Position numbers and translations under genes: made by a program
The notes under the pieces: generated by a model
The model's database searches: none
What the model was told of the DNA's origin: nothing
Seen by the model: the letters and a program-made list of their open reading frames with translations, nothing else
Shown: piece after piece, positions 1 through 37,679 of the stretch
How the letters are laid out: every line of letters starts with the position of its first letter
How positions within the stretch are numbered: the stretch's first letter is position 1
Assembly: GCA_009783695.1 (NCBI GenBank)
Contig: WRCY01000019.1
Coordinates: 1-37,679, forward strand
Reading direction: 5' to 3'
From: Oscillospiraceae bacterium
GTDB taxonomy: Bacteria; Bacillota; Clostridia; Oscillospirales; Ruminococcaceae
DNA: 37,679 bases

Positions 1-1
1 C

Positions 2-1309
2 GGGGATATAAACAGACATTTGATTTCAATGACATATATGGATTCAGAGGCAGACAAAGCCGACGATTTGCGTATTGAGCTTGAGAACAAGGACGGCATT
101 TGGCTTGAATGGTTCAAGAAGCCGCCGCCGCTTCCGCAGACAGTCACGCCCGCGAGCGGTGCAGGAATTAAGCAGGGTGATATAGTTTGGTTCAAGGGCG
201 GCGAGCATTATAATACCTCGATGGACGTTACGCCTGTGGGCGGGATTCGCACTGCCGGGCCGGCTTGGGTGCAGAATGTAAACCCTACAGGGCGTCAGCA
301 ATATGCGCTTATTGGCGGGGCTCATGAGCGTGGACGGCAAAACGGAGCGACAGGGGATTCTAATGTTTATGGGTGGGTACACGAAGAGCAATTGACAATT
401 AACAATGGACAATTGACAATTAATGAAAACGTTCAAAGCAGCGCAAATGGTTTAAAGGGCATGAATATTTCCGCTGTGATTATTCAACGGAATTGGTACG
501 GGGACGGAAAAGACCGCGTTATGGACTGCGGAAGCTTTGAAATTGATGATTTGGGCAGTAACGGAGGAGCGGACAGAGGTTCTACGGTTACTTTGAATTG
601 CACTTCGCTGCCTAATTCATCTACCGTGCAGACGCAGAAGAAGTCGCGGGCGTGGGAAAATATTAAACTTTCGGCGATTGCAAAGGAAATTGCGGCTAAA
701 AACAACATGGACTGTATGTTTATATCTGATTTTGACCCTGTTTATGAGCGGCGTGAGCAGGTGCTTGAATCGGATATTTCATTTTTAAGCAGACTTTGCT
801 ATAATGCGGGGATTTCGTTGAAAGTTACGAGCGGAATTATCGTGCTTTTTGACGCGGCAGAATTTGAAAAAAAGCCTGCTGTGCGTAAAATTGAACGGGG
901 AAAAGCTGATGTTAAGTCGTGGAGGTTTAATGCGTCTACCAATGACGCGAATTACAGCCGTTGCCGCGTGAGTTACACGAATCCTATTACGGGAATCACT
1001 ATTGAGTATACATATACGCCGCGGGATTCAGACCCCGGGGGAATCACACTTGAAATTAACGAGAAAGTAAACAGCCGTAATGAAGCTCGAAACCTTGCAA
1101 TGCGGAGATTACGGCAGAAGAATAAAGAAGCGTTTTCGGCGGCGTTTACGCTTGTCGGGGACGTTTCGTTATATGCAGGGGTTTGCGTTGAAGTTATAGG
1201 CTGGGGATATTTTGACGGCAAGTATATTATTTCACGAAATACAAGCAATATTACGGGAAGCGGGTATACGGCGCAGTTAATGCTGAGGCGGGCGGAGGAC
1301 GAAGAATGA
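2..1309 (+). CDS. Phage tail hub protein, late control gene D (gpD) family, 5' end outside window
   Basis: In contractile-tail phages the gpD-type hub sits at the tip of the tail tube, below the spike. The reading frame is open from base 2, and the residues before the first possible start (GDINRHLISMTY) already look like family sequence, so the real start lies left of the window. The early segment with 'DSEADKADDLRIELENKDG' is typical of the gpD N-terminal barrel. The middle has the 'IAKEIAAKNN...' helix seen in hub proteins. The C-terminus has the beta-rich region ending in a short charged tail. The stop overlaps the next start by 4 bases, so the two are probably translationally coupled. Oddity: an in-frame copy of a genomic AATTGACAA-type repeat at 389-425 adds about 12 residues (QLTINNGQLTIN). 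The family assignment is by motif recognition. Confidence 0.8.
   Translation, partial: GDINRHLISMTYMDSEADKADDLRIELENKDGIWLEWFKKPPPLPQTVTPASGAGIKQGDIVWFKGGEHYNTSMDVTPVGGIRTAGPAWVQNVNPTGRQQYALIGGAHERGRQNGATGDSNVYGWVHEEQLTINNGQLTINENVQSSANGLKGMNISAVIIQRNWYGDGKDRVMDCGSFEIDDLGSNGGADRGSTVTLNCTSLPNSSTVQTQKKSRAWENIKLSAIAKEIAAKNNMDCMFISDFDPVYERREQVLESDISFLSRLCYNAGISLKVTSGIIVLFDAAEFEKKPAVRKIERGKADVKSWRFNASTNDANYSRCRVSYTNPITGITIEYTYTPRDSDPGGITLEINEKVNSRNEARNLAMRRLRQKNKEAFSAAFTLVGDVSLYAGVCVEVIGWGYFDGKYIISRNTSNITGSGYTAQLMLRRAEDEE
389..425. repeat. AATTGACAATTAACAA-type short repeat inside the tail hub gene
   Basis: Two near-identical half-units, each containing CAATTGACAATT or a close variant, flank ACAATGG. 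The same words occur at 2206-2242 and 28465-28516. This copy is in frame with the hub gene, has no stop codon and is translated as QLTINNGQLTIN, so the insertion is tolerated in the protein. It is part of a small dispersed repeat family, not a tail-gene feature. Confidence 0.75.
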
Positions 1310-1524
1310 ACGTAAGAATCGGGGCTGTGAGCTCGGTAGATTCAGTAAAAAGAACGGCGCGGGTGAGCTTTGCAGATAAGCCGGACGAAAACGGAAGACC
1401 GCATATTTCTGCACCGCTTGCTATTTTAAATAATACGCTTTGGTTTCCGAAAGTCGGGCAGTCAGTACTTTGCATTTTACTAACTAATGGCGAGGGCGAC
1501 GGCGTTATTATCGGAGGGTTATAA
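1306..1524 (+). CDS. Short baseplate assembly protein V (gpV)-like protein
   Basis: A 72-aa protein with the pattern of the OB-fold domain found at the start of gpV/spike proteins: 'RIGAVSSVDSVKRTARVSF' followed by 'WFPKVGQSVLCILL' and 'GDGVIIGGL' at the end. In P2-like phages gpV makes the spike that closes the tail tube. Here only the OB part is present, with no beta-helix spike or apex, so the tip would have to be made by another protein or be blunt. Its ATG overlaps the hub stop (ATGA) and it is followed directly by the gpU gene, as expected for a tail operon. The assignment comes from short motifs plus position. Confidence 0.7.
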   Translation: MNVRIGAVSSVDSVKRTARVSFADKPDENGRPHISAPLAILNNTLWFPKVGQSVLCILLTNGEGDGVIIGGL

Positions 1525-1526
1525 AC

Positions 1527-1928
1527 ATGGCGAGAATAGGGGCTTTAGGGGATATTCCCTTTTTTGTTTCTAATAAACAAATACGCACTTTTAATAATAT
1601 GCGCTGGGACAGCTCGGCGAGATTCGCGACGCACAACAGGCATAACAGAGACGCGCTTCTCGAATTCACGGGAATAAACATAGACACGATTAGTTTTACC
1701 ATGAATTTTTCGGTGTCTTTAGGTACTGACCCTATGGCGGAAATTACGAAACTGTGGAAAGCCGAACGGCGTGGTGATGCGATGATACTTATTTTAGGCA
1801 CAAGGATTATCGGAAGCCGACAGTGGGTAATTACGAGGCTTTCAAGGTCGCTCGACAGATTCGACAATCAAGGTAATCTGCTCGCGGCGAGGGTGACAGT
1901 GACACTAAATTCATATTCAAGGAGATGA
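1527..1928 (+). CDS. Phage tail protein gpU family
   Basis: A 133-aa protein beginning MARIGALGDIPFFVS, with 'RTFNNMRWDSSARFATHN' shortly after. This is the typical start of P2 gpU-like proteins, which act in tail completion or termination. The length matches the family. The start is supported by GGAGGG about 12 bases upstream, inside the end of the previous gene. In P2 itself gpU lies elsewhere in the tail operon, next to X and D. Here it lies between V and W, a local rearrangement of the module seen in several Clostridia prophages (known from family experience, not checked here). Confidence 0.85.
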   Translation: MARIGALGDIPFFVSNKQIRTFNNMRWDSSARFATHNRHNRDALLEFTGINIDTISFTMNFSVSLGTDPMAEITKLWKAERRGDAMILILGTRIIGSRQWVITRLSRSLDRFDNQGNLLAARVTVTLNSYSRR

Positions 1929-1932
1929 AATC

Positions 1933-2220
1933 GTGAATATAAATATTATGCCCGCCTCACGTGAGGAGGAAATACAACAGAACGTCGCAATAATATTAGC
2001 GACGCCGACGTTTTCGGTGCCACTTGACCGTGAATTCGGAATCAGCACGGAGATTACCGACAGACCGATTCAGGTTGCGCAGTCGCTTCTTACCTCTGAA
2101 ATATATGAAAAAATAGGCAGATATGAGCCGAGAGCAGAAATAGTCAGCATTACATTCGAGTGTGACGATAAATACGGGAAGCTGATTCCGAAAGTAGAGG
2201 TGAAGACAGTTGACAATTGA
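1933..2220 (+). CDS. Baseplate wedge protein gpW/gp25 family
   Basis: A 95-aa protein with the gp25-like pattern: 'SREEEIQQNVAIILATPTFSVPLDREFGI' followed by 'YEPRAEIVSITFE'. The proline and 'REFGI' part is a family hallmark. gpW/gp25 proteins form the baseplate wedge that holds the sheath. The start is GTG with AAGGAGATG just upstream. The 3' end overlaps the start of gpJ by 11 bases, and that junction sits inside a short dispersed repeat (2206-2242), so the last residues (TVDN) come from the repeat. Confidence 0.88.
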   Translation: MNINIMPASREEEIQQNVAIILATPTFSVPLDREFGISTEITDRPIQVAQSLLTSEIYEKIGRYEPRAEIVSITFECDDKYGKLIPKVEVKTVDN

Positions 2221-2242
2221 CAATGGACAATTGACAGTTAAT
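2206..2242. repeat. AATTGACAATGGACAATTG repeat across the gpW/gpJ junction
   Basis: Second copy of the repeat family seen at 389-425. It supplies the gpW stop codon and the first codons of gpJ (TIDNGQLTVN), so it remodels the gene boundary while keeping both frames open. Two copies within 2 kb of a single tail operon suggest that insertion into coding DNA is common for this family here. Confidence 0.7.
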
Positions 2243-3364
2243 GCGAGAAAAAGCAATTTACCCGATATAAATTTTGTTGATACTAACACAGAAGCACTTC
2301 TGAACGCTGTTATTTCAGCGGCAGAGGTGTTTTTAGACAGGACACTTTTTCCCGCTGACCCGGTGCGGCAGTTATTAACATGGGTTACGGACTTATTTGT
2401 GCAGGAGCGGGTGCTGATTGATACAGCGGCGAAGCAGAATTTAGCGCGGTATGCAAATGATGATTATTTGGATTCGCTTGCAGATATGTTCAGAGATGTG
2501 CAAAGGTTACAACCTCAAGCGGCAAGGACAACACTGCGTTTTTATATTTCCGCACAGCAGGCGTCTGCTGTTACTATTGAAGCAGGAACACGGGTTAGCG
2601 TTGACGGTGAAATTACTTTTGCTACAACTGAAACGGCAACAATCCCGTCGGGTGAAACAAGCGTTGAAGTACCAGCGGTGTGCCTTACTGAGGGAATCAT
2701 CGGAAACGGATTTACAGCGGGGCAGATTTCGCAGATTGTGGATTTATTCCCGCTATTTGAGCGTGTCGAGAATATCACTACCAGCGAGGGCGGAGCGGAG
2801 TTAGAATCTGACGACGCACTTTATGAAAGATATAAGCTGAGTTTAAAAACGTTTTCTACCGCGGGCCCTACCGGAGCTTATGAATATTATGCGAAGTCAG
2901 CATCTGCACTTATTGCCGACGCAAAAGCATACAGCCCGTCACCGGCGAGAGTTGATATTCGGATTATTTTACAGGGCGGCGTTATGCCGGGCGATGAAAT
3001 GAAGCAGATAGTGCTGAAAACCGTTTCGGCTGATAACGTGCGGCCGCTGACAGACTTAGTGACCGTAAACGCGCCAGGCGCTGTGAATTTTAATCTTGAC
3101 CTTACATATTTTATTCCGCGGTCGAGGGAAAACAGCGCGGTGGTTATTAGGCGGGACGTTGAAGCGGCAATCGAGCAGTATAAAAATTGGCAGACTACGG
3201 CTATGGGGCGGGATATTAACCCTGATGAGCTTACAACGCTCATCAGAAACGCAGGCGCGAAGCGGTCAGAAATACGAAGCCCTGCTTTTACTGTTGTGGA
3301 GAGGCACGCGGTTGCGGTTTTACAAAATTCCAACGTGATTTATGGGGGAATTGAAGATGATTAA
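2210..3364 (+). CDS. Baseplate assembly protein J (gpJ) family
   Basis: A 384-aa protein with gpJ features. An early helical part contains 'FPADPVRQLLTWVTDLFVQERVLID'. It is followed by the beta domain with 'AGTRVSVDGEITFAT' and the 'EGGAELESDDALYERYKLS' segment typical of baseplate J proteins. The family joins the wedge to the tail fibre side of the baseplate. The TTG at 2210 has AGAGGTG 8 bases upstream; an alternative TTG at 2231 has no better site. Its stop overlaps the gpI start. The first ten residues come from the repeat at 2206-2242 and are not typical of the family. Confidence 0.9.
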   Translation: MTIDNGQLTVNARKSNLPDINFVDTNTEALLNAVISAAEVFLDRTLFPADPVRQLLTWVTDLFVQERVLIDTAAKQNLARYANDDYLDSLADMFRDVQRLQPQAARTTLRFYISAQQASAVTIEAGTRVSVDGEITFATTETATIPSGETSVEVPAVCLTEGIIGNGFTAGQISQIVDLFPLFERVENITTSEGGAELESDDALYERYKLSLKTFSTAGPTGAYEYYAKSASALIADAKAYSPSPARVDIRIILQGGVMPGDEMKQIVLKTVSADNVRPLTDLVTVNAPGAVNFNLDLTYFIPRSRENSAVVIRRDVEAAIEQYKNWQTTAMGRDINPDELTTLIRNAGAKRSEIRSPAFTVVERHAVAVLQNSNVIYGGIEDD

Positions 3365-3944
3365 TGACGTTTATAACTTCGATTTTACTCGTACTTTACC
3401 GCCTGCACTTAAAGAAAACCCCGAAATGCTTGCAATCGGAAAAGTGATTTCCGAGGCTATGCGGGAAAATATGAACCTTACAAGAAACGCGGTTATTTAT
3501 GCGCGCATTAACGAGCTTCCCGAAGATATTCTTGATATAATAGCGCGTGATTTGAGTGTGGACTGGTATGACGACAGCCATGATATAGAAATTAAGCGGC
3601 AAGTGATTAAGGACAGCGTGAGGGTTCACAAGCGGCTTGGGACAAAATTTGCGGTTGAAACTGCGCTGAGTGCTGTTTACCCCGATACGTTTGTGCAGGA
3701 GTGGTTTGAGTACGGCGGTGAGCCGTATATGTTCAAAATAATTATTACAGCAGACCCGAACAACCCCGATAAACAACGGGAGGCGTTAGAGAAGATTCAT
3801 TTTAACAAGAATCTGCGTTCGCACGTTGAAGAGGTGGTTTATAGGACACCGATTAACGGAGAGGCAACGGCGTATGTCGGGGTTAAGCCCATATCTACAT
3901 TCATTAGAATAAACACGGAGGTGAAACTATATGGCATGGACTGA
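3357..3944 (+). CDS. Phage tail protein I (gpI) family
   Basis: A 195-aa protein resembling P2 gpI: 'LPPALKENPEMLAIGKVI' near the start, 'INELPEDILDIIARDLSVDWYDD' and 'RLGTKFAVETAL' in the middle. gpI is a baseplate protein that connects to the tail fibres. I chose ATG 3357, which overlaps the gpJ stop and has GGGGGAA six bases upstream, over the in-frame ATG at 3342. The last 14 bases overlap the next gene. The neighbours W-J-I-H occur in the canonical order. Confidence 0.88.
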   Translation: MINDVYNFDFTRTLPPALKENPEMLAIGKVISEAMRENMNLTRNAVIYARINELPEDILDIIARDLSVDWYDDSHDIEIKRQVIKDSVRVHKRLGTKFAVETALSAVYPDTFVQEWFEYGGEPYMFKIIITADPNNPDKQREALEKIHFNKNLRSHVEEVVYRTPINGEATAYVGVKPISTFIRINTEVKLYGMD

Positions 3945-5214
3945 GACGGTTATAACTAATTCGGGAATGAGTTTATATAATGAGGCTCTGCACGAAAACG
4001 GGCTTGACATTGTAAGGGCAACGGGGGGATTTTCTACATATCCCACTGCGTCATTAATGACGCAGATGAGAGTAACCGCGCCCGAAATGAATTTGCCGAT
4101 TGCCGGAATCAGAAGCACGGCAAAAGGCAGAGAAGTTATCATCAGAGTTAATAATATAGGGCTTGAAAGTCTGTATATTCTAAAGCAAGTCGGGCTTTAT
4201 GCGAGAAAAACAGGAGAGACGGGAAACGATACTTTTATTGCGATTATACAGGACAGCAGAGGTATTGAAATCCCTGCGGAATCCACGAACCCCGAGTTTG
4301 TACTTGAATTTGGGTTTTTACTTCCGCTTTCTAATGAGTGCGTGATTCATGCCGAGATTGACCCAAGTGTTTTGGTGACGCGGGAGGAGCTTGAAGAAGC
4401 GATAGTGCGGATTGAAAGCAGTATTGAATCCTCCCTCACCGCCGAAACCACTGCCCGCCTTGCGGGCGACGCTGCGCTGAAGCTTAGCATAGACGAAGCG
4501 CGCGGAATCGCGGAGGGCAGGGCGCGGGCGAAGGTGTTTTCCGACACCGCAGAAATGCAGGCGTGGTTGAAAGTTATTGCAAATGCCGCGACGCTTAATA
4601 TCGGCGACAACCTGTACATAATCGCGCGCAGCGAGCCCGACTACTGGTGGGACGGTGCGAAGCCGCAGCCGCTTGAAACCGAGAAAGTAGATTTAACAGA
4701 TTATTATACGCGGGCGCAGATTGACTTGCTTCTCGTGAGCAAGGTTGATGTAACTGCGTTTAATGCGGCGCTCGCGGGGAAAGTGAATCAAGCAGATGTT
4801 CCTAATTTGAGTGTGGATTATGCGAATAGTGCAGGCTATGCAGCCTCCGCAGGCAGTGCCGTTGACCAGACGGCGCGGGATTTGGCAAACTCAAAGCAAG
4901 ATAATATGCAAAGATTCTTTTCAATCCCGCCGGGCGGTTCAGTAACATATGGTAGTTTGGGTTTTCCTGCTTTCCCCGATTTTCCAACCGGATCGGGAAT
5001 GAGAAGTGCATTGTTAGTAGCTCATATAAATTCTGACCAGTTACAAGCAGCTGCAACATATTTGCTTTGGACATGGCATGGGGTATCAAGTTTAACACTG
5101 TTAGCGGGGGATAACCGAACGCCTATTGCGACACTGTATAGTGATTTTCTTATTAATACAAGACCCGTCAGCGATACTTGGGGCACTTTACGCTGCAGAC
5201 TTACAATTTTATAG
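3931..5214 (+). CDS. Phage tail fibre (gpH-like) with collar-type N-terminal domain
   Basis: A 427-aa protein. Residues 1 to about 150 match the phage tail-collar fibre N-terminal domain (DUF3751-like), with 'ETVITNSGMSLYNEAL' and the later 'VGLYARKTG' region; this end attaches to the baseplate. Residues of about 150-200 are alanine- and glutamate-rich and probably form a coiled coil. Then comes 'DLTDYYTRAQIDLLL', a short trimer-forming repeat type common in fibres. The final ~110 residues are beta-rich and should hold the receptor-binding part; I do not recognise that fold. The start has CGGAGGTG upstream and lies inside the gpI gene. Confidence 0.82.
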   Translation: MAWTETVITNSGMSLYNEALHENGLDIVRATGGFSTYPTASLMTQMRVTAPEMNLPIAGIRSTAKGREVIIRVNNIGLESLYILKQVGLYARKTGETGNDTFIAIIQDSRGIEIPAESTNPEFVLEFGFLLPLSNECVIHAEIDPSVLVTREELEEAIVRIESSIESSLTAETTARLAGDAALKLSIDEARGIAEGRARAKVFSDTAEMQAWLKVIANAATLNIGDNLYIIARSEPDYWWDGAKPQPLETEKVDLTDYYTRAQIDLLLVSKVDVTAFNAALAGKVNQADVPNLSVDYANSAGYAASAGSAVDQTARDLANSKQDNMQRFFSIPPGGSVTYGSLGFPAFPDFPTGSGMRSALLVAHINSDQLQAAATYLLWTWHGVSSLTLLAGDNRTPIATLYSDFLINTRPVSDTWGTLRCRLTIL

Positions 5215-5225
5215 GGGGCAAAGAA

Positions 5226-5531
5226 ATGTATTTATTTATACACGAAAATAAAATAATCGGTGCTTTAATAGCTGAATCTGCACAACCGCCTTATGACGTA
5301 AAACATGAGGGTGAGATTGATTTTAAATTTTATAAGTTCGATTATACGGTGAAAACCATGCCTGAGAATAAAAAAATCGGGGACGGCGATATAACGATTA
5401 CGCCGCGACCCGAACCCGAAGAAACTGAGCCGATTATTACCTCGCCGAAACCCACGCTTGAGGAGCAGGTGCAGGCATTGTCGGCGGCGGTTCTCGAACT
5501 GGCAGAATTGGCAGGTGATTTACATGGTTAA
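5226..5531 (+). CDS. Small tail-end protein downstream of tail fibre
   Basis: A 101-aa protein starting MYLFIHENKIIGALI. ATG 5226 has AGGGGGC 8 bases upstream, better than the upstream in-frame start buried in the fibre gene. The first half is beta-like. The middle is rich in Pro and Glu (RPEPEETEPIITSPKP) and looks like a flexible linker. The last 30 residues (LEEQVQALSAAVLELAELAG) form a probable coiled coil. Position after the fibre suggests a fibre-associated or chaperone role, as for XkdW-type proteins, but I cannot name a family. Confidence 0.6.
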   Translation: MYLFIHENKIIGALIAESAQPPYDVKHEGEIDFKFYKFDYTVKTMPENKKIGDGDITITPRPEPEETEPIITSPKPTLEEQVQALSAAVLELAELAGDLHG

Positions 5532-5649
5532 GTTTTATGTGATTCAGATTAAACTCGGAAATATCACGCTTGACGGCGTGCCGGAGCGCTGGCGGGAAGC
5601 TGTTGCGGAAGAACTCGCAGGAATTGAAAAGGAGGACAAAACATCATGA
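5524..5649 (+). CDS. XkdX/CD1375-like small phage protein
   Basis: A 41-aa protein that overlaps the previous gene by 8 bases and the holin by 4 bases. The pattern 'KFYVIQIKLGNITLDGVPERWREAV' is typical of the tiny proteins found after tail fibres in Firmicutes prophages (XkdX or CD1375-type). Their function is unknown to me. Coupling on both sides and preserved length support a real gene despite the short size. Confidence 0.7.
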   Translation: MVKFYVIQIKLGNITLDGVPERWREAVAEELAGIEKEDKTS

Positions 5650-6080
5650 ACACCGGCAAAATCATAGACGCTGTAATCGCCGCAATCGGCGCGGCGCTCG
5701 GCTTTATATTCGGGGAAATGGACGGGCTTCTTATAGCATTAATCGCCATAACATTCATTGACTACATATCGGGCGTTTTAAAAGCGATTCACAGGAAAGA
5801 ATTATCATCGGACATCGGCTTTAAAGGGATTTGTAAAAAAATCATGATGTTCGTAGTAGTCGCACTGGCGCACATCATCGACGCACACATCATACAAAGC
5901 GGCGCGGGGCTCAGAACGGCGGCGATTTTCCTGTTCATCGCGAACGAGGGGGTTTCGCTGCTTGAGAACGCCGGGGAGATGGGCGTGCCGGTTCCGGAGA
6001 AGCTGCTGAAAACGCTGCAGCAGCTTAAGCTTAACAGCAAAAAAGAGGAAAATGAGGAGGAAAATAAAAATGACACTTAA
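5646..6080 (+). CDS. Phage holin, toxin secretion/phage lysis type
   Basis: A 144-aa membrane protein with three or four hydrophobic stretches: residues 8-25 (VIAAIGAALGFIFG), 30-46 (LIALIAITFIDYISGVLKA), 60-80 (IMMFVVVALAHIIDA) and a weaker one at about 90-108. The 'ITFIDYISGVLKA' segment and 'SDIGFKGICKKI' are characteristic of the phage_holin_4 family. These proteins make membrane lesions that let the endolysin reach the wall. It has AAAGGAGGAC upstream, ends in a Lys/Glu-rich tail, and lies two genes before the endolysin. Confidence 0.9.
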   Translation: MNTGKIIDAVIAAIGAALGFIFGEMDGLLIALIAITFIDYISGVLKAIHRKELSSDIGFKGICKKIMMFVVVALAHIIDAHIIQSGAGLRTAAIFLFIANEGVSLLENAGEMGVPVPEKLLKTLQQLKLNSKKEENEEENKNDT

Positions 6081-6510
6081 ACAATATTTATCGCAAGCTG
6101 TAAAACTTGACAAAGTGATTGACAGCTCTTTTAATCTTCTTGAGCATTTGAAACATTTCGGGTTGAAATCGCACAGTTTCAGGGATGTAAGAAATAAAAA
6201 TCATAGCAAACCCGAAAGCCAAGTTGAGCGCGCATTAATAAAGATACATAAATTAGAAGAGCGGCTTAACGAGGATATTGACAGATACGTTGACCTGCAG
6301 GAGGAAATAATCGGATTAATCAATAACCTCGAGGACCTTGAGGAACGTGCGCTGCTTGAGCGGCGCTACCTTTTGGGGCAGACGTGGGACAAGGTCGCCG
6401 AGGAGTGCTTTATGAGCCTGCGTTCCGTGCATTACATTCATAATAAGGCACTCAAAAAGTTAGAGCCTTTCTATAACAAAATCAAGGAGGACAACAAAAA
6501 TGTATCTTAA
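6070..6510 (+). CDS. DUF1492-type protein with sigma-70 region 4-like HTH
   Basis: A 146-aa protein. The first half is a long helix (residues 45-95, heptad-like, 'ERALIKIHKLEERLNEDIDRYVDLQEEI'). The second half contains 'ALLERRYLLGQTWDKVAEECFMSLRSVHYIHNKAL', an HTH like sigma-70 region 4. Such DUF1492/ArpU-like proteins usually control late phage transcription. The start ATG 6070 has GAGGAGG 9 bases upstream, and both ends overlap neighbours by about 10 bases. It is odd to find this regulator between holin and endolysin, since it usually lies before the packaging genes. Confidence 0.72.
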   Translation: MTLKQYLSQAVKLDKVIDSSFNLLEHLKHFGLKSHSFRDVRNKNHSKPESQVERALIKIHKLEERLNEDIDRYVDLQEEIIGLINNLEDLEERALLERRYLLGQTWDKVAEECFMSLRSVHYIHNKALKKLEPFYNKIKEDNKNVS

Positions 6511-7552
6511 ACCCGACAGAATCAGGGATATAGGCGCAGGCGGTGTGACGCTTCGGATTAACGAGAAAATAATCCCCGACGGGCTTCGCGCAGCCAAAGA
6601 CGAAGCCGCGCATATCCCTGCAGGCGGCTTGAAAAAGCCGAACAAGCCGCTTAACAACGGAAAAGGCGCACTGGGCATAACGATTCACAACACGCCCGAC
6701 ATACAGGTGAACCCCGCGACGACGCCCGCCGAGCAGTACGTCCGCGCTACATACAACGGAAACATGAAAGGCACGGTGGTCACGTTCTACGTGTGGCGCG
6801 ACGTGATTTGGCAGACGCTGCGCGAAGACGAGCAGGGGTGGCACGCGACCGACGGGACGGGCAGGCGGCCGTCGAACAGGCAGGGTGTGCAAATCGGCGG
6901 GAACTTAGACACAATTTCGATTGAGGCTATCGGCAGCGACCCGATTACGGAGAAAACGACAGCGCTGCTCACGGCGTACCTGCTCAGAGCGCACAGCCTT
7001 GACCCGAAAACAGACGTATACCCGCACAGGTTTTTCTTCCCCGTGAAAGAGTGCCCCGCGTTCATTCTGCCGCACTGGCATGCGTTTTTGGCGAGGGTTG
7101 AGGATTATTACAGCGGCGATGTGCCGCAGCAAACCCCCGCCTGCGGCAAAGCGCAGGTTATAACTGAGTTTACTGCACATGACGCGTCGAAGATTCTGCG
7201 GCACGCTGCGGGCAAGGAAACGCTGGGACCCGATGAAATCAAGCGGTACGACTTCAAGGGCGACGGAAAACTTACGACCGCTCATGCGCTGAGGGTGCTG
7301 CGAATCGTTGCGGGGCTTGACCCTGACGGGACGTCTGCAATGCCGGGTTTTAGGGACGGCGAACACACACCCACTATACAGCGGGCGCACAAATTTGACG
7401 AACCCGTTATTTGGGAGGGCGAAATAATACACGGCGATAACAAAGACGTTATGTGGCTTAGTGACAGGGACGTTGAATATACAAGTTTAGCGGATTTGAA
7501 AAAATCATACAACGATTGGGTACAGCATACAGACCTTGTATATTCAACCTAA
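6500..7552 (+). CDS. Endolysin: N-acetylmuramoyl-L-alanine amidase with dockerin-like domain
   Basis: A 350-aa lytic enzyme that would cut the amide bond between muramic acid and the peptide stem. Residues ~55-190 form an Amidase_2 domain: H63 in 'GITIHNTPD', H115 in 'WHATDG', H176 in 'YPHRFFF', and K183/C185 in 'KECP', matching the zinc and catalytic positions of the family. Residues ~220-274 look like a type I dockerin pair of calcium loops ('DFKGDGKLTT' with 'HALRVLRIVAGL', and a weaker first copy). Residues 280-350 are not recognised. There is no signal peptide, so release needs the holin upstream. The stop overlaps that of the opposite-strand gene. Confidence 0.9.
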   Translation: MYLKPDRIRDIGAGGVTLRINEKIIPDGLRAAKDEAAHIPAGGLKKPNKPLNNGKGALGITIHNTPDIQVNPATTPAEQYVRATYNGNMKGTVVTFYVWRDVIWQTLREDEQGWHATDGTGRRPSNRQGVQIGGNLDTISIEAIGSDPITEKTTALLTAYLLRAHSLDPKTDVYPHRFFFPVKECPAFILPHWHAFLARVEDYYSGDVPQQTPACGKAQVITEFTAHDASKILRHAAGKETLGPDEIKRYDFKGDGKLTTAHALRVLRIVAGLDPDGTSAMPGFRDGEHTPTIQRAHKFDEPVIWEGEIIHGDNKDVMWLSDRDVEYTSLADLKKSYNDWVQHTDLVYST

Positions 7553-7770
7553 AACCGCTTTAATGTGAAAATATACGAGCAGCCGCCTTTTTCGCTTTTT
7601 TGCGTCCCTTTGAGCATATACGAGCGGTCAAATTTCATAATTATATCTTGAATATCGGATAAGCTCATATCCTCAAACGCTCCGCATACCTCTTGTATGT
7701 AAGACCCTTCTGGTTTATTTGCTAAAAATCTGTAAACACGCTTTTCATTTTCGTTTAAATTATCGTACAT
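7549..7770 (-). CDS. Small winged-helix-like protein, unknown
   Basis: A 73-aa protein convergent with the endolysin and overlapping its stop. Support comes from GGGAAGGGGG 4-5 bases before the ATG and from a sequence that looks like a compact wHTH: 'NENEKRVYRFLANKPEGSYIQEVCGAF' (helix-turn-helix) and 'SYMLKGTQKSEKGGCSYIFTLK' (hairpin wing). It may regulate the prophage or accessory genes. No family recognised. Confidence 0.5.
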   Translation of the reverse strand: MYDNLNENEKRVYRFLANKPEGSYIQEVCGAFEDMSLSDIQDIIMKFDRSYMLKGTQKSEKGGCSYIFTLKRF

Positions 7771-7793
7771 AAAGCCCCCTTCCCTATCAACAA

Positions 7794-7827
7794 AACACCC
7801 GTCGAGATTTAACCCCCGGCGGGTGTT
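7794..7827 (-). promoter_or_regulatory. Terminator-like hairpin in the leader of the 73-aa gene
   Basis: Arms 7794-7804 and 7817-7827 pair over 11 bp with one G-T wobble and a 12-base loop. Read on the minus strand the hairpin is followed by TTTTGTT and then by the ribosome binding site of the small gene, so it could act as an attenuator. The rest of 7828-7899 shows nothing I can support. Confidence 0.35.
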
Positions 7828-7899
7828 CTGCTATAGTTGCCTGTCGATTACGATTCCGAATAGCCCGTCTACGAAGATAAAGCAGGGGTTCGGATTTGA

Positions 7900-8394
7900 T
7901 ATAATATTCTGGGCTTATCAACACTTTATTCGAACAAAGTCAAGATTGCCCTCGAAATTCGTAATAGAGTATATAGTTCCATTATAAGTGATAATCCCAC
8001 CGCTGTCAAACCCAAAACATTTTGTAATACTAAAAAGGTTAACGAGCGTGGCGAAACGGTAGTAAGCCAAAAGGTTCAATCGCAGAAACGCTTATCTAAA
8101 GAAGAGGTTACCTTGTTGATAACTGGGTACACCGAAGGTAAAAGCACATATACCCTCGCTAAAGAGTTTTGCTGCCACAAAAACACCGTTAGCGGTATTT
8201 TAAAAAAGAATGGTGTCACAGTTACCAACCAAAAAGCTATAAATAAACTGGACGTTGAGGGTGCGATAGCCATGTATGAAAATAAATGTACGCTTCAAAT
8301 GATCGCAGATAAGTACAAGGTAAATCCACAGCTTGTTGCCCGCAGTTTACGCGCTAACGGTGTGAGGATTAGAAGCGGGCGTTGGGAATACTAA
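7900..8394 (+). pseudogene. 5'-truncated double-HTH protein, probable recombinase-associated remnant
   Basis: The frame is open from 7900 to the stop at 8394. It reads as continuous protein-like sequence ('KVKIALEIRNRVYSS', 'NPTAVKPKTF', 'GETVVSQKVQSQKRLSK') well before the first usable start codon, TTG 8113. No ATG, GTG or TTG exists in that upstream part, so the 5' end has been lost. The C-terminal part has two HTH units: residues after 8113 with 'STYTLAKEFCCHKNTVSGIL' and then 'TLQMIADKYKVNPQLVARSL'. This resembles the DNA-binding tails next to or fused with serine recombinases. It may be the wreck of the prophage integrase or of a companion gene. The shorter 93-aa version from 8113 could still be translated. 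Confidence 0.55.
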
Positions 8395-8440
8395 TAGTAT
8401 AACAGACCGAGTTACTTTTGTCAATACTAAGCTAACCTTA

Positions 8441-8475
8441 AAAAATGAGAGTTTCCACAGCGAACTCTCATTTTT
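8441..8475 (-). terminator. Bidirectional rho-independent terminator
   Basis: A 13-bp perfect stem (8441-8453 with 8463-8475) around a 9-base loop, A-rich on one side and T-rich on the other, so it works in both directions. It lies 6 bases beyond the stop of the minus-strand SLH lipoprotein gene and 46 bases after the plus-strand HTH remnant, and would end both transcripts. Confidence 0.85.
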
Positions 8476-8480
8476 AATAT

Positions 8481-10496
8481 TTAATCCAGCAGACTCGTTA
8501 TAAACACCACGGCGTCTACTTTGGTGACGGGATTACCCGGGTTGCTGCTGTCGATTGGATTGGATGCGGGAACGCCTTGGTCGATAAGCCAGCCGGCGGC
8601 CTTAGAAAGAATCGCGGCTGCCTCAGAGCGAGTGATACGGTCATTAGGTCGAAGCGTTTTGCCGTCAATCCAGCCCATTTGCCCGGCGAGGGAGAGGTGA
8701 AACGCGAGCGGGTCGTTAGCCGGTACGTCAGTGAAGTAGTTCGTGTGGGCCTGGTAGACAGGCTGCCTGACATACTGTACTAACATCGCGACGAATTCCT
8801 TGCGGGTCAAATTCTTGTTCGGGTCGAATTTCATCCTTGCGGGCGCGATGAGGTTGCGGGTATGGCTCTGCCAGTTTTGCCAGAGTTGGCTACCTTCACC
8901 GAGGTTGAAGGGGAGGTCGATTATTTTACCAACCGGCCCGGATAGCTCCCAGCCGTCGATAATAATCGTGCCGCTGCCGTATCTGCCGTGTAGCCATTGG
9001 TCAATAGCACTCTCGTGCGCGACTGGCCAGTCATCCTGGATGTTGTTCGCTGTGTCGACAAACGTAGTAAGGATAAAGTTGGTTCTGGCGTAAAGGTCAA
9101 AGACGTTGTCGTAGATAGCTTGCCTGCCCAGCACGACGCCTTCGTTTTGGAAATCGTACATTAGCCAGCGCTTGCCGTCCGGGTCATAAACCCCGACAAC
9201 ATGGTGACCGCCGGGAGCGCTACCAGCAATGAGGTAGCCGCCAAAGTTCAGCGCGTAGACACCGAGCTCGCGGAGGATGCCGACTTGCCAGTTAACCAAG
9301 ATGTTACAGTTGCCTTCCGTGACCGCGCCGGATTTCCAGGGGTTGGGAAGATTGTAGAGTGGCATGCTGGTGTTTTTGAAATCGGGGAAGCCGGTGGCTG
9401 TCCACCACGAGTCCGTGCCGAGGAAGTGTTGCGGGTTGCTGAGCATCCAGCTGTAGACTTCGGCGGTGAGAGCCGCGTGCGTTTTGGTGCGCGGGCCGTA
9501 GCCGGTTTCCGCCATAAACTTGTCGGCTAAATCCTTGAACGCGGTCTGCATCTGCGTGGTGAGCGCGGTGTTGCCGACGCCATTTTGGTAGGCCATAATC
9601 CTTGGGCGCCACTCGGTGTTGCTCCGCGGGAAAGTCTGGAGTGCAGCATCGCCAAATTGCATAGCTGCAGCTAAGGACAAACCTAACACTTCCTTAATCG
9701 AAGTAGCCGCGCCGTTCTTGAGCGCTTCTGCTGCGCGCGTGGCCGGGTCGTATGATTGCTGTGCTAATGGTGGGAGTGGAGCGGGTATAATTTCCGGCTG
9801 CGTGGTTGTGATCGGCGGCGCGGTTGTTGTATCCAGCTTTGTCGTTGTAGTTGGTTGTAGGGTGGTTGACGGCGGAGTTGTGGTAGTTTGCACGGGAACT
9901 GTCGCCGTTGGTTGATTTGAGGTAGTTTCTTCGGGCGCATTTGTGGTAGATGCCGGAAGCGGTATACTTGAGGTTTTGGTAAATATAACCGTTTCATATT
10001 CATCGGTGATATATAGCTTTTCGTCAATGAGTTCATAAGCAAATATCTGTGTTTCTTCTTCGCCATCGTTGTTAAAAGTCAGAGTGATTTCGTCAACGGT
10101 TGCAACATATTTGCCCTCAGCACTTACCGTGCTATATGTTGTCTCGCCGTATACGTTGCCGTGCATATCGGTTGCCGCACTCTCAGTAGCTATCCCCGTA
10201 ACGATAAAAGTACCGTCTTCTTTAAGTTCAATCGTTGATTTCAAGCCATTTTCGTCGACCATTTCCCATAATCCGAGCAGAGGCTCTTCGGGAGCGGCGG
10301 GAGTGTCTTCCTCAAAGGACTCGCTCACTGGCGGGATCAACTCCTCTGGTGCTTCTGCCGGTTCGGTTATTTCTGTTGGTGGCGGGGTTTCATCGGGTAT
10401 CTCTTCCGGCGAGCTTGAAGCACACCCCGCAAGCGCGGTCAGTATGATTGTCGCCGCGAGTATAGCGGCAAGCACCTTTTTAATCAGTAATTTCAT
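8481..10496 (-). CDS. Large lipoprotein with transglutaminase-like core and SLH domain
   Basis: A 671-aa exported protein. Residues 1-25 are a lipoprotein signal (lipobox LTALAGC). A Glu/Pro-rich spacer follows, then a beta-barrel region at ~75-175 ('GLWEMVDENGLKSTIELKEDG...') like the small lipocalin-like domain of the 115-aa neighbour. A Thr/Pro-rich linker covers ~180-240. A core at ~330-500 has a transglutaminase-like triad candidate: Cys in 'EGNCNILVNWQVG', His in 'GGHHVVGVYD' and Asp in 'WLMYDFQ'. C-terminal residues 555-671 look like S-layer homology (SLH) sequence ('LTRKEFVAMLVQYV', 'ITRSEAAAILSKAAG'), which binds secondary cell-wall polymers. Having both a lipid anchor and SLH is unusual. 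The start has AGGAGG upstream. It is the last gene of a three-gene operon. Confidence 0.72.
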   Translation of the reverse strand: MKLLIKKVLAAILAATIILTALAGCASSSPEEIPDETPPPTEITEPAEAPEELIPPVSESFEEDTPAAPEEPLLGLWEMVDENGLKSTIELKEDGTFIVTGIATESAATDMHGNVYGETTYSTVSAEGKYVATVDEITLTFNNDGEEETQIFAYELIDEKLYITDEYETVIFTKTSSIPLPASTTNAPEETTSNQPTATVPVQTTTTPPSTTLQPTTTTKLDTTTAPPITTTQPEIIPAPLPPLAQQSYDPATRAAEALKNGAATSIKEVLGLSLAAAMQFGDAALQTFPRSNTEWRPRIMAYQNGVGNTALTTQMQTAFKDLADKFMAETGYGPRTKTHAALTAEVYSWMLSNPQHFLGTDSWWTATGFPDFKNTSMPLYNLPNPWKSGAVTEGNCNILVNWQVGILRELGVYALNFGGYLIAGSAPGGHHVVGVYDPDGKRWLMYDFQNEGVVLGRQAIYDNVFDLYARTNFILTTFVDTANNIQDDWPVAHESAIDQWLHGRYGSGTIIIDGWELSGPVGKIIDLPFNLGEGSQLWQNWQSHTRNLIAPARMKFDPNKNLTRKEFVAMLVQYVRQPVYQAHTNYFTDVPANDPLAFHLSLAGQMGWIDGKTLRPNDRITRSEAAAILSKAAGWLIDQGVPASNPIDSSNPGNPVTKVDAVVFITSLLD

Positions 10497-10507
10497 CTGT
10501 TTGCCTC

Positions 10508-11227
10508 CTATTCAAAACTAATTTTACAATCCGGGTCTAACTCGCGCAGGACACCGCGAATGAATATGTAAGTGTTGTCAAGGGCATCGAGCATTTGGTT
10601 AGTGTTATTAAGTCGCGTTTGGTAGTCGGGATCGTCAACGTTTCTATCCTTATAAATCATGACATCGGCGTTTGTTTCATCTGCTGTAACCACGACATAA
10701 ACGGCTGCCGGAGGACAGACGAACTTAACCACAGATTTGTTACGTTCGGGGCCGCCGTTCTCCCAATTCTCCCGATTCGCTTGCGAGTGTATGCCTTTTA
10801 CGGCGGCTTCATCTGTCTTTTCTAAAATCGTCTTGTAGACAGCCTCTTGCGTACCTGCCACCTTGAATTTATAGGCTTTATTGTCGTGCATCTTCAGATA
10901 TTTAAGCCGTTCAGGTTTTTCGGTTTCGGTCAGAATACGAACATAATCCCGTTTGAACCCGCCTTCAACCACTCCATTCAGTTTGTCGTTAATCATCGGA
11001 GCAATCACAAAATTCGTAACGATTGTCGCGGTAACCGGCAGAATGAGTCCCGTAATAAATGAGAACGGCACAATCAACGAGCCGAGTATGCCAACCCCTA
11101 AGCCTATTATGGTCGACCAAACGGGATGGTCGCATTTGTTGAATAACCGAAGCAGCCATACCGTGGCTATAGGGCTGAACAAAGCCAGAAACGCGAAAAT
11201 ATAACCCGCCTCAAGTAATACTTCCAT
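10508..11227 (-). CDS. Membrane protein of unknown function in lipoprotein operon
   Basis: A 239-aa protein with three hydrophobic segments in the first 90 residues (about 6-25, 38-58 and 60-82), then a soluble domain of 150 residues with 'RDYVRILTETEKPERLKYLKMHD' and a beta-rich 'AVYVVVTADETNADVMIYKD'. Not recognised. It lies 18 bases after the small lipoprotein and 11 bases before the large one, with GGAGGAC upstream of its ATG, so the three genes should be co-expressed and may act together at the membrane. Confidence 0.6.
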   Translation of the reverse strand: MEVLLEAGYIFAFLALFSPIATVWLLRLFNKCDHPVWSTIIGLGVGILGSLIVPFSFITGLILPVTATIVTNFVIAPMINDKLNGVVEGGFKRDYVRILTETEKPERLKYLKMHDNKAYKFKVAGTQEAVYKTILEKTDEAAVKGIHSQANRENWENGGPERNKSVVKFVCPPAAVYVVVTADETNADVMIYKDRNVDDPDYQTRLNNTNQMLDALDNTYIFIRGVLRELDPDCKISFE

Positions 11228-11245
11228 AGAAAATGTCCTCCAAGT

Positions 11246-11593
11246 CTATTGTTTTACGAACTTCGTACCGTCTATGAAAAACGAGGTTTTCGTGATTTCG
11301 GTTATCGTGTACCCCGATATTGACTCCGAGCCGAACACCGAAAGCGTGATAGTCAGCTTCTCACCATCAATCGTGTATGTACCTTTGGTACTAATCAGCC
11401 CGCCGACAGCCGTCAGAGTGATTTCGTTTGTTCCTGTAAACGTCCACGACTGCGACAGTAAACCGTCCAACGAATCAACGTCTGATTTATATGTCCCGTT
11501 TTCCGGCTTGCTTAGATTGCCGCTTCCGCTACAGCCGGTAGTAGCAAATAACAGCGCTGCAATCACGATCGCCACAATGCTCCCTTTTTTCAT
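11246..11593 (-). CDS. Small lipoprotein with lipocalin-like domain
   Basis: A 115-aa protein with a lipoprotein signal (hydrophobic residues 5-17, lipobox ATTGC). The mature part is mostly beta ('NGTYKSDVDSLDGLL', 'TGTNEITLTAVGG', 'KGTYTIDGEKLTITLS', 'GYTITEITKTSFFIDG'). This is the pattern of small lipocalin-like or DUF5640-type domains; the next lipoprotein in the operon has a similar domain, hinting at duplication. GGAGGAC precedes the ATG. It is the first gene after the promoter at 11793-11821. Confidence 0.65.
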   Translation of the reverse strand: MKKGSIVAIVIAALLFATTGCSGSGNLSKPENGTYKSDVDSLDGLLSQSWTFTGTNEITLTAVGGLISTKGTYTIDGEKLTITLSVFGSESISGYTITEITKTSFFIDGTKFVKQ

Positions 11594-11701
11594 CTTCTGT
11601 CCTCCATTTTTGCTTTAGATAAGCCGATTTTTGAGGCTGTACAAGCCTTTTGCAAAAAGGTATACTTAAATGCAAGAGGTATTTTTGGCTTAAAATCACA
11701 T

Positions 11702-11732
11702 AAAAAAGCCGTAGCGACAGATACGCCACGGC
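11702..11732 (-). terminator. Terminator hairpin inside the leader of the lipoprotein operon
   Basis: Arms 11708-11716 and 11724-11732 pair over 9 bp with one A/C mismatch and a 7-base loop. On the minus strand the hairpin is followed by six T's (11707-11702). It lies about 55 bases after the predicted start of transcription and 110 bases before the first gene, so it could end transcription early. That makes the leader an attenuator or gives a short RNA of roughly 85 bases. Confidence 0.6.
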
Positions 11733-11792
11733 AAAAAAATACCCCGCAACAAATCATAGTTTATTGCAGAGTATAAACCCTATTAAATATAG

Positions 11793-11821
11793 ATTATATC
11801 ACATAGTAATGTTATTTTCAA
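11793..11821 (-). promoter_or_regulatory. Sigma-A promoter of the lipoprotein operon
   Basis: On the minus strand TTGAAA (11821-11816), a 17-base spacer and TATAAT (11798-11793). It points to the 11593 lipoprotein start with a leader of about 190 bases. The rest of the gap 11594-11939 holds the hairpin at 11702-11732, a small stem near 11646-11660 and the ribosome binding site of the next gene on the plus strand; no further gene seen. Confidence 0.8.
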
Positions 11822-11939
11822 GTGTTTTATTGAAATATTTTTCGATTCTGCCTCTGGCGGCGAACTATCAAGTGCCGATTTTTGACGGATGACACCCTCT
11901 TCTCTTACAATTAAAGAAAAAGTGTTGGAGGATGTTTTT

Positions 11940-12575
11940 ATGCCAAAAAGTCAAATCGTTAAGCGCGAGCCGCAAAACTTCGGCTACATCAGAGTTTCGA
12001 TGAAGGAGCAGAATGCCGATCGTCAGCTCATCGCGCTGGAGCCGTATGCTATACCGCCGGATAATCTGTTCATCGACAAAAAATCCGGTAAAAACTTTGA
12101 CCGGCCGAAATACAGGAGCTTACTGAGAAAATTGCGTGCGAGAGATGTGCTTTACATCAAGTCAATAGACCGCTTAGGGCGCGATTACAACGAGATTATC
12201 GAGCAGTGGCGGTTCTTGACGCGGGAAAAGAGCGTAGATATTAAGGTGTTGGATATGCCGATGCTGGATACGACCTACTGTAAAGACCTGCTCGGTACGT
12301 TTATAGCGGATTTAGTGTTGGCAGTCCTGTCGCTCAATGCTCAAATGGAGCGGGATAATATCTTACAGCGGCAAGCGGAGGGTATCGCCGCCGCGAAAGC
12401 CAAAGGTGTGGTGTTCGGGCGTAAAGCGGTGGAAATGCCGACAGATTTTATTGGAATATACCGGCGGTGGCGGGATAAAGAGCTCTCGAATGAGCAAGCG
12501 GCGGGGCTTTGCGGGTTCAGCGTGAGGACGCTTTATAATCTGACGGCGGAGTGGCGGGCGCGGGAAAATTATTAA
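11940..12575 (+). CDS. Small serine recombinase (resolvase/invertase family)
   Basis: A 211-aa protein. Catalytic Ser20 lies in 'FGYIRVSMKEQNADRQ', followed by 'LFIDKKSGKNFDRPKYRSLL' and 'DVLYIKSIDRLGRDYNEI', the standard resolvase catalytic domain. The E-helix 'QMERDNILQRQAEGIAAAKAKGVVFGR' leads into a C-terminal HTH 'LSNEQAAGLCGFSVRTLYNL'. The length is typical of Hin/Tn3-type enzymes. I chose ATG 11940 because of TTGGAGG upstream; an in-frame ATG at 11889 has no such site. It could invert or resolve DNA locally, or be cargo; no crossover sites identified. Confidence 0.9.
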   Translation: MPKSQIVKREPQNFGYIRVSMKEQNADRQLIALEPYAIPPDNLFIDKKSGKNFDRPKYRSLLRKLRARDVLYIKSIDRLGRDYNEIIEQWRFLTREKSVDIKVLDMPMLDTTYCKDLLGTFIADLVLAVLSLNAQMERDNILQRQAEGIAAAKAKGVVFGRKAVEMPTDFIGIYRRWRDKELSNEQAAGLCGFSVRTLYNLTAEWRARENY

Positions 12576-12638
12576 CCACTAAGATGATTTCTCACCTCTG
12601 TTGATTGTTGCATATCCGTGTTATAAGCGTAAATAGTA

Positions 12639-12667
12639 TTGACATTTTGCGTTTAGTGTGCTATAAT
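12639..12667 (+). promoter_or_regulatory. Consensus sigma-A promoter before the 195-aa cargo gene
   Basis: TTGACA (12639-12644), a 17-base spacer and TATAAT (12662-12667), a full match to the consensus. It drives a leader of about 165 bases that contains an 8-bp stem at 12673-12694 and a 24-bp stem at 12733-12795, then the gene at 12840. Confidence 0.85.
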
Positions 12668-12732
12668 GGGGTATGTAGAGGTCATTCTCTACATCAGACG
12701 CGTTTACAGCGTTGAATTTTAACAGCTTACTC

Positions 12733-12795
12733 TCAGCCGTAGGACTGATTGGCTTTGGATCGTCAAGACACAAAGCCAATCAGTCCTGCGGCTGA
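12733..12795 (+). ncRNA. Long hairpin in the 5' leader of the 195-aa gene
   Basis: Arms 12733-12756 and 12772-12795 pair over 24 bp with a single G-T wobble and a 15-base loop. No T-run follows, so it is not an intrinsic terminator. With the smaller stem at 12673-12694 it fills most of the leader. It could be an RNase III processing site, a stabilising or regulatory RNA structure, or a small palindromic insertion. The start AAAGGAGAG-ATG of the next gene follows 45 bases later. I see no reverse transcriptase nearby. Confidence 0.55.
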
Positions 12796-12839
12796 TATTC
12801 ATCTCCGCGGGTAATAATTATCCGAAAGGAGAGCGAATT

Positions 12840-13427
12840 ATGTTGTATAAAGTGGAAAGTGCCGCCATCGAGTGCGTTACAGCCATTATGAAAGCTATCA
12901 CAAACTGGCATTACAAAAGCGAGATTCTTAAAGAGCTCGAGGATTATAAGGCAGATAATCAACATAACGACAGCCCCGAATTCAAAATTGACTTTGAGTG
13001 GGGTATGTATGCCGAGGGCAAAGTCAAATTGACTCCGGAAGGAGCTTTGGCAAAGGATAAATACGGCGATTTCGTTTTTGAGAAGTTTGAAGTTGGCGGT
13101 GGCGTACTGCTTTTTCTTGCGTTTTGCTTCCAGAAAGGGGAGTTATTGCTTGAGAGCAGAGAATGGTATAGAGGGTGTGAGAATTTTGCGAAAGATGCAG
13201 AAAGCATCTTCAACACGCAAATGTTACAATTCAAGAAGCCTCATAACTCATACGGCATAACCGCGTCTGAGTGGCGTGAGTATATCAAGAATAAGTACAA
13301 CTTCCTCCCGCCCGACCTCTATGAAAACTTCACCAGATTATTCGATTTTGGCATCGTTGTTACCGGTGGTCTGGCAACGGGGAGTATCGCGGACGAAACC
13401 GAATTCGTAAAAGCAAGCAAAGAGTAA
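12840..13427 (+). CDS. Unknown 195-aa protein under strong promoter
   Basis: ATG 12840 has AAAGGAGAG upstream. The protein is soluble, mixed alpha/beta, with an early helical part ('SAAIECVTAIMKAITNWHYKSEILKELEDY'), a central beta/loop region ('KIDFEWGMYAEGKVKLTPEGALAKDKYGDFVFE') and a hydrophobic stretch 'VGGGVLLFLAFCF' at about 82-94 that is too short to be a sure membrane segment. Not recognised. It has its own promoter, long leader and terminator, and sits between a recombinase and the element backbone, which suggests independently expressed cargo. Confidence 0.65.
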   Translation: MLYKVESAAIECVTAIMKAITNWHYKSEILKELEDYKADNQHNDSPEFKIDFEWGMYAEGKVKLTPEGALAKDKYGDFVFEKFEVGGGVLLFLAFCFQKGELLLESREWYRGCENFAKDAESIFNTQMLQFKKPHNSYGITASEWREYIKNKYNFLPPDLYENFTRLFDFGIVVTGGLATGSIADETEFVKASKE

Positions 13428-13433
13428 GTATTT

Positions 13434-13463
13434 AAGCCACCCGTAGCAGGGTGGCTTATTTTT
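13434..13463 (+). terminator. Rho-independent terminator of the 195-aa gene
   Basis: A 9-bp stem (13434-13442 with 13449-13457), a 6-base loop, then ATTTTT. It begins 7 bases after the gene's stop and lies between two convergent genes. Confidence 0.9.
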
Positions 13464-13469
13464 GCGCTC

Positions 13470-14516
13470 TTAATCATTCTTGACAATTCGGATATAAGTT
13501 TTTCGGATCGCCGTTTCGCTTGCGAGGTGGTTGCTTTTATCATACGCGCTAACCGCGTTCAAAATTTCAAGCCGCTTGCCGATCGGCACGTTATCGTCGA
13601 CCTTGATTCTAAACACGATTTCTGCCCAGCCAGTCTTGCGAATAAAACTGTACTTCGCGTATACGCCGATGTTTGTGGTTCTCGTAATAATATCACCTAA
13701 CAGATTGCCGTCGTAATAGCTGCTATAGAGTGAGGCGGAGTTTTCAATTAGTGCTAACCCTCCCGCAAGCGTGATACCGACCCCCAGCTTACTTATTTCG
13801 CCTGTGGTGTTACGGATTTGCATACGAGCATCAACCACATCGCCGGGTTTCGCGTTGATGACTTCGGCGAATTTACGTTTCTTCCTAATGCGAATTTCTG
13901 CACTTAGGCGAGGAGCGGGAAGCAGCAGGTCTATGGGTGAGGGGGTCTCGTCATCTTCAATCTTGGCAACTTGCTCATCTTCATCCGTAATGGAAACATC
14001 TTGCTCTGCCTCATCTGGAGCATCGGTTTCTTGTACGCCAAGATATAACGGAATAGTATTAGGTATGCTATATTCATTTGTGTTTGCAAAAAGCATAAAC
14101 TGCTCAAATATCGCTCTATACATCTCCGTTTTTTCGACGGTAACAGGGATTTTAAATCCTTCACAAAAGATAGAGAACATCGCTTCGCTAACTCTATCCA
14201 TGTATGCTTCAAATGTGTTGTAGTTCTTGTTTTCGCGAATATGTCTTCTTATAGGATTCGTGAGTTTATCTGCTTTGTATATTTGGTTTCTGTATCCGTC
14301 ATCGTCACCATTACGTAATCCGTCAGGAAGCTTTGGGCTACCTTTTTTATTAAAATTTTCTTCATCATCTGCTGTGTAATCCATAATTGAGGGATTTTCT
14401 TCTCCACACAATGCCGCAAAAATTTCCAACATAAAATCACTTTGGGTCAAACCCGAAAACCCGCTGTGTAATATGGCTAAGAACTCGCGTAAGTTTATTC
14501 TTTGAAGATTTTCCAT
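13470..14516 (-). CDS. Unknown protein with acidic linker and DUF11-like C-terminal domain
   Basis: A 348-aa protein. Residues 1-165 are helical and unrecognised ('MENLQRINLREFLAILHSG', 'FEAYMDRVSEAMFSIFCEGF'). Residues 166-200 are an acidic linker (many D/E). Residues ~215-315 look like the DUF11-type conserved repeat: 'INAKPGDVVDARMQIRNTTG', then 'GLALIENSASLYSSYYDGN' and 'TNIGVYAKYSF...AEIVFRIKV'. Such domains normally occur on cell-surface proteins, but here no signal peptide or membrane anchor is visible. AGGGGAC precedes the ATG. It is convergent with the 195-aa gene and has its own promoter, so it too behaves like stand-alone cargo. Confidence 0.6.
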   Translation of the reverse strand: MENLQRINLREFLAILHSGFSGLTQSDFMLEIFAALCGEENPSIMDYTADDEENFNKKGSPKLPDGLRNGDDDGYRNQIYKADKLTNPIRRHIRENKNYNTFEAYMDRVSEAMFSIFCEGFKIPVTVEKTEMYRAIFEQFMLFANTNEYSIPNTIPLYLGVQETDAPDEAEQDVSITDEDEQVAKIEDDETPSPIDLLLPAPRLSAEIRIRKKRKFAEVINAKPGDVVDARMQIRNTTGEISKLGVGITLAGGLALIENSASLYSSYYDGNLLGDIITRTTNIGVYAKYSFIRKTGWAEIVFRIKVDDNVPIGKRLEILNAVSAYDKSNHLASETAIRKTYIRIVKND

Positions 14517-14637
14517 TTTTGTCCCCTAAAAGTTCTCTTTTTTTACCCCAAAAAACCTGTTGTTGTTCCTTGCTTACTTGGCTCTTCTGCTGTACCATTT
14601 GAATCAGCACCGAGAAATGATTATCTCCGTAGGTTTG

Positions 14638-14666
14638 ATTATATCATAACCGCAATCAAAAATCAA
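14638..14666 (-). promoter_or_regulatory. Sigma-A promoter of the 348-aa gene
   Basis: On the minus strand TTGATT (14666-14661), a 17-base spacer and TATAAT (14643-14638). It gives a leader of about 115 bases to the gene starting at 14516. No equally clear plus-strand promoter for the element operon was found in this gap. Confidence 0.75.
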
Positions 14667-14705
14667 CCTATAACTCGGCGAGAAAATCGAAGGGAGGGAA
14701 CATAA

Positions 14706-14816
14706 ATGCTTAGACCAAAACGAACAAGTCATAGGGTACGGGAACCGACGCTCCCCCACCCAAAACACTCGAATCATTCACACAACCAAAATTGTATTAG
14801 GAGGACACACCCATGA
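14706..14816 (+). CDS. Possible 36-aa protein at the head of the element operon
   Basis: ATG 14706 has AGGGAGG 8 bases upstream, and the stop TGA overlaps the next gene's ATG (ATGA). The product is Arg/His-rich (MLRPKRTSHRVREPTL...), ending 'CIRRTHP', with no known motif. Coupling and the ribosome binding site argue for translation, and it may serve as a leader peptide. The composition does not look like a folded protein, so confidence is low. Confidence 0.35.
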   Translation: MLRPKRTSHRVREPTLPHPKHSNHSHNQNCIRRTHP

Positions 14817-15169
14817 ACAACCAAGATTTTCACATCGACCACGAAAATACCTTCAGCGGCGAAGAAATCCCCGAAACCGACACATCTCTCGTCAAATCCT
14901 CGCCTATGGAATTTTTAGCAGAGGATTTGCTGCCCAACAACCCCTATTTAAACAACCGTGGTTCGCGCCAGTTAGCTCGCTTTTACGACAGCGCGGAGCA
15001 ATCCGAACGCTTTCGCGCCTCACTCTCCGCTCTCGCTATGACCCACACAGCTAAGCTCGCTTCCTTAGAAGCGCAAATCAGCGAAGCTGTACCCGGCGCG
15101 ACCGAACATTGCAAAGACATCGTTAGGGGTTACGCTCTCTCGGCCATCGCGCGCATTATGAAATTTTGA
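14813..15169 (+). CDS. Unknown 118-aa element protein
   Basis: ATG 14813 has TTAGGAGGAC 8 bases upstream. The first 45 residues are acidic and probably disordered. From 'NRGSRQLARFYDSAEQSERFRASLSALAMTHTAKLASLEAQI' on, the protein is helical. Not recognised. It is the first clear gene of the plus-strand element backbone and is followed after 9 bases by a small membrane protein. Confidence 0.6.
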   Translation: MNNQDFHIDHENTFSGEEIPETDTSLVKSSPMEFLAEDLLPNNPYLNNRGSRQLARFYDSAEQSERFRASLSALAMTHTAKLASLEAQISEAVPGATEHCKDIVRGYALSAIARIMKF

Positions 15170-15178
15170 GGTGCAGCT

Positions 15179-15406
15179 ATGGAAGTATCAGCAATAATTT
15201 TACTCATTCTCTTAGGGGTTGCGGGATTAGCTTCTATCGTAGCAATCGCTTATGCGATTTCGGAACTGACGTATAAACCCGCTCATGTTCGCTACAGGAA
15301 AAGCCGATTCAACGACACGCGAGCTGCCTTAGAGCGCGACGCCGAGGAAGCAAAAAACGCAATGCTGAGAGAATCCGCCCGTCATAGTTCAGACAGACGG
15401 CGGTAA
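15179..15406 (+). CDS. Small single-pass membrane protein
   Basis: A 75-aa protein with one strong membrane segment at residues 5-28 (AIILLILLGVAGLASIVAIAYA) and a basic, probably cytoplasmic tail rich in R/K/E. GAGGTG lies just before the start. Function unknown; in mobile elements such proteins often help with DNA transfer or maintenance at the membrane. Confidence 0.6.
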   Translation: MEVSAIILLILLGVAGLASIVAIAYAISELTYKPAHVRYRKSRFNDTRAALERDAEEAKNAMLRESARHSSDRRR

Positions 15407-15505
15407 TCAAACCATAACGCAAACACTTATAAGCGGCAGATCGCCACGCACCTCCGGCGGTCTGCTGTGGAAAGTGTTCATCAAAACAGAAAGGGTGAAA
15501 TAATT

Positions 15506-16252
15506 TTGGATTTTAATGTAATCTACAACGAGGATTGTCTATTGGGCATGGCGAGGATTCCCGACCAAAGCGTTGACCTTATTTTGACCGACCTGCCTTA
15601 CGGAATCACAGCGCATAAATGGGATGCGGCAATCCCGCTTGAGCGGCTTTGGGAGCATTATCACAGAATAGCAAAACATCACGCTGCCATTGTACTTTTC
15701 GGTGTTGAACCTCTCTCTTGCGACCTAATCCAAAGCAACCGCAAGAATTTCCGCTATAAGTGGATTTGGGATAAGGGTTGGGCGACTAATTTTCAACACG
15801 CGCGCCGTATGCCGATGAAGTGCCACGAAGAAATCTGTGTTTTCTACCGCAAGAGTCCCACTTATAACCCGCAGTGGTGGTATTCTACCCCGTATAAAGC
15901 CGTTCATAGGAAGCGTAAAAAACCGATTGAGTGGATGGACGGCGGCGTGGCGAGGGATTACAGCATCACAGCCGGAAGCGAAGACGGACGGCGTTATCCT
16001 TTGTCAATACTGGATTTCCCCCGCGATGGAGAATGGTATCACTCGGCGCAAAAGCCTGTTGCTCTGCTCGAATACTTAATTAAGACTTACACCAACGAAG
16101 GCGATGTCGTGTTGGACAGTTGCTTCGGAAGCGGTTCAACAATAATCGCCGCCGCAAACACAAACCGCCGATACATCGGCTTTGAAACCGACCCGAAGTA
16201 TTTTGAAATTGCCCGCAACCGTTTGGCGGCTATTACTCAAAAATCGGCATAA
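15506..16252 (+). CDS. Beta-class N4/N6 DNA methyltransferase
   Basis: A 248-aa site-specific DNA methylase that would use S-adenosylmethionine to methylate the amino group of adenine or cytosine. The catalytic motif TDLPYG (a variant of DPPY) is at 28-33, and the SAM-binding motif 'VLDSCFGSGSTIIAA' is near the C-terminus, in the order typical of the beta class. 'SAQKPVALLEYLIKTYT' just before it is also typical. Start: TTG 15506 with AAGGGTG upstream; a GTG at 15467 lacks such a site. No restriction enzyme gene is nearby, so it is probably an orphan, protective or regulatory methylase. Confidence 0.88.
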   Translation: MDFNVIYNEDCLLGMARIPDQSVDLILTDLPYGITAHKWDAAIPLERLWEHYHRIAKHHAAIVLFGVEPLSCDLIQSNRKNFRYKWIWDKGWATNFQHARRMPMKCHEEICVFYRKSPTYNPQWWYSTPYKAVHRKRKKPIEWMDGGVARDYSITAGSEDGRRYPLSILDFPRDGEWYHSAQKPVALLEYLIKTYTNEGDVVLDSCFGSGSTIIAAANTNRRYIGFETDPKYFEIARNRLAAITQKSA

Positions 16253-16473
16253 AAGTAATGCTCTCATCCTTGACACAATAGCAATTTCTGTGCTTGCAAC
16301 ACGGTAAAAATCATTTTATAAAAAGAGCGAACCAAGCTACAAAAACAGCATTTTCACCTCTATAAGTACCTGTCTAATCGCTCCGCACTAAAAAATAAAA
16401 ACTCTTGTTTGTAAATATCTGCTGTGCAAAAATCTTCACAATTATCAGCAAGTAATAAAATGAAGGAGTTTTT

Positions 16474-17076
16474 ATGTCAACACAAGCAAAGAAATTTGAG
16501 GTTATATTGGCTGATCCGCCGTGGAGCCATCAACAGCGGGGTGGTTCGGGTCGGGGTGCGGAGAGACACTATAAACTCCTCGATTTTGAACAGATTCGAG
16601 ATATGCCTGTAGCTGACCTTGCAGCAGACAACGCCCATTTGTATTTATGGTGTACCAACGCATCCTTAAAAGATGCTTATGCCGTAATGGAAGCATGGGG
16701 GTTTACAAATCGCTCAATCTGCTGCTGGATGAAAATGCGGTTAGGGCTCGGAATGTATTTTCGTAACTGCAGCGAACACCTCCTCTTTGGCACTCGCGGG
16801 AAAGCGCCCGTGCTTTGCAATAGCCAGCCGAATATAATCACCGGACCGGTGTTGAAACATTCTGAGAAACCACTGGAGCAATATACGATCATTGAGCGAA
16901 TGTCGCCGGGAAAAAACCGATTAGAGTTGTTCGCCAGACACCGTCAACCCGGCTGGAAAATATGGGGCTTGGAAGCTCCGGGCGGCTCAGATATTGACAT
17001 CCCCGGCTACCCCGTACCAAATTCACCCGCAACCCGAAAACAAAACAATAAAACTGAAAGGAAATCAAATGTATGA
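16474..17076 (+). CDS. MT-A70 family adenine methyltransferase
   Basis: A 200-aa protein with the MT-A70 hallmark DPPW at 14-17 ('VILADPPWSHQQRGGSGRGAE'), 'HYKLLDFEQIRDMPV', 'LYLWCTNASLKDAYAVMEAWGF' and 'EHLLFGTRG'. Phage and element members methylate adenine in DNA. It follows a 220-base gap (16253-16473) in which I see no gene or clear promoter. Its TGA overlaps the ATG of the next gene. A second, unrelated methylase two genes upstream and a third downstream suggest broad host-evasion methylation. Confidence 0.9.
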   Translation: MSTQAKKFEVILADPPWSHQQRGGSGRGAERHYKLLDFEQIRDMPVADLAADNAHLYLWCTNASLKDAYAVMEAWGFTNRSICCWMKMRLGLGMYFRNCSEHLLFGTRGKAPVLCNSQPNIITGPVLKHSEKPLEQYTIIERMSPGKNRLELFARHRQPGWKIWGLEAPGGSDIDIPGYPVPNSPATRKQNNKTERKSNV

Positions 17077-17306
17077 AAAACTTAATAACTTGGATGCTAC
17101 TCATAAACAGGAAAGAAGTGAGCATGGCTTCGAGGATTGGCGCTATGTTTTTCCTGTTCCTATGCGCCATAGTAACCATCATCATCGGCGCGACAACAGG
17201 ATTTGCACTTCTGGTGTTGATTGGAATCATATCCGCGATTATAGACGGCTTAGTCATCGCCATTCTTGTCCTTGTGAACATTCTCAAAAACCGACCGCGA
17301 TGGTAA
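17073..17306 (+). CDS. Small two-pass membrane protein
   Basis: A 77-aa protein with two hydrophobic segments (about 18-40 'MASRIGAMFFLFLCAIVTIIIG' and 42-70 'FALLVLIGIISAIIDGLVIAILVLV'). Start ATG 17073 overlaps the previous stop; an internal ATG at 17124 behind GAAGTGAG is an alternative. It precedes the VirD4/HerA-like ATPase by 34 bases and could be its membrane partner, since that ATPase lacks the usual N-terminal membrane helices. That pairing is inference. Confidence 0.6.
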   Translation: MKNLITWMLLINRKEVSMASRIGAMFFLFLCAIVTIIIGATTGFALLVLIGIISAIIDGLVIAILVLVNILKNRPRW

Positions 17307-17340
17307 GCCGCCGCCTTAGTGATTACAGGAGAAATCGTAC

Positions 17341-19515
17341 ATGAAAAAGATTCTAAGTCTTATTTGGCTGGAAGTTCGGATTCAAAGACCGTTTGAGTTT
17401 GAACAGATTTTAGCAGTATTGACAGCACTCGCCGCGCTGACCCCGCGCAGCGCAATTGTTTTTGAAGCGCGTGGTTTTCGCGGCAGGGTGAGATACTACA
17501 TCGGCGTTGATCGGCAGTATTTGAAAAAGGTTATGGCTGTGTTTAAAGCATACGTTAGGTGTGAGTTTTCTGAGGTTTCAAAGTCAGACCGTCTGCCGGT
17601 TAACGAAGCAAAACAATTAAAAATCACCCGCCCGATTCTCTCTTTACGCACAGAGCTTGCCGAATCGGTTGCGCGCGTCGGAATATTTACTCTATTACAA
17701 ACCAGAGGAAATGAGCAGACTGTTATTCAAATAATCATCGGTGATTCGTATAATCCCGCGCCCGCACCGCGCGAGCTCCCCGACCCGCACGCTTCTTGGT
17801 TGAAAGTCGCATTTAGTAATGTTAAAGAGGCTTCAACAGAAAGCCGCAACACTATCAGAGATAAGTTAAGCCATCATAGATTTGCGGCGGCTGTTCGCTT
17901 AGGAGCAACCGGCACAAGAACCACCGCACCGGCGCATATTCTTAATCTGCTCTCGGCGCTTCGCACATTAACTTCGGCGGGAGTAACTATTCAAACATCG
18001 GGAGAGAAGCCCGAAAAGATTGACACCGCGCATATCCCTCGCCATTTTCCGCTTCGCTTATCTGTTAAAGAATTAGGAAACCTCTTACTGCTGCCGATCG
18101 GCGAGACGGAACTCCCCGGCGTTGCCGGACTTCATCCCAGAGAACTGCATCCCCCTGCTTGGTATCGCTCTCCCGAAAATAAAGCAAACGACCGAACCTT
18201 CGCTGTCGCTCTTGACGAGAAAACACGACTCAGTATTTCACCGAAAGACTCGTTATGCCACACCCTGCTTATGGGGCCGACCGGCAGCGGGAAAAGCACC
18301 GCAATGCTACACCTCATTTTAGCGGATATAAAGGCGGGAAAGAGTGTGTTGGTGATTGACCCGAAGTACCAGCTTATACACGATGTCCTTGCTCGAATGC
18401 CAAAGGAGCGCGATGACGATGTAGTTATAATCGACCCTTCCTCGAAATTATCAACTGTAGGATTTAACCCTCTGGCGTTCAAAGACACTTACGCTCCCGG
18501 CTTGGTAGCCGATGCGGTACTGGCGGTGTTCAAGGCTGTTTTCAAAGAGAACTGGGGTGTCAGAACGCAGGATGTTTTACCCGCCGCGCTTTTAACATTA
18601 GTTCAAGCGAAAGGTTCATCGTTATTGTGGCTGCCTACCTTGCTCACAGATGAAACTTTTAGGAGAAAGATTACGGTGGGGATTAATGACAAAATCGGCT
18701 TAGAGGCATATTGGTCAGCTTTTGAAAGCCTTAATGACAGCGCAAAGCGAATAGAGGTTGCGCCAATCCTCAATAAAATACGTCCGTTTCTGCTTCGTCC
18801 GGAACTTCGCAATATTTTAGGACAGAGCGACCCGAAATTCAACCTCACCGATTTGTTCAATAAACCACGAATTTTACTTGTCCCGCTTAACAAGGGATTT
18901 ATCGGCGAGGAATCAGCAAAGTTACTCGGCAGCTTAATCGTTGGTCTTACTTGGACACTGGCACTATCTCGCGCCGGTGTTTCGGAAGAAAAGCTCAGAC
19001 ACATTTCCGTTTTTGTGGACGAACTACAAGATTATTTGGCGCTCCCGACAGATTTTTCTAACGCGCTCGCGCAAGCGAGAGGACTAAAAATGAGCTTAAC
19101 GCTCGCTCATCAGTTCCGAAAACAGCTGACACCGGAAATCAAAGACGCAATAGACGCAAACGTAAAAGCAAAAATATACTTCGGCTTGACATCGGCTGTT
19201 GACGCGGAAAGTGTGGCGGCAATGGCACCGGAACTCAAAGCGGCTGACTTTATGAAATTGCCCCAGTATCACGTTTATACAACCTTTACTCAAAACGGCG
19301 GCAATGTCGGCTGGGCTTCCGGTAAAACCTTACCTCCGCCCAAAGCTACCCGTAATCCGACAGAACTCAAAGAAAAAGTGCTGGCGCGGTACGGTAAATC
19401 CGGCGCGGAAGTTGAGCAGGAGTATTTGGAAATGCTTGCAAAGTGTCGAGGATTATCACCACAAAATGAACCCGAGGGCGGCTTCGCCCCCATAGGAAGG
19501 AGGAAAAAACAATGA
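17341..19515 (+). CDS. VirD4/HerA-like DNA transfer ATPase
   Basis: A 724-aa ATPase of the type IV coupling protein / HerA group, which pumps or delivers DNA in conjugation. Walker A GPTGSGKST is at 312-320 and Walker B 'ISVFVDELQDY' has D560/E561. 'SNALAQARGLKMSLTLAHQFRKQL' is the family motif after Walker B. The N-terminal 300 residues are a separate domain with no membrane helix, unlike classical VirD4. The C-terminus is short and charged. The start has ACAGGAGA upstream, and the stop overlaps the next small gene (ATGA). No relaxase or VirB4 is seen in the window. Confidence 0.85.
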   Translation: MKKILSLIWLEVRIQRPFEFEQILAVLTALAALTPRSAIVFEARGFRGRVRYYIGVDRQYLKKVMAVFKAYVRCEFSEVSKSDRLPVNEAKQLKITRPILSLRTELAESVARVGIFTLLQTRGNEQTVIQIIIGDSYNPAPAPRELPDPHASWLKVAFSNVKEASTESRNTIRDKLSHHRFAAAVRLGATGTRTTAPAHILNLLSALRTLTSAGVTIQTSGEKPEKIDTAHIPRHFPLRLSVKELGNLLLLPIGETELPGVAGLHPRELHPPAWYRSPENKANDRTFAVALDEKTRLSISPKDSLCHTLLMGPTGSGKSTAMLHLILADIKAGKSVLVIDPKYQLIHDVLARMPKERDDDVVIIDPSSKLSTVGFNPLAFKDTYAPGLVADAVLAVFKAVFKENWGVRTQDVLPAALLTLVQAKGSSLLWLPTLLTDETFRRKITVGINDKIGLEAYWSAFESLNDSAKRIEVAPILNKIRPFLLRPELRNILGQSDPKFNLTDLFNKPRILLVPLNKGFIGEESAKLLGSLIVGLTWTLALSRAGVSEEKLRHISVFVDELQDYLALPTDFSNALAQARGLKMSLTLAHQFRKQLTPEIKDAIDANVKAKIYFGLTSAVDAESVAAMAPELKAADFMKLPQYHVYTTFTQNGGNVGWASGKTLPPPKATRNPTELKEKVLARYGKSGAEVEQEYLEMLAKCRGLSPQNEPEGGFAPIGRRKKQ

Positions 19516-19658
19516 CTCGTCGCGCGTCTAATCTAATCAAGAAACAACCCCCTCAAAGTCAGTATTTGTCGCCATATCACCAATTTAACGAGTATGACTC
19601 CTACTGTAATCCCCGTGATTACAGTAGGGAGCTGGGCAGCGAAAGGAGGCAATTATGA
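19512..19658 (+). CDS. 48-aa protein coupled to both neighbours
   Basis: ATG 19512 overlaps the ATPase stop and its TGA overlaps the start of the replication-relaxation gene, each by 4 bases. GGAAGGAGG precedes it. The product is basic at the start (MTRRASNLIKKQPP), then rich in Tyr/Ser/Asn. A perfect palindrome (19600-19628) lies inside it. Double coupling is good evidence for translation; function unknown. Confidence 0.6.
   Translation: MTRRASNLIKKQPPQSQYLSPYHQFNEYDSYCNPRDYSRELGSERRQL
19600..19628 (+). promoter_or_regulatory. Palindrome before the replication-relaxation gene
   Basis: A 12-bp perfect inverted repeat (19600-19611 with 19617-19628) with a 5-base loop, inside the 48-aa gene and 27 bases before the next ATG. 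It could be an operator for a dimeric protein or an RNA hairpin that tunes translation of the next gene. No T-run follows. Confidence 0.5.
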
Positions 19659-20479
19659 AGCGGTTATCCGGAGCATATTTAGAGGAACTCAGCCAGTGCT
19701 TGACTGACAGAGATAAAGCAATCCTTGAATCTTTACAAAAATGCCGTTACCTTACCTCCGGTCAAATCCAAAGACTGCACTTCGCCGATCACGCAAATCC
19801 CGCCGCCGGTTTACGCGCCGCCAATCGAGTACTTACGCGGTTAAAGGATAGTGGAATAATTAAAGCTCTCTCGCGGCAAATCGGCGGAGTACGGGGCGGT
19901 AGCAAGGCTTATGTTTGGCAGTTCACCGAAGCGGGAGTTAGGTTAATGTTTATGAACGGCAAATGCAACAAACCTCGCAAAACCTTTTTTGAACCCGCTC
20001 CGTTTTTCCTCAAGCACACCGTTGAGGTTGCAGATGTCTATGTGCAGTTAACCGAGATTTGCACAGAACCTCACGCGAATCTGCTCAAGGTTGAACTGGA
20101 GCCGGTATGCTGGCGGCGGTATACAGACGAAAACGGGAGACCTGCTACTCTCAAACCGGATATGTTCGCCGTGGTTGATACTGGCGATTATGAGTACAGT
20201 TGGTTTATTGAGAGAGATTTGAACAATGAAGCTCCCGCTGTTGTTATGGAGAAGTGCCGCAGATACACCCTTTATTACATGAGAAATATAGAGCGAGTGT
20301 TTCCGCAGGTGTTATGGGTCGTCCCCGATCCTGCCAGAAAAAGAAGTATACAAAAGCACATTGATGGTTTTTGGGAACTGCAACACAAAAGTATGTTTAC
20401 AATCATCACGCCGGATGAGTTTAAGAGGCTAATACTCGAAGGCGCAGACGCATTAACAGAGAAAGGAGAAACAGCATGA
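19655..20479 (+). CDS. Replication-relaxation family protein
   Basis: A 274-aa protein of the replication-relaxation type (PF13814-like), found on Gram-positive plasmids and integrative elements. The N-terminus is a winged-helix unit ('LTDRDKAILESLQKCRYLTSGQIQRLHF', then 'RVLTRLKDSGIIKAL'). A nuclease-like alpha/beta domain follows, with 'LKPDMFAVVDTGDYEYSWFIERDLNNE', resembling the D...E-x-D core of restriction-like folds. It is thought to act in plasmid replication or mobilisation together with a VirD4-like protein, which is exactly its neighbour here. AAAGGAGG lies before the start. Confidence 0.8.
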   Translation: MKRLSGAYLEELSQCLTDRDKAILESLQKCRYLTSGQIQRLHFADHANPAAGLRAANRVLTRLKDSGIIKALSRQIGGVRGGSKAYVWQFTEAGVRLMFMNGKCNKPRKTFFEPAPFFLKHTVEVADVYVQLTEICTEPHANLLKVELEPVCWRRYTDENGRPATLKPDMFAVVDTGDYEYSWFIERDLNNEAPAVVMEKCRRYTLYYMRNIERVFPQVLWVVPDPARKRSIQKHIDGFWELQHKSMFTIITPDEFKRLILEGADALTEKGETA

Positions 20480-21636
20480 CAATTAAGCCAATCAGATTTA
20501 TTGATTTTTGTTCAGGTGTCGGAGGATTTCGCGCCGGATTAGAAAGAGCCGGCGGTTATGAATGTATCGGACATTGTGAGAAAGATAAGCACGCCGATAA
20601 AGCGTATCGAGCGGCGCACAAAATTAAGGAAAGCGAGGTTTTTTATGAAGATGCAAAAACAATTGACACAAACACCATGCCCGAATTTGAACTCTTGTCG
20701 GCTGGATTTCCTTGTCAGGCGTTTTCAATCGCTGGCAAGCGGCAAGGATTCGCCGATCCCCGCGGAACTCTCTTCTTCGATATTGCCCGCGTGGTTAAAG
20801 CGAAAAGACCTGCATATTTACTGCTTGAAAACGTGCCGGGTATATTGTCGCACGATAGCGGCAGAACATTCGCCACAATCCTCAACACGCTTTGCGAATT
20901 GGGGTATAGCCTCGAATGGCAGGTGCTTAACAGCAAAGATTTCGGCGTGCCCCAATCCCGGAAAAGGGTTTATATTATCGGATATCTTAATCGAGAATGC
21001 GCCGGAAAAATACTACCTATCCGATGCTCAAACCGAGAAACTCTTATACAAATCATAGGCGGTCGGCAAGATGAGCGTGTGTACGATCCGGCAGGACTGG
21101 CAAGGACTCTCCTCGCTAAGTCCGGCGGAAACGGAAAAACCGGACTATATTTCATTGACATGAACCGCGACCCCAAGATTACCCCGCAAGCGCGCTGTTT
21201 AACCGCGCGTTACGACCACGGAATCGGCAACAGAAAAGCTGAGAGCTCCGGTGTGTTGCAAATCAAAGAAGCGACCAAACGCGGCTATAAAGAAGCCGTT
21301 CCCGGCGACTCCGTTAATCTTAGCTATGCCGAACAGAATCAAAAACGCGGGCGCGTCGGTAAAGCCATCGCAAACACAATCGACACCGGCAATCAGCAAG
21401 GTGTGGTAACTATGAACGGTCGTATCCGCCGCCTTATACCGCGAGAGTGTTTCCGCTTACAGGGTTTCTCAGAAAAACAAATTGACAAATTCCTCTCTGT
21501 GAGTTCGGACACTCAAGCCTACAAACAAGCCGGAAACGCCGTAACGGTGAATGTGGTACACGCACTCGCATTACGGCTGAAAAGCGCACACGCGGCGGCT
21601 GTGGCGGTGACAGAGGCAAGACAGGAGGCGGCGTGA
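20476..21636 (+). CDS. DNA (cytosine-5) methyltransferase
   Basis: A 386-aa C5 methylase. Motif I 'FIDFCSGVGGFRAGLE' is at 8-23, the catalytic Cys80 lies in 'GFPCQAFS' (motif IV) and ENV is at 118-120 (motif VI). 'DFGVPQSRKRVYIIG' is motif VIII, and 'GNAVTVNVVHALAL' near the end is motif X. The region ~195-325 between them is the target recognition domain. It overlaps the previous gene by 4 bases and is followed at once by a 55-aa gene. No cognate endonuclease is visible, so it is probably an orphan methylase that protects the element. Confidence 0.93.
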   Translation: MTIKPIRFIDFCSGVGGFRAGLERAGGYECIGHCEKDKHADKAYRAAHKIKESEVFYEDAKTIDTNTMPEFELLSAGFPCQAFSIAGKRQGFADPRGTLFFDIARVVKAKRPAYLLLENVPGILSHDSGRTFATILNTLCELGYSLEWQVLNSKDFGVPQSRKRVYIIGYLNRECAGKILPIRCSNRETLIQIIGGRQDERVYDPAGLARTLLAKSGGNGKTGLYFIDMNRDPKITPQARCLTARYDHGIGNRKAESSGVLQIKEATKRGYKEAVPGDSVNLSYAEQNQKRGRVGKAIANTIDTGNQQGVVTMNGRIRRLIPRECFRLQGFSEKQIDKFLSVSSDTQAYKQAGNAVTVNVVHALALRLKSAHAAAVAVTEARQEAA

Positions 21637-21803
21637 TGACAGATATTAAAAAGCGAGGACGAATTGCCGCTTCTCGAAATGTATGTGTAATACCGGAATT
21701 TCTGGAGCAGCCGGATGTCGAAAGGCTGGCGCGGGTATTATTTGCTATCGCTCAAAAAAGAGCAAAGCAAGCTGACCACAGGAAGGAGGATGTTATGACG
21801 TAA
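21636..21803 (+). CDS. 55-aa helical protein after the C5 methylase
   Basis: The ATG shares one base with the methylase stop (TGATG), with ACAGGAGG upstream. The product is basic with a likely long helix ('QPDVERLARVLFAIAQKRAKQ'). Not recognised. Tight coupling supports expression. Confidence 0.55.
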   Translation: MTDIKKRGRIAASRNVCVIPEFLEQPDVERLARVLFAIAQKRAKQADHRKEDVMT

Positions 21804-21840
21804 AAATAACCATCTTCAATCAGCACCTTAACAATTTACC

Positions 21841-21933
21841 TTCGAGGACTTGACCGCGGCTGAGTTAATCTTCCCTTGCTCGGTCGCGCCAAGTCCTCGA
21901 ATAAAAATCAGGACTTGAGAAGGAGGCGAGTCC
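21841..21933 (+). promoter_or_regulatory. Two competing hairpins around the amidoligase ribosome binding site
   Basis: Hairpin 1 pairs 21841-21852 with 21890-21901 (12 bp, perfect) and may have an inner GACCG/CGGTC stem. Hairpin 2 pairs 21911-21917 with 21927-21933 (7 bp, one wobble) and puts the AGGAGG of the amidoligase gene in its loop. The right arm of hairpin 1 (CAAGTCC, 21890-21896) can also pair with the left arm of hairpin 2 (GGACTTG), so the two folds exclude each other. This is the layout of a translational switch. Nothing else is seen in 21804-21934. Confidence 0.5.
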
Positions 21934-21934
21934 A

Positions 21935-22873
21935 TTGTTAAACAGTAAATTCGGTATCGAAATCGAGTTTACAGGGATTACCCGAACCAAAGCGGCCGAG
22001 GTCGCCGCAGAGTATTTCAACGGCAGCACCAGAAGCGGCGGTGATTTCTACAACGCGCAAAGCGTCGCTGCACCCGATGGGCGGGTTTGGAAGTTCGTTT
22101 TTGACGGAAGTATTACTTGCCAGAAAAAAAGTGGAAGCCAAATCGTATCTGCCGGAAGCGAATACAGCGTTGAGCTCGTAAGTCCGATCTTGAATTATTA
22201 TGAAGACGTAAAAATAATTCAAGAGCTGGTACGGCGGCTACGCAAGGCGGGAGGCTTTGTCAACAGTTCCTGTGGAATCCATGTACACCTTAACGGCTCA
22301 GACCACACGCCGCGAAGCATCCGCAATTTCGTGAATATCATCGCTTCAAAAAATGACCTGCTCTATAAGGCACTGCAAATCAAAGCCGAACGACAGCGTT
22401 ATTGCAAGAAAATGGACGCATATTTGGTGAGTAAAATGAACAGCCGCAAACCCACAAATTTTGCTCAGATTGAATCCATTTGGTATGACGGTTATCGGGA
22501 ATGCCGAACAAACCGTTACCACGACAGCCGTTACCATTTTCTCAATCTCCACAGCTTCTTTACCAGAAATCGCACCGTAGAACTCCGCGGGTTTAATTCC
22601 GCACTTCACGCCGGCAAAGTCAGAGCGTACATCGTCTTAGCTCTCGCGCTCAACAATCAGGCGTTAACGCAGAAAAGCGCAAGCTGTCGCAGAGTTCAAT
22701 CCGAAAACGAGAAGTTCGCCATGCGGGTTTATCTCAACCGAATCGGTTTCATAGGAGATGAATTCAAAAGTTGCCGCGAACATTTGTATCTGCATTTGAG
22801 CGGAAACGCAGCGTGGCGGTACGGCAATCGACCGCAAAATCGGCAGAGAGGAGGTGCAAGCAGTGATAGTTGA
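21935..22873 (+). CDS. Amidoligase family enzyme
   Basis: A 312-aa member of the amidoligase group (glutamine synthetase-like fold), expected to form amide bonds between a carboxylate and an amine using ATP. Motifs seen: 'FGIEIEF' at 6-12, 'SSCGIHVHL' at about 109-117, and 'YHFLNLHSFFTRNRTVELRGFNS' at about 202-224, which hold the metal- and nucleotide-binding residues. The C-terminal ~46 residues (255-300) match the end of the 226-aa protein encoded at 23663 and seem to be a separate domain. Start TTG 21935 with AGGAGG upstream. A cyclotransferase lies two genes downstream, a pairing known in the literature on amidoligases. Confidence 0.85.
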   Translation: MLNSKFGIEIEFTGITRTKAAEVAAEYFNGSTRSGGDFYNAQSVAAPDGRVWKFVFDGSITCQKKSGSQIVSAGSEYSVELVSPILNYYEDVKIIQELVRRLRKAGGFVNSSCGIHVHLNGSDHTPRSIRNFVNIIASKNDLLYKALQIKAERQRYCKKMDAYLVSKMNSRKPTNFAQIESIWYDGYRECRTNRYHDSRYHFLNLHSFFTRNRTVELRGFNSALHAGKVRAYIVLALALNNQALTQKSASCRRVQSENEKFAMRVYLNRIGFIGDEFKSCREHLYLHLSGNAAWRYGNRPQNRQRGGASSDS

Positions 22874-23021
22874 ACAGCGCGACGATATTTTATGGGCGGA
22901 TATTTTCTGGAGCGATTTGACCGGCGAAGCACAAGCAGAGTTGTTAAATCTCCTGGGCGGCAACGGGAACTTCGATGTTTTTCCGCTCGCGTCAATTAAT
23001 GTCAGTAACGAAAACGATTAG
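22863..23021 (+). CDS. 52-aa small element protein
   Basis: GTG 22863 has GGAGGTG upstream and overlaps the amidoligase end by 11 bases. The product reads '(M)IVEQRDDILWADIFWSDL...LLGGNGNFDVFPLASI'. This pattern recurs in small proteins of Clostridia integrative elements that I have seen only as hypothetical. Position between amidoligase and cyclotransferase makes it a candidate substrate or adaptor of that pair, which is inference. Confidence 0.6.
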   Translation: MIVEQRDDILWADIFWSDLTGEAQAELLNLLGGNGNFDVFPLASINVSNEND

Positions 23022-23033
23022 GAGGTGAAATCA

Positions 23034-23480
23034 ATGCCAGAGGCAAGAAGAAGACTATATATCGCATACGGGTCAAATCTCAATCTTGAGCAAATGTCCA
23101 AACGCTGCCCCACAGCGAAAGTTGTCGGGACAGCAGTGATGAGAAACTGGTGTCTGTTATTTAAGAGTGTAGCAACCGTGGAGCGTTTCAAAGGCGGCAA
23201 AGTGCCTGTGCTTGTATGGGAACTGCAACCGAAAGACGAGAAAGCTCTCGATGTTTACGAAGGTTACCCGCGTTTTTATCGAAAGGAATCGGTGCGCGTC
23301 AGGTTAAGCGGAAAGCAAGTCAGGGCGATGGTTTATATTATGAATGACGGTCATCCTGTATCGCCGCCGTGTACGAGCTACTACAACACCATCCGCGAGG
23401 GTTACTTAAGCGCCGGTTTCGATTTGAGAATCTTGCGGGAAGCCGCAGAAAAATCACGGGAGGAGGAATCGCATGACTGA
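23034..23480 (+). CDS. Gamma-glutamylcyclotransferase-like (AIG2/GGCT fold)
   Basis: A 148-aa protein with the GGCT substrate loop YGSN at 12-15 ('LYIAYGSNLN') and the catalytic Glu76 in 'ALDVYEGYPRFY'. The family turns gamma-glutamyl amines into 5-oxoproline plus free amine, so it can reverse gamma-glutamyl links such as those an amidoligase could make. I chose ATG 23034 (TAGGAGGTG 8 bases upstream) over GTG 23025. The stop overlaps the next gene by 8 bases. Confidence 0.88.
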   Translation: MPEARRRLYIAYGSNLNLEQMSKRCPTAKVVGTAVMRNWCLLFKSVATVERFKGGKVPVLVWELQPKDEKALDVYEGYPRFYRKESVRVRLSGKQVRAMVYIMNDGHPVSPPCTSYYNTIREGYLSAGFDLRILREAAEKSREEESHD

Positions 23481-23661
23481 CACTATTCGGGAGCAGATTA
23501 TGACAGTCCGCTCTGCCGGACAATGCAATATGCTCGACACTACAGCAGTGCAAAGATACGCTTATGACCACGAGATGTACGAATTGGTTATGTTCATTGA
23601 GGAAGACAAACGCAAATATGCTCGCTTTATTATGACGGGCGAAACACAGGAGGACAGTTAA
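23473..23661 (+). CDS. DUF5049-like small protein
   Basis: A 62-aa protein with the pattern 'IREQIMTVRSAGQCNMLDTTAVQRYAYDHEMYELVMFIEEDKRKYARFIMTGE', which resembles DUF5049 proteins of phages and integrative elements. Function unknown. It overlaps the cyclotransferase stop, with GGGAGGAGG before the ATG, and precedes the next gene by one base. Confidence 0.7.
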   Translation: MTDTIREQIMTVRSAGQCNMLDTTAVQRYAYDHEMYELVMFIEEDKRKYARFIMTGETQEDS

Positions 23662-23662
23662 A

Positions 23663-24343
23663 ATGAGTATGCACTACAATGTAGTCGGCTCCGATCGCAA
23701 AAAGCTGGCGGTGGCAATCGGTGAGATTTTGAATCAGCCGGTGGTTTACGCGGGCGTACCTACCTATGGTTATAAGGTCAGCGGCTACACAATCGACAGA
23801 CAAGGGACTATGTTTTTTCCTGCCGATGCAAAAATTAGCGAAGTCAGACACCTAACCGCTATCCTGAAAGAGCGTGGGTACACAGCGGACGATGAGGATT
23901 ATGAGAAAATCCCCGAAGCCACTGAACTCGAAAACGGCGGCAAGCTTACGTTGGAAATGCCGCGGGCAGATTTTACCGATGAAGTTATCGGGAATCTCCG
24001 GAAAATCGTCGCCGGTAAAGAATCGCTGATTAAAAAGGCACTCGGCGCGGACAGCTTGCCGATTGAGGTTGGCGAACACACGCTTCAGTTTCCGTGGTTC
24101 ACGCTAACGGGGGCAGACGGCGAAGCTCACGCTTACAGTCTTTTCATCTCTGCTTTGTGCGAAATGGCGAAGAGTTTAAAACGTGTTACCGTCAGAGAGC
24201 GCGAGGTGGAAAACGAAAAATTCACCATGCGGCTGTTTCTGATACGGCTGGGGTTTGTCGGGAACGAGTACAAGACGGCGCGGAAGATTCTGCTCCGCAA
24301 CTTAACCGGCAACTCCGCGTTCAAGAACGGCAACGCACCTTAA
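23663..24343 (+). CDS. Conserved element protein sharing a C-terminal domain with the amidoligase
   Basis: A 226-aa protein of a type often labelled 'virulence-related' in Clostridia elements, without proven function. The N-terminus ('VGSDRKKLAVAIGEILNQPVVYAGVP') and middle ('LTLEMPRADFTDEVIGNLRKIVAGKESLIKKALGADSLPIEV') are characteristic. Residues 182-226 ('ENEKFTMRLFLIRLGFVGNE...RNLTGNSAF') match amidoligase residues ~255-300 at more than half of the positions. AGGAGGAC precedes the start. It is the last gene of the long plus-strand operon. Confidence 0.7.
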   Translation: MSMHYNVVGSDRKKLAVAIGEILNQPVVYAGVPTYGYKVSGYTIDRQGTMFFPADAKISEVRHLTAILKERGYTADDEDYEKIPEATELENGGKLTLEMPRADFTDEVIGNLRKIVAGKESLIKKALGADSLPIEVGEHTLQFPWFTLTGADGEAHAYSLFISALCEMAKSLKRVTVREREVENEKFTMRLFLIRLGFVGNEYKTARKILLRNLTGNSAFKNGNAP

Positions 24344-24344
24344 A

Positions 24345-24394
24345 AAAGCGGTATAAATCCGCTTTATGACCGGCTTGTTTGCAAGCGAGCCGGT
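24345..24394 (+). terminator. Paired hairpins at the end of the element operon
   Basis: Stem 1 joins 24345-24351 with 24359-24365. Stem 2 joins 24369-24375 with 24388-24394 and has an inner CTTG/CAAG stem. There is no long T-run, so termination is uncertain; a weak terminator or mRNA-protecting structure fits. They lie just after the stop of the 226-aa gene and before the recombinase. Confidence 0.45.
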
Positions 24395-24486
24395 TATCCG
24401 AAATAATTATTAAACAAATCGCGAAAGAGCCTTGACAACAGGGGTCATTGAGCGGTATGATTACCATAGCGCGAAAGGAGGAAATC

Positions 24487-26292
24487 ATGCAAAACAACCT
24501 AACACAATTACTTAGCGACAGTATGACGCCGAAGTTCGCCGTTTCGTATCTTCGTGTGTCGTCCAGAGTTCAGGCTGAACGCGGCGGAGGGGACGATGAA
24601 GGGTTCTCAATCCCCGCCCAGCGTGAAGCAAACAAACGTAAAGCTCATTCAATGGGTGCGATTATCGGCAAGGAATTTGTTGACAGAGGGGCGTCCGCGC
24701 GCTCCGCCGACAGACCGGAGCTTCAAAAAATGCTTGAATTTATCAAGGAGAACAAAGACCGCGTGGATTATGTCATAGTCCACAAGGTTGACCGCCTCGC
24801 CCGAAACCGTGGCGATGACATCGACATCACTCGCGCCTTGACCGATGCGAATGTTCAACTCGTTTCCGCTTCTGAGAGCATTGATAACTCGCCGTCTGGA
24901 ATGCTTCTGCACGGTATTATGAGCTCAATCGCGGAATTTTACTCACAAAACTTGGCGAACGAGGTCAAGAAAGGTTTGCACGAAAAGGTTAGAAACGGCG
25001 GCTCGGTCAGTAAAGCACCAATAGGCTATGTTAATGTTAGAAAAACAGATGACAAGGGACGCGAGGAGCGAACGGTTGAAATTGACCCGGAACGTGCGCC
25101 TCTTGTGAAGATGGCTTTTGATGAATACGCAACAGGAAATTGGTCGCTCAATTCATTAGCTGAACACTTGGCTGATCTTGGATTGGCAACCATTCCCAGA
25201 CCACGGTTGCCGGGCAGACTGATAGACAAGAAAATATTACATAATGTTTTCAATAATACTTTTTATAAAGGTATTATAACGTATGCCGGTGCTGAATACA
25301 AAGGCAAATATCAGCCGATAGTAGATGAGGCAACTTGGGAGAAAGTGCAAGAAATTCTACGCAGCCATATAAACGGTGAGCGAACTCGGATTCATAACCA
25401 TTATCTAAAAAGCACTGTCGTTTGCGGCAAATGCGGAGCTCGTTTGCTCATAACCAATGCTAAGTCCGGGTCGGGTACAATATATCCCTACTTTGTCTGC
25501 TCTGCAAAGCATTGTAAAAGGAGTAAGTGCGACCAAAAATCCGTCATAATTGATGAAGTTGCACATAAGGTTGAAAAGTGGTATGAGAGGATTGAGTTTT
25601 CACCGAATTTTCGGACATTCATGCAAAAATGGGTAGAAACACAAATTGAAAAGTTCGCCGGAGAATCAAAGACCGAACTTGAGCGTTTGAAAAAGAAAAA
25701 AGACAAGTTGGAACGCGAACAAGTGAAGCTTCTGCAAGCACATTATTCCGACGCAATCCCTCTGCCGTTGCTTAAAGCCGAACAAGACCGGATAAGCAAG
25801 GAACTTAGAAACGTTAACAGCCAGATGGATGCGTATCAAGGCGAGTATATTAAAGCATCCGTCGTCTTGAGTGATGCTTTTAAGGTATTAGATGATTGCG
25901 GAAGAACATATAGAGAGTCTGATGATTACGATCGCAGATGCCTCAACCAAGCTATTTTCAAGCAAATTAAAGTTTATGAAGACTTAACCCTCGCCGTGGA
26001 TTACGCCGAACCATTTGCCACGATTCTCAATTCGGATACACTCACGTTAAAGAAATGTTTTGAGCAGGAATATCGAGATAAATGCGATGAGCAACCTAAG
26101 TCGGTTGCTCATTTCTTAAATCGCCAAACCCAAACCACCGCAAAACCTTTAAATTTTTTTGGTAAAAGTTTGAGTAAGGACTGTTTGGTGGAGATAAGGG
26201 GATTCGAACCCCTGACCTTCTGTCTGCCAGACAGACGCGCTCCCAGCTGCGCCATACCCCCGTCAACTACCTCATCATATAGCCGATTATAA
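24487..26292 (+). CDS. Large serine recombinase, probable integrase of the element
   Basis: A 601-aa recombinase. The catalytic domain starts 'FAVSYLRVSSRVQAERGG' with Ser25, and has 'HKVDRLARNRGDDIDI' and 'GMLLHGIMSSIAEFYSQNL'. A recombinase domain follows (about 175-290, 'APIGYVNVRK'), then a zinc ribbon (Cys pair 'CGKCGARL' and later 'CSAKHCKRSKC') and a coiled-coil region (about 400-460). Start ATG 24487 has AAAGGAGG upstream; an earlier TTG does not. The last ~28 residues (VEIRGFEPLTFCLPDRR...) are encoded by the antisense of a tRNA-Ala gene and are not family sequence. The gene may have gained this tail on integration. Confidence 0.92.
   Translation: MQNNLTQLLSDSMTPKFAVSYLRVSSRVQAERGGGDDEGFSIPAQREANKRKAHSMGAIIGKEFVDRGASARSADRPELQKMLEFIKENKDRVDYVIVHKVDRLARNRGDDIDITRALTDANVQLVSASESIDNSPSGMLLHGIMSSIAEFYSQNLANEVKKGLHEKVRNGGSVSKAPIGYVNVRKTDDKGREERTVEIDPERAPLVKMAFDEYATGNWSLNSLAEHLADLGLATIPRPRLPGRLIDKKILHNVFNNTFYKGIITYAGAEYKGKYQPIVDEATWEKVQEILRSHINGERTRIHNHYLKSTVVCGKCGARLLITNAKSGSGTIYPYFVCSAKHCKRSKCDQKSVIIDEVAHKVEKWYERIEFSPNFRTFMQKWVETQIEKFAGESKTELERLKKKKDKLEREQVKLLQAHYSDAIPLPLLKAEQDRISKELRNVNSQMDAYQGEYIKASVVLSDAFKVLDDCGRTYRESDDYDRRCLNQAIFKQIKVYEDLTLAVDYAEPFATILNSDTLTLKKCFEQEYRDKCDEQPKSVAHFLNRQTQTTAKPLNFFGKSLSKDCLVEIRGFEPLTFCLPDRRAPSCAIPPSTTSSYSRL
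26186..26261 (-). tRNA. tRNA-Ala (anticodon GGC)
   Basis: A 76-base cloverleaf on the minus strand: acceptor stem GGGGGTA with TATCTCC, discriminator A and encoded CCA. D-arm GCGC/GCGC, anticodon stem TCTGT/ACAGA with loop CTGGCAG (anticodon GGC), T-arm AGGGG/CCCCT with TTCGAAT. The G3-U70 pair, the alanine identity element, is present. It overlaps the 3' end of the recombinase gene on the other strand. Confidence 0.95.
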
Positions 26293-26314
26293 CATAACCG
26301 CAGTTATGTTTCAA
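26286..26314 (-). promoter_or_regulatory. Promoter of tRNA-Ala
   Basis: On the minus strand TTGAAA (26314-26309), a 17-base spacer and TATAAT (26291-26286), about 25 bases before the mature tRNA end. The box is part of TTATGTTATAAT, a word repeated at 26363 and 26510. Confidence 0.75.
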
Positions 26315-26362
26315 TGTTCTCGGGAACCGTTCAAAAATTTATTTTCAGTAACGGGTGAGGTT

Positions 26363-26515
26363 ATTATAACATAATTTCAATCGTCGTAGGCGATTGCGGC
26401 GGTAAAACCGCCGACGGCGCAAACGCGCCGAATTATTGTTGAAATAAAAATGTTGTTTCGGCAAAGCCGAAACCCGCACGCAAGCGTTTACGCTTGTGTT
26501 GGCATTTTTATTATA
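26363..26515 (-). repeat. Multi-hairpin repeat element, copy A
   Basis: Read on the minus strand the element begins at a TATAAT box (26515) and ends at another (26363). It contains a closing stem 26443-26452/26503-26512 around two inner hairpins, then hairpins GGCGC/GCGCC, GGCGGT/ACCGCC and CAATCGTC/GGCGATTG, most with 3- or 4-base loops. About 80 bases of it (ATTTCAACAATAATTC onward) match copy B at 36702-36782 with about four changes, three of them in hairpin arms or loops. It lies between thiN and tRNA-Ala. Confidence 0.85.
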
Positions 26516-26538
26516 ACATAAATTCCCCCGTTTGTCAA
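26510..26538 (-). promoter_or_regulatory. Consensus promoter at the 3' end of thiN reading into repeat copy A
   Basis: On the minus strand TTGACA (26538-26533), a 17-base spacer and TATAAT (26515-26510), a full match to consensus with an additional extended -10 TG. The -35 box overlaps the thiN stop codon and the -10 box is the first part of the repeat element. It would transcribe the element and possibly tRNA-Ala. Confidence 0.7.
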
Positions 26539-27167
26539 TCCCTTGCCTCAATCACAAGCAACATTCCTTTTTCCACCGAAACCGATGCCTCTGCGCCCGT
26601 CATAACGTTACTGACGCCGCGTCCCTCGCCGAGCTTCAGACGGGCGTTTTCGAGCGGATACTTCAAGCCCCGTGTCGTCACGCCGGCGCAGTCTGAGAGC
26701 GGTACAATCGAGATAAGCCCGCCTTTCGCGCCGCTGATTTCAAGCTGTGAGTCGGTTATTCTGATTTTATTATTTTCGTCAATGATTTCTGCTTTTTCAC
26801 CTCGCGCAAGACAGTTTTTAAGCATGAAAATATTAGTCAGCATATGGTCGGCGCGCGTGCCTGTCGCGCCGATGATTAGAATATCCTGCGCGCCTGCTTC
26901 CCGTGCGTGATTGAGCGCGATTTCCGTGTCGGTCTGATTTTTTTCGCTCGGATAACAGGCGGTTTTTACGTTATCCGGAACTTCGCCGATTGAATCGAAG
27001 TCGCCGGCTATTAAATCTGCCGGAAGATTCATTCGGACAGCGTGATTATAGCCGCTGTCCGCACAGATAATCATTTCTGCACCGAACTGCAGAATCCGCT
27101 CTTTTATATATTCGTAATCGCTTATTTTACCGCCGCTGATAATTAACGTACGCATGATTATTCTCAT
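26535..27167 (-). CDS. thiN: Thiamine pyrophosphokinase
   Basis: A 210-aa cytosolic enzyme that transfers pyrophosphate from ATP to thiamine, making thiamine diphosphate. The pattern is clear: 'IICADSGYNHAVRMNLPADLIAGDFDSIGEV' (substrate and metal site), 'YPSEKNQTDTEIALNHA' and 'ILIIGATGTRADHMLTNI'. The C-terminal beta domain has 'ISIVPLSDCAGVTTRGLKYPL'. The ATG at 27167 overlaps the stop of a 22-codon leader ORF (TAATG) and has AAAGGAC just upstream; a second ATG at 27155 is less well placed. In many Firmicutes thiN follows rpe/rsgA; here it stands alone and divergent from rodA. Confidence 0.92.
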   Translation of the reverse strand: MRIIMRTLIISGGKISDYEYIKERILQFGAEMIICADSGYNHAVRMNLPADLIAGDFDSIGEVPDNVKTACYPSEKNQTDTEIALNHAREAGAQDILIIGATGTRADHMLTNIFMLKNCLARGEKAEIIDENNKIRITDSQLEISGAKGGLISIVPLSDCAGVTTRGLKYPLENARLKLGEGRGVSNVMTGAEASVSVEKGMLLVIEARD

Positions 27168-27235
27168 TAAGTCCTTTCTTCACAAAAGCGGAATGAAAAC
27201 AACGTTTTCCCCGATTCAATTGTGTTTATTTTCAA
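27167..27235 (-). CDS. 22-aa leader peptide coupled to thiN, inside a repeat of the AAAGGAC family
   Basis: TTG 27235 has GAGGTG 5-6 bases upstream. The peptide reads MKINTIESGKTLFSF and on, and its TAA overlaps the thiN ATG by one base. Its DNA is a copy of the repeat containing CGGGGAAAACGTTGTTTTC followed by TTTGTGAA-(G/A)AAAGGAC. A similar ORF beginning MKIN and containing GKT...LF occurs before the kinase gene at 29937. Translation is plausible but unproven. Confidence 0.45.
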   Translation of the reverse strand: MKINTIESGKTLFSFRFCEERT

Positions 27236-27256
27236 ACTTTCACCTCGCTTTTTTAC

Positions 27257-27285
27257 AGTATACCATAATTCGATTGACGGCGCAA
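27257..27285 (-). promoter_or_regulatory. Promoter of the thiN leader and thiN
   Basis: On the minus strand TTGCGC (27285-27280), a 17-base spacer and TATACT (27262-27257). It overlaps the divergent rodA promoter, so the two polymerases would compete for the same 45 bases. Confidence 0.65.
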
Positions 27286-27302
27286 CCATAATATGCTATA
27301 CT
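27274..27302 (+). promoter_or_regulatory. Promoter of the rodA-like gene, giving a leaderless mRNA
   Basis: TTGACG (27274-27279), a 17-base spacer and TATACT (27297-27302). The usual start point, seven bases after the -10 box, is 27309, the A of the ATG. No Shine-Dalgarno sequence fits in between. Confidence 0.75.
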
Positions 27303-27308
27303 CTACTT

Positions 27309-28463
27309 ATGAAGCGTGTTTTAAAATTTTTACCGGCATATTTTAAGCGACTGGACAAGCTGCTGATTCTGCTTTGTCTTGGTGCCTGCCTGTTCAGCGC
27401 GTATATGCTTTACAGTATGGTGAGCAACGAGGTGAGCCCGTTTGCAACCGAACGTCATTATCAAATGCAAATCGCTATGGCGGTTCTGGGGCTAATCGCA
27501 GCACTGATAATTGCGGCGGTGAATTATAAATACATCTCGAAATTCTGGTACGTCGGCGCTGTCTGCGGGACCGGGCTCATGCTGCTGCTTCACACATCGC
27601 TCGGCGTAGGGCCGCAGGGCAGCGAGGAAATAAACTGGCTGAACTTCGGATTCACCACCATACAGCCCTCTGAATTTCTTAAAGTTTTCTACGTTATAAC
27701 GTACTCGACGCATCTTGCAAAAATCGGAAAGCGCATGAATCAAATACCGCACTTGGCACTACTGGCGGCGCATACAGCCGTTCCCTGCCTGCTTTTGTTG
27801 TCGCGGGGCGATTTCGGCACTACGCTTGTTTTCCTGCTGATTACTTTCACTATGCTTTTTATCGCGGGGCTGTGGTGGCGGTATGTTGCGGTGATTCTCG
27901 GTTTAGTGCCCGTTGCGGCGTTCGTGATGTGGAACTATGTGTTTAAAAACTATCATAAACTGCGCATTTTAGTGCTGATTGACGAAGAGGTACGCGAGGC
28001 GGAGATGCTTAACTTCTTTCACCAGCAGCATCGCAGCCTGATTGCCATAGGCTCAGGAGAACTGACGGGCAGGGGTCTTTTCGGCGGCGAATATATTTAT
28101 ATCCCCGAGTATCAGACCGACTTCATCTTCTCATACATCGGCATGACGCTCGGCTTTGTCGGGTGTGTGGCGGTGTTGTGTCTGATAATGTTTATATTAA
28201 TCCGCATACTCGGCAACTGCCTCGTCGCCAAGGACACGCTCGGAAAATATATCTGCGCGGGCGTTTTCGCGATGTTCCTCTATAACACTATTATAAATGT
28301 CGGTATGACGCTTGCGGTCATGCCGGTGATAGGGCAGCCGCTGCCGCTTATCGGCGCGGGCGGGAGCTCGGTACTGGCTTATTTTATGGGAATCGGGCTC
28401 GTGCTTTCCGTCCGTGCCCATAAGGATAAAAAATATCACATGTTTTATACGGAGAAAGACTGA
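27309..28463 (+). CDS. RodA/FtsW/SpoVE family peptidoglycan polymerase
   Basis: A 384-aa polytopic membrane protein of the SEDS family, which polymerises glycan strands from lipid II with a class B penicillin-binding protein. Ten or so hydrophobic segments are visible. Family motifs include 'INWLNFGFTTIQPSEFLKVF', 'SRGDFGTTLVFLLITF', 'QTDFIFSYIGMTLGFVG' and 'PVIGQPLPLIGAGGSSVLAYF'. ATG 27309 gives the usual N-terminus ('KRLDKLLILLCLGACL'). It coincides with the predicted transcription start, so translation would be leaderless. I cannot decide between RodA and FtsW from sequence alone; absence of cell-division genes nearby slightly favours RodA. Confidence 0.88.
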   Translation: MKRVLKFLPAYFKRLDKLLILLCLGACLFSAYMLYSMVSNEVSPFATERHYQMQIAMAVLGLIAALIIAAVNYKYISKFWYVGAVCGTGLMLLLHTSLGVGPQGSEEINWLNFGFTTIQPSEFLKVFYVITYSTHLAKIGKRMNQIPHLALLAAHTAVPCLLLLSRGDFGTTLVFLLITFTMLFIAGLWWRYVAVILGLVPVAAFVMWNYVFKNYHKLRILVLIDEEVREAEMLNFFHQQHRSLIAIGSGELTGRGLFGGEYIYIPEYQTDFIFSYIGMTLGFVGCVAVLCLIMFILIRILGNCLVAKDTLGKYICAGVFAMFLYNTIINVGMTLAVMPVIGQPLPLIGAGGSSVLAYFMGIGLVLSVRAHKDKKYHMFYTEKD

Positions 28464-28464
28464 C

Positions 28465-28516
28465 GGACAATTGACAATTGACATTAACAATTAACAATTA
28501 ACAATTGACAATTTAA
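28465..28516. repeat. AATTGACAATTAACAA-type repeat between rodA-like gene and galactokinase-like gene
   Basis: The longest copy of the family: several tandem words (ACAATTGACA, TTAACAA three times) over 52 bases. It fills most of the 75-base gap. The other copies are at 389-425 and 2206-2242 inside the tail genes, so both host and phage DNA carry the family. Confidence 0.75.
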
Positions 28517-28538
28517 CATGAAAGGTTTGTAAGAAATT

Positions 28539-29801
28539 ATGAAACAGCCATTAATTTTAAAGCCGGAAGAATTGTATCCCGCGATGGAAATCGAGTCCAA
28601 GCGCGGCAGATTTGAGACGGCAATCGCCGAGTATAAAAAGCATTTCGGCGAGGATACCGGCAAAAATATCCGGCTTTTTTCGGTTCCGGGAAGAACCGAG
28701 GTCAGCGGCAACCACACCGACCACAACTGCGGCAAAGTCTTGGCGGCAAGTATAAGCCTTGATATAATTGCAGTCGTGGAGCCGATTGAGGCGAATAAAA
28801 TTGTCGTGAAATCCAAGGGTTTCGACGAGAATGGCGTCTGGCTCGACAACCTTGACGCAGTGCCCGAGGAAAAAGGAACGTCCGAAGCGCTTATTCGCGG
28901 CGTTGCGGCGGGCTTTAATAAAGCCGGTTATAAAATAGGCGGCTTCAAGGCGTACACGACCTCGGAGGTGCTCCCCGGCTCTGGAATGTCGAGCAGCGCG
29001 GCGTTTGAGGTTATGGTCGGGACTATTTTATCAAGCCTTTATAACAACGGCATGATTGACCCGCAGAGAATCGCGAAAATATCGCAGAGAGCCGAGAATG
29101 AATACTTCGGGAAGCCGTGCGGGCTCTTAGACCAAATCGCCTGCGCGGTTGGAGGGTTCATCGTTATTGACTTCAAGGACGCCGGCTCGCCGATAATAGG
29201 CAGGGTGGCGAGCGATGCGTGGGGCTCGTTCGGGCATGACCTGTGCATAATCAACACCGGCGGCTCTCATGCGGGAATGAACGACGAGTATGCCGCTATT
29301 CCGCATGAAATGCGCGATATTGCATCATACTTCGGTGTCGGCTGCCTGCGGCAGATTGCACGAAAGGACATCGAGCTCAACACGAATATCCTTCGCAAGG
29401 AGTTTGGTGACCGTGCGGTGCTGCGCGCACTGCACTTCTTTGAGGAGAACAACCGCGTTGACAAGCTTATACACGCACTTGAAAATCGCGACTTCGAGAA
29501 CTTTTTGCGGTACATAAACGATTCGGGAGGCAGTTCGTTCAAGTACCTGCAAAATATTTATACGTCCGGCGAGGTCAAGCATCAGTCGCTTGCCGTCGCG
29601 CTCAATGCCGCCGAATACGCGCTCGGCGGGAAAGGGGCCTGCCGCGTGCACGGGGGCGGCTTTGCGGGGACGGTGCAGGCGTTTGTGCCGCATGAAATGC
29701 TGAAAGTTTTTAAGTTTAATCTTGAGCGGATTTTCGGGGTCGGTTCGTGCTATGTGCTGAGCGTGAGGGGGCACGGGTGCACGGAGGTGGAGCTGGATTG
29801 A
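28539..29801 (+). CDS. Galactokinase-like GHMP kinase
   Basis: A 420-aa GHMP kinase. The galactokinase signature is at 50-64 but altered: 'GRTEVSGNHTDHN' where the usual form is GR(V/I)N-x-IGEHTDYN, so the sugar-contacting Glu is replaced by Asn. The ATP loop 'LPGSGMSSSAAF' is at 145-156, the catalytic Asp198 is in 'GLLDQIACAVGG' and the C-terminal 'RVHGGGFAGTVQAFV' is motif 3. It would phosphorylate galactose or a related sugar at C1. The start has only AAAGG upstream, a weak site. No other galactose genes are nearby, so the true sugar is uncertain. Confidence 0.82.
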   Translation: MKQPLILKPEELYPAMEIESKRGRFETAIAEYKKHFGEDTGKNIRLFSVPGRTEVSGNHTDHNCGKVLAASISLDIIAVVEPIEANKIVVKSKGFDENGVWLDNLDAVPEEKGTSEALIRGVAAGFNKAGYKIGGFKAYTTSEVLPGSGMSSSAAFEVMVGTILSSLYNNGMIDPQRIAKISQRAENEYFGKPCGLLDQIACAVGGFIVIDFKDAGSPIIGRVASDAWGSFGHDLCIINTGGSHAGMNDEYAAIPHEMRDIASYFGVGCLRQIARKDIELNTNILRKEFGDRAVLRALHFFEENNRVDKLIHALENRDFENFLRYINDSGGSSFKYLQNIYTSGEVKHQSLAVALNAAEYALGGKGACRVHGGGFAGTVQAFVPHEMLKVFKFNLERIFGVGSCYVLSVRGHGCTEVELD

Positions 29802-29860
29802 CTTAAGCTGCGCAGAATACATATGATGTGAAGCATTACCGATTTTGGAGGGTTATAAGT

Positions 29861-29920
29861 TTGAAAATAAATGATACCGAGCCGGGGAAAACGAAACTTT
29901 TTATTATTAGTTGGTGTTGA
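29861..29920 (+). CDS. 19-aa leader peptide before the APH-fold kinase
   Basis: TTG 29861 has GGAGGG 8 bases upstream; the stop is 16 bases before the kinase ATG. The peptide MKINDTEPGKTKLFIISWC shares its start and the GKT...LF part with the thiN leader peptide. The DNA between 29876 and 29927 is a worn copy of the AAAGGAC repeat (CGGGGAAAACG ... AAAGGAC). Confidence 0.4.
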   Translation: MKINDTEPGKTKLFIISWC

Positions 29921-29936
29921 AAGGACATGATGAAAA

Positions 29937-30731
29937 ATGATTGAACCGGAAAGAGAACTTACAGGCGGCAATGTATCAACTGTGACTACAGACGGCAGTG
30001 TCGTTTATAAAGACCGGAAACCGCAAAGCGCAACCATTCAGCGATTATTACGGCATTTGCAATGCAAAGGCATTGATTTTTGTCCGAAGCCATTGGGGTT
30101 TGATAATAGGGGCAGGGAAATGCTGTCGTTTATGCCCGGAAATACTATTGACGATTTTCCGGGTGTCAGTTTGATTACCGATAAAATCGAAACTGTTAAA
30201 CAAGCCGCTTCCATGCTGCGTAAGCTCCATGACGCTACAATGGATTTTACAAAACAGCCTGATGATGTATGGTTTTTGCGTTATGACGGTGATTTACCTA
30301 ATGAAGTAATCTGCCATAATGATTTCGCGCCGTATAATATTACTTTTGATAACAATCTGCCGGTTGGACTGATTGATTTTGATACAGCGTGTCCCGCGCC
30401 CAGAGTGTGGGATATTGCTTATGCCGTTTATCGGTTTGTACCGCTCGGCGAATCTGTCTACGACTGTGTATCGGGAGCTTATCGGGATTACGATAAGTCA
30501 AAAGACTGCGAGGAAAGAAAGATTCTGCTTGGTGTATTTTTAAATTCATACGGGTTTAATGATGATATTGAAGAATATATAGTACAGCGGTTGTCAGCTC
30601 TTGTAAATTTATTTGATGAAGAATGTGCCAAGGGCAATCAGGTATTCATTAAAATGAAGCAGGAGGGTCATCAGGAATTTTATATCAGGGAAATAGAATT
30701 TATCAAGAAGAATTATTATGATTGGATATAG
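29937..30731 (+). CDS. Aminoglycoside phosphotransferase-fold (APH) kinase
   Basis: A 264-aa small-molecule kinase. The catalytic loop 'ICHNDFAPYNI' has D129 and N134, and the metal-binding 'GLIDFDTACPAPRVWDIAYA' has D147/D149, standard for the APH family. The N-lobe is short ('GSVVYKDRKPQSATIQRLL'). Substrates in this family range from antibiotics to choline, homoserine or sugars, so resistance should not be assumed. AAAGGAC lies 11 bases before the ATG and belongs to the repeat family described at 27167-27235. Confidence 0.82.
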   Translation: MIEPERELTGGNVSTVTTDGSVVYKDRKPQSATIQRLLRHLQCKGIDFCPKPLGFDNRGREMLSFMPGNTIDDFPGVSLITDKIETVKQAASMLRKLHDATMDFTKQPDDVWFLRYDGDLPNEVICHNDFAPYNITFDNNLPVGLIDFDTACPAPRVWDIAYAVYRFVPLGESVYDCVSGAYRDYDKSKDCEERKILLGVFLNSYGFNDDIEEYIVQRLSALVNLFDEECAKGNQVFIKMKQEGHQEFYIREIEFIKKNYYDWI

Positions 30732-30824
30732 TGTTAATTACATTCAACATATTCTTAGTAAGGGCATGGATTTTTACTTACCCGAACTTGAGTTTATAAT
30801 ATTTTAAATATTTTCAAAAAACAC

Positions 30825-30853
30825 TTGCATTTTTATTTTATTTATGATAAAAT
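30825..30853 (+). promoter_or_regulatory. Promoter of rplS
   Basis: TTGCAT (30825-30830), a 17-base spacer and TAAAAT (30848-30853). The upstream gap 30732-30824 is AT-rich and shows no gene. Confidence 0.75.
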
Positions 30854-30859
30854 AATATC

Positions 30860-30959
30860 GTATGTTTTGAGCGTTCATTAAAGAACGCGTTGAACGCCGC
30901 ACAAGACGGTCCTCTGCCGCGCTGTAAGAACGTCTTAAAATGAAAGGAATTATATCAAA
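30860..30959 (+). ncRNA. Candidate L19 leader (rplS 5' untranslated region)
   Basis: A leader of about 100 bases with two stems: GCGTTC/GAACGC (30871-30888) and AAGACG/CGTCTT (30903-30936), followed by GAAAGGA and the rplS ATG. Ribosomal protein L19 leaders that respond to the protein itself are known in Firmicutes (Rfam L19_leader). The match here is by position and hairpin layout, not by a model search. Confidence 0.5.
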
Positions 30960-31304
30960 ATGGACGCACTTAAATTAATAGCGCAGGACAGCATAAAAGA
31001 GAACCCGTCTGTATTCAACATAGGCGATACGGTTCGCGTGCACGTCCGCATACAGGACGGGAACAAGTCCAGAATTCAAATGTTTGAGGGAATCTGCATC
31101 GCCAAGAAGCACGGCGGCATAGAGGAAACCTTTACGGTTCGCAGGGTTGCGCACGGCGTAGGAGTTGAAAGGGTTTTCCCGCTGCACTCGCCGTCGGTTG
31201 ACAAGGTCGAGGTTGTAAGGGCGGGTAAGGTTCGCAGAGCCAAACTGTACTACCTGCGCGGTAAAGTCGGTAAAGCCGCCAAGGTTAAATCGAAATTTAA
31301 TTAA
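30960..31304 (+). CDS. rplS: 50S ribosomal protein L19
   Basis: A 114-aa protein at the 30S-50S interface. The sequence is clearly L19: '[35 protein letters not shown]', '[51 protein letters not shown]'. The length is standard. It heads the group rplS-lepB-ylqF-rnhB-yraN. Confidence 0.97.
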
Positions 31305-31310
31305 TTGTAG

Positions 31311-31344
31311 GGGCGGGCTGGCGCAATGCGCGAAATGCCCGCCC
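31311..31344. repeat. GC-rich palindrome after rplS
   Basis: GGGCGGGC (31311-31318) pairs with GCCCGCCC (31337-31344) and encloses a smaller hairpin GCGC-AAT-GCGC (31321-31331). No T-run follows, so it is a weak terminator at best. GTAGGGGCGGGC-type palindromes are dispersed in many Clostridia genomes (general knowledge); here there is one copy. Confidence 0.55.
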
Positions 31345-31452
31345 GTATAAATTAACCGGGGACTTCGCCGCTGCGCACACGGCGCAATCATGATTAAATT
31401 AAATACTGTGAAATAGTTTTCAATTAAAACAACGATATTTCGGGAGAGTTTT

Positions 31453-32037
31453 ATGGCGAAAAAAGTGCTGAACGAGATTTATGAATGGACGGAGAGTATA
31501 CTTTTCGCCCTTATACTGGTGATTGTTATATTAACCTTTATCGCCCGCGGAACGAGGGTTGACGGTGACTCTATGCTGCCTACGCTTGAGGATACGCAGT
31601 TTCTGGCGATTTCACACCTGTATACGCAGCTGCGCCACAACGACATAGTGGTCGTGTTCGCCAAAGATATAGACGGCGCCCTGGCTGACGGAAGAACTGT
31701 TATAAAGCGCGTAATCGGGCTGCCCGGGGATACGATTAGGATTGATGCGGGCGCGGGACTCGTTTACCGCAACGGCGAGGCGCTGCCTGTTGAGATTCGG
31801 GACGGCATGATATATGAGGACGGTCACGTCATAAATGATGTCACAAAAGCAAGGTTTGACATGCCGGAGGGCGATGAGTGGACTGTGCCCGAGCATCATA
31901 TATTCGTGATGGGCGACAACCGCAACAACTCCAAAGACAGCCGCAGCAAAGATGTCGGCATGATTGACACGAACTATGTAATCGGGCGGGTGATTTTCAG
32001 AGTGACGCCGTTTTCGGAACTCGGGCGGGTTGTATAG
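31453..32037 (+). CDS. lepB: Signal peptidase I
   Basis: A 194-aa membrane-bound serine protease that removes signal peptides from exported proteins. There is one N-terminal membrane segment at 15-31. The catalytic Ser40 is in 'RVDGDSMLPTL' and Lys85 in 'RTVIKRVIGLPGD'. The C-terminal box 'HIFVMGDNRNNSKDSRS' is conserved. Start ATG with CGGGAGAG upstream. The length is typical of Gram-positive SPase I. It is followed by a tandem repeat array before rbgA. Confidence 0.95.
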   Translation: MAKKVLNEIYEWTESILFALILVIVILTFIARGTRVDGDSMLPTLEDTQFLAISHLYTQLRHNDIVVVFAKDIDGALADGRTVIKRVIGLPGDTIRIDAGAGLVYRNGEALPVEIRDGMIYEDGHVINDVTKARFDMPEGDEWTVPEHHIFVMGDNRNNSKDSRSKDVGMIDTNYVIGRVIFRVTPFSELGRVV

Positions 32038-32040
32038 GTG

Positions 32041-32282
32041 TTGTTTTCACAAACCGTTTGTGAAAAAAGGACTTTAGGTCTGACAAAAAACAGTTAAATC
32101 GGGGAAAACGTTGTTTTCATGACCGTTTGTGAAAAAAGGACTTTAGGTCTGGCAAAAAACAGTTGAATCGGGGAAAACGTTGCTTTCATGACCGTTTGTG
32201 AAAAAAGGACTTTAAGTCTGACAAAAAACAGTTGAATCGGGGAAAACGTTGTTTTCATGACCGTTTGTGAAAAAAGGACTTA
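32041..32282 (+). repeat. Tandem array of the AAAGGAC leader repeat (3.5 copies of 69-70 bases)
   Basis: Units start at 32041, 32111, 32180 and 32249. The first is 70 bases, the next two are 69 and the last is cut where the rbgA start begins. Each unit has the GAAAAC-GTT-GTTTTC hairpin, a second hairpin (perfect in unit 1: TTCACAAA-CCG-TTTGTGAA) and AAAGGAC, a Shine-Dalgarno-like end. Units 2-4 differ by few bases. Only the last AAAGGAC is followed by a gene. Confidence 0.92.
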
Positions 32283-32290
32283 TTAAAAAT

Positions 32291-33118
32291 ATGAATATAC
32301 AATGGTATCCCGGACATATGACCAAGACCCGCCGCATGATAGAAGCGGATATAAAGCTTGTGGATGCGGTCGCGGAGCTTACCGACGCGCGCTGCCCCGA
32401 GGCGAGCAGAAACCCCATTCTTGATGAGCTGATAAAAGACAAGCCGAGGATAATTATACTTAACAAATCTGATTATGCCGATGAACAGACAACGAAAAAC
32501 TGGAAAAGCTATTACGAAGGCAAGGGCGCAGCCGTGCTCATCTGCGACTGCAGAAGCGGCAAGGGCGTAAATTATTTTGTGCCGCTGCTTAAAAAGAAGC
32601 TTTCACATATAATAGAAAAGCGCCACGCGCGCGGCATGAAAGGGCTTTCCCTGCGCGTGATGGTGGTGGGGATTCCGAATGTCGGAAAATCGTCTTTTAT
32701 CAACCGCATGGCGAATTCCCGCAAGGTTAAAGTTGCCGATAAGCCCGGCGTTACCCGCGGAAAACAGTGGGTAACAATTGACAGGGAAATTGAGCTTCTC
32801 GATACGCCCGGGATACTGTGGCATAAGTTCGGCGACCCCGAGGTCGCAAAGAAGCTCGCTTTCACGGGCGCGGTCAAGGACGAAGTCATGGATGGCGCGG
32901 AGCTTGCAGCCGAGTTTATTTCAATGTACCCTGATGCATTAAAAGAGCGGTATGGCGCAAATACACTGGAAGAAATCGCTGTTAACAGAAAAATGCTTGC
33001 TTCGGGCGGCGTGCCGGATATATCGCGCGCGGCGATTACGCTGCTTGACGAGTTTCGTGCGGGGAAGCTGGGGAGAATATCGCTTGAACAGCCCGCCGAG
33101 CCGGCGTTCCGAATATAA
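32291..33118 (+). CDS. rbgA: Ribosome biogenesis GTPase YlqF/RbgA
   Basis: A 275-aa circularly permuted GTPase needed for late assembly of the 50S subunit. Motif order is G4 first ('[11 protein letters not shown]', about 55-65), then G1 '[13 protein letters not shown]' at 127-139, then G3 'LLDTPGI'. This permuted order is the family hallmark. The N-terminus '[17 protein letters not shown]' is also typical, which supports ATG 32291 over GTG 32267. The AAAGGAC site 11 bases upstream comes from the tandem repeat array. Confidence 0.95.
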
Positions 33119-33135
33119 TTAAGGAGAAAACTTAT

Positions 33136-33756
33136 ATGGACGGCAGTGCCGCACTTTTCGATTTTGACAAACAAAAACGAAGCATATACGGCATTGTTTG
33201 CGGCGTCGACGAGGCGGGGCGCGGCCCGCTTGCCGGCGCGGTCTTCGCGGCGGCGGTGATTCTGCCTGCGGACGTGATTATAGAAGGGCTCGACGATTCA
33301 AAGAAGCTGAGCGAAAAGAAGCGGGAACATCTCTACAGCGAAATCATCGTAAAAGCCGCTGCCTATGCGATTACACAGGCAAGCGTTGATGAAATAGAAG
33401 AGCTGAACATCCTGCAAGCTGCAATGCTTGCGATGAGGCGGGCACTTGAAGCGCTTGCATTAAATATTAAACCCGATTATGCGTTGATTGACGGCAATCA
33501 TCTTCCGAAAACCGCAATCCCCTGCGAGGCTGTGGTTAAGGGCGACGCTATATCCGCGAGTATCGCGGCGGCTTCGGTTTTGGCGAAAGTTGCACGCGAC
33601 CGCGAAATGCTTGAACTCGCACTGGAATACCCGCAGTACGGCTTTGAAAAACACAAAGGCTACGGCACAAAGCTGCACTGCGAAGCGTTGCGGGAGTATG
33701 GAATGTGTGAAGTTCACAGGAAGAGTTTTTTAAAGAAACTTGAAATGAAATCCTGA
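33136..33756 (+). CDS. rnhB: Ribonuclease HII
   Basis: A 206-aa enzyme that cuts the RNA strand of RNA-DNA hybrids and removes misincorporated ribonucleotides. '[14 protein letters not shown]' near residue 22-35 has the first Asp-Glu of the active site; the later 'DGNH' and '[17 protein letters not shown]' and '[13 protein letters not shown]' are conserved. Start with AAGGAG upstream, 17 bases after rbgA, so likely one transcript. Confidence 0.95.
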
Positions 33757-33759
33757 CTA

Positions 33760-33803
33760 ATCGGGGAAAACGTTCTTTCATAGCGCATTTGTGAAGAAAG
33801 GAC
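33760..33803 (+). repeat. Single copy of the AAAGGAC leader repeat before yraN
   Basis: It contains TCGGGGAAAACGTT, then CTTTCATAGCGCATTTGTGAAG and AAAGGAC, matching the array at 32041-32282 and the thiN leader copy. The yraN ATG follows 11 bases after AAAGGAC, the same spacing as at rbgA. Confidence 0.8.
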
Positions 33804-33814
33804 ATATTGAAAAT

Positions 33815-34222
33815 ATGACAGATAAGAAGAAAAAAGGTGATTTCGGCGAGGGAAAAGCTTGTTTATACCTCGAAAATAAGGGTTATAATATAGTCGCGCG
33901 GAATTTCAGCACTAAAACAGGCGAGATTGATATAATCGCGGAACATTCCGAAAAGGAGCGGCTTGCGTTTGTTGAGGTGAAAACCCGTAAGCTGATGGGA
34001 ATGGGCAGACCCTCCGACGCTGTGAATAAATCCAAACAACATAAAATTATTAAAACCGCACAAGTTTATCTGTTGCGGAATCCGACCGAAAAATATATAG
34101 GTTTTGATATAATTGAAGTCACTGTGACGGACAGCATAAACCCTGATGTAATCGAGATTAATCACTTTGAAGATGCGTTTATTGACGATAGCGCGAGCAG
34201 GGGGCAAGTTTTATTTATATAA
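33815..34222 (+). CDS. yraN: YraN/UPF0102 family endonuclease-like protein
   Basis: A 135-aa protein of the UPF0102 group, which has a restriction endonuclease-like fold and an uncertain cellular role in DNA metabolism. Family sequence: 'GKACLYLENKGYNIVARNFSTKTGEIDIIAEH' (Glu-Ile-Asp core), 'LAFVEVKTRK', and 'AVNKSKQHKIIKTAQVYL'. Start ATG 33815 was chosen over the in-frame GTG 33791 that lies inside the repeat. Its stop is within the terminal arm of the multi-hairpin repeat at 34217. Confidence 0.92.
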   Translation: MTDKKKKGDFGEGKACLYLENKGYNIVARNFSTKTGEIDIIAEHSEKERLAFVEVKTRKLMGMGRPSDAVNKSKQHKIIKTAQVYLLRNPTEKYIGFDIIEVTVTDSINPDVIEINHFEDAFIDDSASRGQVLFI

Positions 34223-34396
34223 TTGTTTAACTTAAAAAGCATGAAATGCTTTTTAAGTTCGATGCGCTTTGCGCATCGGTCGGCTCTGCCGACAAACGAC
34301 GTATGAAATCGTAACTTCCGCGCCTGTGGCGCGGTATTCGCCCAACGGGCGAATATATGAAACAGTTTTGCTGTTTCTTAAGTTAAACGATTATAT
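34217..34396. repeat. Multi-hairpin repeat element between yraN and thrC
   Basis: A 19-bp terminal inverted repeat (34217-34235 with 34378-34396, one wobble) encloses six hairpins in a row: a 14-bp stem near 34230-34260, then CGATGCGC/GCGCATCG, GTCGGC/GCCGAC, CCGCGCC/GGCGCGG, ATTCGCCC/GGGCGAAT and GAAACAG/CTGTTTC, nearly all with 3-base loops. Terminal arms contain TATAAT, as in copies A and B, but the interior differs. It forms a many-armed cruciform in principle. Confidence 0.85.
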
Positions 34397-34412
34397 GATT
34401 TGAGAGGTTCTT

Positions 34413-35909
34413 ATGTTCTACAACAGCACGCGGAATTCATCAGTAAAAGTCAGCTCCGCTGAGGCGATTATCAAGGGCTTATCGGACGAGGGGGGCTTGT
34501 TTGTGCCTGAAAAAATACCGCCGCTCACCGAGAGCGACATGAAATACATCGGCAGGATGAATTATGCCGAGAGGGCGCATTTAATACTGAAAAAGTTTCT
34601 AACGGATTTTACGGACGATGAATTGAAAAAAGCAGCGCAGAGTGCATATTCAAACAACTTTGCAACTCCTAACGCTATGCAGTTATCTAAGCTGTACCCC
34701 GATTGTTACGTACTCGAGCTGTTTCACGGACCTACCTGCGCGTTCAAGGACATGGCGCTGCAGCTTCTGCCGCACTTGATGACGGCTTCCGCGGCGAAAT
34801 GTGAAGCCGCAAGGGACAGAAAAATTGTGATTCTTACCGCTACCTCCGGCGATACCGGCAAAGCTGCGCTTGAAGGCTTCCGTGACGTCGCAAACACAAG
34901 CGTGACAGTGTTTTACCCCGAGGACGGCGTCAGCCTTATGCAGAAGCGGCAGATGACTACGCAGGAGGGTGAAAACGTGCGTGTCTGCGCGGTTCGCGGA
35001 AACTTCGATGATTGCCAGACGGGCGTAAAGGAAATCTTCACGGACAGTGAATTAATCGCGGAGCTGGCTGAGAAAAACATGATTTTTTCGAGTGCGAATT
35101 CGATTAACTGGGGACGGCTCGTTCCGCAGATTATCTATTATGTTTCGGCGTATGCGGAGCTGCTTGAAGCAGGTGAAATCAAACAGGGAGAGAGCGTTAA
35201 TATCTGCGTGCCGACAGGAAACTTCGGTAATATCCTGGCGGCGTATTATGCAAAGCAGATGGGGCTGCCGCTCGGCAGGCTAATTTGTGCGTCAAACTCG
35301 AATAATGTGCTCACCGACTGCATAAACACGGGCGTTTATGATAAGAACAGGGAGCTTATTCTTACAGCTTCGCCGTCGATGGATATACTCGTTTCATCGA
35401 ATTTTGAGCGGCTGCTCTATCATCTTTCTGATAATGACGACAATGTGATAAACGCGCTGTTCACCGACTTAAAAGAAGAAAGCAAATATATATTAAACGA
35501 TAAAGTACGCAAAAAACTCAACGGTCTTTTCTACGGCGGCTGGTGTGATGAAGCCGAAACCAAGCGGACGATTAAAAAGGTTTCAGATGAATTCGGCTAC
35601 CTTATGGACCCGCACACGGCGGTCGCTTATAAGATTTATGCCGATTATAAAAAATGTACCGGCGACACGGCGAAGACGATTATCACCGCTACCGCGAGCC
35701 CTTATAAATTCTGCTCGGTTGTCTGCCGCGCACTCGGGCAGATGCCGGAGGCGGATGAGTTTATCATTGCAAAAAAGTTAGAAGCGTTAACTAATACCGA
35801 AATGCCCGCGCCTTTAGCCCGGACGGAAAGTATGCCGGTTCGGTTTACGGATTCAGTGGAGAAAAGCGAGATGAAACGTGCAGTTTCCGGGATTATTAAA
35901 ACGCTGTGA
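34413..35909 (+). CDS. thrC: Threonine synthase
   Basis: A 498-aa PLP enzyme that turns O-phosphohomoserine into threonine. The PLP-binding Lys112 is in 'FHGPTCAFKDMALQLLP'. 'ILTATSGDTGKAALEGF' binds phosphate, and 'NICVPTGNFGNILAAYYAKQMG' and 'DPHTAVAYKIYADY' are family motifs. Length fits the longer, bacterial/yeast-type class. GAGAGG precedes ATG. The stop overlaps the next gene by 4 bases. No other threonine genes are adjacent. Confidence 0.95.
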   Translation: MFYNSTRNSSVKVSSAEAIIKGLSDEGGLFVPEKIPPLTESDMKYIGRMNYAERAHLILKKFLTDFTDDELKKAAQSAYSNNFATPNAMQLSKLYPDCYVLELFHGPTCAFKDMALQLLPHLMTASAAKCEAARDRKIVILTATSGDTGKAALEGFRDVANTSVTVFYPEDGVSLMQKRQMTTQEGENVRVCAVRGNFDDCQTGVKEIFTDSELIAELAEKNMIFSSANSINWGRLVPQIIYYVSAYAELLEAGEIKQGESVNICVPTGNFGNILAAYYAKQMGLPLGRLICASNSNNVLTDCINTGVYDKNRELILTASPSMDILVSSNFERLLYHLSDNDDNVINALFTDLKEESKYILNDKVRKKLNGLFYGGWCDEAETKRTIKKVSDEFGYLMDPHTAVAYKIYADYKKCTGDTAKTIITATASPYKFCSVVCRALGQMPEADEFIIAKKLEALTNTEMPAPLARTESMPVRFTDSVEKSEMKRAVSGIIKTL

Positions 35910-36580
35910 GCTTGTATGCAATCGCTGATTTGCACCTGTCGATGGGATGCCTGAAACCCATGGACATCTTCAAAGGCTGGGAAAATCATGCCGGGCGGCT
36001 TCGCGAGAACTGGAACAGGATTGTAAGCAATAGCGATACAGTTGTGATTGCGGGAGATATTTCGTGGGGCATGAGCTTAGAGGAAGCGCTTCCCGACTTA
36101 AAGTTTATTGACAGCGAGCTGAACGGGAAGAAGATTATTATTAAAGGCAACCACGATTACTGGTGGAGTACGCTTGCGAAACTTAACGCATATAATTTTA
36201 ACAACATCAGCTTTCTGCACAGAAATGCGTTTTTAGTGGAAAACATCGCCGTTTGCGGGACTCGCGGGTGGTTCAATGAAGACGACCAAAAGCGCAGCGA
36301 AAAATTACAGAAGCGTGAAGAACAAAGGCTTGAATCCTCGGTGAAATGCGCGGTTGAATATGGAGGAGAAGTTGTTGCCTTTTTGCATTATCCGCCGATT
36401 TTCGGCGGGTTTGAGAATTACGGCCTGATTGACGTACTTCAAAAGTATGGCGTGAAGCGCTGTTATTATGGACATCTGCACGGTACAGCGCATAAAAGCG
36501 CAGTTCTCGGCATGCGCTACGGGATAGAATTCGCCTTAATTTCAGCGGATTTTGTCGGATTTGCACCTGTTCGTATATAA
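35906..36580 (+). CDS. Metallophosphoesterase (calcineurin-like)
   Basis: A 224-aa hydrolase. Metal ligands are seen in order: 'AIADLHL' (DxH), 'VIAGDISWG' (GD), 'IIIKGNHDYWW' (GNHD), 'FLHYPP' and 'GHLHG'. The substrate is unknown; members act on cyclic nucleotides, phospholipids or proteins. GTG 35906 overlaps the thrC stop, so it is coupled to thrC. Confidence 0.9.
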   Translation: MSLYAIADLHLSMGCLKPMDIFKGWENHAGRLRENWNRIVSNSDTVVIAGDISWGMSLEEALPDLKFIDSELNGKKIIIKGNHDYWWSTLAKLNAYNFNNISFLHRNAFLVENIAVCGTRGWFNEDDQKRSEKLQKREEQRLESSVKCAVEYGGEVVAFLHYPPIFGGFENYGLIDVLQKYGVKRCYYGHLHGTAHKSAVLGMRYGIEFALISADFVGFAPVRI

Positions 36581-36596
36581 ATTTAATAAAAAGTAC

Positions 36597-36625
36597 TGGA
36601 AATTTTTGTTTTTTTGTGCTATAAT
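36597..36625 (+). promoter_or_regulatory. Promoter of tig
   Basis: TGGAAA (36597-36602), a 17-base spacer and TATAAT (36620-36625) with an extended -10 TGC. The -10 box is the first part of repeat copy B, so the repeat forms the tig leader. Confidence 0.65.
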
Positions 36626-36782
36626 AAAATCACGCACTCAAACGTAAAACGTTTGGAACCCGCTTTGCGGGTGTTTTCGGCAAAGCCGAAACGGTGATTT
36701 TATTTCAACAATAATTCGGCGCGTTTGCGCCGCCGGCGGTTTTACCGCCGCAATCACCTGCGGCGATTGAAATTATGTTATA
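36620..36782 (+). repeat. Multi-hairpin repeat element, copy B, forming the tig leader
   Basis: Stems: closing stem ATAAAATCAC/GTGATTTTAT (36624-36633, 36694-36703) around CAAACG/CGTTTG, ACCCGC/GCGGGT and TTTCGGC/GCCGAAA; then CGGCGC/GCGCCG, GGCGGT/ACCGCC and CAATC.CC/GG.GATTG. It is an inverted relative of copy A (26363-26515): the right half is nearly identical, while the left closing stem differs in sequence but still pairs. It lies between the promoter and the ATG. Confidence 0.85.
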
Positions 36783-36816
36783 TTTAAAAAGATATATTAA
36801 AAGAAAGGATTTTAAA

Positions 36817-37679
36817 ATGGAAATCATCAAAAACAACAAGACGGAGAACGCGGTTGAGGTTGAATTCAAGGTGAGTCCCGAAGAGTTCGAGCAGGCGCTC
36901 GAGAAGACCTATCAGAAAGAAAAGAACCGTATAACTATTCCGGGCTTCAGAAAAGGGAAAGCTACCCGCAAAATGGTTGAAAAACAGTACGGCGAGAACG
37001 TTTTTTATGAAGACGCGATAAACAGCCTATATAAAAAAGTGGTTACCGAGGTAATCGACGAGTTAAAATTAGATGTGGTTGACGTGCCGGAAACCGAGGT
37101 TGTTTCAGTGGAAAGGGAAGAGGGCATCGCGTTTAAAGTGACTTTCACCGTTAAACCCGATGTCAGCATTAAGGATTACTTAGGCGTGGAAGTCGACTAT
37201 AAGGTCGCCGAGGTTAGCGAGGACGACATTGCGGGCAAGCTTAAGGAAATGCAGCTTCGCGGCGCGCGCATTATCGACGTTGAAAACCGCGGGGCCGAAA
37301 TGGGCGATACCGTAACGTTCGATTTCAAGGGCTTTTGCGACGGCGAAGCGTTCAAGGGCGGCGAAGCCGAGAACTTTAATCTTGAGCTTGGAAGCGGAAG
37401 ATTTATTCCCGGGTTTGAAGAGCAGATTTGCGGCAAGAATATAGGCGAGGACTTTGATGTAAACGTCACTTTCCCGGAAGAATACCAGGCAAAGGAGCTC
37501 GCAGGGAAAGAAGCCGTGTTTAAGTGCAAAATTAACGGCATTAAGGGCAGGGAGCTCGTGGACATCGACGATGAATTCGCCAAGGACGTCAGCGAACACG
37601 ACACGCTTGACGAGCTTAAAGCGGAGATTAAGGATAAGCTCACCGAGGAAAACAAAAATGCGGCTGACATGGAGTTTGA
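36817..37679 (+). CDS. tig: Trigger factor, 3' end outside window
   Basis: Ribosome-associated chaperone with peptidyl-prolyl isomerase activity. 287 codons are present and the frame is open at the right edge. The ribosome-docking loop 'GFRKGK' is at 43-48. The FKBP-type domain covers about 150-240 ('GDTVTFDFKGFCDGEAFKGG', 'SGRFIPGFEEQICG'). After it begins the C-terminal arm ('DIDDEFAKDVSEHDTLDELKAEI'). ATG 36817 has AGAAAGGA upstream. Expression is probably affected by the hairpin-rich leader (copy B). Confidence 0.95.
   Translation, partial: MEIIKNNKTENAVEVEFKVSPEEFEQALEKTYQKEKNRITIPGFRKGKATRKMVEKQYGENVFYEDAINSLYKKVVTEVIDELKLDVVDVPETEVVSVEREEGIAFKVTFTVKPDVSIKDYLGVEVDYKVAEVSEDDIAGKLKEMQLRGARIIDVENRGAEMGDTVTFDFKGFCDGEAFKGGEAENFNLELGSGRFIPGFEEQICGKNIGEDFDVNVTFPEEYQAKELAGKEAVFKCKINGIKGRELVDIDDEFAKDVSEHDTLDELKAEIKDKLTEENKNAADMEF

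Follow-up and report, generated by a model that had tools for sequence, protein, structure and literature searches.

Dozens of hairpin-rich repeats in this bacterium are probably mobile. The window, by which we mean the whole 37,679-nucleotide stretch analysed, contains two of them, copies A and B, each starting at a TATAAT that appears to be the -10 box of a host promoter. The family is best read as small non-autonomous mobile elements, similar to MITE, Correia and BOX repeats, that enter extended -10 boxes one way and regenerate those boxes. To the specific reading that the LR and C elements target the extended -10 (TGnTATAAT) of host promoters, in a promoter-directed and self-restoring manner, we assign a probability of roughly 70%.

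A modular, covarying repeat family

The initial annotation had described two multi-hairpin copies with near-identical right halves and a left closing stem altered on both sides. Both lie where it placed them, copy A at 26363–26515 on the minus strand and copy B at 36620–36784 on the plus strand; the right halves show 5 differences in 82 positions and the closing stem has changed in both arms, as claimed. Missing from that description was a third module, C, attached to copy A and spanning 26286–26368. The -35 box of copy A sits directly behind a gene that we take to be thiN-like. The two loci contain the following features:

26533–26538, minus strand: -35 box TTGACA of copy A's predicted promoter, 17 bp from TATAAT, 12/12, with TG before the -10
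26510–26515, minus strand: -10 box TATAAT, the left edge of copy A
26431–26515, minus strand: module L of copy A, subtype L2, shortened, closing stem AATAAAAATG/CATTTTTATT
26363–26444, minus strand: module R of copy A, a closing stem that encloses three hairpins, end ATGTTATAAT
26286–26368, minus strand: module C, joined to copy A on its right, the TATAAT of the joint being common to both
26286–26314, minus strand: promoter-like site within module C (TTGAAA, 17 bp, TATAAT, 11/12), facing tRNA-Ala
26186–26261, minus strand: tRNA-Ala (GGC), the gene behind the copy A array
36597–36602, plus strand: -35 box TGGAAA of copy B's predicted promoter, 17 bp spacer, 10/12
36620–36625, plus strand: -10 box TATAAT, the left edge of copy B
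36620–36716, plus strand: module L of copy B, subtype L1, closing stem ATAAAATCAC/GTGATTTTAT
36703–36784, plus strand: module R of copy B, whose end ATGTTATATT is the right -10 copy, one base off TATAAT
36817–37679, plus strand: first part of the gene that follows copy B, presumably trigger factor (tig), continuing beyond the window edge, with matches in 65/71 genus genomes

The host's own genome (G000) holds 31 arrays, copies A and B among them, assembled from three modules, L, R and C. A blastn search of this genome with copy B gave 33 matches, with up to 98% identity between copies, and a model of module R found 25 R copies; the anticipated many-copy family with a fixed TATAAT edge is thus present, and the suspicion that only two copies exist can be set aside. 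The units measure ~160 bp (LR) and ~80 bp (C) and, being short, present in many copies and too small for a transposase gene, are of MITE type. Modules follow one another head to tail in the orders LRC, CLR, CLRC and LRLR, chaining at the right end of the array, which again reads TGTTATA(AT); the right-end TATAAT is altered in 4/25 R copies, and module C brings a -35/-10 pair of its own. Left ends read TATAATAAAAT or TATAATAACCT, and by eye TATAA-TAA at the left and TATAACATAA at the right (reverse complement) form a short, imperfect inverted match. Within roughly the first 100 of the 181 sites in G000, further same-strand TGTTATAAT pairs looked promoter-like or coding by eye.

The earlier impression that the layout has no name held at Rfam gathering thresholds, where the window gave tRNA alone, eight related loci gave no family, and eight loci of the own genome gave tRNA and a neighbouring NiCo riboswitch, with nothing on the repeats. 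A permissive scan of seven loci returned, tRNA apart, sub-threshold matches only; two of these, mir-2542 (28.7 bits vs 60) and RT-17 (26.6 vs 40.4), overlap elements of the related genomes G017 and G048. With tRNA and the neighbouring riboswitch as the only matches at gathering score, a known RNA family was rejected.

Stretches of 150 bases from copies A and B folded on both strands with z-scores of -5.1 to -6.4, and 0/200 shuffles folded as well in each of the four folds. Over 24 full-length copies, covariation is seen in six hairpins and in two closing stems: 94.6% of cells in the named structure were paired (shuffled, 91.0), 16/63 pairs had changed on both sides (shuffled, 8.4) and so had 77 cells (shuffled, 28.9), values that 0/500 shuffles reached for any of the three. 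A control with partners slid yielded just 1–10 both-side cells, while the number of further standard pair types was not above shuffles (357/500 reached the observed value). The left closing stem, which might have proved unpaired in other copies, was paired in 97.9% of cells. Helix 3 was paired in only 67.2%, because subtypes L1 and L2 are out of register there, and two of the 24 copies (L016 and L021) are mosaics with a mismatch in the closing stem.

The covariation put forward in the initial annotation is therefore upheld, but by itself it is no proof of the selection on the fold that was offered as one explanation, since template switching in imperfect palindromes can yield the same pattern. 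Such switching, as described in the excerpted account of PMC8794818, would repair imperfect palindromes and so create covariation with no selection on the fold, and many both-side changes do lie in tight-loop hairpin stems. We regard it as possible, though on the whole doubtful, as the main source of the covariation: in two whole subtypes the outer stem of L has changed in both arms, which are separated by ~60 nt, and this is harder to achieve at short range. Switching bears on the covariation and leaves the insertion pattern aside.

Predicted promoters at the left edge and in relatives

The fixed TATAAT edge was correctly recognised at the outset; what it is had been missed. Judged from its surroundings, it is a -10 box belonging to the host, and the matching -35 lies outside the repeat in unique flanking DNA. 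TTG occurs exactly 17 bp upstream of the left edge in 20/31 arrays, compared with 1.7% of random places in the same DNA and with a mean of 0.56 and a maximum of 4 of 31 in flank shuffles; for spacers of 16–18 bp the figures are 25/31 and, at random, 5.0%. Four or more of six -35 matches were found at 22/31 arrays (shuffles: mean 4.7, maximum 14) and fewer at 9/31, with no -35 at C29 and C31 and only TTTTCT at C63. TGn precedes the left TATAAT in 29/31. The signal has a direction: when the right edge was read backwards, TTG stood at 16–18 bp in 0/23 arrays, the other 8, which lack an intact right GTTATA, being unreadable.

These figures bear on the view that the repeats are ordinary IS-derived MITEs with TA or TATA target duplication, their promoter position and direction resulting solely from selection against other insertions. 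The elements are indeed short, numerous and intergenic, with ends TATAA..TTATA and TATA at both sides, and the TATA(AT) that flanks them is single in empty sites, which would suit a target duplication or a recombination core equally well. TATA is palindromic, however, and yet the -35 accompanies 25/31 left edges and none of the 23 right edges; the target's TG is also repeated at the right end; and both -35 and TG occur more often than they do at the intergenic TATAATs of the relative G023, where a -35 of this kind precedes 123/394 and TGn 81/394 (61/81 TGn sites with a -35). A search limited to Y1 transposase (PF01797) identified no partner IS, and we consider this origin unlikely.

Behind 27/31 arrays, and no more than 200 nt away, a codirectional ORF starts, in 26 cases with a ribosome-site-like motif; one additional array precedes tRNA-Ala, and upstream of 20/31 a divergent ORF starts within 200 nt (10 with such a motif). 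This placement, together with the covarying stems and a surplus of G-T pairs over A-C mismatches (30 vs 17, plus 19 other mismatches, helix 3 excluded, a strand asymmetry that is not decisive), could indicate cis-regulatory RNAs kept for mRNA folding, structured 5' leaders whose location behind a -10 is merely where leaders lie. We think this quite improbable. The genes behind the arrays look unrelated by eye, module order varies, and the copies, up to 98% identical, are missing from the same promoters in relatives. Selection at the RNA level, compatible with the initial annotation, is also less likely for the outer stem, because the usual start-site rule would place most of its 5' arm ahead of the first transcribed base, and an RNA made from the edge promoter would then be unable to close this stem.

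In relatives the promoters occur empty. Copy B's promoter is element-free in G023, G012 and G069, and that of copy A, at tRNA-Ala, in G023 and G012, with the -35 present and a -10 of TAAAAT or TACAAT. A script comparison with G023 found the promoter at 8/14 comparable sites and the element edge at 0/14; of the 6/14 with no conserved promoter by script, one (C17 L) has a promoter by eye. Three more sites (two at C17, plus C45) looked empty by eye, and genome-wide G023 gave zero matches to an LRC query or the R model. In the tig case, TATA is preceded by C at the left edge in G000 and in G023, and by T at the right end. The sites suggest rather than prove the exact joint, because the -10 at copy A's site deviates from TATAAT in G023 and G012 and T precedes TATA at tig in G012 and G069. 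Since one genome per species was compared, movement is read from absence in other species.

Proposed insertion and wider distribution

Insertion into -10 boxes would proceed as follows. The element would enter in the direction of the promoter, with the joint inside TATA(AT). At the left junction the host's -35 and TGn would be kept and TATAAT restored by the element's first bases; at the right, the element's own ATGT would be joined to the target's TATA(AT). Transcription from the old promoter would then turn the element into a 5' leader, and the gene would be preceded by another extended -10, made a complete promoter by the -35 of module C. With this fresh -10 copy at the element's end, the gene behind could keep a promoter, and the right end would again be a target, so that elements stack head to tail. 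The fold may be conserved mainly as DNA, as the single-stranded or cruciform substrate of some recombinase acting in trans, and a circular or single-strand form would carry the joint ATGTTATAAT-AAAATCAC.

A search for Y1 transposase alone found no mobilising gene. Single-strand transposition of the HUH/Y1 kind (REP-RAYT or IS200/IS605-like), 3' of a short target, in fixed direction and with hairpin ends, would explain the direction, the retained left target motif and the hairpins, and Y1 matches occur in 20/71 genus genomes, the carriers G014, G019 and G073 included. It is nonetheless a poor candidate: a search that matched in 5/14 control genomes found Y1_Tnp neither in the host's genome, at a completeness of 94%, nor in G023, G043, G048, G012 and G017, and the 20 positive genomes show no clear link to carriers; Y1/RAYT was rejected as the mover. 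Xer/dif was also rejected. The right end of module C (TTGAAACATAA CTGCGG TTATGTTATAA) resembles what we take to be dif, but this system is unsuited because host sequence at tig seems to run on past TGn into TATA.

Related modules at TATAAT boxes were seen in other species of the genus, and the same layout in G043, G048, G012, G006, G019, G013 and G017. A DNA search with copy B matched 0/40 other genomes, and 6/70 other genus genomes weakly matched a longer query, one (G006) in seemingly coding DNA; the paired-box pattern at 60–90 bp occurred 9 times in the own genome, twice in G013 and 0 times in 23 others. A C-type family is distributed over the order, and its association with a -35 is weaker: among first-in-array copies, some from this genus, TTG stood at 16–18 bp in 11/33 (random, 5.6%) and at least 4 of 6 -35 matches in 9/33 (random, 11.9%), and internal units had TTG in 0/13. 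In G073 a C-like element is placed in a TATAAT within a tRNA-Arg copy. A sequence pattern matched two records among genome contigs, one from Pseudomonas and one from Verrucomicrobiota, and one query against plasmids gave no match. Viral contigs gave 0 matches to the R and 0 to the C pattern; their short C edge occurred in at least 119 stretches, mostly by chance, since among 80 readable ones the inner motif was almost absent (strict form 0, wider form 1). Among phage sequences, one unannotated fecal scaffold has a C-like module behind TTGACA-18-TATAAT.

We tentatively suggest that two-domain hairpin elements form a superfamily across the order, for whose members the -10 box would be both integration site and own end, perhaps through an enzyme that works on the opened strand of the -10; promoters would then be attachment sites that multiply as elements stack. 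Its marks would be a left edge of TATAATAACCT or TATAATAAAAT, an inner motif AACATTG or TTTCAACAATAA, and a right edge ATGnTATAAT.

Yeast Pol III genes offer well-known cases of mobile elements that land where transcription starts. If the -10-targeting reading is true, an element that rebuilds the box it enters would have a simple way of living in a dense genome without silencing genes, and dozens of genes, a tRNA gene and a riboswitch leader among them, would have gained promoters and structured leaders from it. Such an element would also offer a directly testable case of insertion guided by promoter DNA or its opened strand.

Comparison with known repeats

The kind of element is already known; the proposed targeting is new. 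A few queries of the open-access literature, covering titles and the starts of abstracts, returned no elements inserting into -10 boxes. REP/BIME repeats with RAYT (Y1) are likewise palindromic, intergenic and of fixed sense, and are probably moved as single strands; the present family differs in that Y1 transposase had 0 matches in its own assembly. Integron attC cassettes share head-to-tail arrays and folded recombination sites, with boxes GTTRRRY and RYYYAAC; by eye the right end GTTATAA does not fit GTTRRRY, and attC was rejected on this mismatch.

The CREE of Neisseria, in the excerpted account of PMC2649163, are hairpin-forming, non-autonomous elements of up to ~157 bp, often upstream of genes and often with a TA target, and in these respects resemble our family. 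For strain FA1090 (123 CREE) the potential promoters counted there are 15 Snyder and 18 Black, whereas here the -35/-10 pre-exists in relatives at 8/14 comparable sites and TTG occupies the -35 place in 25/31 arrays. CREE also end in TATAG[CT]GGATTAA (PMC2649163), unlike the left ends found here. BOX elements of Streptococcus pneumoniae and S. suis, compared by description only, are likewise modular, interspersed and folded repeats, clustered and regarded as parasitic, with boxA, boxB and boxC in varying permutations; the excerpted account (PMC3049150) does not mention insertion into -10 boxes. A single BOX element is made up of its modules; in our family, complete elements are linked to one another through TATAAT joints that they share.

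A modular hairpin family in the host genome

The two hairpin repeats from which the initial annotation began are both real and both folded:

26363-26515, minus strand: copy A, before tRNA-Ala
36620-36784, plus strand: copy B, before tig

They belong, as proposed there, to a multi-copy family, with copy B as query matching 33 places in the host genome G000 (2.23 Mb, 97 contigs; the window is contig 19). The host's promoters and genes tentatively suggest a Clostridia-like bacterium. A further repeat, module C, adjoins copy A and has 15 matches in G000. Mapping the three modules, L, R and C, onto the DNA yielded 31 arrays and 4 fragments that hold only the start of module C, with module matches grouped by hand and a degraded L copy at C11:34955 left out of the count. 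Fifteen arrays are LR, five L alone, five LRC and two CLRC; the other four are single cases: C alone, CLR, LRLR plus a fragment, and an L-R-C with a deletion. Within arrays, the TATAAT closing one element is the start of the next. A third left-module subtype, TATAATAAAAATGCCAAAACGCGCTGCC.., was seen after an LR copy (L011 downstream flank, G000:C4 about 32850-32978).

The covarying stems noticed between copies A and B extend across the family. In 24 full LR copies (excluding partial copies, the deleted C3 and C60, which is internally duplicated), six hairpins and two closing stems had 94.6% of cells paired, with both-side changes in 16 of 63 pairs. None of 500 shuffles reached the paired fraction, both-side counts or covariation score, and a partner-sliding control abolished the covariation signal; the count of further pair types was not above the 500 shuffles. 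The left closing stem is indeed re-paired, existing as AATCAC/GTGATT and AATGC/GCATT in identical register, with both-side change at three neighbouring pairs (9 cells each); 2 of the 24 copies combine arms of both versions, with one pair lost. Helix 3 pairs poorly (67.2%) because the subtypes fail to line up with each other there. Both-side changes were also seen by eye in the C set, in the C22 and C31/C60 copies. Part of the covariation may be a product of template switching.

Promoter-like context of the left edge and empty sites in relatives

The DNA upstream of the left TATAAT varies between sites and contains a -35 box. In 20 of 31 arrays TTG stands exactly 17 bp upstream, compared to 1.7% at random, and 25 of 31 have it within 16-18 bp, compared to 5.0%; at least four of six -35 positions match in 22 of 31 (shuffle mean 4.7, maximum 14). 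TG precedes TATAAT in 29 of 31 arrays. The reverse reading from the right edge gave TTG at 16-18 bp in 0 of 23, and one of the four start-of-C fragments has TTG at 17 bp. Copy A scored 12/12 as a promoter and copy B 10/12. The 3' end of module C is itself TTGAAA-17-TATAAT, pointing at tRNA-Ala in the window. At L084 (G000:C7:30228-30270), G000:C12:4178-4220 and G000:C26:4704-4749, a palindromic promoter-like site facing both ways carries TGTTATAAT on each strand; the repeats occupy a single arm of the C12 and C26 sites, and both arms of a comparable site in C17.

Comparison with relatives revealed sites without the element. In G023 the tig promoter has the element-free sequence ..ACTGGAAATTTTTGTTTCTTTGTGC[TATAAT]TAAAAAAGATATT..; in G000 the same promoter is followed by the element and then ATGT[TATATT]TAAAAAGATATATT. 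The third base of TGn at tig is C in G023 and on the left in G000 but T on the right, which probably puts the joint within TATA(AT), though this is not proved since G012 and G069 carry T. At the copy A site, G023 and G012 have a thiN-like gene, TTGACA-17-TAAAAT or -TACAAT, and tRNA-Ala, without the element. Upstream matches were found in the compared G023 stretches for 20 of 31 arrays, 14 of them reaching within 140 nt of the insertion; at these 14 comparable sites, a script detected an element-free promoter in 8 and an element edge in none, and neither the LRC query nor a covariance model of module R matches anywhere in G023. By eye, C45 and two insertions at the C17 divergent promoter look empty in G023; a matching promoter was not seen there for C23, C31, C58 or C63, and the C25 site has a different-looking one. 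At the comparable sites, then, the promoter probably predates the element.

Among 394 TATAATs in 1.18 Mb of G023 that a crude ORF mask marks as intergenic, 123 have a -35 and 81 have TG. Since 61 of those 81 also have a -35, a preference for TGnTATAAT alone would bring the element to promoters, and RNA polymerase contact is not needed for it to reach them.

A codirectional ORF starts within 200 nt in 27 of 31 arrays (ribosome-site-like motif in 26), and a divergent ORF starts upstream in 20 of 31 (motif in 10). The four arrays without a codirectional ORF are the tRNA-Ala array, C23, C22 and C32. At C23, the right end of the LR copy is where a NiCo riboswitch begins (L008:1663-1755), placing the element between -10 and riboswitch; C32 has a tRNA nearby on the opposite strand. 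Another repeated 5' leader around CATTTC..TGAAGAAAGGACTTAATGAAAA includes the ribosome site and start codon (L029, L082, L083). By eye, window positions 1-26292 carry genes resembling those for phage tails, together with a large ORF (24448-26292) of serine-recombinase-like type that extends through the tRNA-Ala gene; this stretch resembles a prophage or related element inserted at the tRNA-Ala 3' end.

Related elements across the order

The R model, for which 19 G000 copies and a single one of the two G048 copies were used, bore out the expectation of further copies in host and relatives: 25 in G000 plus one opposite-strand overlap, two in G048 (one by construction), one in G012 and two in G043. 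Weaker matches occur in 7 more genomes, some being other hairpin clusters away from TATAAT (G067; G043 C1). Copies begin at TATAAT, with TTG 16-18 bp upstream, in G048 (both), G012, G006 and G019. The G013 copy starts at TATAAT with TTTACA at 17, the G017 copy has TTGACA at 17 before TATAAC, and the two G068 copies checked have TTTACA at 17 and only TTTATT, respectively. In G014 the R-model copy lacks a -35; a second edge in that locus has TTGACA at 17. G043 also holds L-type copies with different right hairpins, 3 of 4 with TTG 16-18 bp before TATAAT. A different hairpin element starting GGGGCGTGATGTCCC was seen in L218 (G006) and L226 (G043), in G006 directly 3' of TATAAT behind TTGACA-17.

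The C type spans the order. Its edge TGNTATAATAACCTYA is present in 62 of 394 genomes, with one match in a reversed-pattern control. Of 86 edge sites read, from loci of 36 of the 62 genomes, 46 in 13 genomes contain an inner AACATT motif; the remaining 40 are ordinary promoters, relics or chance matches. First-in-array sites have TTG at 16-18 bp in 11 of 33 (5.6% at random places) and at least 4/6 -35 matches in 9 of 33 (11.9% random), compared to TTG in 0 of 13 internal units, the split being imperfect in that three units of a single G014 array counted as first. In G083, G014 and G018, units of roughly 108 or 160 bases are arranged in tandem. One tRNA-Arg copy in G073 is interrupted in its D arm by a C-like element at GGATATAATAAACC (TATAAT); this copy is the second of a tandem set (L101:1354-1640), with an intact one beside it. 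As an insertion outside a promoter, the case favours a target defined by sequence over one recognised as a working promoter. At L102 (G017) the same 28 bases, TTGACAAGTCAATCTTTTTATGTTATAA, flank a C-like element on both sides, so that the entire segment from -35 to -10 is present twice. A fecal phage scaffold, MT835596.1 (L432), carries a C-like module preceded by TTGACA-18-TATAAT, with a sortase-like gene on one side and another gene on the other (gene guess by eye).

Joining mechanism and known kinds

By the standard rule for start sites, a transcript from the edge promoter would begin about 7 nt after TATAAT and thus lack most of the outer-stem 5' arm. The initial annotation had left the folded form as RNA or single-stranded DNA; given the missing arm, it is probably as DNA that the fold is recognised. 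In an att-like joining, the substrate would be a circle or a folded strand with TGTTATAAT at its joint, recombining with a host TGnTATAAT. A DDE transposase with palindromic TATA duplication has also been considered, but such duplication alone does not explain the insertion direction. Att-like joining fits best; it accounts for direction, shared TG, regeneration and stacking.

Among known repeats, the nearest kinds are the Correia elements, for which the Snyder/Black promoters embody the same two ideas at a minority of sites (PMC2649163, PMC10969869), and the pneumococcal BOX repeats (PMC3049150). The family is placed in neither, and we rate it as MITE-like with a new target.
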